From Salinisphaera japonica YTM-1 (GTDB taxonomy: Bacteria; Pseudomonadota; Gammaproteobacteria; Nevskiales; Salinisphaeraceae), in the NCBI RefSeq assembly GCF_003788585.1, contig NZ_AYKG01000021.1, positions 1 to 48,457 on the forward strand: DNA of 48,457 nt, in the 5' to 3' direction. Below, one piece after another: positions 1-48,457 of this stretch. A program made the translations under genes and the position numbers. Positions within the stretch are counted from its first letter, which is position 1. Each line of letters starts with the position of its first letter. The notes under the pieces were generated by a model. It saw nothing but the letters and a program-made list of their open reading frames with translations. It did not search any database and was not told the DNA's origin.

Positions 1-8
1 CTGCGCGC

Positions 9-364
<356 letters not shown>

Positions 365-381
365 TTTCTTGAATCGATCCC

Positions 382-409
382 CTCGGGCGCAGCCGCGCCC
401 GAGCCTTTA
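382..409 (+). terminator. Probable terminator of rnpB
   Basis: A perfect 9-bp GC-rich stem (382-390 with 395-403) with a 4-base loop lies 18 bases past the end of the P1 helix. It is followed only by a short CCTTTA tail, so it is a weak intrinsic terminator by sequence. Its position right behind the RNA gene supports the call. Confidence 0.6.
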
Positions 410-479
410 GTGGTATTTCCACTTTGCCCCACCGCTGGCGTGCGCTTCGCTTGTACGCAACATGGATGCAGCCGTAAAG

Positions 480-495
480 CTGTATTTACATACAG
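480..495. promoter_or_regulatory. LexA-type (SOS) box
   Basis: The 16-mer CTGTATTTACATACAG has the exact CTGT-N8-ACAG architecture of the gammaproteobacterial LexA operator, and its centre is AT-rich as in the consensus. A possible -35-like TTGTAC sits at 451-456. No convincing gene starts directly behind the box; the next gene on the + strand is mraZ, about 200 bases on. It may control a transcript into the dcw cluster, a small RNA, or nothing. Function is inferred from the motif alone. Confidence 0.5.
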
Positions 496-614
496 CGATG
501 CTCGCCAAGCAACTGACCTTAAAGCCCTAAAAATTGTCATTTCCGTCTCGGGCGATGCCTGTAAAGGCGCACGGAACTCGCTGATTGGCCGGGGTTTTTC
601 GCCGATTTCCTGTC

Positions 615-644
615 TTGACACTCTGTTTAGGCCCTGCCTATAGT
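615..644 (+). promoter_or_regulatory. Sigma70 promoter of the dcw operon (Pmra)
   Basis: A perfect -35 TTGACA (615-620) and a -10 TATAGT (639-644) are separated by 18 bases. The promoter lies 59 bases upstream of the mraZ start and is the strongest promoter-like sequence I saw in the window. Transcription would start near 651, just before or within the MraZ-type repeats, which fits autorepression of the cluster. Confidence 0.8.
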
Positions 645-653
645 GGCGTCGAA

Positions 654-678
654 GGGAATGAAGTGGGGCAGAGTGGTT
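654..678 (+). promoter_or_regulatory. Candidate MraZ operator repeats
   Basis: Three pentamers spaced exactly 10 bases apart, GGGAA (654), TGGGG (664) and TGGTT (674), follow the TGGGN-N5 direct-repeat pattern that MraZ binds in front of its own operon in other bacteria. The middle repeat is a perfect match and the outer two are degenerate. They lie at and just after the predicted transcription start. The motif is seen; binding is inferred. Confidence 0.5.
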
Positions 679-702
679 TAAACAGCGCCCAGGGGCCATC
701 CA

Positions 703-1164
703 GTGTTCAAGGGGTCACACGCGGTCACCGTTGATGCCAAGGGTCGTATAGCGATACCGGCGTCTTACAGGCAGTCATTGCTAGATGACTGCGCGGGCCG
801 GCTTGTGCTTACGCGACATTGGGATGGTTGTCTGTTGATTTATCCGGCGCCCGAATTTCAGGCCTTCGAAACACAATTGCTTGCACGCGGCAGTCTCAAT
901 CCAAAGGTGCGCGACATTCAGCGTTTCTTCATCGGCAACGCACGCGACGTGGACATGGACCGGCAAGGGCGGCTGCTTCTGCCCGGGCCGCTGCGTAGCG
1001 CGGCGAGCTTGGGCAGCAAGGCCACGTTGTCGGGCATCGGCAACCTGTTCGAGTTGTGGGATGCCGACACCTTCGACCGACGCAACGCCGACACGGCTGA
1101 CGCGTTGGCCGCCGATGCCGCTGCCGGTGATCTGCCCGACGTGTTGATGGACATCAGTCTATGA
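703..1164 (+). CDS. mraZ: MraZ, transcriptional regulator of the dcw cluster
   Basis: MraZ is a DNA-binding protein of the AbrB/SpoVT fold that represses the division and cell wall operon it heads. The 153-residue product matches the usual length of about 150. It has the two tandem MraZ halves: the first carries VTVDAKGRIAIPASYRQ near residues 9-25, and the second carries the equivalent VDMDRQGRLLLPGPLR near residues 83-98. The start is a GTG with an AGGGG ribosome site 7 bases upstream (691-695). Its stop overlaps an ATG of the next open frame, and TGGGN-type repeats lie in its own leader. The assignment is secure from sequence and position. Confidence 0.96.
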   Translation: MFKGSHAVTVDAKGRIAIPASYRQSLLDDCAGRLVLTRHWDGCLLIYPAPEFQAFETQLLARGSLNPKVRDIQRFFIGNARDVDMDRQGRLLLPGPLRSAASLGSKATLSGIGNLFELWDADTFDRRNADTADALAADAAAGDLPDVLMDISL

Positions 1165-1202
1165 GCTGCTTGGCCCCCGAAAATTCATTGGAGTGCGCTG
1201 TC

Positions 1203-2150
1203 ATGGCCGAGCCGTCACATGTGCCGGTGATGCGCGATGCCTGTCTGGACGCGCTGGCGATTCGTCCGGCGGGCATCTATATCGATGCCACCTTCGGCCG
1301 GGGCGGTCATGCGCGTGCCATTCTCGAGCGGCTCGGCCCCGAGGGCCAGCTGCTGGTCTTTGACCAGGACCCGGACGCACAGGCCGTGGCCAAAGGCGTT
1401 TTCGATGACCCACGGCTTGTCTTTGTCGCGCGATCGTTTGCCGAGCTGGGCGACGAGATCGCCGCGCGGGGTCTGGTCGGTCGAATCGACGGCATCCTGT
1501 TCGATCTGGGCGTGTCCTCGCCGCAGTTCGACGTTGCCGAGCGCGGGTTTTCGTTTCGTCATGCCGGCCCGCTGGATATGCGCATGAATACGCGCACGGG
1601 CACCACGCTGGGCGAATGGCTGGCTCGTGCCAGCCACGGCGAGATTGCCCGCGTGATCAAAACGCTGGGCGAGGAGCCGATGGCCGGGCGTATCGCCGGG
1701 CGTATTCTCGATGCCCGCGAGGCCGGCACCCTGACCGATACCGGCGCGCTGGCCAGGATCGTGGCGGATGCCGTGCCGGCCCGCATCAGCCAGACCAAGC
1801 GGATTCATCCGGCCACGCGCACGTTCCAGGCGTTTCGTATGCACATCAACGACGAGCTTGGCGCCCTGGATGCCGGGTTGGCCGGTGCGCTTTCGGTATT
1901 GGCGCCGGGCGGCCGGCTGGCGGTCATCAGCTTCCACTCGCTGGAGGATCGCCGGGTCAAACGCTTCATGCGGGCCCAGGCCCAGCCGGCCCAGCCGGCC
2001 GTGCCAATGGCGGCCGTCGTTGCACCGGCGCTGTCGCTGATCAATAAACCCAGACGGGCCGATGCCATGGAAACCGCGGCCAACCCGCGAGCACGCAGCG
2101 CGATGCTGCGCGTGGCCGAGCGTACGCAGGCGCCGGAGGTGATCGTATGA
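1203..2150 (+). CDS. rsmH: 16S rRNA (cytosine-1402-N4)-methyltransferase
   Basis: RsmH (MraW) transfers a methyl group from S-adenosylmethionine to N4 of C1402 in the decoding centre of 16S rRNA. The SAM-binding motif IYIDATFGRGGHAR lies near residue 25, and the C-terminal half has the family motif VISFHSLEDRRVKRFM. I chose ATG 1203 (315 residues) over the in-frame ATG at 1161. It has a GGAG ribosome site at 1190-1193, and the product then begins just before the conserved HVPVM segment and matches the usual length of about 313. The gene overlaps ftsL by 4 bases, so the two are probably translationally coupled. Confidence 0.96.
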   Translation: MAEPSHVPVMRDACLDALAIRPAGIYIDATFGRGGHARAILERLGPEGQLLVFDQDPDAQAVAKGVFDDPRLVFVARSFAELGDEIAARGLVGRIDGILFDLGVSSPQFDVAERGFSFRHAGPLDMRMNTRTGTTLGEWLARASHGEIARVIKTLGEEPMAGRIAGRILDAREAGTLTDTGALARIVADAVPARISQTKRIHPATRTFQAFRMHINDELGALDAGLAGALSVLAPGGRLAVISFHSLEDRRVKRFMRAQAQPAQPAVPMAAVVAPALSLINKPRRADAMETAANPRARSAMLRVAERTQAPEVIV

Positions 2151-2416
2151 TCAAGCACCCGATCCTGCTGCTCGTGGCCCTGTTGGTGGTCAATATCGCC
2201 AGTGCCGTGGCGGTGGTGCAGACCAAGCACCAGACGCGCGAGCTTTATCACGCGCTTCAGGCCGAGCGACAGACGCGCGATCAATTGGCGACCGAATGGG
2301 CCCAGATCCAGCTCGAGGACAGCGCCTGGGCCAGCCCGGATCGTGTGTCGCAGGTCGCCCGACAAGAGCTCGAGATGATTCAGCCGGCCGATTACATCGT
2401 GTTGGGGGCGCGCTAG
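2147..2416 (+). CDS. ftsL: Cell division protein FtsL
   Basis: FtsL is a small bitopic membrane protein that forms the FtsQLB complex and signals activation of septal wall synthesis by FtsWI. The 89-residue product has a very short cytoplasmic tail, one membrane segment (about residues 5-24, ILLLVALLVVNIASAVAVV) and a periplasmic coiled-coil-like stretch rich in Gln, Glu and Arg, ending in the conserved Arg-Val-X-X-Val-Ala-Arg-X-X-Leu region. This architecture and its place between rsmH and ftsI identify it; sequence conservation in the family is low. It overlaps rsmH by ATGA and is 3 bases from ftsI. Confidence 0.93.
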   Translation: MIKHPILLLVALLVVNIASAVAVVQTKHQTRELYHALQAERQTRDQLATEWAQIQLEDSAWASPDRVSQVARQELEMIQPADYIVLGAR

Positions 2417-2419
2417 ATC

Positions 2420-4144
2420 GTGTCCGAGGACACGACAACCAACTTCACGCCGCCGCGGTGGCGGGCCTGGGTCATCCTGGGCCTGTTCGCCGTGTTCGGC
2501 ATCTCGCTGGTGGTGCGGGCCGTGGATCTGCAGATCTACGATGAGGCGTTTTTGACCCACCAGGGCGACATGCGCCATATCCGCACGCTGGAAGTACCGG
2601 CCAATCGCGGCGCGATCGTCGATCGCAACGGCCGGCCGCTGGCCCTCTCGGCCCCCACGGAATCCGTCTGGGCGGTGCCTGGGGCCGTGCTGGGCGCGCC
2701 GGACAAGATCGCCGCCCTGGCGAAATCACTGGGGATGGACCCCGCGGCGCTGGAAAAACGCCTGGCCCAATACAAATCGCGTCAGTTCCTGTATCTCAAA
2801 CGCCAGCTCTCGCCCTTTGATGCCCATCAGGTCATGGCTCTGGAGACGCCCGGCGTGTTTCTGCAGCGCGAGTACAAGCGCTATTACCCGGCCGGCGAGG
2901 CGATTGCCCAGCTGGTGGGGCTGACCAATATCGACGATCAGGGCCAGTCGGGCATCGAGCTGGCGCGCAACGGCTATCTCGAAGGCGAGCCCGGCGAGCG
3001 CAAGGTGATCAAGGATGGCCGTGGACGGGCCGTGGATGATCTGGACGAATACAAGATGCCCAAGCCCGGTCAGGACCTGAAACTGACCATCGATTCCCGC
3101 CTGCAGTATCTGGCCTATCGCAACATCAAGCAGGCCGTGATCGACCACAAAGCCAAGGACGGCGTTGTGGTCATGCTCGATCCACGGTCGGGCGAACTCT
3201 TGGCGATGGCCTCGTATCCCAGCTTCAACCCCAACGACCGCAGCTCGATCGAGCCCGCTGGCATGCGTATGCGCGCGGCCACCGATGTCATGGAGCCGGG
3301 CTCCACGGCCAAGCCGATCGTGCTCTCCGGCGCGCTCAACAGCGGGCTTTATGACACCAGCAGCATCATTCATACCCGGGGCTGGTTCCAGGTTGGCCGC
3401 CTCACGGTCAAGGATGAGCTGAACTACGGCGACGAGGATTTCGCCAAGATCCTGAAGAAGTCCTCCAACGTGGGGGCGGCCCGCGTCGGCCTGTCGATGG
3501 GCCCGAGAGGCGTCTGGCAGGATTTTCGTAACTTCGGGTTCGGTGAAACCACGGGCTCGGGTTTTCCCGGCGAGCGCTTTGGCGTGCTGAAGGATTTCTT
3601 CACCTGGGACAAGGTCGAAACCGCCACGGCTTCTTACGGCTATGGTTTTGCCGTGACGCCGCTGCAACTTGCCCGCGCCTACGGAGCGATCGCCAGCGAA
3701 GGCAAGCTGCGCAGCCTGCGTTTGATTCTGGGCAAGGGCGCGGATATGCACCCGCCGGCCCAGCAAGCGATCTCGCCGGGTACGGCCAAAACCATGCGTG
3801 GCCTGCTCGAGGGTGTGGTAGCCCCGGACGGCACGGCCTCACGCGCGGCGATCGCCGGTTACAGCGTGGCCGGCAAGACCGGCACCGCGCGCAAGATCAG
3901 CAGCGACGGCTATCACATGGACCAGCACCGTGCGCTGTTCGTGGGCATGGCGCCCGCGAAAAACCCGCGCGTGGTCACGCTGGTGGTCGTGGACGCGCCC
4001 ACGCGCGGTTCGTATTACGGCGGCACCGTGGCCGCGCCCGTGTTTTCCAAGATCATGGCCAGCGCCATGCGGATCCTGCATGTCCCGCCGGACAATCCGA
4101 AGATGCTGACCGCTGCGGCCTATCACCCGAATCGAGGCGGCTGA
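2420..4144 (+). CDS. ftsI: Peptidoglycan transpeptidase FtsI (PBP3)
   Basis: FtsI crosslinks septal peptidoglycan as the class B penicillin-binding partner of FtsW. A short cytoplasmic N-terminus is followed by one membrane anchor (about residues 15-34), the pedestal domain (roughly 50-220) and the transpeptidase domain. All three active-site motifs are present: GSTAKP with the nucleophile Ser295, SSN in KKSSNVGAAR, and KTG in AGKTGTARK. The length, 574 residues, is normal. The start is GTG at 2420, three bases after ftsL, with no strong ribosome site, so translation probably depends on coupling. It is the usual target of beta-lactams that block septation. Confidence 0.97.
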   Translation: MSEDTTTNFTPPRWRAWVILGLFAVFGISLVVRAVDLQIYDEAFLTHQGDMRHIRTLEVPANRGAIVDRNGRPLALSAPTESVWAVPGAVLGAPDKIAALAKSLGMDPAALEKRLAQYKSRQFLYLKRQLSPFDAHQVMALETPGVFLQREYKRYYPAGEAIAQLVGLTNIDDQGQSGIELARNGYLEGEPGERKVIKDGRGRAVDDLDEYKMPKPGQDLKLTIDSRLQYLAYRNIKQAVIDHKAKDGVVVMLDPRSGELLAMASYPSFNPNDRSSIEPAGMRMRAATDVMEPGSTAKPIVLSGALNSGLYDTSSIIHTRGWFQVGRLTVKDELNYGDEDFAKILKKSSNVGAARVGLSMGPRGVWQDFRNFGFGETTGSGFPGERFGVLKDFFTWDKVETATASYGYGFAVTPLQLARAYGAIASEGKLRSLRLILGKGADMHPPAQQAISPGTAKTMRGLLEGVVAPDGTASRAAIAGYSVAGKTGTARKISSDGYHMDQHRALFVGMAPAKNPRVVTLVVVDAPTRGSYYGGTVAAPVFSKIMASAMRILHVPPDNPKMLTAAAYHPNRGG

Positions 4145-4145
4145 G

Positions 4146-5705
4146 ATGACGACGAACACGCATCCAGCCACGACGCTGGACCGGCTGCTGGCGGCCTATA
4201 CCGAGGCCGCGCTGCCCGCGACCGCGATCAACGATGTCTGTCTGGACAGCCGCACGCTCGGCGCGGGGGCGTTGTTTCTGGCGCTGGCCGGTAGCCGTGG
4301 CCACGGGCTGGATCATATCGAGCACGCGCTGGCCGGCGGGGCCGCGGCCATTGCCTATGAGCCGGCCGAAGGCCTCAAGGTGCCGGCCCTGGATCTGCCG
4401 CTGATCCCGGTGCCGGGGCTGACGATTCGTGCCGGCGAGATCGCCGCCGATTTCTATAACCGGCCGGCCGAGCGCCTGCACATGACCGGCATCACCGGCA
4501 CCGATGGCAAGACATCCTGTGCCTGGCTGCTGGCCCAGGCCATGGGCAAGCTGGGTATGGCCTGCGGCTATATCGGCACGCTGGGCTTCGGCGATCCGGC
4601 CGCGCTGTCGCTGGCCACCCATACCACGCCGGACGCCACGCGGATCCAGCACTGGCTGGCCCGGATCGCCGACAGCGGTTTTTCGGCCGCGGCCATGGAG
4701 GTCTCGTCTCATGCACTGGCTCAGCATCGTACCGATGCCGTGGCCTTCGACGTGGCCGTGCTGACCCAGATCGGGCGAGATCATCTGGATTATCACGGCA
4801 GTGACGCGGCCTATGCGGCGGCCAAGCGCCGGCTGTTCGCCCACGACACGCTCTCACACGTGGTCCTGAACGCCGACGATGAACACGGCGCGGCGTGGCT
4901 GGCCGAGGCCGCCACGCGCGATGACGTCACGCCGATCGCCTACGGCAAGCGCAGCGCGGTGGCCGAGCGCGCCCATCACGTGCATATCGCCCGTGTTGAT
5001 GCCCACGCCGATGGCCTGGGCGTCACATTGGCCACCCACGCTGGCCGCACGCGGCTGGATACCGGGCTGATCGGGCTTTTTCATGCGCATAACCTGGCGG
5101 CCTGCATGGCCGTGCTGCTGGCCCGCGGCGTCGATCTGGCCGATGCCAGCCGTGCGCTGTCGGCGGCCACGACGGTGCCCGGGCGCATGGAGCGTATCGC
5201 CGGCCACGACGAGGCGGGTCTGGCGGCCGCGCCGCTGGTCGTTGTTGATTATGCCCATACCGCCGGGGCGCTGGAGGCCGCGTTGTCGAGCCTGCGCGCC
5301 CATGCGACGGGGCAGGTGTTCTGTGTCTTCGGCTGTGGCGGCGACCGCGATCGTGGCAAGCGCGCGCTGATGGGGGCCGCCGCCGGCGGCGCGGATCGTG
5401 TGTGGCTGACCGATGACAACCCGCGCGGCGAAACCCCGGCCGATATCGTGGCCGAGATTCGGGCCGGGCTGCCCGCTGACTGGATCGAGGGCAGCCACTT
5501 CAACATCGAGCATCGCCGGGCCCGCGCGATCGCGGCCGCGATCAACGCCGCCGGCCCTGCGGATGTCGTGCTCATCGCCGGTAAGGGCCATGAAACGACC
5601 CAGCAGTACGGCTCGCATATCTATCCCTTCGACGATCGCGTATCGGCGGCCCAGGCGCTGAATGCCCGCCGCGCCGCGTCTGGCCAGGCCCGGGAGACGT
5701 CATGA
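4146..5705 (+). CDS. murE: UDP-MurNAc-tripeptide ligase MurE (meso-DAP adding)
   Basis: MurE adds the third residue to UDP-MurNAc-L-Ala-D-Glu in the cytoplasm, using ATP. The Mur ligase ATP loop is GITGTDGKTS at residues 115-124. The signature DDNPRGE near residue 424 contains DNPR, which in this family marks specificity for meso-diaminopimelate, not lysine. The 519-residue length is slightly above the typical 490-500, and the extra residues are mainly at the C-terminus ([14 protein letters not shown]). The start ATG follows the ftsI stop by one base and the end overlaps murF by ATGA, as expected in a coupled operon. Confidence 0.97.
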   Translation: MTTNTHPATTLDRLLAAYTEAALPATAINDVCLDSRTLGAGALFLALAGSRGHGLDHIEHALAGGAAAIAYEPAEGLKVPALDLPLIPVPGLTIRAGEIAADFYNRPAERLHMTGITGTDGKTSCAWLLAQAMGKLGMACGYIGTLGFGDPAALSLATHTTPDATRIQHWLARIADSGFSAAAMEVSSHALAQHRTDAVAFDVAVLTQIGRDHLDYHGSDAAYAAAKRRLFAHDTLSHVVLNADDEHGAAWLAEAATRDDVTPIAYGKRSAVAERAHHVHIARVDAHADGLGVTLATHAGRTRLDTGLIGLFHAHNLAACMAVLLARGVDLADASRALSAATTVPGRMERIAGHDEAGLAAAPLVVVDYAHTAGALEAALSSLRAHATGQVFCVFGCGGDRDRGKRALMGAAAGGADRVWLTDDNPRGETPADIVAEIRAGLPADWIEGSHFNIEHRRARAIAAAINAAGPADVVLIAGKGHETTQQYGSHIYPFDDRVSAAQALNARRAASGQARETS

Positions 5706-7096
5706 AAGGCCGGTTATCCGCATTCGCGGCAGCACTTGGCGCTGAGCTGATCGGGGCCGACGGCGAGTTCGTCAGTGCCACGATCGACACACGGCGCATC
5801 ACGCCCGGCGCGCTGTTCTTCGCCTTGTCCGGTGCCAATCACGACGGCCATGCGTTCGTGGCCCGTGCGGCATCGGCCGGGGCCGCGGCAGCCGTGGTTA
5901 CCCGCGCCCAGGACACACGCGTGCCGCAGCTGGTGGTCGATGACGTCGCGGGCGCGCTCCAGCGGGCGGCCCGCCTGGCCCGGGCCGGTTATCACGGCCC
6001 GGTGGTCGGCGTGACCGGCTCGAACGGCAAGACCACGGTCAAGCAGATGATCGCGGCCGTGCTGGCAGAGGCCGGCACGGTGCTGGCCACCGAGGGCAAT
6101 CTGAACAATCACCTGGGCGTGCCGCTCACGCTGATGCGCCTGGACAATGACCACGCTCGGGCCGTGATCGAGATGGGCGCCAACCACCCCGGCGAGATCG
6201 GCCAACTGGCGGCCATCGCGCGGCCCACGGTGGGTGTGATCACCAACGCCGGCTGGGCCCATCTGGAAGGTTTCGGTTCGCGCGAGGGCATCGCCAAGGC
6301 CAAGGGCGAGTTGTTCATTCGTCTGCCCGATGACGGTACGGCGGTGATCAATCTCGACGACGACTATGCCGGGCTCTGGAAAGAGATGGCCGGGCGGCGC
6401 CGTGTCGTGGGTTTTAGTCTGAATGCGCCCGAGGCGGATGTGCGCGCCACCGATATCGAAACCACCGAGCAGGGCAGTCGTTTCACGCTGGTGGCCGGTG
6501 CAGCCCAGACGCGCATCGAGCTGGCCATGCCCGGTCGGCATAACGTGGCCAACGCGCTGGCCGCAGCCGGTGTGGCCCACGCCCTGGGCCTGGATATCGC
6601 CATGATCGCGGCCGGCCTGGCCCGCATGGCCCACGTCGGCGGCCGGCTGGCGGTGGCCACGACACGCGACGGCGCGCGTCTGGTCGATGACAGCTACAAC
6701 GCCAATCCCGGGTCGCTGGCGGCCGCATTGGCCTGGCTGGCCACCCAGACCGGCCCGCGCTGGGCGGCCCTCGGTGACATGGGCGAGCTGGGCGATCACA
6801 CGATGTCGGCCCACGAACAGGCGGGGCACGAGGCGCGTGCGGCCGGTGTATCGCGGCTGTTCGTCACCGGCGCGGCCGGCCGGGCCACGGCCGATGCGTT
6901 TGGTGACGGGGCCGAGTGGTTTGCCGATCGCGAATCGCTGATCGCGGCACTGACCGAAGCCGTGGCCCGGGCCCAGGCGACACCGATCGTGCTGGTCAAG
7001 GGCTCGCGCAGCGCCGGCATGGATCATGTCGCGGCTGCCCTTGCGCCGCGCGCGCATGAGATGTCTCACGAATCCCCGGCAGGCTCGCCATGTTGA
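5702..7096 (+). CDS. murF: UDP-MurNAc-pentapeptide ligase MurF
   Basis: MurF attaches D-Ala-D-Ala to the UDP-MurNAc-tripeptide and completes the cytoplasmic stem peptide. The 464-residue product has the N-terminal substrate domain, the ATP-binding loop [10 protein letters not shown] near residue 103, the central motif [11 protein letters not shown] near residue 156, and the C-terminal ligase domain with VDDSYNANP near residue 329. The D-Ala-D-Ala it uses must come from a Ddl enzyme encoded elsewhere, because no intact ddl lies in this cluster. The gene overlaps murE by 4 bases and mraY by 7. Confidence 0.97.
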
Positions 7097-8172
7097 TGTT
7101 TCTCGCACAGTGGCTCGAGCCGCTTTTTTCCGGCTTTCGTGTCTTTCAGTTTCTGACCCTGCGGGCCATCCTCGGCGTGCTTACGGCGATGATCTTTTCG
7201 TTTGTCTGCGGGCCGATGCTGATCCGGGCGCTGACCGTGCACCAGATCGGCCAGCACGTACGCGACGACGGGCCGCAGAGTCATCTGGTCAAGGCCGGCA
7301 CGCCCACGATGGGCGGCACGCTCATTCTGGCCGCGGTACTGATCGCGACCCTGCTCTGGGCGGATCTGACGGTGGGCTGGGTATGGCTGGTGCTGTTCGT
7401 GACCGCGGCGTTTGGCGTCGTGGGTTTCGTCGATGACTACAAGAAACTGAAATTCGGCAACAGCAAGGGCCTGTCGGCCAAGGCCAAGTACGGCGGCCAG
7501 ACGCTGATCGGCCTGATCGCCGGGTTCTGGCTGTATTTCGGGGCCACCTCGGCCGCCGAGACCAGTGTACTGATCCCCATGCTCAAGGACGTTTCCGTGC
7601 CCCTGGGTATCGGTTACGTGATCTGGACTTATCTGGTGGTGGTCGGCTCCTCGAACGCGGTCAATCTCACCGACGGCCTGGATGGTCTGGCGATCATGCC
7701 CTGTGTGCTGGTCGCCGCTGCCCTGGCGATTTTCGCGTACGTGACCGGCAACGCCGAGTTCTCGCGCTATCTGGGCTTTGCCTTCATTCCCGGGGTTGGT
7801 GAGCTGGCGATCTTCTGTACCGCGATCGCCGGGGCCGGGCTTGGTTTTCTGTGGTTCAACGCCTACCCCGCGCAGGTCTTCATGGGCGATGTCGGGGCGC
7901 TGGCCTTGGGGGCGGCGCTCGGCATCGTGGCCGTGGCTGTGCGCCAGGAGCTGGTGCTGCTGGTGATGGGCGGCATCTTCGTGGCTGAAACGGTCTCGGT
8001 CATGCTCCAGGTGGTGGGCTACAAGCTCACCGGCAAGCGTATCTTTCGCATGGCCCCGCTGCATCACCACTTCGAGCTCAAGGGCTGGCCCGAGCCGCGG
8101 ATCATCGTGCGGTTCTGGATCATCACCCTGGTGCTGGTGTTGATCGGTTTGTCCACGCTCAAGATCCGATGA
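7090..8172 (+). CDS. mraY: Phospho-MurNAc-pentapeptide translocase MraY
   Basis: MraY transfers phospho-MurNAc-pentapeptide to undecaprenyl phosphate and so makes lipid I in the inner membrane. The 360-residue protein is strongly hydrophobic with about ten membrane segments. Family motifs are all visible: [34 protein letters not shown] and the His-rich loop [14 protein letters not shown] 7090 has an AGG-containing ribosome site just upstream; a second ATG at 7096 would remove only two residues. The gene is coupled to murF and murD by overlaps. Confidence 0.97.
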
Positions 8173-9497
8173 ACGCCTGGTACGCCAATCTCGCCAACAA
8201 GCGCGTGCTCATCGTGGGCTGCGGGGCGACGGGCGCTTCGGCGGCACGTTTTGCTGCGGCCGCGGGGGCTGTCGTGCGTGTGGTCGACAGCCGCGCTACG
8301 GCGCCGGCCGCCGAAACATTGGCCGCCGAGCTGCCCGAGATCGAGATCATGACCGGCGGGCTGCCCGTCGAGGCGCTGGCCGGCATGGACGAGATCATGG
8401 TCTCGCCGGGCGTGGATCTGCGCGAGCCGCTGATCGAGGCCGCGCGCACGGCCGGCTATGACGTGGTGGGCGATATCGAATGGTTCGCGCGTTGCGCGGC
8501 TGCCCCGGTCATCGCCATCACCGGCTCCAACGGCAAGTCCACGGTCACGGCCTGGACCCACGCGATTGCCCAGCGCGCCGGACTCAACGCGGTCATCGGT
8601 GGCAATTTCGGCACGCCGGCACTGGATTTGCTGGACTCGGACGTCGAGCTCTATGTGCTGGAGCTGTCGAGTTTTCAGCTTGAGCTATGCGATAGCCTGG
8701 CGCCAAGAGTGGCCACCGTGCTCAATCTTTCGCCCGATCATATCGATCGCCACGGGGATTTCGCGGCCTATGCCGCCGCCAAGGCGCGTGTGTTCGCCCG
8801 CGCCGAGACCGCTCTGGTCAACGCCGACGACGGCCCGGCCGCCGAGCTGGCTGCCGGACATCCCAACGTGGTGTCGTTCGGGGTTCACGAGCGCGCGGAT
8901 TATCGGCTGGACGAGCACGGCCTGGCGCACGGCGACGACACCGGTCCGGGGCTGGCAGATATCGCCTTGCCCGGTCGTCACAACGCGCTGAACGCGCTGG
9001 CGGCCTGGGCGCTGGCTGACACGGTCGGCATCGCGCCCGATGCGATCCAAACCGGCCTGTGTGTATTCGACGGTCTGGCCCATCGGTGTCAGCCGGTCGC
9101 CGAGATTGCCGGCGTGCGTTATGTCAACGACTCCAAGGGCACGAATCTCGGCGCGATGCTGGCCAGCCTGGCCGGTATGAATGCGCCGGTGGTTTTGTTG
9201 GCCGGCGGCCAGGGCAAGGGCACAGATTTTTCCCCGCTGGGGCCGGTCGCCGCCGACAAAGCCCGTGCGGTGATTGTCTTTGGCCAAGACGGCGACAAGA
9301 TAGCGGCCGCCGTGGCTGACTACACCACGGTGATCGCGGTCGATGATCTAGCCGCTGCCGTGGCCCGGGCTGTCGATATCGCCGAGGCCGGCGATGTCGT
9401 GCTGCTCTCGCCCGGCTGTGCCAGCTTCGATCAGTTTGCCGGCTATACCGCACGCGGTGATGCGTTTACACGATATGTCCAGGAGCGTGCGGCATGA
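8169..9497 (+). CDS. murD: UDP-MurNAc-L-Ala-D-Glu ligase MurD
   Basis: MurD adds D-glutamate to UDP-MurNAc-L-alanine. The N-terminal Rossmann-type UDP-binding motif [16 protein letters not shown] lies near residues 14-29, the ATP loop [14 protein letters not shown] near residue 117, and the ligase domain contains YVNDSKGTN near residue 318, as in other MurD proteins. The length of 442 residues is normal. It overlaps mraY and ftsW by 4 bases at each end. Confidence 0.97.
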
Positions 9498-10642
9498 AGC
9501 GTCTGTTGTCGGCTCGGTTGCCAAGTGTGGCCCCGGATATCTGGCTGCTCGGCACGCTCGTGTTGATCGCCACGCTCGGGCTGGTGATGGTCGGCTCGTC
9601 CTCGGTGGCGGTAGCCGATAAGCTGGCCGGCGATTCGCTGTATTTCTTCTATCGCCAGGCGGTCTACGGGGTCGTCGGGCTGGTGGCCGGCTTCATCGTG
9701 CTGCATGTGCCGATGCAGGCCTGGCAGCGCCATACCTTCACCATGCTCGGGCTGGGCCTGGCGCTGCTGGTGATCGTTCTGGTGCCGGGCATCGGGCATT
9801 CGGTCAACGGCGCCCAGCGCTGGATCGATCTCGGCCCGGTGGCTCTGCAGGCCTCGGAGCCGGCCCGGCTGTGCCTGATTCTTTATATCGCCGGCTATGC
9901 TACACGGCGCCAGACCGAGCTGGCCGCCAGCTGGGCGGGGCTGCTGCGCCCGATCGTCTTTCTGGTCGTGGCCTGTTTTCTCATGCTGCTCGAGCCGGAT
10001 TTCGGCGCCAGTGCGGTGCTGCTGGCCGTGGCCGGCATCATCCTGTTTCTGGCCGGGGCGCGATTGTTCAATCTGGTCGTGCTGGCCGGGCTGGGCGGGG
10101 CCAGCGTGGCCGCGCTCGTCATGTCGTCGCCGTATCGCATGCAGCGCTTGATCAGCTTTTCTGATCCGTGGGCCCATCCGTTTGCCAGCGGCTTTCAGCT
10201 GACCCAGTCGTTGATCGCCATCGGGCGGGGCCATGTCTTTGGCGTTGGCCTGGGCAACTCGGTCCAGAAGCTGTCCTATCTGCCGGAAACACACACCGAT
10301 TTCCTGTTTGCGATCTATGCCGAGGAGTTCGGGTTGATCGGCTCGCTCGTGCTGATCGCGCTGTTCTCGATCGTTGTCTGGCGGGGCTTTGTCATTGCCG
10401 GGCGTGCGATCGAACAGGGCCAGCTCTTTGGTGGTTTTCTGGCTTATGGCCTGTCGGCGTGGGTGGTTTTGCAGGGGTTCGTGAACATGGCCGTCAATAT
10501 GGGCCTGTTGCCCACCAAGGGGCTCACGCTGCCCTTGATGAGCTATGGCGGCTCGTCGCTGGTGATGATGTGCGCGCTGTGTGCGCTGTTGATACGCGTG
10601 AATCTGGAAAGCACGGCCGCCCAGCGCGAGGTGGCCCGATGA
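9494..10642 (+). CDS. ftsW: Septal peptidoglycan glycosyltransferase FtsW
   Basis: FtsW is the SEDS-family polymerase that works with FtsI to make septal glycan from lipid II. The 382-residue product is a multispanning membrane protein. SEDS signatures are present, including GHSVNGAQRWIDLGPVALQASEPA in the early extracytoplasmic region, FVNMAVNMGLLPTKGLTLP, and SYGGSSLV near the C-terminus. It is somewhat shorter than the E. coli protein, mainly at the termini. Overlaps with murD and murG (ATGA) place it inside the coupled block. Confidence 0.97.
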   Translation: MKRLLSARLPSVAPDIWLLGTLVLIATLGLVMVGSSSVAVADKLAGDSLYFFYRQAVYGVVGLVAGFIVLHVPMQAWQRHTFTMLGLGLALLVIVLVPGIGHSVNGAQRWIDLGPVALQASEPARLCLILYIAGYATRRQTELAASWAGLLRPIVFLVVACFLMLLEPDFGASAVLLAVAGIILFLAGARLFNLVVLAGLGGASVAALVMSSPYRMQRLISFSDPWAHPFASGFQLTQSLIAIGRGHVFGVGLGNSVQKLSYLPETHTDFLFAIYAEEFGLIGSLVLIALFSIVVWRGFVIAGRAIEQGQLFGGFLAYGLSAWVVLQGFVNMAVNMGLLPTKGLTLPLMSYGGSSLVMMCALCALLIRVNLESTAAQREVAR

Positions 10643-11733
10643 GTGGCGCCTACGCCGGCAAGCAGGTGTTGATGATGGCCGGCGGCACCGGCGGTCATGT
10701 CTTTCCGGCGCTCGCCGTGGCCGCAGCGCTCGCCGAGCAGGGGGCCACGGTCGCCTGGCTGGGTACGGCGGCCGGTATCGAGGCCCGGCTCGTGCCGGCG
10801 GCCGATATCCCGTTGCATACGATCGACGTGGCCGGGCTGCGTGGCAAGCGCCTGACCACGCTGCTCGCGGCGCCGCTTGCGATCACGCGGGCGCTTTTTC
10901 AGGCGCATGCCGTGGTCAAGCGTGTGAACCCCGATCTGGTGATCGGCATGGGCGGTTTTGCCTCCGGGCCGGGTGGCCTGATGGCACGGCTCGCCAACCG
11001 ACGTCTGGTGATTCACGAACAGAACGCCGCGGCCGGGCTGACCAATCGCCTGCTGGCGCGCGTCGCGCATGCCACGCTACAAGCGTTTCCCGATACGTTT
11101 GTTGCCGCGCGCGGGGCCACAACCGTGGGCAATCCGGTACGTGCGGATATTCTGGCGCTGGCCGCGCCCGAGCAACGACTCATGGCCCACGAGGGCCCGC
11201 TGCGGCTGTTGGTGCTGGGTGGCAGCGGCGGGGCGCTGGCTATCAACGAGCAGGTGCCCGAAGCCCTGGCCGAAATGCCACCCGAGCAACGGCCCACGGT
11301 CTGGCATCAGGCCGGGCGCACCCTGGCTGCCGCCGAGCGTGCTTATGAACAACACGGCGTGACGGCCCACGTCGAGGCTTTCATCGACGATATGGCCGCG
11401 GCCTATGACTGGGCCGATATGGTGGTCTGCCGGGCCGGGGCGTTGACCGTGGCCGAGCTGGCCGCGGCCGGGCTGGGCGCGCTGCTGATTCCGTTTCCTC
11501 ATGCCGTGGACGATCATCAAGCAGCCAATGCCCGTCATCTGGTCGATGCCGGGGCCGCCCTGATGGTGCGCCAGAACCAGCTGTCACCGGCGCGCCTGGC
11601 CGAGGCCCTGACCGGGCTGGGGCGTAATCGCGCCGAGCTGCTCGTGCGTGCCCAGGCCGCTCGACGCGTGGCCTGGCCGGACAGCACCGCCAAGATCGTG
11701 GCCGCCTGTACACAGCCCTGGAGCGCCTCATGA
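10639..11733 (+). CDS. murG: Lipid II synthase MurG
   Basis: MurG transfers GlcNAc from UDP-GlcNAc to lipid I at the inner face of the membrane, forming lipid II. It is a GT-B fold enzyme; the diagnostic Gly-rich loop [14 protein letters not shown] starts near residue 12, and [13 protein letters not shown] lies near residue 192 at the start of the C-terminal Rossmann domain. The frame stays open far upstream inside ftsW, but the ATG at 10639 overlaps the ftsW stop by ATGA, gives the normal 364 residues and puts the conserved loop at the right distance from the N-terminus. It ends with an ATGA overlap with murC. Confidence 0.97.
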
Positions 11734-13181
11734 TGGATGTTCAGAGCGCGGCCATGAGCCGTGCCGGTTTCGAGCCCTTGACGCATCGCCCGATGCGCCG
11801 GGTACGCAATGTGCACATGGTCGGTATTGGCGGCGTCGGTATGGCCGGCATCGCCCGCGTGCTGCTCAATCTTGGCTACACGGTCACCGGTTCGGATCAA
11901 AAAGACAGCGCCACGACGCGCTCGCTCGCCGAGATGGGGGCCACGATCTATGGCGGGCACGCCGCCGAGAACGTGGTGGATGCCGATGTGGTCGTCGTCT
12001 CGACCGCGGTGGCCGCGGACAACCCGGAAGTGGTGGTGGCCCACGAGCGGCTGGTGCCGGTGGTCCGCCGGGCCGAGATGCTGGCCGAGCTGATGCGGTT
12101 TCGCTACGGCATCGCCGTGGCCGGCACGCATGGCAAGACCACGACCACCAGCCTGACCGCCCAGTGCCTGGCCGACGGGGCGCTGGACCCGACCTTCATC
12201 GTGGGCGGCAAGGTGCTGGGGGCGGGCTCGAACGCGCGTCTGGGCGCCGGGCCGTATCTGGTGGCCGAGGCTGACGAATCCGATGCGTCGTTCTTGTTCC
12301 TGACGCCGATGATGGCGATCGTGACCAATATCGATGCCGATCATCTGGAGACCTATGGCGGGCAGTTCTCCAGGCTGACCGATACGTTTCTGGAGTTTCT
12401 GCATCACCTGCCGTTCTATGGCCTGGCGGTGCTGTGCGTGGATGATCCGGTCGTGCGCGAGCTGCTGCCCGAGGTGGGCCGGCCGATTCTGACCTATGGC
12501 ATCGACGAGGACGCCGACTTCCGCGCCACGGATCTATCGTTCGATGGCACGGGCAGCCACTTCACGCTGATCACCCGCGAGGCCGGCTCGCATCGCGTGC
12601 ATCTCAACCTGCCGGGTCGGCACAACGTACTCAACGCGCTGGCCGCGGCCGCCGTGGCCTACGAGCTGGGCGTGGACCTGGCCACCATCGGCGCGAGCCT
12701 GTCGGCGTTCGCCGGAATCGGTCGACGCTGCGAGGTGCTGGGCGATCTGCGTTTTGGCACGTCAAGCGCGCTGCTGGTTGATGACTATGGCCATCATCCG
12801 CGCGAGCTGGCCAGCACCATCGCGGCTGCGCGACAGGCCTGGCCCGATCGGCGCCTGGTCGTGGTCTTCCAGCCGCATCGCTATACCCGCACCCGCGATC
12901 TGTTCGAGGACTTCTGTGAGGTGCTGGCGGATCTGGATGTGCTGGTGCTGTGCGAGGTCTACGGCGCGGGCGAGGCCGTGATCACCGGTGCCGATGGCCG
13001 GGCGCTGGCTCGGGCCGTACGGGCACGCGGGCGCGTGGACCCGGTGTTTGTCGATGACGTCGACAAGCTTGACGACACCCTGGCCGCGCTCGTCGGCGAG
13101 CACGATCTGGTGCTCACGCTGGGCGCGGGGAATATCGGCGCGGCCGCACAGGCGCTGGTCGCCGCGCGAGGCATCTCATGA
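11730..13181 (+). CDS. murC: UDP-MurNAc:L-alanine ligase MurC
   Basis: MurC adds L-alanine to UDP-MurNAc, the first step of stem peptide synthesis. The product (483 residues, normal) has the N-terminal motif [18 protein letters not shown] near residue 28, the ATP loop [12 protein letters not shown] near residue 130, ADESDASFL near residue 188 and [10 protein letters not shown] near residue 350. In many gammaproteobacteria murC is followed by murB and/or ddlB and then ftsQ. Here only a 25-codon frame lies between murC and ftsQ. Confidence 0.97.
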
Positions 13182-13255
13182 AGATTGGCGTTTTTTTCGA
13201 TGATGGGGCCTGCGGTGTGCCGGTTGGGCATCGCAGCCCGGGAGAGCAGGCATGA
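13178..13255 (+). CDS. 25-codon mini-ORF in the ddlB position
   Basis: A 25-residue frame ([10 protein letters not shown] at the start, HRSPGEQA at the end) begins with an ATG overlapping the murC stop by ATGA and ends with a TGA overlapping the ftsQ start by ATGA. It thus has the same coupling geometry as the intact genes around it. The opening M-K-I-G-V-hydrophobic resembles the first beta-strand of D-Ala-D-Ala ligases, which usually occupy this slot. One reading is a ddlB gene reduced by a large internal in-frame deletion that kept its start and end. Alternatively it may just be a bridge passing ribosomes from murC to ftsQ. There is no homology proof; the frame is too short. Confidence 0.4.
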
Positions 13256-13989
13256 AAGGGCTCAAATTACGTGGTCTGCGTGACGTCACGCTGGGCGCTG
13301 TCTTGTTGTTCGGCGTGGCCGCCTGCACGTGGCAGGGGCTCAAACCCGATGGTGACGACGCGCGCACGCTGTATCTCAGCGGCCATTCCGATCATGTCTC
13401 CGATGCCGAGCTGGCACGCCTGGCCGGGCCTTATCTCAAGGCCTCGTATTTCGATATCGATCTGGCCGGTCTGCACGAGCGTCTGGCCGATCAGCCCTGG
13501 CTGACCGATATCCAGGTTTCGCGCCGGTTCCCCAGCGGCATCGAAGTACACGTCGCGGATCGAAAACCGGTCGCGTACTGGGGCCAGGAGCAGTTGCTCG
13601 ACGCCAACGGACAGGTGTTCACCCCGGCCAAACGGCCCAAGGGGTTGATCAGCCTGAACGGCCCGGAAACAGACGCGGCAAAAGTCTATGCACAATACCG
13701 CGCACTATCCGGTATCCTCGCCGATCAGAGGGCGGATCTTGTGTCTTTGACACTGGATGCGAGCGGCGACTGGCAGGCTCGCTTGAATAACGGGCTGGAA
13801 CTGCGACTCGGGCGGGCGCACCTGGCACAACGTATGCAGCGTTTTGTTCGGTTTGCATTGAACCGCTCGGCCGCTGAAGACGCGTTGGCCAGTGCGGCTT
13901 ATGTGGATCTGCGATACAGCGACGGGTTTGCCGTGGGCGGCACGCGAACGGTCACGGCGTCAACGCCCGGTCAGGAGAATACAGGATGA
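13252..13989 (+). CDS. ftsQ: Cell division protein FtsQ
   Basis: FtsQ is the bitopic scaffold of the FtsQLB complex. A basic cytoplasmic N-terminus precedes a hydrophobic segment at about residues 12-26, a POTRA-type domain (roughly 40-110, including LYLSGHSDHVSDAELA and DIQVSRRFPSGIEVHVADRKPVAYW) and the FtsQ beta domain with LNNGLELRLG and YVDLRYSDGFAV. The 245-residue length is near normal. The membrane segment contains VAAC ending at Cys25, a pattern that would satisfy a lipobox; this is unusual for FtsQ and may be chance. Start and stop overlap neighbours (mini-ORF and ftsA) by ATGA. Confidence 0.94.
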   Translation: MKGLKLRGLRDVTLGAVLLFGVAACTWQGLKPDGDDARTLYLSGHSDHVSDAELARLAGPYLKASYFDIDLAGLHERLADQPWLTDIQVSRRFPSGIEVHVADRKPVAYWGQEQLLDANGQVFTPAKRPKGLISLNGPETDAAKVYAQYRALSGILADQRADLVSLTLDASGDWQARLNNGLELRLGRAHLAQRMQRFVRFALNRSAAEDALASAAYVDLRYSDGFAVGGTRTVTASTPGQENTG

Positions 13990-15221
13990 GCAAACGGCCG
14001 GAGAAGAATCTCATCGTTGGCCTGGATATCGGCACCTCGAAGGTGGCCTGTATCGTGGCAGAGGCCAACGACGGCCAGCTCGAGATCATCGGCCTGGGGA
14101 GTGCCCCGTCCAAGGGCATGAAAAAAGGCATGGTGGTCAATATCGAGTCGACCACGGATTCGATCCGTCGGGCGGTCGAGGAGGCCGAGCTCATGGCCGG
14201 CTGCCGGATTCAGGCCGTGCATTGCGGTATCTCCGGTGCCCATGTTCGCTCGCTCAACTCGCACGGCATCGTGGCCGTGCGAAACAAAGAAGTCACCGAA
14301 TCGGATATCGAGCGTGTGATCGATGCTGCCTGCGCGGTGGCCATCCCGGCTGACCAGAAGATTCTTCATGTGCTTCCGCAGGAATTCGCCGTCGACGATA
14401 ACGAAGGTATCCAGGAGCCGGTCGGCATGTCCGGCGTGCGCTTGGAAGCCAAGGTGCATATCGTCACCGGGGCCGTAACCTCGGCGCACAATATCCAGAA
14501 ATGCGTGGCGCGCTGCGGTCTGGAGGTCACCAAACTGTCGCTTGAACAGCTGGCCTCGTCGTATGCCGTGCTCACCGATGACGAAAAGGACCTGGGCGTG
14601 GCCCTGGTCGATATTGGCGGCGGCACCTCGGATATCGCCGTCTTCGTGAACGGCTCGATTCGTCATACCGCAGTCATTCCGATTGCCGGTGACCAGGTCA
14701 CCAACGATATCGCGGTGGCCCTGCGCACGCCGACCCAGCACGCCGAGCAGATCAAGATTCGCTATGGCTGTGCGCTGCCCGAGCAGATCGTCGAGGACGA
14801 CGCCATCGAGGTGCCATCGGTAGGCGAGCGTCCGCCGCGGCGGCTGTCGCGCTATACGCTGTCCGAGGTCATCAAACCGCGCTATGAAGAGCTGTTCATG
14901 CTCATTCATAAAGAGTTGGTACGGTCAGGGTTTGAAGACCTGCTGGCCGGCGGCGTGGTGCTGACCGGCGGCTCGGCCAAGATGGAGGGGCTGACCGAGC
15001 TGGCCGAGGAAGTCTTTCATATGTCGGTACGCCTGGGTACGCCGCAGCGGATCCGCGGATTGTCCGACGTGGTGCGAAACCCGATTCATGCCACCGGCGT
15101 GGGGTTGCTCGAGTTCGGCAATCGCACTCAGCCACGGGGTGGGCTCGAGGCCGGCCAGGGCGAGGCGACCTTCGCCCAGGTCTGGGAACGTATGAAAGCG
15201 TGGTTCAAGGGTAATTTCTAA
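13986..15221 (+). CDS. ftsA: Cell division protein FtsA
   Basis: FtsA is the actin-like ATPase that tethers FtsZ filaments to the inner membrane and recruits later division proteins. Actin-fold motifs are present: phosphate 1 loop VGLDIGTSKVACIV near residues 11-24, the SHS2 (1C) domain region with VHCGISGAHVRSLNS, phosphate 2 loop LVDIGGGTSDIAVF near residue 206, and adenosine motif GVVLTGGSAKMEGL near residue 321. The C-terminus ends in WERMKAWFKGNF, a typical amphipathic membrane-targeting helix. The length of 411 residues is normal. A gap of 113 bases separates it from ftsZ. Confidence 0.97.
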   Translation: MSKRPEKNLIVGLDIGTSKVACIVAEANDGQLEIIGLGSAPSKGMKKGMVVNIESTTDSIRRAVEEAELMAGCRIQAVHCGISGAHVRSLNSHGIVAVRNKEVTESDIERVIDAACAVAIPADQKILHVLPQEFAVDDNEGIQEPVGMSGVRLEAKVHIVTGAVTSAHNIQKCVARCGLEVTKLSLEQLASSYAVLTDDEKDLGVALVDIGGGTSDIAVFVNGSIRHTAVIPIAGDQVTNDIAVALRTPTQHAEQIKIRYGCALPEQIVEDDAIEVPSVGERPPRRLSRYTLSEVIKPRYEELFMLIHKELVRSGFEDLLAGGVVLTGGSAKMEGLTELAEEVFHMSVRLGTPQRIRGLSDVVRNPIHATGVGLLEFGNRTQPRGGLEAGQGEATFAQVWERMKAWFKGNF

Positions 15222-15334
15222 AACACAGCGTTCGCCGCGAGCGTTGCAAGTCATACGATCGAAAAGACAGCCAGGGCACGAGGCTAGATGTTTTCCCGCA
15301 GAGGAAAAGCACGGCAAGCAACATGAGGTGCAAC

Positions 15335-16486
15335 ATGCCAGAAGTATTCGAGTTTGCTGATCAACACAACGCCCAAGCGGTGATCAAGGTCATTGGCGTC
15401 GGTGGTGGCGGTGGCAACACCGTCAACCAGATGGTGGCCGGCGGTATCCGGGGTGTGGATTTCATCTGTGCCAACACCGATGCACAGCACCTCGAGCGCT
15501 GCAACGCCGATGTGCTCGTGCAGATGGGCAATAACGTCACGCGTGGTCTGGGTGCAGGTGCCGACCCGTCGGTTGGGCGTCAGGCCGCTGAAGAGGATCG
15601 TGAGCGGATTCGTGAATCGATCGAAGGCGCGGACATGTTGTTCATCACCGCCGGCATGGGCGGTGGCACCGGCACGGGTGCCGCACCGGTGGTCGCCGAG
15701 ATTGCCCGAGAAATGGGTATTCTCACGCTGGCCGTAGTGACCAAGCCGTTTCCGTTCGAGCGCGGCAAGCGCATGGAAGTGGCGCAGAAGGGTATTGATG
15801 AGCTGGGTCAGTTCGTGGACTCGCTGATTGTCATCCCGAACGAGAAGTTGCTGACCGCACTTGGCAAGTCGATCACGCTGAAAAACGCTTTCCAGGCCGC
15901 CAACAACGTGTTGCACAACGCCGTGCAGGGCATTTCCGATCTGATCACCCGGCCCGGCATGATGAACGTCGACTTTGCGGACGTGAAACGTGTCATGGGC
16001 GTTCAGGGTATGGCCATGATGGGCCGGGCCACCGCCAAGGGCGAGGATCGTGCCCGCGAGGCCGCTGAAGCCGCGCTGGCCAGCCCGCTGCTCGACGACT
16101 TGTCGCTACACGGCGCGCAGGGCCTGCTCGTTAACGTTACCGGCGACGAGAATCTGGGAATTCACGAGTTCCAGATTGTCAACGAAGTCGTGGCCGAGAT
16201 GGCCGGAGACAACGCCGAGGTCATTGTCGGTATGGCCGAGGATGCCGATTGCGGCGATGAAATCACGGTCACGGTCGTGGCCACGGGCTTGGGCGGTCAT
16301 CAGGCCACGCCCGAGCGCGATGTACGTCGCCCGGTCAAGCGCGATGCGGCCGGCCAGATGCGCTACGAGGATCTGGATCGCCCGACCGTCATTCGCCAGT
16401 CGCCGCGTAATCAGCAGAACGACAGCGCCGCGGTGGACATGGATTACTTCGACGTGCCGGCATTCCTGCGTAATCAAGCGGACTGA
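15335..16486 (+). CDS. ftsZ: Cell division GTPase FtsZ
   Basis: FtsZ is the tubulin-like GTPase that forms the Z ring. The product has [16 protein letters not shown] near residue 17, the tubulin signature [10 protein letters not shown] near residue 109, the T7 loop region [10 protein letters not shown], and a C-terminal conserved peptide [12 protein letters not shown], the docking site for FtsA, ZipA and ZapD (zapD is also in this window). I chose ATG 15335 (383 residues) because GAGG at 15325-15328 is well placed and the start fits the family; the in-frame ATG at 15323 lacks a close ribosome site. A 10-bp stem-loop follows the gene. Confidence 0.97.
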
Positions 16487-16502
16487 ACCGCTAGAACACG
16501 TG

Positions 16503-16528
16503 GCCGCCACTGGGCGATCAGTGGCGGC
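16503..16528. terminator. Stem-loop after ftsZ
   Basis: A perfect 10-bp inverted repeat (16503-16512 with 16519-16528) with a 6-base loop lies 17 bases after the ftsZ stop. No run of T follows, so it may be a weak or factor-dependent terminator or an mRNA 3'-end stabiliser that separates ftsZ from lpxC. Confidence 0.5.
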
Positions 16529-16597
16529 GTCGTTGGGGGAGGCGACGAATGCCGAATAGAACTCGTACTTCCAGCCGTGATATCGTGGCGGGTTTTA

Positions 16598-16660
16598 TTG
16601 ACGGCGTTACAACACCGTTAAAATTAAGTCAAAGTTAAGACTGGTTGGCTAAACTATAGT
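16598..16660 (+). promoter_or_regulatory. Candidate promoter region of lpxC
   Basis: The 318-base gap between ftsZ and lpxC contains an AT-rich island unlike the GC-rich surroundings. It offers TTGACG (16598-16603) followed at 15 bases by TAAAAT (16619-16624), and a second -10-like TATAGT (16655-16660) with only a poor -35. lpxC therefore probably has its own promoter in addition to any read-through from ftsZ. I cannot choose between the two -10 candidates. Confidence 0.45.
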
Positions 16661-16804
16661 CTGTCTTGATGACAGGATGATGACGCGTGCCGCGGACTCG
16701 TCCAGTTGATGACCCGAGATTTTGATCAGTCAGTGATCAAAGAATGACCGATAAAAATGACTAGGGAAGAAGGCCGTCTATGGATGGCCAGGGAAACTCG
16801 ACTC

Positions 16805-17725
16805 ATGCTACGACAGCGCACGCTCAAAAATTCAATTCGCGCCAGCGGCGTCGGCCTGCATACCGGTAAGAAGGTCTATATGACGCTTCGCCCGGCACAG
16901 GCTGGCAGTGGCATCGTATTCCGTCGCACCGATTTGAGCCCGATGGTGGATATTCGCGCCACGGCCGATCGGGTCGGAGATACCACGCTGGCGACAACGC
17001 TGGTACAGGATGGCGTGCACGTCAAGACCGTGGAGCATCTCATGTCGGCTCTCGCAGGGCTGGGCATCGACAACGCGGTCGTCGAGCTCTCCTGTGACGA
17101 ATTGCCGATCATGGACGGCAGTGCCGGGCCGTTCGTGTTTTTGCTGCAATCCGCCGGCATACAGGAGCTGGATGCCGCCAAGCGCTTCATGCGTATCCGT
17201 AAGTCGGTGGAAGTGCGTGACGGAGATAAATGGGCCCGCTTCGACCCGTTCGATGGCTTCAAGGTCAATTTTTCGATTGAGTTCGATCATCCGGCGTTTT
17301 CGAAGGAAACGCAGTCAGCCACGGTTGACTTCTCGACGACGTCGTTCGTGCGAGAGGTCAGCCGGGCACGGACATTTGGTTTCATGCGTGATATCGAGTA
17401 TATGCGCCAGAACGATCTGGCCCGCGGTGGCTCGATGGACAACGCCGTGGTGCTTGACGACTATCGCGTGCTCAACGCCGACGGCCTGCGTTACGACAAC
17501 GAGTTCGTCAGGCACAAGATTCTCGATGCGATCGGCGATCTGTATCTGACCGGCCGGGGCATGATCGGGAGCTACTCCGGGTTCAAATCGGGCCACGCCC
17601 TCAACAACAAGCTGGTTCGGGCGCTGCTCGATAATCCCAAGGCCTGGGAAGAGATCACCTTCGATGCGCCCGAGGCGTTGCCGATCTCTTATATCAATGC
17701 CCAGCCGGTGACCGTGGCGGCTTAG
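16805..17725 (+). CDS. lpxC: UDP-3-O-acyl-GlcNAc deacetylase LpxC
   Basis: LpxC is the Zn-dependent deacetylase that commits UDP-3-O-acyl-GlcNAc to lipid A synthesis. The product has the N-terminal motif [17 protein letters not shown] near residue 16, the zinc motif VEHLMSAL near residue 77, [15 protein letters not shown] near residue 101, and the second zinc site [12 protein letters not shown] near residue 237, followed by the catalytic [13 protein letters not shown] chose ATG 16805 (306 residues) because it aligns with the usual MLKQRTLK-type N-terminus; in-frame ATGs at 16757 and 16784 would add up to 16 residues. The next gene block converges on it and holds sphingolipid genes. Confidence 0.96.
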
Positions 17726-17759
17726 ACGAGTCCGGCGCGTCATCAACGCGGTGTGAATG

Positions 17760-17783
17760 AGCCGGCCCGAGCGCCGGCTTTTT
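17760..17783 (+). terminator. Intrinsic terminator after lpxC
   Basis: The stem AGCCGGC (17760-17766) pairs with GCCGGCT (17773-17779) and runs directly into five T bases. This is a classic rho-independent terminator 35 bases past the lpxC stop. It lies between convergent genes, since the leftward operon ends at 17796. Confidence 0.85.
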
Positions 17784-17795
17784 CGTGTTCGGGGG

Positions 17796-18773
17796 TTACT
17801 TCAAAACCCCTTGTCGATAAAGCCGCCAGAGCACGGGCCAGCCGTAAATCAGCGGATGACGGCGCAGGCGCGGGGTGACTTCGATCGTGACGCCGGTATG
17901 GCGCGCCAGTTTGTCGGCGCCGTAATCCACCGCGTCACCAAATGTGAAACAGGCTTTCGATAAACGCGCGACCGATAGTAAACGCCCGATCGGACGGCGC
18001 GCCGACCAGAGCCGTCGTGCCTGGCGTCGTCGGGCCGCCGATGCCTGCCAACGCATCAGGCCGCGATCATCGATGTGCACGGCGAGATCGAGTAAATCGA
18101 TCGCATCGCGGGCACGTCGAGCATATTCAGCGCTGTATTGGGCCGTGATGCGCGTGGTGCGCTCATCGGTCTCGGCTCGAAGCTCGCCACCATAGCTCAG
18201 CGCCAGGCAGCGCGCGAAAACCTCGGCCGGCGCCAGCGGGGCATGCAGTACCGGCAGGCTCTCCTCGAGCAGCGTGACGACCGCCTGGCCACAGTGCATG
18301 CGCAGGCGCTCGTGAATGACGGTATCACGGGCATGGACGATGGCCACCGGCTGTGCCAGGCGGCCCCAGAGCCCGGAGGTCAACGCATCGCGACAGCCAT
18401 AGGCCAGCTCGGCTTCGCTGATGACCGCGTACTTGCAGCGCAGCCGCGACGGCTTGTCGGCGCCGGTATTGGGGGCGGCGTCGGCGGCCTCCAGGTAATA
18501 CACGTTGGGCGGGACAAGACGATTGGCGGCCGCGCTCAGCCGGCTATCGTGGGCCCGGCGATAGTCGTCGACGACGACATAGAAATCCACGAGGCCCTCG
18601 CGGATATCGCCACTGCGCAGGCAGCTGCCATAGAAGATCACCCCGAGGACGCTGGCGCCGTGGCGTGTCTTGATGGCCGTGAGAAACGGCGCCAGTGCCT
18701 CGGCGTTGTCGAATCGACAGGGCCCGGCCAGTGCGGCCAGTCGCGCGCTCTTGAAGGCCACGTTTTCGTTCAT
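17796..18773 (-). CDS. TAM41-like lipid-phosphate cytidylyltransferase candidate
   Basis: The product (325 residues) has a nucleotidyltransferase-fold core: FYGSCLRSGD near residue 47 followed by GLVDFYVVVDDY near residue 60, with the acidic residues expected for Mg-NTP binding. Further on, PPNVYYLEA and LRCKYAVIS plus GLWGRLAQPVAIV resemble the mitochondrial CDP-diacylglycerol synthase TAM41/Mmp37 (its KYGVIS and GRLQKPV blocks). TAM41 makes CDP-diacylglycerol from phosphatidic acid and CTP. Here the gene is last in an operon with a lipid kinase, coupled to it by TGATG, so its substrate may be a phosphorylated sphingolipid. The family call is by eye; the substrate is inference. A GTG at 18776 is an alternative start. 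Confidence 0.6.
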   Translation of the reverse strand: MNENVAFKSARLAALAGPCRFDNAEALAPFLTAIKTRHGASVLGVIFYGSCLRSGDIREGLVDFYVVVDDYRRAHDSRLSAAANRLVPPNVYYLEAADAAPNTGADKPSRLRCKYAVISEAELAYGCRDALTSGLWGRLAQPVAIVHARDTVIHERLRMHCGQAVVTLLEESLPVLHAPLAPAEVFARCLALSYGGELRAETDERTTRITAQYSAEYARRARDAIDLLDLAVHIDDRGLMRWQASAARRRQARRLWSARRPIGRLLSVARLSKACFTFGDAVDYGADKLARHTGVTIEVTPRLRRHPLIYGWPVLWRLYRQGVLK

Positions 18774-19753
18774 CACGACAGCCCCACGAACGATAGCCGG
18801 CCGGCCACCGACAGACGCAGCGGGCCGTCGGCGCTGCGGTGCTGGAAGAATTCGCCGTCGACGATATAGCCGCCGTCAAAACACAGCGACAGCGTATGGC
18901 TGTTATGGCTGACGTAGCCGTCATGGCCGTCGTGGGCCTTGCCGAAGGGACGCTTGCCCCGGACCACGGCCGGCAGGCGCCAGAACAGACGCGGCGCGCC
19001 GTGGCGAATCGCGGTCCAACGCAACGGCGCGCTTTCCTCGCCCCAGAACGGGTTGAAGCGCAGAACCAGCCGGTGCAGGGTCGAGACGACGATCAGCAAC
19101 GTATCACCGTCCAGGCGGCGGTGCGGGCCGTCGTCGGCGCTCAGCGGGGTCGGGGTGAAATGTCGACGATCGCCTATGATCACTGATTTCACGAAGCGCA
19201 GGAACGCCAGCGCGGGGCCGACCTCGCCGCGTAGTCCCACGCTGTGCAGCCGTTTCTGGGTGTGCTCGACGGCGTGATGAATCGCGCCGGCGCCAAAGAA
19301 CATGCCGGCGATGGCCGGTGCCCCGTCGGCCGGATCGATACGCAGGACATCCCGATCACGCAGGCGCGCCGAGCGGTGGCCGGCGGCCCAGTCGCACAGC
19401 GGCTGCCAGCCGTCGTGGCGGACATCGACAAAGCCGGCATCGTTGGCCGTCATGTTGGTGCTGCCGGTAGGAATCAGCGCGATGTCCGGCGGCGTGTCGA
19501 AAACGGTTTTGATCAATATTTCGCCGAGCACACACTGCACGGTGCCATCGCCGCCGGCGATAGCCAGCAGATCGACGCCGGCTGCGGCCAGCCGGGCCAC
19601 GGCCGCGCGGATCTCCTCGACCGTATTGGCCTCGATCGCGGGTACATCGAGCGGGAGGGGATGATGCCCCCATCGACGCCGATGACGCCCGCTCTGTGCA
19701 TTGTAGATGATGCCCAGCCGGCGCGGCGTGTCGGCATACGCTTTACGAACCAT
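18773..19753 (-). CDS. Diacylglycerol/ceramide-kinase-family lipid kinase
   Basis: The protein (326 residues) has the lipid kinase fold: an N-terminal nucleotide-binding part with IIYNAQSGRHRRRWG near residue 15, the catalytic loop LAIAGGDGTVQCVLGE near residue 63, LIPTGSTNMTANDAGF near residue 92, and a C-terminal beta-rich lipid domain ending DGGYIVDGEFF. This family (YegS/DgkB/LCB5-like) phosphorylates diacylglycerol, ceramide or sphingoid bases. Given the neighbouring sphingolipid genes, a ceramide kinase role like that reported for Caulobacter CpgB is the likeliest inference. ATG 19753 has a GGAG ribosome site. The stop overlaps the next gene by one base. Confidence 0.75.
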   Translation of the reverse strand: MVRKAYADTPRRLGIIYNAQSGRHRRRWGHHPLPLDVPAIEANTVEEIRAAVARLAAAGVDLLAIAGGDGTVQCVLGEILIKTVFDTPPDIALIPTGSTNMTANDAGFVDVRHDGWQPLCDWAAGHRSARLRDRDVLRIDPADGAPAIAGMFFGAGAIHHAVEHTQKRLHSVGLRGEVGPALAFLRFVKSVIIGDRRHFTPTPLSADDGPHRRLDGDTLLIVVSTLHRLVLRFNPFWGEESAPLRWTAIRHGAPRLFWRLPAVVRGKRPFGKAHDGHDGYVSHNSHTLSLCFDGGYIVDGEFFQHRSADGPLRLSVAGRLSFVGLS

Positions 19754-19808
19754 GCCGGCTCCAGACGATATGAGACGCGTATTCTAGACGTTTGATGCGC
19801 GCCATCGG

Positions 19809-20591
19809 CTAGTGGCGTGCGCTCAGTATGGCTTCGACCTGGCGTAAATCGGCCACGGTGTCGACGTCGATCGCGGCTTCGGGCGTTGTCAAAAGCGTTG
19901 GCGCCACGCGGACATCGAAACGCCGGGACAACCCGGAAAACGCCTGCTCGATCGACAGTCGGCGCAGGGCGTAGCGCGCCAGTGCGCCCCAGCCGAGCAT
20001 GCCCGAGACCACGCGGGCCGGATGCTTGCGTTCGTCTTCGACGCGCCGCCAGGCATCGACCAGAACACGGCCACGGGCTTTATGAATAGCGAACAGGTTG
20101 CAGCCACAGTACCCGCGGCCGCCAAGCTTTATCGCGGTGCGCCGGGACTCGGGGTAGGCACTGGATACACGCGCCCGATCGATCAGCCCGACGGCCAGAT
20201 CGACATCGTCGCGCGGCGTGCACATGGCGGTGATCATGTCGTGGGTCAAAAGCGCATGATCGGCGGTGGTGATCAGCACCGGGCGATCGGCGTCGATACC
20301 CGCCAGGGCGGTCATCGCACTTGCCACGGGCGAGTCCTCGGGGGCCAGCCAGCGTGCGCCGCTGGTTGCAATCAGCGAGGCCAGCGTCGGATTGGCGGCC
20401 ACGATGTCTGCGCTGGGACCGACGATATGACAGTGCGCAAGCTGTGGCGCGCTGTTCACTGTCTCCAGAATCCGGGCCAGTAACGGCTGGCCGGCGATCG
20501 AGGCCATGGCTTTGCAGCCGGCGCCGGCGGCCTGGGCGACGGGATCGTCGGCGCCGCGATCACCGGCCAGTATGATGATATCCCAACGCAT
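19809..20591 (-). CDS. MobA-like NTP-transferase (CpgD-like candidate)
   Basis: A 260-residue GT-A-fold nucleotidyltransferase. The N-terminus has the abbreviated NTP loop ILAGDRGADDP, then AMASIAGQPLLARILET, and a central LITTADHALLT with the metal-binding acidic residue, all as in MobA/IspD/CpgD-type enzymes that activate a sugar- or acid-phosphate with NTP. In Caulobacter a nucleotidyltransferase near the ceramide synthase gene makes CDP-glycerate for ceramide diphosphoglycerate; this gene directly follows the ceramide-synthase candidate (TGATG overlap) and could do the same. Substrate and nucleotide cannot be read from sequence. A GTG at 20594 is an alternative start. A 55-base gap separates it from the kinase. 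Confidence 0.65.
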   Translation of the reverse strand: MRWDIIILAGDRGADDPVAQAAGAGCKAMASIAGQPLLARILETVNSAPQLAHCHIVGPSADIVAANPTLASLIATSGARWLAPEDSPVASAMTALAGIDADRPVLITTADHALLTHDMITAMCTPRDDVDLAVGLIDRARVSSAYPESRRTAIKLGGRGYCGCNLFAIHKARGRVLVDAWRRVEDERKHPARVVSGMLGWGALARYALRRLSIEQAFSGLSRRFDVRVAPTLLTTPEAAIDVDTVADLRQVEAILSARH

Positions 20592-21739
20592 CACAGGCGT
20601 TTTTCCAGCATACGATAAGTCTTGTAGACGTGGCCGCCGATCGACTCGATGATATCGCGCATGCCCTGATTGTCATCGAGAATCCATGACAGTTCACTGG
20701 CGTTGACGCCGCGTGCCACCAACGCCTGCTCGACCGCGCCGATCACGCCGTAGGCCAGGGCAGCGCCCATGGGGCTGTTCTGATAGCGCTGGCGAACGCC
20801 CATCAGCGGTACACGAATACTTTTGGGAAACCGTACCTTCAACCGCCAGAGCAGCTTGGCGATCGCCAGCGGGCTCAGGCGCCCGTTGATATCCCGGGCG
20901 GCCTCGTTGAGATTGGGCAGCGCCACGATGAAGGCGGCCGGTTCGCCGTCGACCTCGGCGATCTGCACCAGCTCATCGTCGATCAAGAGCTTGAGTGTGC
21001 TGCCCAGATCGTCGAACTCGGCCTCGGTGAACGGCACGAAGCCCCAGTTATTGGCCCAGGCATCGTTGAAGATATCGCGCAGGACGACGAGATCGTCTGC
21101 GTAATGCTTGCGATCGATCGGGCGGATATGGATCCGCTTGGCATAACGGGCCAGCAGCCGCTGCATCACCCGGGGGCGCTCGAACGGCAGAGGCAACCAG
21201 TAGGCCAGCATATCCACGGCCTTCGTATAGCCCTGGGCCTCAAGATGCGCCAGATAATAATCGCGCCCGTGGGGCATCATCATCATGGGCGGCGTATCAA
21301 AGCCGTCGATGAGCAGGCCGCACTCATCGTTGATCGTGAGATTGAACGGGCCCTGGACACGGTCGATGTCTCGCTCATCCAGCCAGGCTTGTGCCGTGGC
21401 GATCAATGCCGCGCTCGCGCGCGGGTCATCAATTGTTTCGAACATGCCGAAAAAACCGATGCGCTGGTTGTTTTCCGGCGGGCGAAGCGCATCGATCTGG
21501 GCCGTGATGCGCCCGACGTCGCGGCCGTCCTGGACCGCGATCCATGCCTGCCATGTCAGGTGCGTAAACACAGGATTGTGTTTTTCTGACAAATGCAGGC
21601 TACGCTCGAGCCGGATGGGGGCAACCCATTCGGGCCGATCGGCGTAGAGATCGTGTGTCAGCGCTATGAATCGCGCGCGTCTGGCCCGCGAATTCACGGC
21701 TACGATCGTAACCGCCCCCCGGCTGTGCGAATACGCCAT
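20591..21739 (-). CDS. GNAT-like acyltransferase, candidate bacterial ceramide synthase
   Basis: A 382-residue soluble protein of the long GNAT-like type (YghO-like). Recognisable blocks are RARFIALTHDLYADRPEWVAPI near the N-terminus, RVQGPFNLTINDECGLLIDG near the middle, PMMMMPHGRDYY, and a C-terminal acetyltransferase-like part with SELSWILDDNQGMR. Bacterial ceramide synthase of Caulobacter belongs to this kind of protein and N-acylates the long-chain base. The gene opens the leftward operon, divergent from the acyl-ACP ligase–CerR–ACP–SPT operon, which supports that role. ATG 21739 has a GAGAG ribosome site about 9 bases upstream; GTG 21745 is the alternative. Confidence 0.7.
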   Translation of the reverse strand: MAYSHSRGAVTIVAVNSRARRARFIALTHDLYADRPEWVAPIRLERSLHLSEKHNPVFTHLTWQAWIAVQDGRDVGRITAQIDALRPPENNQRIGFFGMFETIDDPRASAALIATAQAWLDERDIDRVQGPFNLTINDECGLLIDGFDTPPMMMMPHGRDYYLAHLEAQGYTKAVDMLAYWLPLPFERPRVMQRLLARYAKRIHIRPIDRKHYADDLVVLRDIFNDAWANNWGFVPFTEAEFDDLGSTLKLLIDDELVQIAEVDGEPAAFIVALPNLNEAARDINGRLSPLAIAKLLWRLKVRFPKSIRVPLMGVRQRYQNSPMGAALAYGVIGAVEQALVARGVNASELSWILDDNQGMRDIIESIGGHVYKTYRMLEKRL

Positions 21740-22233
21740 GGCCACGCTCTCTTGGATACATTCAAGCCCGGCAATATACGCGACGCGCCGGCCGTGTTCA
21801 GCCCGCGATCGTGGTAGATGCAGCGAGTGTGATGCGCATGTGTCGTTCTGAACGATTTTTTAATTCTATTTCGGGCATCATTGGCAGCTCGGTGAGCCAT
21901 GTATCGCGCGATGGTCGATGAGCCGATTGAAGCCACGTCGGTATTTTGTAACGCGCCGGCTAATACAGATGATATGCGGTGTGCTAGTGCAAAGCGTAGC
22001 GTGTTGCAGTACGATTCCGCCGTTAAGGTTGCGTGCCATGCTTTTCATACAACGTGAGTCAGCGTTATCAGATGTTTCGGTGCATGCACGGCCAGTGCGC
22101 CAGCCGGCCCGATTCGACGCTCAAATGATTGCATGCAAGTAACGGCACGCCGTGGCAGCGACGCTGGATTCACGCTGGCGCTTATATGGTCGGCAGTATC
22201 TTGCAAGTGCCCGTACACAGGACAGGTAACTCG
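21740..22233. other. Divergent control region between the two sphingolipid operons
   Basis: About 490 bases without a supported gene separate two divergent operons. The stretch from about 21840 to 22080 is clearly richer in A and T than the flanking genes, as expected of promoters. AT-rich -10-like words exist on both strands, such as TATATG near 22183 on +, and TAGAAT read on the - strand near 21865-21870. None pairs with a convincing -35 box. No strong operator palindrome was seen. Short open frames here lack ribosome sites and homology and are left out. Confidence 0.5.
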
Positions 22234-24006
22234 ATGATCAAGCCAACGCCTACCGAACAGCGGTTGACGATGCGTCGTGCCGATTTCGCGACGCTCGGCG
22301 AAGCGCTCGATTACGCAGGCGAAGGCGATACGGGCTTCAACTTCTACTCCGGTCGTGGCGAGCTCGTGCACGCGATGCCGTATCGCGAATTGCGTGATCA
22401 GGCCCGCGTGACAGCCCGGCGTTTTCTATCGTTGAACCTGGCCGAAGGCAGTCGCGTGGCACTCGTGGCCGATACCGTGCCGGGCTTCATGATCGCTTTC
22501 TTTGCCTGCCAGTACGCCGGCTATGTGCCGGTGCCGCTGCCGGTGACCGTGGGCCTGGGCAGTCGCGAGGCTTACACGCGCCAGCTCAAATCCCTGCTGG
22601 CCGGTTGTGATGCCGACGTGGCTCTCGCGCCCGAAGCGTTCATGAGTTTTCTCGAGGATGCGGCGGCCGATGTGCGCCTGGCGCATCTGGGCAGCTACGA
22701 AACACTGGCGGAGCTGCCCGAGGCCGAGGGGGCGCTCGCCGAGCCGGACGTCACCCGCACGGCCTATCTGCAATATACCTCGGGCAGCACGCAGTTCCCG
22801 CGCGGCGTGGTGATCACCCAGGCACAAGTCATGCAGAACCTGTCGAGCATCCTCGAGCTCGGCGTACAGATGAAAGAGGACGACCGTCTGGTCTCCTGGT
22901 TGCCGCTGTATCACGACATGGGGCTTGTGGGTTTCATGCTGGCCGCACTGACCAGCCAGCGCTCGGTCGATTATCTGGCCACGCGTGATTTCGCCATGCG
23001 CCCGCGCCAATGGTTGTCACTGATCAGCCGTAATCGCGGCACGATCTCGTTCAGCCCGTCGTTCGGCTACGAGCTGTGTGCCCGGCGTATTCGACACAAC
23101 GCCGACGATTTCGATCTGTCGAGCTGGCGCATCGCCGGTGCGGGGGCCGAGACCATTCGCCCGGATTCGCTGGGCCGTTTTGCTGAAACGCTGGCCCCGG
23201 CACAGTTCGATCCCAGAGCGTTCGTGGCCTGCTACGGCATGGCCGAATGCTCATTGGCGATCAGCTTCGCGCCGCTGGATACCGGGCTTGCCACGGACAG
23301 CATCGATGCCGAAGCGCTGGCGGAGTCGGGCACGGCCGAGCCGGCTGTTGCCGGCCAGCGCTCTTCACGCTTCGTTGACTGTGGCGACGTGTTGCCCGAG
23401 TACGACTTCGAAATTCGCGCCGACGACGGCCAGGTGCTGGACGAGCGCCAGATCGGTGCCGTGCACGTGCGCGGGCCCAGCGTCATGTCCGGTTATTTCC
23501 AGCGCCCGGAAGAGACCGAGCGCGTATTGTCCGAAGACGGCTGGCTAAATACGGGCGATCTGGGTTATTGCATCGGCCGGCGTATCGTGATCACCGGCCG
23601 AGCCAAGGATCTGATCATCGTCAACGGGCGCAATATCTGGCCACAGGATCTGGAATGGCTGGCTGAGGCACAGCCGGAGTTGCGTCCGGGCGATGCGCTG
23701 GCATTCGCTGCCCCGGCCGATGACGGCCAGGATGCTGCGGTGCTGGTTATCCAGTGTCGTGTGCGTGAAGACGCCGAGCGTCATGCGTTGATCGGGCGCC
23801 TGGAAGGGCTGATGCGCCGTGAATTCGGCGTGGAGTGCCTGGTCGAGGCCGTGGCCCCGCATACCCTGCCGCGCACCTCGTCGGGCAAGCTGTCGCGCGC
23901 CGGGGCCCGTAACGACTATATCCAGCGTCTGACCGATCGCGTCCATGCCCGTCGCCAGGACCACACCACGGCCAACGAGGCGGCCGGCGACCGACAGGCC
24001 GGCTAG
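22234..24006 (+). CDS. Fatty acyl-AMP ligase / acyl-ACP synthetase (AasR-like)
   Basis: A 590-residue adenylate-forming enzyme of the fatty acyl-AMP ligase group. It has the ATP loop LQYTSGSTQFPRGVVITQ near residue 181, SWLPLYHDMGLVGFML near residue 227, YGMAECSLAISF near residue 335, NTGDLGY, GRAKDLIIVNGRNIWPQDLE near residue 457, and a C-terminal lysine region LPRTSSGKLSR. It would activate a fatty acid and load it onto the ACP encoded downstream. The same order (ligase, reductase, ACP, SPT) is known from Caulobacter ceramide loci. ATG 22234 has an AGGACAGG ribosome site; the frame is open 105 bases further upstream, but that extension looks unlike protein. Confidence 0.88.
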   Translation: MIKPTPTEQRLTMRRADFATLGEALDYAGEGDTGFNFYSGRGELVHAMPYRELRDQARVTARRFLSLNLAEGSRVALVADTVPGFMIAFFACQYAGYVPVPLPVTVGLGSREAYTRQLKSLLAGCDADVALAPEAFMSFLEDAAADVRLAHLGSYETLAELPEAEGALAEPDVTRTAYLQYTSGSTQFPRGVVITQAQVMQNLSSILELGVQMKEDDRLVSWLPLYHDMGLVGFMLAALTSQRSVDYLATRDFAMRPRQWLSLISRNRGTISFSPSFGYELCARRIRHNADDFDLSSWRIAGAGAETIRPDSLGRFAETLAPAQFDPRAFVACYGMAECSLAISFAPLDTGLATDSIDAEALAESGTAEPAVAGQRSSRFVDCGDVLPEYDFEIRADDGQVLDERQIGAVHVRGPSVMSGYFQRPEETERVLSEDGWLNTGDLGYCIGRRIVITGRAKDLIIVNGRNIWPQDLEWLAEAQPELRPGDALAFAAPADDGQDAAVLVIQCRVREDAERHALIGRLEGLMRREFGVECLVEAVAPHTLPRTSSGKLSRAGARNDYIQRLTDRVHARRQDHTTANEAAGDRQAG

Positions 24007-24010
24007 CGTC

Positions 24011-26401
24011 GTGGCACGGCTTGCCGTCACCGGCGCTTCGGGCTTCATCGGGCGCGCAATCACCACGGCATTGATCGATGCCGGACACTCGGTCACCGCC
24101 CTCGTGCGTCGCCCGGAAGCAGCCGGAGAAGTGCGTGCTCTCGGCGCCGCGCCGATTCTTGGCGGCCTGGACCAGCCGGAACGCCTGGCCGCGCTGTGCG
24201 CACGGGCGACGGCCGTCATCCACGTGGCCGGTGCCACACGCGGAATCGATTACGCCGATTTCGAGCGGGTCAACGTGGTGGGCAGCGCGGCTGTCTTTGC
24301 GGCAGCCGAGCGTGCTGGCCTGCCGGTGCTGGCTATCTCGTCGCTGGCCGCACGAGCGCCGGATATCTCGCACTACGCGTTGTCCAAGCGGGCCATGGAG
24401 CGCCTGCTGGAGGGTGCCGCGGCGCCGCGGAGTCTTGTGCTGCGCCCGCCGGCGGTCTATGGCCCCGGCGACACCGAAATCGCGCCGTTGTTTGCCGCGA
24501 TGCGCCGCGGCCTGGCCGTGACACCCGGACGCACGAATGCCCGTTTCTCCATGCTGCACGTCCGGGATCTGGCCGAGGCCGTTTGTGCCTGGGTGGCGCA
24601 GGGCTGTAGCGCAACCGGCGTCCACGAGCCCGATGACGGCGCGGCCGGCGGCCATGACTGGAACGAGATCATCGCCGAGGCATCGGTGCAGCTGAACCGT
24701 CGTGTGCGGCGTATCGCCGTACCGGGCCGGGCACTGGGCTGGGCCGGGGCGCTCAACGTGGCGGCGGCACGTCGCCTGGGCTACGCGCCGATGCTCACGC
24801 CGGCCAAGGCCGCGGAACTGACGCAGCCCGATTGGGTGGCCGACACCGCCTCGCTGGCTGGCGCTCTGGACTGGCAGCCGCGCATCACGCTTTCTGCGGG
24901 TCTGGCCGAAATGCTGGGCACGCACGCATTTGACAAGGAATCCATCGATGAGCAGCCGCTACGACGAGATCTATACCCATCTGGCCCAGCTTCTCAAGCC
25001 CATGGTGGCGGAGTCGGCGACGATCACGCCGGCCGCGCGTCTGGTCGACGATCTGGGGCTGGACTCGGTGCAGGTCATGGAAGTGATGATGGAGCTGGAG
25101 GATCGCCTGGACACCTCGATTCCGCTGAACTTCCTGCCGGACGTGCAGACGATGGATCAGCTGGTACGCGCGCTGGAGGAGGCCATCGGCCAGTAAGCCT
25201 GTTCGACAAGTTCGCCCCGATCGCCGATGTCCGACGCCAGATGCGTGATGCCGGCATCGAGCCCCTGGCCGTGCCCATGGAGCGTGTCCTCTCGGCGACC
25301 GAGGCCGTGATTCGCGGCAAGCGCACGATCCTGGCCGGCAGCAACAACTATCTGGGGCTGACCTTCGACGAGGATTGCGTGGAGGCCTCGGTGGCCGCGG
25401 TGCGCAACCAGGGCACCGGCACCACCGGTTCGCGCATGGCCAACGGCTCCTACGACGGGCATCTGGCGCTTGAGGCGGAGCTGGCCGCGTTTTATGACAT
25501 GCCGCATGCGCTGGTCTTTTCCACCGGCTACCAGGCCAATCTGGGCATGCTCTCCACGCTGGTGGGCCCGAAAGACACCGTGATGCTGGACGCCGACTGT
25601 CATGCCAGCATCTACGACGGGCTGCGCCTCGGCGGGGCCAAGACACTGCGGTTCAAGCACAACGACCCGCGGGATCTGGACAAGCGCCTGGGCCGCCTGG
25701 GCGAGGCCGCCCAGCACACGCTGGTGGTTGTTGAAGGCATCTACAGCATGCTGGGCGATGCGGCGCCGCTGGCCGAAATCGTGGGCGTGGTGAAAAAACA
25801 CGGCGCCTATGTCCTGGTCGACGAGGCCCACTCCATGGGGATCTGCGGCGTCCACGGGCGCGGCGTGGTCGAGGCCGAAGGCGTGCTGGGGGCCGTGGAT
25901 TTCATCGTCGGCACGTTTTCCAAGTCGCTGGGCTCGGCGGGCGGCTTCTGTGTCAGCCCGCATGCCGATCTGGACATGATTCGCTATGCCAGCCGGCCTT
26001 ATATCTTCACCGCCTCCATGGTGCCGTCGGTGATCGCCTCGACGCGGGCGGCCCTGCAACGTCTGGCCACCGACGACACCTTGCGTGACCGGATCTGGGC
26101 CAACGCCAACCGGCTGCACGCCGGGCTGTCGAATCTGGGTTTCACGATCGCCGCCGCGCCGGGGCCGGTCGTGGCTTGTGTATTCGACTCGCGCGAGGCC
26201 GCGCTGGGTATGTGGCAGGGCCTGCTGGATCGCGGTGTTTATGTGAACCTGATGCTGCCGCCGGCCACGCCCAACGGGCAGTGTCTGGTACGCACGAGCC
26301 TCAGCGCGGGCCACAGCACCGCGCAGATCGAGACCCTGATCGCGGCCTTTGGTGAAACGGCTCTGGCACTGAAGAAATACGCGGCCGCGGCGGCCGAGTA
26401 G
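24011..26401 (+). CDS. CerR–SPT continuous reading frame (reductase joined in frame to serine palmitoyltransferase)
   Basis: One uninterrupted frame of 796 residues. Residues 1 to about 308 are an NAD(P)-binding epimerase/reductase (extended SDR): VTGASGFIGRA near residue 5 and the Tyr-X3-Lys motif HYALSKRAM near residue 120, matching ketoceramide reductase CerR. Residues 309 to about 395 are Gly/Ala/Arg/Asp-rich and look like noise, because this stretch is the acp gene read in the wrong frame. From residue 396 the frame is a complete serine palmitoyltransferase. So either no stop codon ends cerR and a fusion protein is made, or SPT is initiated internally (see the spt entry). A sequence error near 24930 or 25196 could also explain it: a TGA at 24931 is one base out of frame. 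GTG 24011 is the likely start. Confidence 0.6.
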   Translation: MARLAVTGASGFIGRAITTALIDAGHSVTALVRRPEAAGEVRALGAAPILGGLDQPERLAALCARATAVIHVAGATRGIDYADFERVNVVGSAAVFAAAERAGLPVLAISSLAARAPDISHYALSKRAMERLLEGAAAPRSLVLRPPAVYGPGDTEIAPLFAAMRRGLAVTPGRTNARFSMLHVRDLAEAVCAWVAQGCSATGVHEPDDGAAGGHDWNEIIAEASVQLNRRVRRIAVPGRALGWAGALNVAAARRLGYAPMLTPAKAAELTQPDWVADTASLAGALDWQPRITLSAGLAEMLGTHAFDKESIDEQPLRRDLYPSGPASQAHGGGVGDDHAGRASGRRSGAGLGAGHGSDDGAGGSPGHLDSAELPAGRADDGSAGTRAGGGHRPVSLFDKFAPIADVRRQMRDAGIEPLAVPMERVLSATEAVIRGKRTILAGSNNYLGLTFDEDCVEASVAAVRNQGTGTTGSRMANGSYDGHLALEAELAAFYDMPHALVFSTGYQANLGMLSTLVGPKDTVMLDADCHASIYDGLRLGGAKTLRFKHNDPRDLDKRLGRLGEAAQHTLVVVEGIYSMLGDAAPLAEIVGVVKKHGAYVLVDEAHSMGICGVHGRGVVEAEGVLGAVDFIVGTFSKSLGSAGGFCVSPHADLDMIRYASRPYIFTASMVPSVIASTRAALQRLATDDTLRDRIWANANRLHAGLSNLGFTIAAAPGPVVACVFDSREAALGMWQGLLDRGVYVNLMLPPATPNGQCLVRTSLSAGHSTAQIETLIAAFGETALALKKYAAAAAE
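24948..25196 (+). CDS. Acyl carrier protein dedicated to sphingolipid synthesis
   Basis: An 82-residue acidic acyl carrier protein. The phosphopantetheine site is LVDDLGLDSVQVMEVMMELE with Ser40 as the modified residue, followed by the acidic helix II and the typical helix III/IV region. ATG 24948 has an AAGGA ribosome site (24935-24939) 8 bases upstream, so this frame is clearly translated. The gene lies entirely inside the open frame that joins cerR to spt, in a different frame. Context suggests it carries the acyl chain from the upstream ligase to SPT, as in Caulobacter-type loci. It ends just before the SPT coding sequence. Confidence 0.92.
   Translation: MSSRYDEIYTHLAQLLKPMVAESATITPAARLVDDLGLDSVQVMEVMMELEDRLDTSIPLNFLPDVQTMDQLVRALEEAIGQ
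25199..26401 (+). CDS. spt: Serine palmitoyltransferase (alternative separate reading of the spt part)
   Basis: SPT is the PLP enzyme of the alpha-oxoamine synthase family that condenses serine with an acyl thioester to 3-keto-dihydrosphingosine. Homology starts with LFDKF right after the ACP stop, then AGSNNYLGLTFDE, GTGTTGSRMANGSYDGH, VDEAHSMGICGVHGRG and the PLP-lysine motif GTFSKSLGSAGG (Lys codon 25922-25924). No ATG, GTG or TTG is at the expected start. The choices are CTG 25199, the first in-frame ATG at 25241 (which would remove the conserved LFDKF), or synthesis as part of the cerR frame. BioF or Kbl are less likely given the ACP, ligase and reductase around it. Confidence 0.8.
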   Translation: MFDKFAPIADVRRQMRDAGIEPLAVPMERVLSATEAVIRGKRTILAGSNNYLGLTFDEDCVEASVAAVRNQGTGTTGSRMANGSYDGHLALEAELAAFYDMPHALVFSTGYQANLGMLSTLVGPKDTVMLDADCHASIYDGLRLGGAKTLRFKHNDPRDLDKRLGRLGEAAQHTLVVVEGIYSMLGDAAPLAEIVGVVKKHGAYVLVDEAHSMGICGVHGRGVVEAEGVLGAVDFIVGTFSKSLGSAGGFCVSPHADLDMIRYASRPYIFTASMVPSVIASTRAALQRLATDDTLRDRIWANANRLHAGLSNLGFTIAAAPGPVVACVFDSREAALGMWQGLLDRGVYVNLMLPPATPNGQCLVRTSLSAGHSTAQIETLIAAFGETALALKKYAAAAAE

Positions 26402-26410
26402 CCAGGCGCC

Positions 26411-27166
26411 GTGACCGGCGATGGCCGCGAGACAACGCTTGTCACCGGGGCCTCGGCCGGGATCGGCTATCACCTGGCCGAGCGGCTGGCCGCGGCCGGC
26501 GATCGTCTTATCCTGTTGGCCCGGCGCCGCGCCGAGCTGGACACGCTGGCCGCCGCGATCCAGGAACGCGGTGGCACGGCCATCGTGGCTGTGGCCGATG
26601 TGACGGACCGAGCCGCTCTTGGCGCGGCCCTTGATACGGCCGTGGCACGAACCGGGCCGATCACGCGGCTGGTGGCCAATGCCGGGGGCGGGGCGCCGAC
26701 GCGTATCGAGACATTCGATCTTGCGGCGGTGCTGACCACGCTGCGGCTGAACCTGGACGGCACGATTCATTGCATCGATTATGTCCTGCCCGCGATGCGC
26801 GCGGCCGGGCAGGGCCATATCGTGGTGATGGGCAGCCTGGCCGCCACCCGCGGCCTGCCCACGGCCGCGGCTTATTCCGCGGCCAAGGCAGGTATCGGCC
26901 GGTTTGCCGAATCCCTGGCCGTGGACTGTCGGGCCGCGGGCATCGACGTCACGCTGCTCGAGCCGGGCTTTATCACCAAGCCGGGCAAGCGCGTGAAGTG
27001 GCCGCGCATGTCGATGGCGCGCGCAACCGCGGCCATGACGCGGGTGATTCTCCGGCGTCGCCCGTATTGGCGTGGCCCGTGGATTCTGATAGTTGCCGGC
27101 GAGGTGCTGCGGTTGCTACCGTCCCGCGCCTATATTCGTTTGATGGCCGGTCGCGGGCGTTCGTGA
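26411..27166 (+). CDS. Short-chain dehydrogenase/reductase, possible 3-ketosphinganine reductase
   Basis: A 251-residue classical SDR. The NADP-binding motif TLVTGASAGIGYHLAERL is near residue 6, LVANAGGG near residue 91, the catalytic Ser in VVMGSLAATRGL near residue 142, and Tyr-X3-Lys in AAYSAAKAGIGRFAESLA near residue 154. The hydrophobic C-terminus (WILIVAGEVLRLLP) suggests membrane contact, as in eukaryotic KDSR, which reduces 3-ketodihydrosphingosine. It follows spt by 9 bases. With a CerR-type reductase already in the locus, its step is uncertain: it may act on the free base or on a fatty acyl intermediate. The start is GTG 26411. Confidence 0.8.
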   Translation: MTGDGRETTLVTGASAGIGYHLAERLAAAGDRLILLARRRAELDTLAAAIQERGGTAIVAVADVTDRAALGAALDTAVARTGPITRLVANAGGGAPTRIETFDLAAVLTTLRLNLDGTIHCIDYVLPAMRAAGQGHIVVMGSLAATRGLPTAAAYSAAKAGIGRFAESLAVDCRAAGIDVTLLEPGFITKPGKRVKWPRMSMARATAAMTRVILRRRPYWRGPWILIVAGEVLRLLPSRAYIRLMAGRGRS

Positions 27167-27209
27167 TCGGGTATTGTCGCCTGCGCTGACAGGCGTTTCA
27201 GAGGTGGTT

Positions 27210-27971
27210 ATGAGTAACGACTCGAAGAACCTGGCCGATATGCGTCGCAAGACGATCAAAAAATACGGCAAGAAGATGTTTCGCGGCACGCTGATGGATT
27301 TTCTGTCCTCGCAGTCGCGTATCCCGGACGAGCCGGTACTCGATAACGCCTTGTTCCCCTGGGCCGAAGACCTGCGCTCGCAGTGGACGGTCATGCGCGA
27401 CGAGCTGGATACGCTGCTCGAGCGTCGTGCCGCGCTGCCGAGCTTCCAGGAGATCAGCCCGGATCAGGCCAAGATCTCCACCGACGATCAATGGAAGACA
27501 TTCATGCTTTGGGGCTTTGGCACCCGCATGGATTTCGGCTGTGAACTGTGCCCGCAGACCGCGGCAGCGCTGGAGCGTGTGCCGGGCCTGTCGAACGCGT
27601 TCTTCTCGATTCTGGGCCCGGGCAAGCATATTCCGCGTCATCGCGGCGTGACCAAGGGCCTGGTGCGCTGTCATATAGGTCTGCGGGTGCCGGATTCGTC
27701 CGAGCGTTGCATGATCCAGGTCGATGACGTGGATTGCCCGTGGGAAGAGGGCGGCATGTTCTTCTTTGACGACACCTATCCGCACGAGGTCTGGAACGAC
27801 ACCGATGGCTATCGTGCGGTGTTGTTGTTCGATATCGAGCGCCCGATGGGCCTGCCCGGCAAGGCCGTATCGCGCGGCATGATCGCGGCCCTGCGGCGTA
27901 CCGGCTATTTCCGCGACGCGCTGGCCAACCAGCGCGCCTGGGAAGCACGTTACAAGGCAGCGATGGCCTGA
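27210..27971 (+). CDS. LpxO-like aspartyl/asparaginyl beta-hydroxylase family dioxygenase
   Basis: A 253-residue Fe(II)/2-oxoglutarate enzyme of the Asp_Arg_Hydrox family. Conserved blocks are FFSILGPGKHIPRHRGVTKG (His140, His144) then VRCHIGLRVP, and MFFFDDTYPHEVWN (His192) followed by YRAVLLFDIERP with the co-substrate Arg. In Salmonella the related LpxO adds a 2-hydroxyl to a lipid A acyl chain. Here the neighbours favour 2-hydroxylation of the N-acyl chain of a sphingolipid or of lipid A; I cannot decide which. No N-terminal membrane helix is obvious, unlike LpxO. ATG 27210 has a GAGGTGG ribosome site. It probably belongs to the operon starting at 22234. Confidence 0.8.
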   Translation: MSNDSKNLADMRRKTIKKYGKKMFRGTLMDFLSSQSRIPDEPVLDNALFPWAEDLRSQWTVMRDELDTLLERRAALPSFQEISPDQAKISTDDQWKTFMLWGFGTRMDFGCELCPQTAAALERVPGLSNAFFSILGPGKHIPRHRGVTKGLVRCHIGLRVPDSSERCMIQVDDVDCPWEEGGMFFFDDTYPHEVWNDTDGYRAVLLFDIERPMGLPGKAVSRGMIAALRRTGYFRDALANQRAWEARYKAAMA

Positions 27972-28090
27972 TCGGGCGCCAACACGGCCCGTTACTGGCT
28001 ATTTACTGGCAATCCCGGCGTGCGATCACCGCATGCCGGGCCACAGCGGCGCGCCGCGTCGCCACGTCGTTGCGATAGAGGCACGAGGGC

Positions 28091-29029
28091 ATGCCACGAT
28101 TCTATTTCTCGTCGCAGCGCAGCCAGGATGTCTCCGGCTGGCTGGCACGGCCGATGTGGCTGGCCGAGGCCGCTGCGATCGGCCTCGTGGTGGCCGTGGT
28201 GCGCGCGCTGCCGCTGCGCGGTGCACTCGCGCTGGGTGCATGGCTGGGTCACGTGCTGGGGCGTTTCTCCCCGCGGATCGACAAGGTTCGCAGTAATCTC
28301 AGAGTCGTGTTCTCGAGCGCAGACGCGCCCGAGCTTGATCGGCTGACCCGGGCCTCGTTCGCCAACGTCGGCGTGGCGTTTGCCGAGCTTGTCAACCTGC
28401 GTCGTATCTGGCGGGCACGCCGTAGCCGGCTGGAATTCAACGAAATGCCCGGTGCCACGACCCCCACGGCCGAACGACGCACGGTGTTCGTCACCGCCCA
28501 TCTGGGGCCCTGGCAGATGACGCCGCTCATTGGTCCGGAATACGGCATGACGATTCCGGTGATCTATGCGCCCGAGCAGAATCCCTACGTCGATCGCCTG
28601 CTCAATCGGTTTCGGGCTGTCTTTGATGCCCCGCTTGTCGCGCGCGATGGTGGCATGCGGGCGTTCGTGCGCGCGCTACGCCAGGGCCAGTCGATCGGCC
28701 TGACGGTCGATACCCGGCTGGATTCGGGCGAGTCGGTCTCGTTCTTCGGCGAGCCGGCGATGACCAACACCATGCCGGCGCGCCTGGCGCTGAAATTCGA
28801 CTGTGATCTGGTGCCGGTTCTGGCCGAGCGTCTACCGGGCGGGCGCTTTCGGGTGAATATCCATCCGCCGATCACCCCGGCTGATCTGCAGGCGCCCAAC
28901 GATGATCAGGTGTTGGATATGTCGCGCCAGATCAATGCCCTGTTCGAGCGCGAGATTCTGGCACGGCCTGAGCAGTGGCTGTGTCTGAAGCGTCGCTGGC
29001 CCAAGCAGGTGTATCAGCACCATGCCTGA
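28091..29029 (+). CDS. LpxL/HtrB-family acyltransferase with altered catalytic motif
   Basis: A 312-residue member of the lysophospholipid/lipid A acyltransferase family, with one N-terminal membrane segment (about residues 22-40). The family motif His-X4-Asp/Glu appears as HLGPWQ: His137 is kept but residue 142 is Gln (codon 28514-28516), where Glu or Asp normally forms the catalytic dyad. The downstream DGGMRAFVRALRQGQSIGLTVDTRL and FFGEPAMTNTMPARLALK blocks are otherwise well conserved. It may be a divergent or non-catalytic acyltransferase, or may act on another lipid such as a sphingolipid. ATG 28091 is 119 bases after the hydroxylase, so it could be co-transcribed. Confidence 0.85.
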   Translation: MPRFYFSSQRSQDVSGWLARPMWLAEAAAIGLVVAVVRALPLRGALALGAWLGHVLGRFSPRIDKVRSNLRVVFSSADAPELDRLTRASFANVGVAFAELVNLRRIWRARRSRLEFNEMPGATTPTAERRTVFVTAHLGPWQMTPLIGPEYGMTIPVIYAPEQNPYVDRLLNRFRAVFDAPLVARDGGMRAFVRALRQGQSIGLTVDTRLDSGESVSFFGEPAMTNTMPARLALKFDCDLVPVLAERLPGGRFRVNIHPPITPADLQAPNDDQVLDMSRQINALFEREILARPEQWLCLKRRWPKQVYQHHA

Positions 29030-29041
29030 TAGCCGCGGGCC

Positions 29042-29073
29042 TTGCGCCCGGGCGGCCCGCGCGGCGCTATAAT
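29042..29073 (+). promoter_or_regulatory. Candidate promoter of the envelope-decoration operon
   Basis: A perfect -10 hexamer TATAAT (29068-29073) lies in a very GC-rich gap between the acyltransferase and the next gene, 41 bases before its GTG. The best -35-like word, TTGCGC (29042-29047), is 20 bases away, which is too long for an ideal promoter. Only the -10 is convincing. Confidence 0.5.
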
Positions 29074-29113
29074 GCGCTCTGCTTTTCTTCGGAACCGACA
29101 CAGCAGGTAGCCC

Positions 29114-31573
29114 GTGGCCATTCGTATCAAACGCATCGCCGAGACCTTCTGGGAAGGCGATCTTCGCCACGCCGATTCCGGCCAGGCAGAAACGATGCGT
29201 GTGCGCTTGGGGCCACGGTCCGGGGTGACGCCCAGCGCCAAGCCGGCGGTGCAGATCTATCTGGGCACCGAGGCCGTGCAGTTTCGGGCCGAACGCGCAT
29301 TCATCTACTCGATCGAGCGGGTTCGTGATCCGGCCCGGGCCTACGATATCCATCTGATGAAGGATTTTGCCGGCTTCGAGCGTCGGCTCTGGCTGACCGG
29401 GTTCACCAACTATCGTTTCATGATCCCCGAGCTGGCCGCGGGCACGGGCCGGGCGATCTATAACGATACCGACCAGATCTATCTGCGGGATCCGGCCGAG
29501 CTGTTCGATGCCGAAATGGGCGGTGCCGGCGTGTTGTCGATCAATGATCGCGATACTTCGGTCATGCTCATGGACTGTGCGCGCATGGTCGGGCTATGGA
29601 ATAGCGACACCGCGCGCCGCGTGGGTAATCGCGAGCTGGAAAAACAGATGCGCGATGCCGGCCTCTGGGCCGATCTCGACGATGCCTGGAACGCCCGCGA
29701 TGCCGAATACGTGCCCGGCGAGTCGGCGGTGGTCCACTACACCACGATCCATACCCAGCCCTGGCGGCCCACGCCACAGGATTATGTCTACCGGCCCAAC
29801 CCGGCGGGCGCGATCTGGCAACAGATCGAGGACGAGGCCGATGCGGCCGGCTTTCAGGTCTGGGGCCGTGACGTGCCCTCGCCGCTGCTGGTACGACAAC
29901 AGGCCGGGCCGGCGGGGCACGCGCGGGCGAGCGATATCAGCCCGGCCGCGCTGGCTGACTTCAAGCGCCTGATGACTGACTGCAAGATCAAGCAGGCCAC
30001 GTATTTCTCGGCACCCGGTGCCACACTGCGGCCACGCGATCTGCGCGTCAGCGCGGTGACTCGCGCCAGCGTCGCCGACCTGCTGGCTGATACACCGCTT
30101 GCGGCGTGTGACGCCGTGCTGGCCGACGATCTGGTCCATCTGCCCGATGCCGATCTGCCCTGGATACTGGATGGCCTGTTCGCTGCGGCGGCCCGGGCAG
30201 TCTGTGTCTCGATCACGCTGGATACCAGCCGCAGCCGGCATACACCGGCCGATGCGATCTGGTGGTATCAGCTGCTGGTATCGGCGGCCTGCCGGGCACC
30301 GGACCGGCACTGGCGACTGATCGTGCGCAAGCCGCGGCGCGGGCGCGCTGATCGCGTCTGGCGCTGGTCGGGCGGGGCACTGGCCCATCGCGAGCCCACG
30401 GTCTGGGCGCTTACGCACTACAAGACCGGGCATCGCAGCCAGGCGCTCGGCGTGGCCCGGGCGCTGGGCTGGTCGCTGACCGATAAGCCGATCGAGCGCG
30501 CACCACGACGTTATGCCCGTGCGCTGGCCGGGGATCTGGTGCGCGGCCTCACCGGCCGCCCGGCCGGGGCCTGGCCCGGGGAGCTGGCTCCGCCGTGGCC
30601 GGATGTGATCGTGGCGTCCGGCTGGTTGCCCAGCCTGGCCGCACAAGCCGTTGCCCGGCGCAGCCTGGCCCGAACCCGGCTGGTGCTGATGGGCCGGCGC
30701 GGCGGGCGTATCGGCGAAAGCCAGGATGTTGCCGTGGTCTGTCAGCATTTCGACCTGCCGCCCAATCCACGCCAGATCGCGACCGTGCTGCCGCCAAGCC
30801 GTGTGGCCAGCGCACGCCTGGCTCAGGCGCGCCGTGATTGGCCGGATGTGTTCGCCGAGCAGCCCGGCCCGCATATCGTCTGGCTGGTTGGCGGCGATAC
30901 GCCTCAGCACGCTCTGGACGCGGCCACCGCCAAACATCTGACGCGCCGGATCGGCGAGCAGGCCCGCGCGGCCGGCGGGCAGCTGGCGATTCTCAACAGC
31001 CGGCGCACGCCGGCCGCGGCCAGCCAGGCCATCGAGGCTGCTCGCGGTCCCGATTCCGTGTTCATCGACTGGGCCGGGCAGACCGCCGGCGCGGCCAACC
31101 CGTATCTGGGCTATCTGGCCCATGCCGATCGGCTTGTGGTCACCGGCGAGAGTGAATCCATGCTGGCCGAGGCGATCGCCACCGGTCGGCCGGTCTATAT
31201 CGCCCCGGTGCCCGAGGCCCGGCCGGATCTACGGCGTCGGTTGGCTGATTGGGTGGTGGGCCAGGCCGCGCGTGATCGCTTCAACAAGCGCGGCTCTCGC
31301 CGGCCACAGGAAGGCCTGCAGTATCTGTGTGCGCGCCTGGTCGAGCAGCGCGTGTTCGTGCCGCGCCGTAATATGCCCGAGCTGCACGAAGCACTCATCG
31401 ATCAAGGCGTGGCGCGCTATCTGGACGACGCGCTCGAGGCGTTTCGCCCGCCGGTCTGGCACGAAACCGAGTGGTTGGCCCGACGAATTCGCGCGCTGCT
31501 GCCCTTGCCGGGCGATGCAGCGACGCCAGCGGGCGGCCAGCGTCGCGCCGCCACGGCTCGGCAGGCCGGTTAG
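29114..31573 (+). CDS. GT8-like / methyltransferase-like / ELM1-like fusion protein
   Basis: An 819-residue protein with three visible parts. Residues 1 to about 230 look like a family-8-type glycosyltransferase: IYSIERVRDPARAYDI and IYNDTDQIYLRDPAELF near residue 115, with the DTD metal motif. Residues about 250-415 resemble the second half of a SAM methyltransferase (DAVLADDLVHLPDADLPW near 335), without a clear SAM loop. From about residue 428 (TVWALTHYKTGHRSQALGVA) it is an ELM1-family domain, a GT-B-like fold annotated in plants as a mitochondrial fission factor. The job is probably surface glycan assembly; donor and acceptor are unknown. The start is GTG. It is followed one base later by a second ELM1 gene. 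Confidence 0.7.
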   Translation: MAIRIKRIAETFWEGDLRHADSGQAETMRVRLGPRSGVTPSAKPAVQIYLGTEAVQFRAERAFIYSIERVRDPARAYDIHLMKDFAGFERRLWLTGFTNYRFMIPELAAGTGRAIYNDTDQIYLRDPAELFDAEMGGAGVLSINDRDTSVMLMDCARMVGLWNSDTARRVGNRELEKQMRDAGLWADLDDAWNARDAEYVPGESAVVHYTTIHTQPWRPTPQDYVYRPNPAGAIWQQIEDEADAAGFQVWGRDVPSPLLVRQQAGPAGHARASDISPAALADFKRLMTDCKIKQATYFSAPGATLRPRDLRVSAVTRASVADLLADTPLAACDAVLADDLVHLPDADLPWILDGLFAAAARAVCVSITLDTSRSRHTPADAIWWYQLLVSAACRAPDRHWRLIVRKPRRGRADRVWRWSGGALAHREPTVWALTHYKTGHRSQALGVARALGWSLTDKPIERAPRRYARALAGDLVRGLTGRPAGAWPGELAPPWPDVIVASGWLPSLAAQAVARRSLARTRLVLMGRRGGRIGESQDVAVVCQHFDLPPNPRQIATVLPPSRVASARLAQARRDWPDVFAEQPGPHIVWLVGGDTPQHALDAATAKHLTRRIGEQARAAGGQLAILNSRRTPAAASQAIEAARGPDSVFIDWAGQTAGAANPYLGYLAHADRLVVTGESESMLAEAIATGRPVYIAPVPEARPDLRRRLADWVVGQAARDRFNKRGSRRPQEGLQYLCARLVEQRVFVPRRNMPELHEALIDQGVARYLDDALEAFRPPVWHETEWLARRIRALLPLPGDAATPAGGQRRAATARQAG

Positions 31574-31574
31574 C

Positions 31575-32663
31575 GTGACGCGCCCGGCCAAGGATTGGCC
31601 CGCGGCGGGGCCCACCGTCTGGGTGCTGCTCGGTGAGGGCGCCGGCGGAAACGCACAGATGATTGCGTTGGCTGAGGCGCTGGGCTGGTCTTATGAGACG
31701 CGCCAGCTGGACTGGAACCGGCTCAACCACCTGCCTAACCCGCTGATCGGCGCGCGGGCGACCACGCTGTCGTCCAGGGCGGCCGCGTTGGCGCCGCCGT
31801 GGCCGGATCTGGTGATCGCGGCGTCGCGGCGCTCGGCACCGATTGCGCGCTGGATCAAGAAACAATCCGGCGGGCATACGCGGTTGGTGCATCTGCTGCA
31901 TACGCAAATGCCGCTTGCCGCCTTCGATCTGGTGATCACCACGGCCCAGTTTCGTGTGCCCGAGGCAGCGAACGTCTTGCGCGCCACGCTGCCCTTGAAC
32001 GTGATCGACGCCCGGCGCCAGGCCGAGGCGGCCAAGCGCTGGGCGCCCCGGCTGGCGCATCTGCCCCGGCCTTGGACCGCACTCTTGGTCGGCGGCGACA
32101 GTTCCAGCCATCGGCTGGACGTGGCAACGGCCGAGCAGCTGGCTGATCGTGTCAACGCTGTGGCCGGCGCGAATCAGGGCAGCGTGCTGGCAACGACGAG
32201 CCGGCGTACGCCGGCAGCAGCCACCGCGGCGATCGCGGCGCGGCTAGTCGCGCCGCATTATCTGCATCATTGGCGCGCTGATGATGCGGATAACCCGTAT
32301 CCGGCGTTTCTGGCGCTGGCCGATCGGTTTGTCGTGACCGGCGATTCGGCCTCGCTGCCGGCCGAGGCCGCGGCAACGGGGCGCCCGGTCGACTTGTTCG
32401 AATGGCCGGCCCGGCGTTCTCCGCGATCGTTGCCCGCTATGGTCAAGCCGATTCATCGTGCTTTAGTCTATGGGGGCTGGCACAAGCCGAGACGCGATTT
32501 CGCGGCCTTTCACCAGGGCCTGCGCGATGCCGGGCTTGTCGATACGCCCACGCCGGCCCCGCCGCCGCCCGATATGGCACGCGCGGTGGCGGCCATCGAG
32601 CAGCTGATGGGCTGGCACACAGGCACGCCCGATTCTTATTCTTCGACCGGATACGCATCATGA
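31575..32663 (+). CDS. ELM1-family (GT-B-like) protein
   Basis: A 362-residue stand-alone ELM1-family protein. It shares its layout with the C-terminal domain of the previous gene: TVWVLLGEGAGGNAQMIALAEALGW at the N-terminus, WPDLVIAASRRSAPIARWIKK, ALLVGGDSSSHRLD, and a C-terminal ADRFVVTGDSASLPAEAAATGRPV resembling the sugar-nucleotide site of GT-B enzymes. The pair looks like a tandem duplication, one copy fused to extra domains. GTG 31575 lies one base after the upstream stop; the longer open frame into the previous gene is a shadow. The end overlaps the next gene by ATGA. The biochemical role of bacterial ELM1 proteins is not established. Confidence 0.75.
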   Translation: MTRPAKDWPAAGPTVWVLLGEGAGGNAQMIALAEALGWSYETRQLDWNRLNHLPNPLIGARATTLSSRAAALAPPWPDLVIAASRRSAPIARWIKKQSGGHTRLVHLLHTQMPLAAFDLVITTAQFRVPEAANVLRATLPLNVIDARRQAEAAKRWAPRLAHLPRPWTALLVGGDSSSHRLDVATAEQLADRVNAVAGANQGSVLATTSRRTPAAATAAIAARLVAPHYLHHWRADDADNPYPAFLALADRFVVTGDSASLPAEAAATGRPVDLFEWPARRSPRSLPAMVKPIHRALVYGGWHKPRRDFAAFHQGLRDAGLVDTPTPAPPPPDMARAVAAIEQLMGWHTGTPDSYSSTGYAS

Positions 32664-33382
32664 CCTATCTCGATTTCGACAAGCTGGCCGCGATGGACGG
32701 CAAGGCGTTTCGTAATACCGATCCGTATCCGTGGACCAATCCGGCCGCACTGCTGACCGAGGCCGGCTATGCCGCGCTGCTGGATTCGATGCCCACGACC
32801 GACCAGATGACGCCGCAGTTCGGCCAGGCCCGCTCGCACGGGCAAAAACCACACGATCGCTACTCGCTGGAATATCGGCCCGGCATCGATATCTCGCCGG
32901 CCTGGCAGGGTTTCATCGATGAGCTGCAGTCCGACGAATACCACGCCTTCATCAAGAAGATGTTCGGGCGAGGCCTGTTCAAGCTGAACTTCCACTGGCA
33001 CTACGCCCCCACCGGCGCGTCGGTATCCCCGCACTGTGATGCCCAGCGCAAGCTCGGCTCGCATATCTTCTATTTCAGCTCGCCAGAGACTTGGTCGCCC
33101 CAATGGGGCGGGGATACCGTGATTCTGGATGACCACGGCGCCTTTGATCGGAAATCGGCCCCGGCGTTCGAGGATTTCCCGGATGCCTACGAGGGCGAAA
33201 GCGTGGGCAACTACAGCCTGCTGTTCCAGCGCCAGGCCAAGTCCTGGCACGGCGTGCGCGAGATCACCTGCCCGGAAGGCATGCACCGCAAGGTCTTCAT
33301 TGTCGTGATCAACGATCGTGTGCGGGCCGCGGTACGCCGTGTGAAGGGCCGTTTGAAGGGCGAGGAACTGCGTGATGTCTGA
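32660..33382 (+). CDS. 2-oxoglutarate/Fe(II)-dependent oxygenase-like protein
   Basis: A 240-residue protein with the double-stranded beta-helix oxygenase pattern: FHWHYAPTGASVSPHCDAQR supplies His125-X-Asp127, and RQAKSWHGVREI supplies the distal His197, with Arg210 (GMHRKVFIVVIND) placed to bind 2-oxoglutarate. These spacings match small-molecule or prolyl-type 2OG oxygenases. Substrate unknown; by context a surface lipid or glycan. ATG 32660 overlaps the previous stop by ATGA, which fixes the start despite an open upstream frame. Confidence 0.75.
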   Translation: MTYLDFDKLAAMDGKAFRNTDPYPWTNPAALLTEAGYAALLDSMPTTDQMTPQFGQARSHGQKPHDRYSLEYRPGIDISPAWQGFIDELQSDEYHAFIKKMFGRGLFKLNFHWHYAPTGASVSPHCDAQRKLGSHIFYFSSPETWSPQWGGDTVILDDHGAFDRKSAPAFEDFPDAYEGESVGNYSLLFQRQAKSWHGVREITCPEGMHRKVFIVVINDRVRAAVRRVKGRLKGEELRDV

Positions 33383-34373
33383 GACCGGTGAGACGGTGGC
33401 GCCGCCGGATCCGGCGCGCTCGACCGTCGTGCCGGTGCTGGGGGCCGGGCGTAGCGGTACATCGGCGATCACGCGCGGGCTGGCCGCACTGGGTGTCGAT
33501 CTGGGCGACAAGCTGCGTCGGCCCGGCGGCAAGAACCCGACCGGGTTTTTCGAAGATAACGACGTGCTGGCGATCAGCAAACGCTTGAAGCGAGCGCTGG
33601 GCATCCGGGGGCACAGCGTGCGCCTGCTGGATGACGCCGTATTCGAAACCCCGGCGCTGCGCGCGATCCAGCAGCAGGCCATCGCCACGCTGGGCGCGCG
33701 TTTTGGCAATACCCCGCTCTGGGGCTATAAATACTCGCGCACGCTACGCACCATGCCGTTCTGGGAGGGCATCCACGAGGCCCTGGACTTGGACGTGCGT
33801 TATGTCATCGCCCTGCGCAATCCACTGTCCGTGGCGCGCTCGCGGGGCAAGATCAACCCGCAGCGGGGCCGCCAGGTCTGGTCGGACATGGAGTGGCTGG
33901 TCAATGTGGTGCCCTATTTCTATCGCACGGCACATCGGCCCCGTGCCGTGGTCGATTTCGATCGGCTGATGGCGGATCCGAGAAGCCAGCTCGGGCGCGT
34001 CGCGCGTGATCTGGGCTTGCCGCTCGGCGTGCAGGAATCCGCGGGTATCGAAGACTACGCCACACAGTTCCTCAAACAGGACAAGCCCGCTTCACGGTTC
34101 TCGCGCGATGACCTGATCGCCGATCCGCAGGCCAATCGCTGGACCACCGAAGGCTATCGGCTACTGGACGCGGTGGCCGCCGACGAGATGTCGCTGACCG
34201 ACCCCGAATTTCTGGCGCGCTGGGAGCAGCTGGCCGAGGACGTACGCGGTCTGGGCCCGTTTCTGGCCGAGTTCGATCACATGCGCGGCGTGACCACGCG
34301 AGCCCGCTGGAACCCGGCCAGCCCGATCCACGAAGTGCGTCAGGTGTGGCGGGATCTGAAGGCCAAGGGTTAG
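33375..34373 (+). CDS. Sulfotransferase-family protein
   Basis: A 332-residue protein with the 5'-phosphosulfate-binding loop of sulfotransferases, VPVLGAGRSGTSAITRGLAALG, near residue 19, and the 3'-phosphate-binding type segment YVIALRNPLSVARSRGKIN about 135 residues later. Such enzymes move sulfate from PAPS to sugars or lipids. With the glycosyltransferase-like genes in the same run, a sulfated surface glycan or glycolipid is plausible. ATG 33375 has GAGGAA 7 bases upstream and overlaps the previous gene by 8 bases. The stop overlaps the convergent glycosyltransferase gene by 4 bases. Confidence 0.75.
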   Translation: MSETGETVAPPDPARSTVVPVLGAGRSGTSAITRGLAALGVDLGDKLRRPGGKNPTGFFEDNDVLAISKRLKRALGIRGHSVRLLDDAVFETPALRAIQQQAIATLGARFGNTPLWGYKYSRTLRTMPFWEGIHEALDLDVRYVIALRNPLSVARSRGKINPQRGRQVWSDMEWLVNVVPYFYRTAHRPRAVVDFDRLMADPRSQLGRVARDLGLPLGVQESAGIEDYATQFLKQDKPASRFSRDDLIADPQANRWTTEGYRLLDAVAADEMSLTDPEFLARWEQLAEDVRGLGPFLAEFDHMRGVTTRARWNPASPIHEVRQVWRDLKAKG

Positions 34374-35587
34374 ATGAGGCCAGGGTCGAGCAGAGCGGCA
34401 TAGACGGCGGTCGCACGCTCGACCGAATAATCCTCGGCACGTGCCAGACGCGCGGCGCGATCGCCGGGCGCATCCAGGCTCGCCTCGATCGCCTGTGCCA
34501 TGGCTTCAACATCACCCACGGGCACCAAGTGGCCGTAGCGGCCGTGCGCCAGGATCTCGGCGCTGCCGCCCGGTGCGTCGGTCGCGACGACCGGGCAGCC
34601 GCAGGCCAGCGCCTGGATCAGCACGCCGGGCAGCCCTTCCCAGCGCGAGGCCAGCACGAACACATCGGCCATGGCCATGGCATGAAACGGCCGCTCGTCC
34701 CAGCCGGGCAGGGACACGTCCTCGGCAATGCCCAGTGCTGCGGCCTCGGCCAGCAGGGCCGGGCGCTGGTCGCCCTCACCGATGAGCACCAGCCGGGCGC
34801 TGCGATGCCGACGGACTCGGGCAAAGGCGCGTAGCAGCGTCATGGGGTCTTTCTGATCCACCAGCCGGCCCACGCCGAGCACGGTGGGCTTGGGGCTGGC
34901 GAGGTGTGGGCCACGCCGGGCCTCGGCGACGTCGCCGCGCAGCACATCGTCTATAACCGGATTGGGCGCGGTGACGATCGCTGCGTGGGCGAGCCCGGTG
35001 GTGTGTGCCAGATCATCGGCGACCGCCTGAGAGACCGCCACGATGGCATCGGCGCGCTGATAAGCATGGGCCACGAGCGGGGCCAGATATTGCCAGCGCC
35101 ATTTGTCGGCGTGTCGCGTGATGAAGGCAGACAGCATGTTGCGCTCGCTGACCACGACACGGCCGGGGCACCCGGCCAGGCGATGCGCCCAGAGTGCCAC
35201 GAGGTTGCATTGGGTCATCGCAGAAAGCAGCCCGACCGGCGGGTGCTGTCGCAGATGATCACGAAGCGCGGCCAGATAGGCCAGTTTGCGCCAGGTTTTG
35301 AGCGGCCAGAGCACGGTCGAACCCAGCAGGCCCAGCGCCAATGGATCGGCCTTGAGTGCCAGCAGCCGTCCCACCCCGGGCCAGCTGGGGCGCAGCACCA
35401 CGACGTTCACGTGCGCGGCTGCCAGCTCGCGGGCCAGTTGCCGATCCCCGTGACACACCACGAGATCCACGGTATAGCCGCGGGCGGCAAGGCCGCTGGC
35501 CAGCTGACGCATGGAACGCTGGACGCCGCCGCCGCCAAGCGCGGACGTGAACACACACAGGCGTTTGCTTGTGGCGCTGGCTGACAT
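34370..35587 (-). CDS. Family-4 glycosyltransferase
   Basis: A 405-residue GT-B enzyme. The N-terminal acceptor domain opens with VFTSALGGGGVQRSMRQLA. The C-terminal donor domain shows TVLGVGRLVDQKDPMTLLRA, LVLIGEGDQRPALLAEA, VSLPGWDERP, and the nucleotide-sugar motif EGLPGVLIQALACGCPVVATD with the Glu-X7-Glu-like spacing of the family. It would add a hexose or similar sugar to a cell-surface glycan on the cytoplasmic side. It runs opposite to its neighbours and converges on the sulfotransferase gene. Confidence 0.88.
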   Translation of the reverse strand: MSASATSKRLCVFTSALGGGGVQRSMRQLASGLAARGYTVDLVVCHGDRQLARELAAAHVNVVVLRPSWPGVGRLLALKADPLALGLLGSTVLWPLKTWRKLAYLAALRDHLRQHPPVGLLSAMTQCNLVALWAHRLAGCPGRVVVSERNMLSAFITRHADKWRWQYLAPLVAHAYQRADAIVAVSQAVADDLAHTTGLAHAAIVTAPNPVIDDVLRGDVAEARRGPHLASPKPTVLGVGRLVDQKDPMTLLRAFARVRRHRSARLVLIGEGDQRPALLAEAAALGIAEDVSLPGWDERPFHAMAMADVFVLASRWEGLPGVLIQALACGCPVVATDAPGGSAEILAHGRYGHLVPVGDVEAMAQAIEASLDAPGDRAARLARAEDYSVERATAVYAALLDPGLI

Positions 35588-35842
35588 TACAGAGCGGCCG
35601 GAACAGGGCAGCCAGCGACCACACCGTGTACGCTGAGGTTATTGTCCGACATCGCTAATGTCGCGGCCATGCACCGGGCCGTGCACGCCGGCAAGAACAT
35701 ATCGGCCAGGCCAATCACCAGCAAGCGACGTCCGAGGTGCGTAGAATCCAGCGCCCCAGAATACGCTGCGCAGGCGTATGCGTACACGCGCCGGGTTGCC
35801 CGGGCGTGATAACTACGCGTTGAAATCAAAGCGGGTCCGCGC
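35588..35842. other. Divergent intergenic region, glycosyltransferase / ABC exporter
   Basis: About 255 bases hold the promoters of two divergent genes. Two short palindromes are visible: CGACAT/ATGTCG (35648-35664 area) and TGCAC/GTGCA just after. No good -35/-10 pair was found; TAGAAT at 35742-35747 is a possible -10 on +. The GTG start of the ABC gene at 35843 has no obvious ribosome site. Confidence 0.4.
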
Positions 35843-37555
35843 GTGCAACTGATTAAAGACTTTTTCTATCATTATCCACGCCAGGTGATCATCGTCTGGC
35901 TGGCGCTCGCGATTGCCAGTATCGCCGAGGGCTTGAGCCTGTCCACGCTGTTGCCGCTGCTGACCGTGGCGACCGGCGACAGCGCGTCGCTGGTCGGCGC
36001 CAGCACGTCGGATTTTCTCACCCAAGCGCTGGACTGGGCCTCAATCACGCCCTCGGTAGGCGTGATGATCGTGCTGGTATTGATCGGCCTGGTGGTGAAG
36101 GCCGGCCTGACGTTGGTGGCTTATCGCCAGGTCGGCTACACCGTGGCCGCGATCGCGACCAACACGAGGCTGTCGTTCCTGCGCGCGCTTTCGGCCTCGC
36201 GCTGGCAGTATTTCCTGAGCCAACGCACGGGCCGGCTGGCCAACTCGATCTCGACCGAAGCCTCCAATAGCGCGAGTGCGTTCCAGTCGCTGGCCAGTCT
36301 GTCGGCGCTGCTGTCGCAGTGCGCGGTGTTTCTGACCGTGGCCATGCTGATCAACTGGAAGATCGCCTGTCTGGCCATCGCGATCGGCGTCGGGATCTTC
36401 GCGCTGTTGAAGGTCATGGTCTCGATCTCGCGTGAGGCCGGCTCGCGACAGAAGAACGCGTTTCAGGGCCTGATGGGGCTGCTGACCGATTCGCTGTCCT
36501 CGCTCAAACCGTTGAAAGCCATGGCCCGCGAGCGCGAGATGGATCAGATGCTCGAGCGCCAGACGCGCAATCTCAACAGCGCGCTGCGCACCAGCGTGCT
36601 CGCGAGCGAGACGCTCAAGGCCACCCAAGAGCTGCTGATCGGGCTGGTGCTGGTCGCCGGCGTGGCGGCGTCGCTGACGCTGCTCGAACTGCAACTCTCC
36701 GAGATCATGGTGCTCACGATCGTGCTGGCACGGCTGCTGACCAAGCTGTCCAAGCTGCAGCAGGAGTATCAGAAGCTGGCCTCCAAGGAATCGTTCTACT
36801 GGTCGATGATGTCGGCCATCGACGAAGCCAGAGATGCGCGTGAAGAGCCGTTCGGTGACCGACAGCCCACGCTGGATCGGGATATCCGCCTGGAGGACGT
36901 CTGTTTTGACTACGATGGCAATACGGTGCTCAAGAACGTCGATCTGCACGTACCGGCAGGCCAGTTCACGACACTCATCGGTTTCTCCGGGGCCGGCAAG
37001 ACCACGCTCATCGATCTCATCATCGGGCTGTTGCGGGCATCGTCCGGCCGGGTACTGATTGATGGCCAGGCCATCGACGCGCTGGATATCCGCGCCTGGC
37101 GCAATCTGATCGGCTATGTGCCCCAGGACACGGTGCTCTTGCACGACACTATCTATAACAACATCGTGCTGGGCGACACCGCCCTCACCGAGGCCGATGT
37201 GCATGCCGCACTCGACAAGGCCGGGGCCGCGGATTTCGTGGCTGGCCTGGCCGATGGCGTGAACACCAACGTGGGGGAGCATGGCGGCCGGCTGTCAGGC
37301 GGCCAGCGCCAGCGTGTGGTGATCGCACGAGCGCTCGTGCACAAGCCGCGGCTGGTGATTCTCGACGAGGCCACGAGCGCGCTCGATCCGGATACCGAGA
37401 AAGCGGTCAGTGCCACGCTGGGCGCGCTGGGCAGCGACTATACCGTGCTGGCGGTGTCCCATCGCGCGGCGCTGACGGAGCGCTCGGATCGGGTCTATCG
37501 GATCGAGAACGGCCAGGCCCGGCTGATGGGCGCGGATGAGCGCGTCAGCGCTTAG
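35843..37555 (+). CDS. MsbA-type ABC exporter (fused membrane and ATPase domains)
   Basis: A 570-residue half-transporter. Residues 1 to about 300 form the six-helix export domain, starting with VIIVWLALAIASIAEGLSL near residue 15. The ATPase domain has Walker A IGFSGAGKTTLIDLI near residue 380, Q-loop GYVPQDTVLLHDT, signature LSGGQRQRVVIARAL, Walker B RLVILDEATSALD and the switch His in AVSHRAAL. Such proteins flip lipids or glycolipids across the inner membrane. By location it could move the sphingolipid or glycolipid made nearby; the cargo is inference. The stop codon lies within the left inverted repeat of a mobile-like element, so the C-terminus may have been reset by an insertion. Confidence 0.88.
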   Translation: MQLIKDFFYHYPRQVIIVWLALAIASIAEGLSLSTLLPLLTVATGDSASLVGASTSDFLTQALDWASITPSVGVMIVLVLIGLVVKAGLTLVAYRQVGYTVAAIATNTRLSFLRALSASRWQYFLSQRTGRLANSISTEASNSASAFQSLASLSALLSQCAVFLTVAMLINWKIACLAIAIGVGIFALLKVMVSISREAGSRQKNAFQGLMGLLTDSLSSLKPLKAMAREREMDQMLERQTRNLNSALRTSVLASETLKATQELLIGLVLVAGVAASLTLLELQLSEIMVLTIVLARLLTKLSKLQQEYQKLASKESFYWSMMSAIDEARDAREEPFGDRQPTLDRDIRLEDVCFDYDGNTVLKNVDLHVPAGQFTTLIGFSGAGKTTLIDLIIGLLRASSGRVLIDGQAIDALDIRAWRNLIGYVPQDTVLLHDTIYNNIVLGDTALTEADVHAALDKAGAADFVAGLADGVNTNVGEHGGRLSGGQRQRVVIARALVHKPRLVILDEATSALDPDTEKAVSATLGALGSDYTVLAVSHRAALTERSDRVYRIENGQARLMGADERVSA

Positions 37556-37851
37556 GGCCTGTTGCCGTTTCATGCGAGCCCGCGCCAAGCGCTGTTTTGC
37601 GGCAAGACGAGGCGTAGCCCACGCCGCGCAGGCATTCTGCGCTAGTGGGCTAGAACGCTGTATTGCCGACGCGTCGCTCACTTTGTGGGCGCTTGTCCCG
37701 AAGGGTTGGGCCGCCCATAAAAATTAAAGATGGGCGCCCTGCGGCGTTGCGAGCCTTGATCGTGGCACGCCACGATACGGCGACTCGCGCCTTGCAGGAC
37801 ACGATTTGCGGACGCCAACGCGGCGCTCGTATGAAACGGCAACAGGCCCTA
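37553..37851. repeat. 0.3-kb inverted-repeat element, copy 1 (MITE-like)
   Basis: A 299-base element is bounded by 27-base inverted repeats (37553-37579 and 37825-37851) with one mismatch; each begins GGGCCTGTTGCCGTTTCAT inward from the end. It contains no plausible transposase. The first 104 bases recur at the right edge of the window with about six differences. Non-autonomous transposable elements (MITEs) look like this. Flanking TA dinucleotides could be a target duplication, but copy 2 does not show the same left flank. Confidence 0.75.
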
Positions 37852-37866
37852 GCTTCGCGCGCCCGA

Positions 37867-38319
37867 TCAGTCGGGCGTGTCGCGCCCGGCCGCGGCCAGC
37901 CGGTTAAGCGCGTCGGCCAGATCACGATCTTCGATATATCGCGCGCTTTGCTCGAGATGGGCGCGGGCGGTGGGTGAGACATAGCGCGGGCGCGCCGGTG
38001 CTGCGGTAACCGGCCCGATACCGGGGCGCACCTTGGTATCGATACGATCGATCTGCAGGCGCATGCGCTGGGCCAGAGCCTGCTTGAGAGCGGCGTCCAT
38101 ATAGCGCAGACGCGTGGCCCAGGCGGCGTTGTCAACGTGCAGACGCAGCACATAAGCCTCATAGGCGGCTACTTGCATGTGTGGGGCAATCGCCGGGGGC
38201 AATACGTCGAGCAATGCCGCGCGCATACGCGCCAGAAAGCGCGCGCGGCCCAGCACATCGGCCACGGCCGGCGTTGCAATATGCAGCAAAGACTGGATTG
38301 ATTGCGGGGTCGCCCCCAT
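37867..38319 (-). CDS. DUF721 family protein (DciA-like helicase loader candidate)
   Basis: About 150 residues. The recognisable part has the DUF721 fold pattern: MGATPQSIQSLLHIA at the start, then VLPPAIAPHMQVAAYEAYVLRLHVDNAAWATRLRYM, a hydrophobic-strand pattern typical of DciA N-terminal domains, and a polar, probably disordered C-terminus. DciA loads the replicative helicase in bacteria without DnaC. DUF721 genes are often found next to secA, as here. The frame is open to 38418, but the extra residues look non-coding, so I use the ATG at 38319; no ribosome site is clear at either start. Confidence 0.65.
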   Translation of the reverse strand: MGATPQSIQSLLHIATPAVADVLGRARFLARMRAALLDVLPPAIAPHMQVAAYEAYVLRLHVDNAAWATRLRYMDAALKQALAQRMRLQIDRIDTKVRPGIGPVTAAPARPRYVSPTARAHLEQSARYIEDRDLADALNRLAAAGRDTPD

Positions 38320-38387
38320 AACGGACGGTGTACGCGGCAAGGCCAAGTTGGCATGGTAGCAGCCGCCGAGGCCCGTTTTCGCATGCG

Positions 38388-38418
38388 TTGAGACCGGGAA
38401 GCGGCTTTTCGTTATCAT
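38388..38418 (+). promoter_or_regulatory. Candidate promoter of secA
   Basis: TTGAGA (38388-38393) and TATCAT (38413-38418), or TTATCA one base earlier, are spaced 18-19 bases apart in the short gap between the divergent DciA-like and secA genes. They lie about 70 bases upstream of the secA ATG. No secM-like frame was seen in the leader. Confidence 0.5.
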
Positions 38419-38485
38419 CGCGCGCGGTGTGGCGTGTACGTCATATCCGCCATATCAAGCGATCCGGGCCAGACGACGAGGGTTC

Positions 38486-41305
38486 ATGAGCAATTTTCTG
38501 ACCAAACTCATCGGTAGTCGCAATCAGCGTGTGGTCAAACGCATGCACAAGATTGCCGATGCCGTGAACGTTCGCGAGGCCGACTTCGAGTCCTTGAGCG
38601 ACGAGGCGCTTGGTGCCAAGACCGAAGAGTTTCGGGCCCGTCTGGCCGACGGCGCTGAGCTGGACGACCTGCTGTCCGAAGCGTTTGCGGTGGTGCGAGA
38701 AGCCGCCAAGCGCGTGCTAGGCATGCGGCATTTCGATGTTCAGCTGGTCGGCGGTCAGGTGCTGCATCAAGGCAAGATCGCCGAGATGAAGACCGGCGAG
38801 GGCAAGACCCTGGTGGCCACGCTGGCGACCTATCTCAACGCGCTCGAGGCCAAGGGCGTGCACATCATCACGGTCAACGATTATCTGGCCGCCCGCGACG
38901 CCGAGTGGATGGGCCAGCTCTATCGGTTTCTGGGGCTGTCGGTCGGCACGATCTTTTCCGGCCAGGACAGCCAGTCCAAGCGCGCCGCTTATGCCTGTGA
39001 CATCACCTACGGCACGAACAACGAGTTCGGCTTTGATTATCTGCGCGACAACATGGCCTTCACGCCGGCCGATCGTGTCCAGCGCGGCCTGCACTACGCC
39101 ATCATCGACGAGGTCGATTCGATCCTCATCGACGAGGCACGCACGCCGCTCATCATCTCCGGGCCGACCGACGATGATCCGCAGACCTCGCTCGACGTCA
39201 ACGGTCTGGTGCGGCATCTGGTCAAGCAGGAAGAAGAAGAAGGCCCGGGTGATTACTTCACCGAGGAAAAGAACAAGCAGGCCTACCTGACCGAGGACGG
39301 GCATCAGAAGGTCGAGGCCTTGATGCACGAGGCCAATCTGCTGGATCCGGAAGAGTCGCTCTACGACGCCAACAACGTCGCGCTCATGCACCACATGAAC
39401 GCGGCACTGCGCGCACACACGCTCTATACCAAGAACATCGAATATATCGTGGCCGATGACGAGATCGTCATCGTGGACGAATTCACCGGGCGTACGATGC
39501 CTGGCCGGCGCTGGTCGGATGGCCTGCACCAGGCGATCGAGGCCAAGGAAGGGGTCAAGATCCAGAAAGAGAACCAGACGCTGGCCTCGATCACCTTCCA
39601 GAATTTTTTCCGGCTCTACGACAAGCTCTCGGGCATGACCGGCACCGCCGATACCGAGGCCTTCGAGTTCCAGTCGATCTATGGCCTGGAAGTGGTGGTG
39701 ATTCCCACCAACCGACCGCTCCAGCGCAAGGATCTGCCCGATCAGATCTACATGAGCGGGCGCGAGAAGTTCGCCGCCATCGCCGATGAGGCCAAGACTG
39801 CCAGCGAAACCGGCCAGCCGGTATTGATCGGCACGGCCTCGATCGATGCCTCGGAAGTGCTCTCGGCGCTGCTCAAGGAGCGCGGTATTCGCCACGAGGT
39901 CTTGAACGCCAAGCAGCACGAGCGCGAGGCTGACATCATCGCCCAGGCCGGGCGCCCCGGTGCGGTGACCATCGCCACCAACATGGCCGGGCGTGGCACG
40001 GATATCGTGCTGGGCGGCAATATCGAAGAAGCCATCGCCGCACTCGAAGAAGACGACGAGCACGGGCGTGCCCGCCTGCGCGAGGAGTGGCAGAAGACAC
40101 ACGACGCCGTGCTGGAGGCCGGCGGCCTGTTGGTCATCGGCTCCGAGCGCCACGAATCGCGCCGCGTGGACAACCAGCTGCGGGGGCGTTCCGGTCGTCA
40201 GGGGGATCCCGGCGCCTCGCGCTTCTATCTGTCGCTCGAGGATTCGCTGATGCGGATCTTCACGCCGCCGCGCCTGCGCGCCATGCTCCAGAACCTGGGC
40301 CTTGAAGAAGGCGAGGCCATCGAGCACAAGTGGGTCACTCGCGCGATCGAAAATGCCCAGCAGAAGGTGGAGCGGCATCACTTCGATATCCGCAAGCAGC
40401 TGCTCGAATACGACAACGTGGCCAACGACCAGCGCCAGGTGGTCTACGAGCAGCGCAACGAGATCATGGATGCCGAAGAGGTCTCCGAGCTGGTCGAAAA
40501 CATCTGGTCTGACGTGGTCGACGAAGCCATTTCGGAATATATCCCGCGGGCCAGCCTGGAAGAGCAGTGGGATATCGAAGGCCTGGAAAACGCCATCACG
40601 CGTGACTTCGGCGCCGAGATGCCGGTACGCCAATGGCTCGACGAGGAAGACGATCTCGACGAGGAAGGCCTGCGCGCGCGCATCAGCGAGCAGCTGAAAG
40701 CCGCCTACGACGAAAAACGCGAGACGGCCGGCGCCGAGAACATGGCCCAGATCGAGAAATCGGTCGTGCTACAGGTGCTGGACTCGCTCTGGCGCGAGCA
40801 TCTGGCCTCGATGGACTATCTACGCAAGGGTATCCACCTGCGCGGCTATGCCCAGAAGGACCCGAAGAATGAGTACAAGCGCGAAGCCTTCGAGATGTTC
40901 AATACCATGCTCACGCGCTTGAAGCATGAGGCCGTGACCGTGCTGGCCCGGGGCCGCGTGGATACCCAGATCACCGAAGAGGCCCGCGAGGATCGCCAGC
41001 GCCAGATGGCGGCCATGGAATACCAGCACGAGGACGCCGCCTCGGCCGCTGAACAGGCCCAGGCCCAGGCGGCTGCGCAGGCCGAAGCCCAGGCGGCCGC
41101 CGAATCCGGCCATCCGGTGACGCCCGAGGCCGCGGCCCAGGCCAATCTGCCGGGTGCCTCGCAACCGGGCGAGGCCGATGCCAGCGTGGGCGATGACGCC
41201 AACCCGGAAACCTTCGTCCGTGACGGGCGCAAGATCGGGCGCAACGAAACCTGCCCCTGTGGCTCCGGCAAGAAATACAAGCACTGTCACGGCCGTGACG
41301 CATAA
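38486..41305 (+). CDS. secA: Preprotein translocase ATPase SecA
   Basis: SecA drives export of unfolded proteins through SecYEG. The 939-residue product has Walker [21 protein letters not shown] near residue 105, the DEAD-like site [19 protein letters not shown] near residue 205, the motif GTDIVLGGN near residue 508, and [19 protein letters not shown] near residue 568. The C-terminal tail is Ala/Gln/Glu-rich and ends in the zinc-binding, SecB-interacting motif [19 protein letters not shown]. It is slightly longer than the E. coli protein because of the tail linker. ATG 38486 follows a GAGGG ribosome site at close spacing and matches the usual N-terminus ([13 protein letters not shown]). Confidence 0.97.
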
Positions 41306-41347
41306 AAGCGACATGACCGGCCCAACACGACAAGGAACAGGCCCGCG

Positions 41348-42562
41348 ATGGCTGTAAATCTGGCACCGCCTGCGGCACTCACGCCGATCGCCGGGGTGAA
41401 ATGGTCGACCGTCGGCGCGGCTATCAAGTCCGCCGAGCGCGACGATATTGCGGTCTGTTGGCTGGCCGAGAATACGATCACGGCCGGCGTGTTCACGAAA
41501 AACGCTTTTGCCGCGGCGCCGGTGACCGTTGCCCGGCGCCATCTCACGGCCGTCGCCCCGCGGGCGCTGCTCATCAACAGCGGCAACGCCAACGCCGGCA
41601 CCGGCATCGCCGGTGAGCAGGATGCCTTGACACTTTGTGATCAGATCGCGGTGGCCCGCGGCTTCGAGCAGGCCGAGATCCTGCCGTTTTCGACCGGCGT
41701 GATCGGCCAGGCGCTGCCCATGACGCGTATGGCACCGGCGTTATCGGTTCTGTGCGATAACGACACGGACGCCGGCTGGCTCGCCGCGGCTCGGGCGATC
41801 ATGACCACCGACACCGTGCCCAAGGGCACGTCGCGCCGGGTCGATCTGGGCGGCGGTCGATATTGCGATATCACCGGCATCACCAAGGGCTCGGGCATGA
41901 TCTGCCCGAACATGGCCACCATGCTGGCCTTCATCGCCACGGATGCCACGATTGCCGAGCCCGATCTGCATCAAGCGCTGGTCATGGCCAACCAGGCTTC
42001 GTTCAACAGCATTACCGTGGACGGCGATACCTCGACCAACGATGCGGCCATGCTCTCGGCGACAGGCCAGGGCGCGGCCATCGAATGCAACGAGGCGGGC
42101 TGGGGCGCTTTTGTGGCTGCACTCACCGGTCTGATGCAGGAGTTGGCCTGTGCGATCGTGCGCGACGGCGAAGGGGCAACCCGGTTCATGGATATCCATA
42201 TCGCCGGCGCGGCGGATATCGACGAAGCCCGCGCCGTGGGCTTCACCGTGGCTCAGTCGCCGCTGTTCAAGACCGCGGCCTTTGCCGGTGACCCGAACTG
42301 GGGCCGGATACTGGCTGCCGTCGGCCGGGCCCCGATCGATGATCTGGCCATCGACGGCGTGGATATCGCCATTGGTGACGTCGCCATTGTGGCCGGCGGC
42401 CAGCCGCGCCCGGACTATGTTGAGGCCGAGGCTGCCGCGGTCATGGCCAGTCCGGAATTCACGATCCGCGTGGGGCTCGGCCGCGGCAGTGCCGAAACCC
42501 ATGTCTTCACCTCGGATTTGTCGTACGAATATGTACGCATCAATGCCGAGTACCGCAGCTGA
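41348..42562 (+). CDS. argJ: Glutamate N-acetyltransferase / ornithine acetyltransferase ArgJ
   Basis: ArgJ recycles the acetyl group in arginine synthesis: it moves acetyl from N-acetylornithine to glutamate. The 404-residue proenzyme has the self-cleavage and active-site motif KGSGMICPNMATMLAF, with Thr191 as the predicted nucleophile at the alpha/beta junction, plus LLINSGNANAGTG, FSTGVIGQ and GDPNWGRILAAVGRA. Whether it is mono- or bifunctional (also using acetyl-CoA) cannot be told. An AAGGAA ribosome site lies 10 bases upstream of the ATG. The secA–argJ–Nudix order is common in gammaproteobacteria. The stop overlaps the next start (TGATG). Confidence 0.96.
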   Translation: MAVNLAPPAALTPIAGVKWSTVGAAIKSAERDDIAVCWLAENTITAGVFTKNAFAAAPVTVARRHLTAVAPRALLINSGNANAGTGIAGEQDALTLCDQIAVARGFEQAEILPFSTGVIGQALPMTRMAPALSVLCDNDTDAGWLAAARAIMTTDTVPKGTSRRVDLGGGRYCDITGITKGSGMICPNMATMLAFIATDATIAEPDLHQALVMANQASFNSITVDGDTSTNDAAMLSATGQGAAIECNEAGWGAFVAALTGLMQELACAIVRDGEGATRFMDIHIAGAADIDEARAVGFTVAQSPLFKTAAFAGDPNWGRILAAVGRAPIDDLAIDGVDIAIGDVAIVAGGQPRPDYVEAEAAAVMASPEFTIRVGLGRGSAETHVFTSDLSYEYVRINAEYRS

Positions 42563-43536
42563 TGGATAGAGCGCCCCTGGATATCGCGGTCGGTGTGCTG
42601 GTCGATGACCATGACCGGCTGCTCATCGCGCGTCGCCGTGCCGATACGCCCGGCGCCGGCTACTGGGAGTTCCCCGGCGGCAAGCGCGAGCCCGGCGAGT
42701 CCGTGGCGGCATGCCTGTCGCGTGAGCTGGCCGAGGAAATCGGGGTGACTGATCTGACCAGTCGCAGCCTGATTCGTTTTTCGCACGACCGCGGCCCGCG
42801 CCCCGTACGCCTGCACGTGGCACGTATCGACAACTGGACGGGCGAACCCGCCGGCCAGGAAGGTCAGCAGGTCCGTTGGTGTGCTCAAAACGATTTGAGC
42901 GATGTCGAGCTGCTGCCGGCCACCAACGTTATTCTGGCTGCGCTCAACCTGCCACCGCTGTATATCATCACGCCGTCGATCGGGCGGGGGCGCAGTGCGC
43001 GCCAGAGCTGGTTCGATGCCCTTGATCGGGCGCTGCGTGCCCACGTCGGCGACGGGACGAAAGCCTTTGTCCGGCTGCGTCAGCCCGGTCTCGACGATGA
43101 CGACTACGCTGATCTGGCCAAGCGCGTGCTCGAGCACGCACGCCGCCAACAGGCCCGTGTGCTGCTTGATCGCAGCGTGGCGCTGGTCGAGCGCCTCAGC
43201 GCGGACGGCCTGCATTGCTCGACCCGCCGTGCCCAGCGCATGGACAAGCGCCCGATCGCGGATAACTACTGGTTTGGTGTTTCGACCCACAGCGCCGACG
43301 AGCTGACACACGCCGCAGCGATCAATGCCGATTTCGCGACACTATCCCCGGTAGCCGCGACAGAAACCCATTCCGAGGCGCGCCCGCTGGGCTGGCCAGG
43401 GTTCGAAGACGCCCGCGGCGAAGCCGCCCTACCGGTCTATGCCCTGGGCGGCATGCGCCCGGATGACCTCGGGGCCGCACGCGACCACTACGCCCAGGGC
43501 GTGGCCGGCATCCGCGGCTTCTGGCCCGGCAGCTAG
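42562..43536 (+). CDS. Nudix hydrolase (MutT-like) fused to a ThiE-like domain
   Basis: A 324-residue two-domain protein. Residues 1 to about 130 are a Nudix hydrolase with the box GGKREPGESVAACLSRELAEEIGV near residue 39, close to MutT, which removes oxidised dGTP. Residues about 135-320 resemble a thiamine phosphate synthase barrel: FVRLRQPGLDDDDYADLAKR, GLHCSTRRAQRM, FGVSTHSADELTHAAAINADFATLSPV and YALGGMRPDDL, with the usual diphosphate-binding residues only partly kept. This fusion beside argJ/secA is common in gammaproteobacteria; the role of the second domain is not settled. Confidence 0.88.
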   Translation: MDRAPLDIAVGVLVDDHDRLLIARRRADTPGAGYWEFPGGKREPGESVAACLSRELAEEIGVTDLTSRSLIRFSHDRGPRPVRLHVARIDNWTGEPAGQEGQQVRWCAQNDLSDVELLPATNVILAALNLPPLYIITPSIGRGRSARQSWFDALDRALRAHVGDGTKAFVRLRQPGLDDDDYADLAKRVLEHARRQQARVLLDRSVALVERLSADGLHCSTRRAQRMDKRPIADNYWFGVSTHSADELTHAAAINADFATLSPVAATETHSEARPLGWPGFEDARGEAALPVYALGGMRPDDLGAARDHYAQGVAGIRGFWPGS

Positions 43537-43578
43537 GCATTCCGCGCTTCAAACGAGAGTTGGCCGCGAATAAACACT

Positions 43579-43608
43579 GATAAACGCAAACGAATACAGG
43601 CGTTTATC
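43579..43608. terminator. Hairpin after the Nudix gene
   Basis: A perfect 9-bp inverted repeat GATAAACGC/GCGTTTATC (43579-43587 with 43600-43608) has a 12-base loop and lies 42 bases past the gene. There is no T tract. It may act as a transcript end or belong to the repeat family that follows. Confidence 0.35.
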
Positions 43609-43688
43609 CGCCGATGAACGCCGATGGCCGCAGATGAAGAAGACGATAGCCTGAAATCGGTGGTTGCTCTGAAAAGACGTTCATCCAC

Positions 43689-44150
43689 AGATTGCGCAGA
43701 TTTCACAGATTAAAAGATAAGATTTTTATCGATTGACCCGGTGAGCGCGACGACTCCCGGTTCGTGGCATCGCCCAACCAATCTGCGTCATCTGCGCAAT
43801 CTGCGCAATCTGCGGATTGTCTTTCTGTCCGTATTGATTTGCGCCCATCCGCGTTCATTCGCGGACGATATTCTTGCTCGATTGACCGGTGAGCGCGACG
43901 ACTCGGGGCTCGTGGCATCGACCCACCAATCTGCGTCATCTGTGTAATCTGCGGATTGTTTTTCCGTCCGTATTGATTTGCGCTCATCCGCGTTCATTCG
44001 CGGACGATATTCTTGCTCGATTGACGCGGTGAGCGCGATGACTCCGGGCTCGTGGCATCGCCCAACCAATCTGCGTCATCTGTGTAATCTGCGGATTGTC
44101 TTTCTGCCTGTATTCATTTGCGCTTGTTCGCGGACCATCGCGCTTTGGGC
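43689..44150. repeat. Tandem intergenic repeat block, about three units of 140-148 bases
   Basis: Units start at 43741, 43889 and 44029 (GTGAGCGCGA in each) and share CTCGTGGCATCG, AATCTGCGTCATCTG, ATCTGCGGATTGT, CGTATTGATTTGCGC and CGCGTTCATTCGCGG. Each is a mosaic of short words around AATCTGCG. An inverted relative (CAGATTGCGCAGATTTCACA) sits at 43690-43709, so parts can fold back. The third unit is partial and runs into the yacG stop region. The block is intergenic, AT-richer than the genes, and codes for nothing I can support. Confidence 0.85.
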
Positions 44151-44347
44151 TAGTGCGCGGTCTCGTCGCCGCCCGACCAGGGGGCACCGGGGGCGCTGCC
44201 TTCGGGGTCGGCGATCCGGTTGGATTCATCGAGCCAGTCGCCCAGATCGATCAGCTTGCAGCGTTTCGAGCAGAAGGGGCGATAAGCGTTGGCCGCGCTC
44301 ATGTCGGCGTCTTGGCCACAGTGCGGGCATTCCAGGGTCTTTGTCAT
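44150..44347 (-). CDS. yacG: DNA gyrase inhibitor / zinc protein YacG
   Basis: A 65-residue zinc-ribbon protein with CPHC near residues 8-11 and PFCSKRCKLIDLGDWLDESNRI near residues 24-45, the signature of YacG, which binds GyrB and inhibits gyrase in E. coli. It follows zapD by 32 bases in the order coaE-zapD-yacG seen widely in gammaproteobacteria. The C-terminal tail is acidic and disordered, as in the family. Confidence 0.95.
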   Translation of the reverse strand: MTKTLECPHCGQDADMSAANAYRPFCSKRCKLIDLGDWLDESNRIADPEGSAPGAPWSGGDETAH

Positions 44348-44379
44348 GACGATGGCAGGTGAGGCGTTTGGGCCATAGC

Positions 44380-45144
44380 CTACAAACGACTGCAGGCCAT
44401 ATGGAAGTCCACGTCGCGACTGGCCTGGCGGCTACGGCCGTCGACATCGCACATGAAGCGCACGGTGGCGCGGTGACGCCCGGCGCTGATTTCCGGGAAT
44501 ACGTCGTCGTCGGCCACGAATACACGGATGAGCTGGGTGTTGCTGGCCGTCTGATGCAGAAACACGCCCGATTTGGCCGTGTAGGCATCGGCGGTGCTGG
44601 CCTCGCGCAGCATTCGCAGTACCAGCCCCACGCCGGCGCCGATGGTTTCGATCGGGGCGATCCAGCGATCGATATCGGCCGTAATGCGTGCATCACTCTG
44701 GCGCAGCCAGTGCCGATAGGCCGGCACATCGAAACTGCAGGTGCCGCCAGCGATGGCAGTGCGGTTGTTCACGCTTTTGAGAAGTTCGTCATCGCGCAGG
44801 CGATAGGCCGCGAACTGCGGCGGGATACGGGCCAGCTCGCCGGCACGGGCATCGATCTCGGCCAGGATGTCGGTCAGCGCGCGCGTATCGATATCGTCGC
44901 GCTCGGCCAGGGCGGCCAGCGTGCCGCGACGGGTGACCAGTGCCTTGCTGGCCTCGCCGCGGATATCGTGACGCGACATGACGTTGAGCAGATCCAGCGT
45001 GGCCTCGACCGTGGCCCGACGGCCCCAGTGGCTCGTGTCGGCGCGGTGGTGCGACAGCCGTGTCAGTAGATGCTCGACCCGTAGAAAGGTACGGATACGC
45101 TCGTTGAGCGGCTGTTCGTAGCAGGACAGATCATCGTCGACCAT
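44380..45144 (-). CDS. zapD: Cell division protein ZapD
   Basis: ZapD (YacF) crosslinks FtsZ filaments by binding the FtsZ C-terminal peptide. The 254-residue product is all-helical at the N-terminus (YEQPLNERIRTFLRVEHLL near residue 9) and has the conserved SFDVPAYRHWL near residue 145, with a beta-rich C-terminal part including SGVFLHQTASNTQLIRVFV. Length is near the E. coli protein (247). Its FtsZ partner is encoded at 15335-16486 with an intact docking peptide. Confidence 0.94.
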   Translation of the reverse strand: MVDDDLSCYEQPLNERIRTFLRVEHLLTRLSHHRADTSHWGRRATVEATLDLLNVMSRHDIRGEASKALVTRRGTLAALAERDDIDTRALTDILAEIDARAGELARIPPQFAAYRLRDDELLKSVNNRTAIAGGTCSFDVPAYRHWLRQSDARITADIDRWIAPIETIGAGVGLVLRMLREASTADAYTAKSGVFLHQTASNTQLIRVFVADDDVFPEISAGRHRATVRFMCDVDGRSRQASRDVDFHMACSRL

Positions 45145-45211
45145 AATTTATTGCGAAGATCCCCATGCCTCAAACCGCGGAGTCTGGCACGCCGGGCGTA
45201 AGATTCGGCCG

Positions 45212-45853
45212 CTAGCCGGGCAGATGCAGCGGCGGTAGATCAGCGATCTCGCCGCGTGCAAGCCGTTGATAGCCGGCATGAAACGCCGCCGCCAGATCGG
45301 CGATATCGCTTCGAGGCCCGGTATTGATCAGCACGTCCTGGGCGATGGCCAAGCGCTCGGCGCGATCTTCCTGGGCCGCGATCATCTTGCGTGCCAGAGC
45401 CTCGTCGATATCGTCGCGCCCCATTAGGCGCTCCAGCTGCACGGCTTCGGGCGCATCGATGACCAGCACGCGATCGACCAGATCGATCATCTTCGAGCGG
45501 GTCAGAAGCGGCACCACCAGGATGCAGTACTCTGACTCGGCCGCTGCCTGGCGGGCAGCCACGCCGGCATGGATCCGCGGATGGGTGATGGCCTCGAGAT
45601 CGCGGCGGGCGGCGTCATCGTCGAAGATGATGGCCCGCAGGTCGCGCCGTTTGAGTGCGCCCTCGGCGTCCACGATATCCGGGCCGAAGCGCTCGATGAT
45701 TTCGGCCAGGGCCGGTTGGCCCGGGGCCACGATCTCGCGCGAGACGAGATCGGCATCCACCAGCGTGACGCCGAGGCGCTCGAAGGATTGGGCAACCACG
45801 GATTTGCCGCTGGCGATGCCGCCGGTCAGGCCGATCGTCAAACGTTGTGTCAT
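45212..45853 (-). CDS. coaE: Dephospho-CoA kinase
   Basis: CoaE phosphorylates the 3'-hydroxyl of dephospho-CoA, the last step of CoA synthesis. The 213-residue product begins MTQRLTIGLTGGIASGKS with the P-loop GGIASGKS, then VDADLVSREIVAPG and CILVVPLLTRS (substrate lid region) and LVIDAPEAVQLERLMGRD. I chose ATG 45853; the frame is open to 46087, but the extra 78 residues lie in front of the P-loop and overlap pilD. Confidence 0.95.
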   Translation of the reverse strand: MTQRLTIGLTGGIASGKSVVAQSFERLGVTLVDADLVSREIVAPGQPALAEIIERFGPDIVDAEGALKRRDLRAIIFDDDAARRDLEAITHPRIHAGVAARQAAAESEYCILVVPLLTRSKMIDLVDRVLVIDAPEAVQLERLMGRDDIDEALARKMIAAQEDRAERLAIAQDVLINTGPRSDIADLAAAFHAGYQRLARGEIADLPPLHLPG

Positions 45854-45938
45854 GGGCGGGCCTGCCGGGCGGTCGAGCCGGCAGGTGCCGGTGGCTGACA
45901 ACACAGATGACGACTGATGCATAAACGGGTGACAGACA

Positions 45939-46820
45939 CTAACCCAATCCGGCGTAACGCAAATAAGCGGCGGTGATTGTATCGCCTGCGATGAGTGCCA
46001 GCCAGCCGGCCGCGGCCAGCCAAGGCCCAAACGGCATGGGCGTATCGCGCTCCATGCGGCCAGTGGCCAGCAGGGTGCCGCCCACAAGCGCGCCGCCTGT
46101 CGATGCGATGATCACCACCAGCGGCAGCGACTGCCAGCCCAGCCAGGCGCCCAGGGCGGCGAGCAGTTTGAAATCGCCGTAGCCCATGCCGTGCTTGCCG
46201 GTAAGCGCGGCAAAGCCTTGAAAGACAAGCCAAAGCACGCCGTAGCCGGCCGCAGCGCCCATGATCGCATCCGGTGGGCTGATATCGGTGAATTGGCCGT
46301 GCCAAAGGCTTGCGAGCAGCCCCAGCCAGAGCAGCGAAAGCGTCAGCACGTCCGGTAGCAGCTGGGTGCGGGCATCGATGGCCGCCAGGATCAGCAGATA
46401 CGCGCTGAGCAGATACGCGCCGAGTGCCGCGCCGGTCAGGCCGAAGCGTGCGACGGCGACGCCGGCCGCGGCGAGACTCAAAAGTTCGATGATCGGGTAA
46501 AGCCAGGAAATCTGTGTGCCGCAGGCACTGCAGCGTCCGCGCAGCAGCAGATAGCCGACGATCGGCAGGTTATGGCGATACCGGATCGGGGTCGCGCACG
46601 TCGGGCAGTGCGAAGCCGGGAACGACAGCGACAACGCGTGATCGGGTCCGGAGCCGTCCAGATCGGCCGTGGCGTCGGTGGTTTCAGCCTGCCAACGCGC
46701 GATCATCATGCGCGGCAGGCGCACGATCACCACGTTGAAAAAACTGCCCAGAACGAGCGCGATCAGGCCGATGGCGATATAGACGAACGCGACCGGCAGG
46801 CCCGTGAGCGTATCGGCCAT
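45939..46820 (-). CDS. pilD: Type IV prepilin peptidase / N-methyltransferase PilD
   Basis: PilD cleaves type IV prepilin leaders and methylates the new N-terminus. The 293-residue polytopic protein has the cytoplasmic zinc-type loop with two Cys pairs (CPTC and CSAC, near residues 92 and 117), and the two catalytic aspartates in AAIDARTQLLPD and GMGYGDFKLL, the GxGD signature of the family. Its start overlaps the pilC stop (TGATG). An 85-base gap separates it from coaE. Confidence 0.95.
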   Translation of the reverse strand: MADTLTGLPVAFVYIAIGLIALVLGSFFNVVIVRLPRMMIARWQAETTDATADLDGSGPDHALSLSFPASHCPTCATPIRYRHNLPIVGYLLLRGRCSACGTQISWLYPIIELLSLAAAGVAVARFGLTGAALGAYLLSAYLLILAAIDARTQLLPDVLTLSLLWLGLLASLWHGQFTDISPPDAIMGAAAGYGVLWLVFQGFAALTGKHGMGYGDFKLLAALGAWLGWQSLPLVVIIASTGGALVGGTLLATGRMERDTPMPFGPWLAAAGWLALIAGDTITAAYLRYAGLG

Positions 46821-48046
46821 CAGACCACCGACCCGAGTTTGAAGATCGGCAGATACATGGCCACCACGATACCGCCGACCAGAACGCCGATGATCGCCAT
46901 AATGAACGGCTCCAGAAGCGACGACAGCTGGTCGACCTGATCATCGACCGCGGTTTCATAGAAATCCGCCACGCGGGCACACATGGCATCCAGCGCGCCG
47001 GCTTCTTCGCCGATGGCCATCATCTGTTGGGCCATGCTGGGAAAGCGGCCCGTGTTCTCGGTGGCCAGCGCCAACGATTGCCCCGTGGCGACCTGATTGC
47101 GCACCTGGAATATGGTGTCCTCGAACACGACATTGCCGGCCGCCCGGGCGACCGAATCCAGGGCGTCCACCAGCGGCACGCCGGCCGCGAACATGGTCGA
47201 GAGCGTGCGCGCAAAGCGGGCCACGGCGGCCTTGTAGACGATCGAGCCGATCACCGGCAGACGCATGACCAGCCGATCGGTGGCCCGGCGCATCGCCCGA
47301 GAGCGTTTATGCGCGGTATACAAGCCAAAGCCGGTCGCCCCGATGGCCAGCAGGATCAGCCACCACCAGTGCTGCATGAAGCGCGATGCACCGATCACCA
47401 GCAATGTGAACGCCGGCAGGTCCGCGCCGAAACCGGCGAACAACGACTGGAATTGGGGCACCACGAAATACAGCAGGATACCGACCACGATGATCGCCAC
47501 CACCACCACGGCCGTGGGGTAGAACAGGGCTTTTCGGACCTTGGATTTGATGGCCTCGGTCTTTTCCTTGTAGGCGGCGATCTTGTCCAGCAGCGTTTCC
47601 AGGGCGCCAGAGCGCTCGCCGGCATCGACCAGGGCGATATACAGCTCGTCGAAGTGCTGCGGATGGCGTGCCAGCGCATCGGCCAGGGCCAGGCCGTCGG
47701 AGACATCGGCACTGATACGCGCGGTCAACTCACCCAGCGCGGCGTTGTCGGCACCGCGACCCACGATTTCCAGTGACTGAACCAACGGCACGCCGGCTGA
47801 GAGCAGGGTGGCCAACTGACGCGAGAACACCGCAATATCCGCGGCCGCGATACGTCGTCGGCGCTTGCCGCCGATACCGAACAGCCGGGTTTTCTTGCGC
47901 ACCCGGATCGGCCGGATCTGCTGACGGCGCAGCGTCGCGCGGATCATCGCCTCGTTGGGCGCCTCGCTGGCCCCGGTCACGCGATGCCCGGCGGCGTCGG
48001 TGCCGATCCAGTGAAAGGTATGGTTGGCCGGCGAGGAATCGCGCAC
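46820..48046 (-). CDS. pilC: Type IV pilus inner-membrane platform protein PilC
   Basis: PilC is the inner-membrane platform on which the PilB/PilT motors act. The 408-residue product contains two GspF/T2SF domains with the repeated motifs LATLLSAGVPLVQSLEIVGR and LSTMFAAGVPLVDALDSVAR, and three or four membrane segments including AVVVVAIIVVGILLYFVVP and the C-terminal FIMAIIGVLVGGIVVAMYLP. pilB, usually just upstream, is not in the 411 bases left in this window; a small protein gene and a repeat copy lie there instead. Confidence 0.95.
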   Translation of the reverse strand: MRDSSPANHTFHWIGTDAAGHRVTGASEAPNEAMIRATLRRQQIRPIRVRKKTRLFGIGGKRRRRIAAADIAVFSRQLATLLSAGVPLVQSLEIVGRGADNAALGELTARISADVSDGLALADALARHPQHFDELYIALVDAGERSGALETLLDKIAAYKEKTEAIKSKVRKALFYPTAVVVVAIIVVGILLYFVVPQFQSLFAGFGADLPAFTLLVIGASRFMQHWWWLILLAIGATGFGLYTAHKRSRAMRRATDRLVMRLPVIGSIVYKAAVARFARTLSTMFAAGVPLVDALDSVARAAGNVVFEDTIFQVRNQVATGQSLALATENTGRFPSMAQQMMAIGEEAGALDAMCARVADFYETAVDDQVDQLSSLLEPFIMAIIGVLVGGIVVAMYLPIFKLGSVV

Positions 48047-48066
48047 GACAGATCGCTTGCCGGCGC

Positions 48067-48282
48067 TCAGCCGCGCGGGGCCCGGTCGTGTTCGGCACAG
48101 CGATGGCCGTCGCCGTCAGTGATGGCCCGGTCCGCCGCGATATAGGCCCCGCACTCGTCACAACGCACGGTCGAGGTGAACCGTGGTGTCTCGGATGCCT
48201 CGACGCGTGCCCGCTGACGAAGACGCCGCGCGATGAACACCACGCCGGCGATCACGAGCCCCAGGATGATCAGTCGTGCCAT
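48067..48282 (-). CDS. Small membrane-anchored zinc-ribbon-like protein (PP0621-like)
   Basis: A 71-residue protein: one N-terminal membrane segment (about residues 4-17, LIILGLVIAGVVFI), a basic stretch, and a C-terminal Cys/His motif (CDEC with HRCAEHD about 20 residues later) that could bind zinc. It resembles the PP0621 family of unknown function. ATG 48282 has a GGGGG ribosome site 7 bases upstream; the open frame further upstream runs into the repeat and is not used. It lies 20 bases from pilC and probably shares its transcript. Confidence 0.7.
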   Translation of the reverse strand: MARLIILGLVIAGVVFIARRLRQRARVEASETPRFTSTVRCDECGAYIAADRAITDGDGHRCAEHDRAPRG

Positions 48283-48353
48283 GTTTCTACCCCCTGTATG
48301 CCCACCGGCCCGAGCATACGCCAGCCGCTGCCATCCGACGAATCGACTCGTAA

Positions 48354-48457
48354 GGGCCTGTTGCCGTTTCATACGAGTCCGCGCCAAGCGCTGTTCTACG
48401 GCAAGACGAGGCGTAGCCCACGCCGCGCAGTCATTCTGCGCCAGTGGGCTAGAACGC
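48354..48457. repeat. 0.3-kb inverted-repeat element, copy 2 (cut by window end)
   Basis: The last 104 bases match the first 104 bases of the element at 37555 with about six substitutions and no indels, starting at the same GGGCCTGTTGCC end. The rest, including the second inverted repeat, lies outside the window. Two copies about 10.8 kb apart show that this is a dispersed family. Confidence 0.85.

Follow-up and report, generated by a model that had tools for sequence, protein, structure and literature searches.

The order of steps in ceramide synthesis is established: the fatty acyl-AMP/ACP ligase AasR acts first, followed by serine palmitoyltransferase (SPT), bacterial ceramide synthase (bCerS) and CerR. 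Compared by its published description (PMC11324152), the CPG2 cluster of Caulobacter crescentus (CC_1152–CC_1168) shares AasR, CerR, ACP, SPT and bCerS with the locus analysed here, and kinase, CpgC-like and CC_1153-like genes are also common to both. In that description each ceramide gene is listed separately, whereas CerR and SPT form one frame here. The Caulobacter cluster also has CpgA, CpgD and LptF2/LptG2, none of which was found here, and its hydroxylase is of the DesA type (CC_0202), in contrast to a PF05118 protein here. The CPG cluster of Pseudomonas luteola (locus L118) resembles the present locus in a bCerS gene adjoining a CofC-like gene, a CpgB-CpgC pair, the order aasR-cerR-acp-spt, OlsC-like hydroxylases and ELM1. 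It differs in its unfused genes and in the presence of a second nucleotidyltransferase, of LptF/LptG and of CDP-alcohol transferase genes. Ceramide and CPG genes are listed in PMC11324152 for both P. luteola and Azotobacter vinelandii; by that description alone, the cluster of the latter is similar to that of P. luteola.

Established overlapping reading frames in bacteria are described as few (PMC9841429). In Thermus rnpA-rpmH, as described there, a conserved gene is likewise nested wholly out of frame, but its start codon is adjacent to that of its host at the 5' end, whereas the nested gene here lies mid-host, over a fusion linker. The Bacillus subtilis gene comS within srfA is also a same-strand, out-of-frame gene in an enzyme gene (PMC12350097). 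According to that source comS serves competence, another process, whereas host and nested gene share a pathway here. Many annotation tools are stated to drop coding sequences inside larger genes (PMC12350097), so that an ACP of the kind reported here could be missed.

Gene content of the locus

The window (the whole stretch of 48,457 nt that was analysed) represents a Salinisphaera-like genome, with the ceramide locus located between lpxC and secA. A first-pass annotation of this DNA had named the ceramide genes and a dcw linkage. All of its named genes were found, and FtsA, FtsZ and LpxC were confirmed upstream. AasR, CerR, ACP and SPT are encoded on the plus strand, while bCerS, an NTP-transferase, a lipid kinase and a CpgC-like gene are on the minus strand. 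The features are as follows.

17796–18776, minus strand: CpgC-like gene (Tam41/CDP-DAG-synthase match of 20.7 bits, under the cut-off of 24)
18773–19753, minus strand: CpgB-like (ceramide) kinase with DAGK catalytic domain (PF00781, 44 bits)
19809–20594, minus strand: CofC/MobA-like NTP-transferase (PF12804, 40 bits; CofC profile match under its cut-off)
20591–21745, minus strand: bCerS (tandem GNAT fold and gene neighbourhood)
22234–24006, plus strand: AasR (fatty acyl-AMP ligase NF006624, 794 bits, cut-off 600)
24011–26401, plus strand: CerR-SPT fusion ORF of 796 codons (GTG start, no internal stop)
from GTG 24011, plus strand: CerR (Epimerase PF01370, 80 bits)
24923–25192, plus strand: linker segment, mostly ACP gene in the other frame (poor in hydrophobic residues, modelled with low confidence)
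24948–25196, plus strand: ceramide-dedicated ACP, 82 aa (PF00550, 36 bits; GLDS phosphopantetheine site retained)
25193–26401, plus strand: SPT domain (serine palmitoyltransferase NF047599, 607.5 bits, cut-off 500)
26411–27166, plus strand: SDR reductase (in 10/10 family loci and 1/74 named loci outside the family)
27174–27971, plus strand: OlsC/LpxO-type hydroxylase (PF05118 above cut-off; OlsC and LpxO models under theirs), a candidate ceramide acyl hydroxylase
28091–29029, plus strand: LpxL-type acyltransferase, the second copy of this genome
29114–32663, plus strand: two ELM1-family (PF06258) proteins, candidate glycosyltransferases by inferred function
32402–34373, plus strand: 2OG-Fe(II)-oxygenase-like and sulfotransferase-like genes (both under Pfam cut-off; conserved in L130–L133)

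The conserved cluster extends to about 34373, beyond the end at 27971 given before. Matches to aasR, bCerS, the NTP-transferase, kinase, CpgC-like, SDR, hydroxylase, LpxL-like and ELM1-like genes were present in all ten Salinisphaeraceae loci, and the gene order is partly repeated in P. luteola and Halomonas ventosae.

The PLP enzyme had been read as SPT, with BioF/Kbl as the alternative identity. Its score of 607.5 bits with the SPT model compares to 311 bits each with bioF and the Kbl-type profile, and against PDB it matched SPT with 431 bits and KBL with 240. The identification as SPT was upheld, and BioF/Kbl was rejected by profile and PDB match scores. Two other SPT models remained under their cut-offs (NF047603, 483 of 670; NF047600, 336 of 640). 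For bCerS, which has no Pfam or NCBIfam match at E 0.001, identity is based on GNAT fold and neighbourhood instead of a named model. The AlphaFold model (pLDDT 90.2) gave the tandem GNAT 7q3a as top fold match (E 5.8e-15, TM 0.60/0.67), in agreement with its earlier description as a long GNAT-like protein.

All five ceramide genes (AasR, CerR, ACP, SPT, bCerS) are present and linked, and profiles, gene order and fold all support the pathway. The claim of a full set holds for these five, but the head-group genes fall short of the full Caulobacter CPG2 set. A survey of 369 genomes sampled from the class gave bCerS matches in 25, this genome counted; 20 of the 25 had E below 1e-60, while the remaining five are weak and perhaps not bCerS. 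These matches, together with the published clusters described in PMC11324152, weaken the view that the locus is notable for a gammaproteobacterium; such clusters being already published, this one is one more of a known type.

CerR and SPT in one open frame with a nested ACP gene

CerR lacks a stop codon, and none of ATG, GTG or TTG stands at the start of SPT; the expected SPT start in the window reads GTA AGC CTG TTC. The resulting frame comprises a CerR domain (residues 1 to about 304), a linker (about 305–394) and an SPT domain (395–796). The ACP gene is located wholly within it, in the +1 frame relative to CerR and SPT. CerR, ACP and SPT are thus present as named earlier, but two of them share one frame that encloses the third, which had gone unreported. 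A complete second gene lies inside another, and both frames are conserved. ACP keeps its own ATG in 10/10 family loci; elsewhere in the genome a single, weak ACP-like match was seen (E 2.2e-4, 42 residues). In all six fused loci the linker measures 81–82 residues, with 83–90% GASPDERQH and 9–12% hydrophobic residues. AlphaFold modelled both domains of the fusion confidently and the linker with a pLDDT under 50; the low linker value is expected given the thin alignment there.

Six of the ten family loci having SPT, from six separate genomes, show the single CerR-SPT frame and form one clade (UFBoot 99). The remaining four keep the two genes apart, cerR having a stop and spt an ATG; in one of these, Salinisphaera shabanensis, the SPT frame is likewise open through ACP. 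Among the best 80 of 99 relatives in the named-locus survey, 38 have cerR and spt, in 31 cases adjacent on the same strand. Four of these 31 are fused (L042, L043, L044 and L080, all of the Salinisphaera clade), and fusion is absent from the other 27. SPT was found at E 1e-100 in 36 of 85 genomes of the order sample, with six frames of 796–889 aa and the other 30 of 397–548 aa. In the phylum sample (36 of 398 genomes), the window has 822 aa and the other 35 have 396–561 aa; in both samples frames were counted stop to stop, so these lengths bound each gene and are not a reading of it. No fusion-length frame was found outside the clade in the SPT-bearing genomes of either sample.

Frame maintenance and rival explanations

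The CerR-SPT frame is kept open beyond the expectation of the neutral model: when neutral codon evolution was simulated along the SPT tree, 1 of 36,000 runs left all six frames open. Synonymous recoding of each ACP left the frame open with P 0.0019–0.088 in the six fused genomes. The distances from CerR start to ACP (937, 940, 946, 946, 955 and 961 nt) are each 1 mod 3, a regularity of which only the linker part is informative; length changes in the linker preserve the frame in the six fused loci. ACP-to-SPT distance is −4 in five of these loci and +38 in one. The ACP protein is conserved (pN/pS 0.12–0.64, 15 fused pairs). Synonymous change of ACP relative to SPT averages 0.77 in the 15 fused pairs (0.57–1.03) versus 1.04 in six separate pairs (0.88–1.28), which is only suggestive because pairs share ancestry and the ranges overlap. 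The absence of start codons from the overlap was dropped as evidence for fusion, since the ACP sequence makes it unavoidable in 4/6 genomes (P 1.0) and the odds are near even in 2/6.

We consider it likely that the ceramide locus encodes CerR and SPT as one fused protein, with a linker overprinted on the ACP gene of the same locus. A further-reaching reading, with a probability of about 0.65, is a bifunctional CerR-SPT with its linker overprinted on the gene of the ACP that serves it and its frame held by selection in six species. Alternatively, translational coupling might let SPT be made separately, with CTG or GTA directly after the ACP stop as a non-standard start; the missing CerR stop would then yield an unimportant read-through product. 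In favour of this, the conserved Leu close to the SPT start is encoded by CTG in 6/6 loci, and there is a purine run upstream of the old start. This run is strong in the window (−12.1 kcal/mol; P 0.00 of 300 random positions), leaving room for initiation at GTA/CTG, and moderate in L080 and L043 (P 0.08 and 0.10). In L042, however, the site is unremarkable (P 0.48), and in both L130 and L044 it is poor (P 0.87 and 0.96); L044 carries a 14-codon insertion at the SPT start without ATG, GTG or TTG. As the frame is also open in six genomes against neutral expectation, we regard a separate start as rather unlikely.

That the frame is open by chance in a GC-rich gene, or through assembly error, would agree with the open frame in unfused S. 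shabanensis and with single-genome recoding odds reaching 0.088. This is highly improbable given six separate genomes, loss of the usual SPT start in all of them and the simulated trees. Equally improbable is a joining of frames by frameshifting, e.g. ACP-SPT by a −1 shift at the ACP end or CerR-ACP by +1. The position of ACP in the alternate frame between CerR and SPT means that shifts would yield further fusions, but an X XXY YYZ heptamer for −1 shifting is absent from the ACP frame in 6/6 loci and the ATG of ACP is retained throughout the family.

The locus would follow a Caulobacter-type ceramide route. AasR would charge the dedicated ACP with a fatty acid, SPT would condense an acyl thioester with serine, bCerS would N-acylate the product and CerR would reduce it. 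In the window and five other Salinisphaera genomes, CerR and SPT would be joined in a single chain of about 82.5 kDa by a flexible linker of about 90 residues. The linker DNA would double as the ACP gene, translated in the +1 frame from a separate internal ATG; the Shine-Dalgarno signal before ACP is no stronger than at random coding positions (P 0.17–0.54, six fused genomes). Translation of both proteins, activity of the fusion as SPT and the lipid chemistry are what we infer from the sequence. The fusion probably arose once, with the cerR stop moving out of frame and the spt start (ATG in sister species) turning into GTA or CTG, or being replaced.

Head-group genes and significance

The NTP-transferase beside bCerS had been assigned to CpgD. 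Its one match in the P. luteola locus is the CofC-like gene adjoining bCerS (43%, 205 bits), beyond which P. luteola has a second nucleotidyltransferase of PF00483/PF12804 type. The assignment was therefore rejected, and the gene is probably of the CC_1153 type. Searching this genome (G000) with the P. luteola CpgD-type protein gave three matches, none of them CpgD: two lie in a phosphonate cluster and the third, rejected as well, is a MurU-type gene (247 bits, cut-off 250) adjoining an amgK-like gene. With P. luteola queries, CpgA had no full-length match in 17 family genomes; it gave an 84-residue motif in a short protein of the C12 phosphonate cluster and a chance match (E 9.4e-4) inside lpxC. 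The CDP-alcohol and nucleotidyltransferase genes of C12 were rejected as CpgA/CpgD because their neighbours are PEP mutase and a TPP enzyme. A second LptF/LptG pair was not found (two genes in G000 versus four each in G441 and G449).

The CpgB- and CpgC-like homologues, with predicted roles, lie side by side as in P. luteola, where the Tam41 match of the CpgC-like gene, at 26.8, exceeds the Pfam cut-off that it misses here. The CpgC-like gene had been left unnamed in the first-pass annotation. With both genes present, an anionic product based on ceramide-1-phosphate is plausible, and the CpgB/CpgC-like enzymes probably form a derivative of ceramide-1-phosphate as head group. The locus is a sphingolipid cluster lacking the CPG2-specific genes, which makes the head group a testable question.

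In the open-licence literature, no title dealt with Salinisphaera sphingolipids or with SPT fused to ACP and ceramide synthase, a report elsewhere being possible, and no paper was found on LpxO together with ceramide. Two named records, Salinisphaera hydrothermalis C41B8 and Salinisphaera sp. Q1T1-3, point to testable strains. Both frames in this case have a known function, in one and the same pathway, and an unfused sister state is there for comparison. If the reading is true, one stretch of mRNA would yield both an enzyme tether and the shared carrier, fixing their ratio and neighbourhood.

Gene content of the locus

The window corresponds to contig C21 in a genome of 3.26 Mb, the closest named relatives of which are Salinisphaera records, the sole exception being a MAG labelled Lysobacterales; the genome is assigned to Salinisphaera on this basis. 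Two divergent gene sets are flanked by lpxC and secA:

16757-17725, lpxC
minus strand: bacterial ceramide synthase (bCerS), CofC-like NTP-transferase, DAGK-type kinase, Tam41-like gene
plus strand, in order: fatty acyl-AMP/ACP ligase (AasR), CerR, ACP, SPT, SDR reductase, OlsC/LpxO-type hydroxylase (27174-27971)
28091-29029, plus strand, LpxL-type acyltransferase, second copy in the genome
29114-32663, plus strand, two ELM1-family genes
32402-34373, plus strand, oxygenase-like and sulfotransferase-like genes, conserved in loci L130-L133
38429-41305, secA

Judged by its sequence, the PLP enzyme of the plus strand is firmly assigned as SPT, as claimed in the first-pass annotation: its profile score is 607.5 bits (cut-off 500) and its top PDB matches are solved SPTs. 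bCerS is without a match in Pfam, while its AlphaFold model (pLDDT 90.2) resembles tandem GNAT proteins, which agrees with the long GNAT-like protein described earlier. The LpxL-type acyltransferase might acylate a hydroxylated ceramide, and the oxygenase-like and sulfotransferase-like gene products might decorate the lipid. The LpxL-type copy on contig C45 is a stronger match to the LpxL family than the copy in the cluster.

A shared CerR-SPT frame with a nested ACP gene

The CerR frame is stop-free from GTG at 24011 to the end of SPT at 26401, and the ACP gene (ATG at 24948, stop ending at 25196) lies entirely within it, in the +1 frame. At the position of the SPT ATG in the sister species G441 and G449, the own genome has GTA. 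The same shared frame was observed in G442/L042, G446/L043, G438/L080 (S. hydrothermalis), G445/L130 and G448/L044; the codon at the SPT start site is GTA in L042 and L043 and CTG in L080 and L130, while L044 has a longer linker there, without ATG, GTG or TTG. Separate genes, with a cerR stop and an spt ATG, are found in G441/L045 (S. shabanensis), G449/L131, G436/L132 and G437/L133. G444 was left out of the counts (bCerS present, SPT not found, contig ending shortly past bCerS). The CerR match of L045 starts only at residue 107 in the frame compared; the 5' part of this cerR appears frame-shifted, by draft assembly error or decay. The six fused loci form one clade (UFBoot 99; AasR+bCerS+SPT tree of 13 loci).

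The linker part within ACP comprises 81-82 residues in all six fused loci, with Gly, Ala, Ser, Pro, Asp, Glu, Arg, Gln and His together making up 83-90%. Linker length varies among species, with the frame kept throughout. In the AlphaFold model of the predicted fusion (alignment of 36 rows, 5 fused), the CerR and SPT domains are confident and pLDDT is below 50 at residues 305-335 and 344-392; the pTM is 0.55, therefore the domain arrangement is not fixed by the model.

After synonymous recoding of ACP (20,000 draws each), the SPT frame was open with probabilities of 0.088, 0.050, 0.042, 0.0056, 0.0019 and 0.021 in the fused loci and 0.028, 0.049, 0.0014 and 0.0048 in four unfused loci, one of which (S. 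shabanensis) actually has this frame open across ACP. Since the six fused loci are not independent, codon evolution was simulated on the SPT tree (SPT branch lengths, F3x4 frequencies, fixed kappa and omega, indels ignored), rooted on each of the six observed, already open ACPs under four settings of 1,500 runs each. All six tips were open in 1 of 36,000 neutral runs. The relative synonymous change of ACP to SPT averaged 0.77 in 15 fused pairs versus 1.04 in 6 separate pairs, a difference that is only suggestive.

The chief rival to the predicted CerR-SPT fusion is separate initiation of SPT at CTG or GTA. The Shine-Dalgarno estimates do not tell the two models apart: upstream of ACP they are ordinary, and at the old SPT start they range from strong (the window) through moderate (L043, L080) and ordinary (L042) to poor (L130, L044). 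A -1 slippery heptamer was not found in the ACP frame.

Distribution of the ceramide cluster

The cluster had been considered notable for a gammaproteobacterium. At a threshold of E 1e-10 and with the own genome counted, matches to bCerS occur in 25 of 369 genomes of the class sample (20 below E 1e-60) and in 37 of the 85 genomes from the order, among them 11 of the 17 Salinisphaeraceae; therefore the cluster as such is of a kind already known in this group. Within the genus, bCerS is absent from 5 of the 13 other genomes.

OlsC/LpxO-type hydroxylases recur by bCerS, in the window and at L118 (Pseudomonas luteola), L079, L046, L051, L094 and L119, with a raw count of 13 of 30 non-family loci of at least 21 kb. 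The gene is a candidate ceramide acyl hydroxylase and differs from the DesA-type hydroxylase named in Caulobacter. ELM1-family matches, possible ceramide glycosyltransferases, are found in the window and at L118, L094, L101 and L119 (9 of the same 30 loci, raw count). In G437 (L133 14529-15869), a cytochrome P450 gene separates the NTP-transferase gene from the kinase gene.

Head-group genes

The P. luteola locus begins with bCerS and the CofC-like gene, has a second nucleotidyltransferase on the opposite strand and continues with LptF/LptG, a CDP-alcohol transferase, the kinase and the Tam41-like gene; ELM1 comes last, after two OlsC-like genes (one confirmed with Pfam, the other with tblastn). 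For Caulobacter, PMC11324152 describes CC_1153 as CofC-like, CC_1152 as a different nucleotidyltransferase, CC_1159 as a CDP-alcohol transferase and CC_1161 as CDP-DAG-synthase-like. CCNA_01210, called CpgD, is shown in PMC12275187 to be a phosphoglycerate cytidylyltransferase; by the gene numbering it equals CC_1152.

The first-pass annotation proposed the full Caulobacter set. Compared with Caulobacter via published descriptions, the window retains the CofC-like gene, the kinase and a CpgC-like gene; no CpgD was found in this set. When the CpgA- and CpgD-type proteins of P. luteola were used as queries against 17 genomes of the family, full-length CpgA was not found. Own-genome matches to the P. 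luteola CpgD-type query were rejected as CpgD because they fall in a phosphonate cluster or in one MurU-type gene. The phosphonate cluster (L135, contig C12:100000-118000) features a PEP mutase joined to a nucleotidyltransferase, a TPP enzyme and a CDP-alcohol transferase; its product is perhaps a phosphonolipid. LptF/LptG genes number two in the own genome and four each in G441 and G449.

In Caulobacter, the CofC-like gene is required for CPG2, not for CPG. The simplest guess for the product of the window is a mono-phosphoglycerate ceramide (CPG), although the retained CofC-like gene would then not be accounted for.
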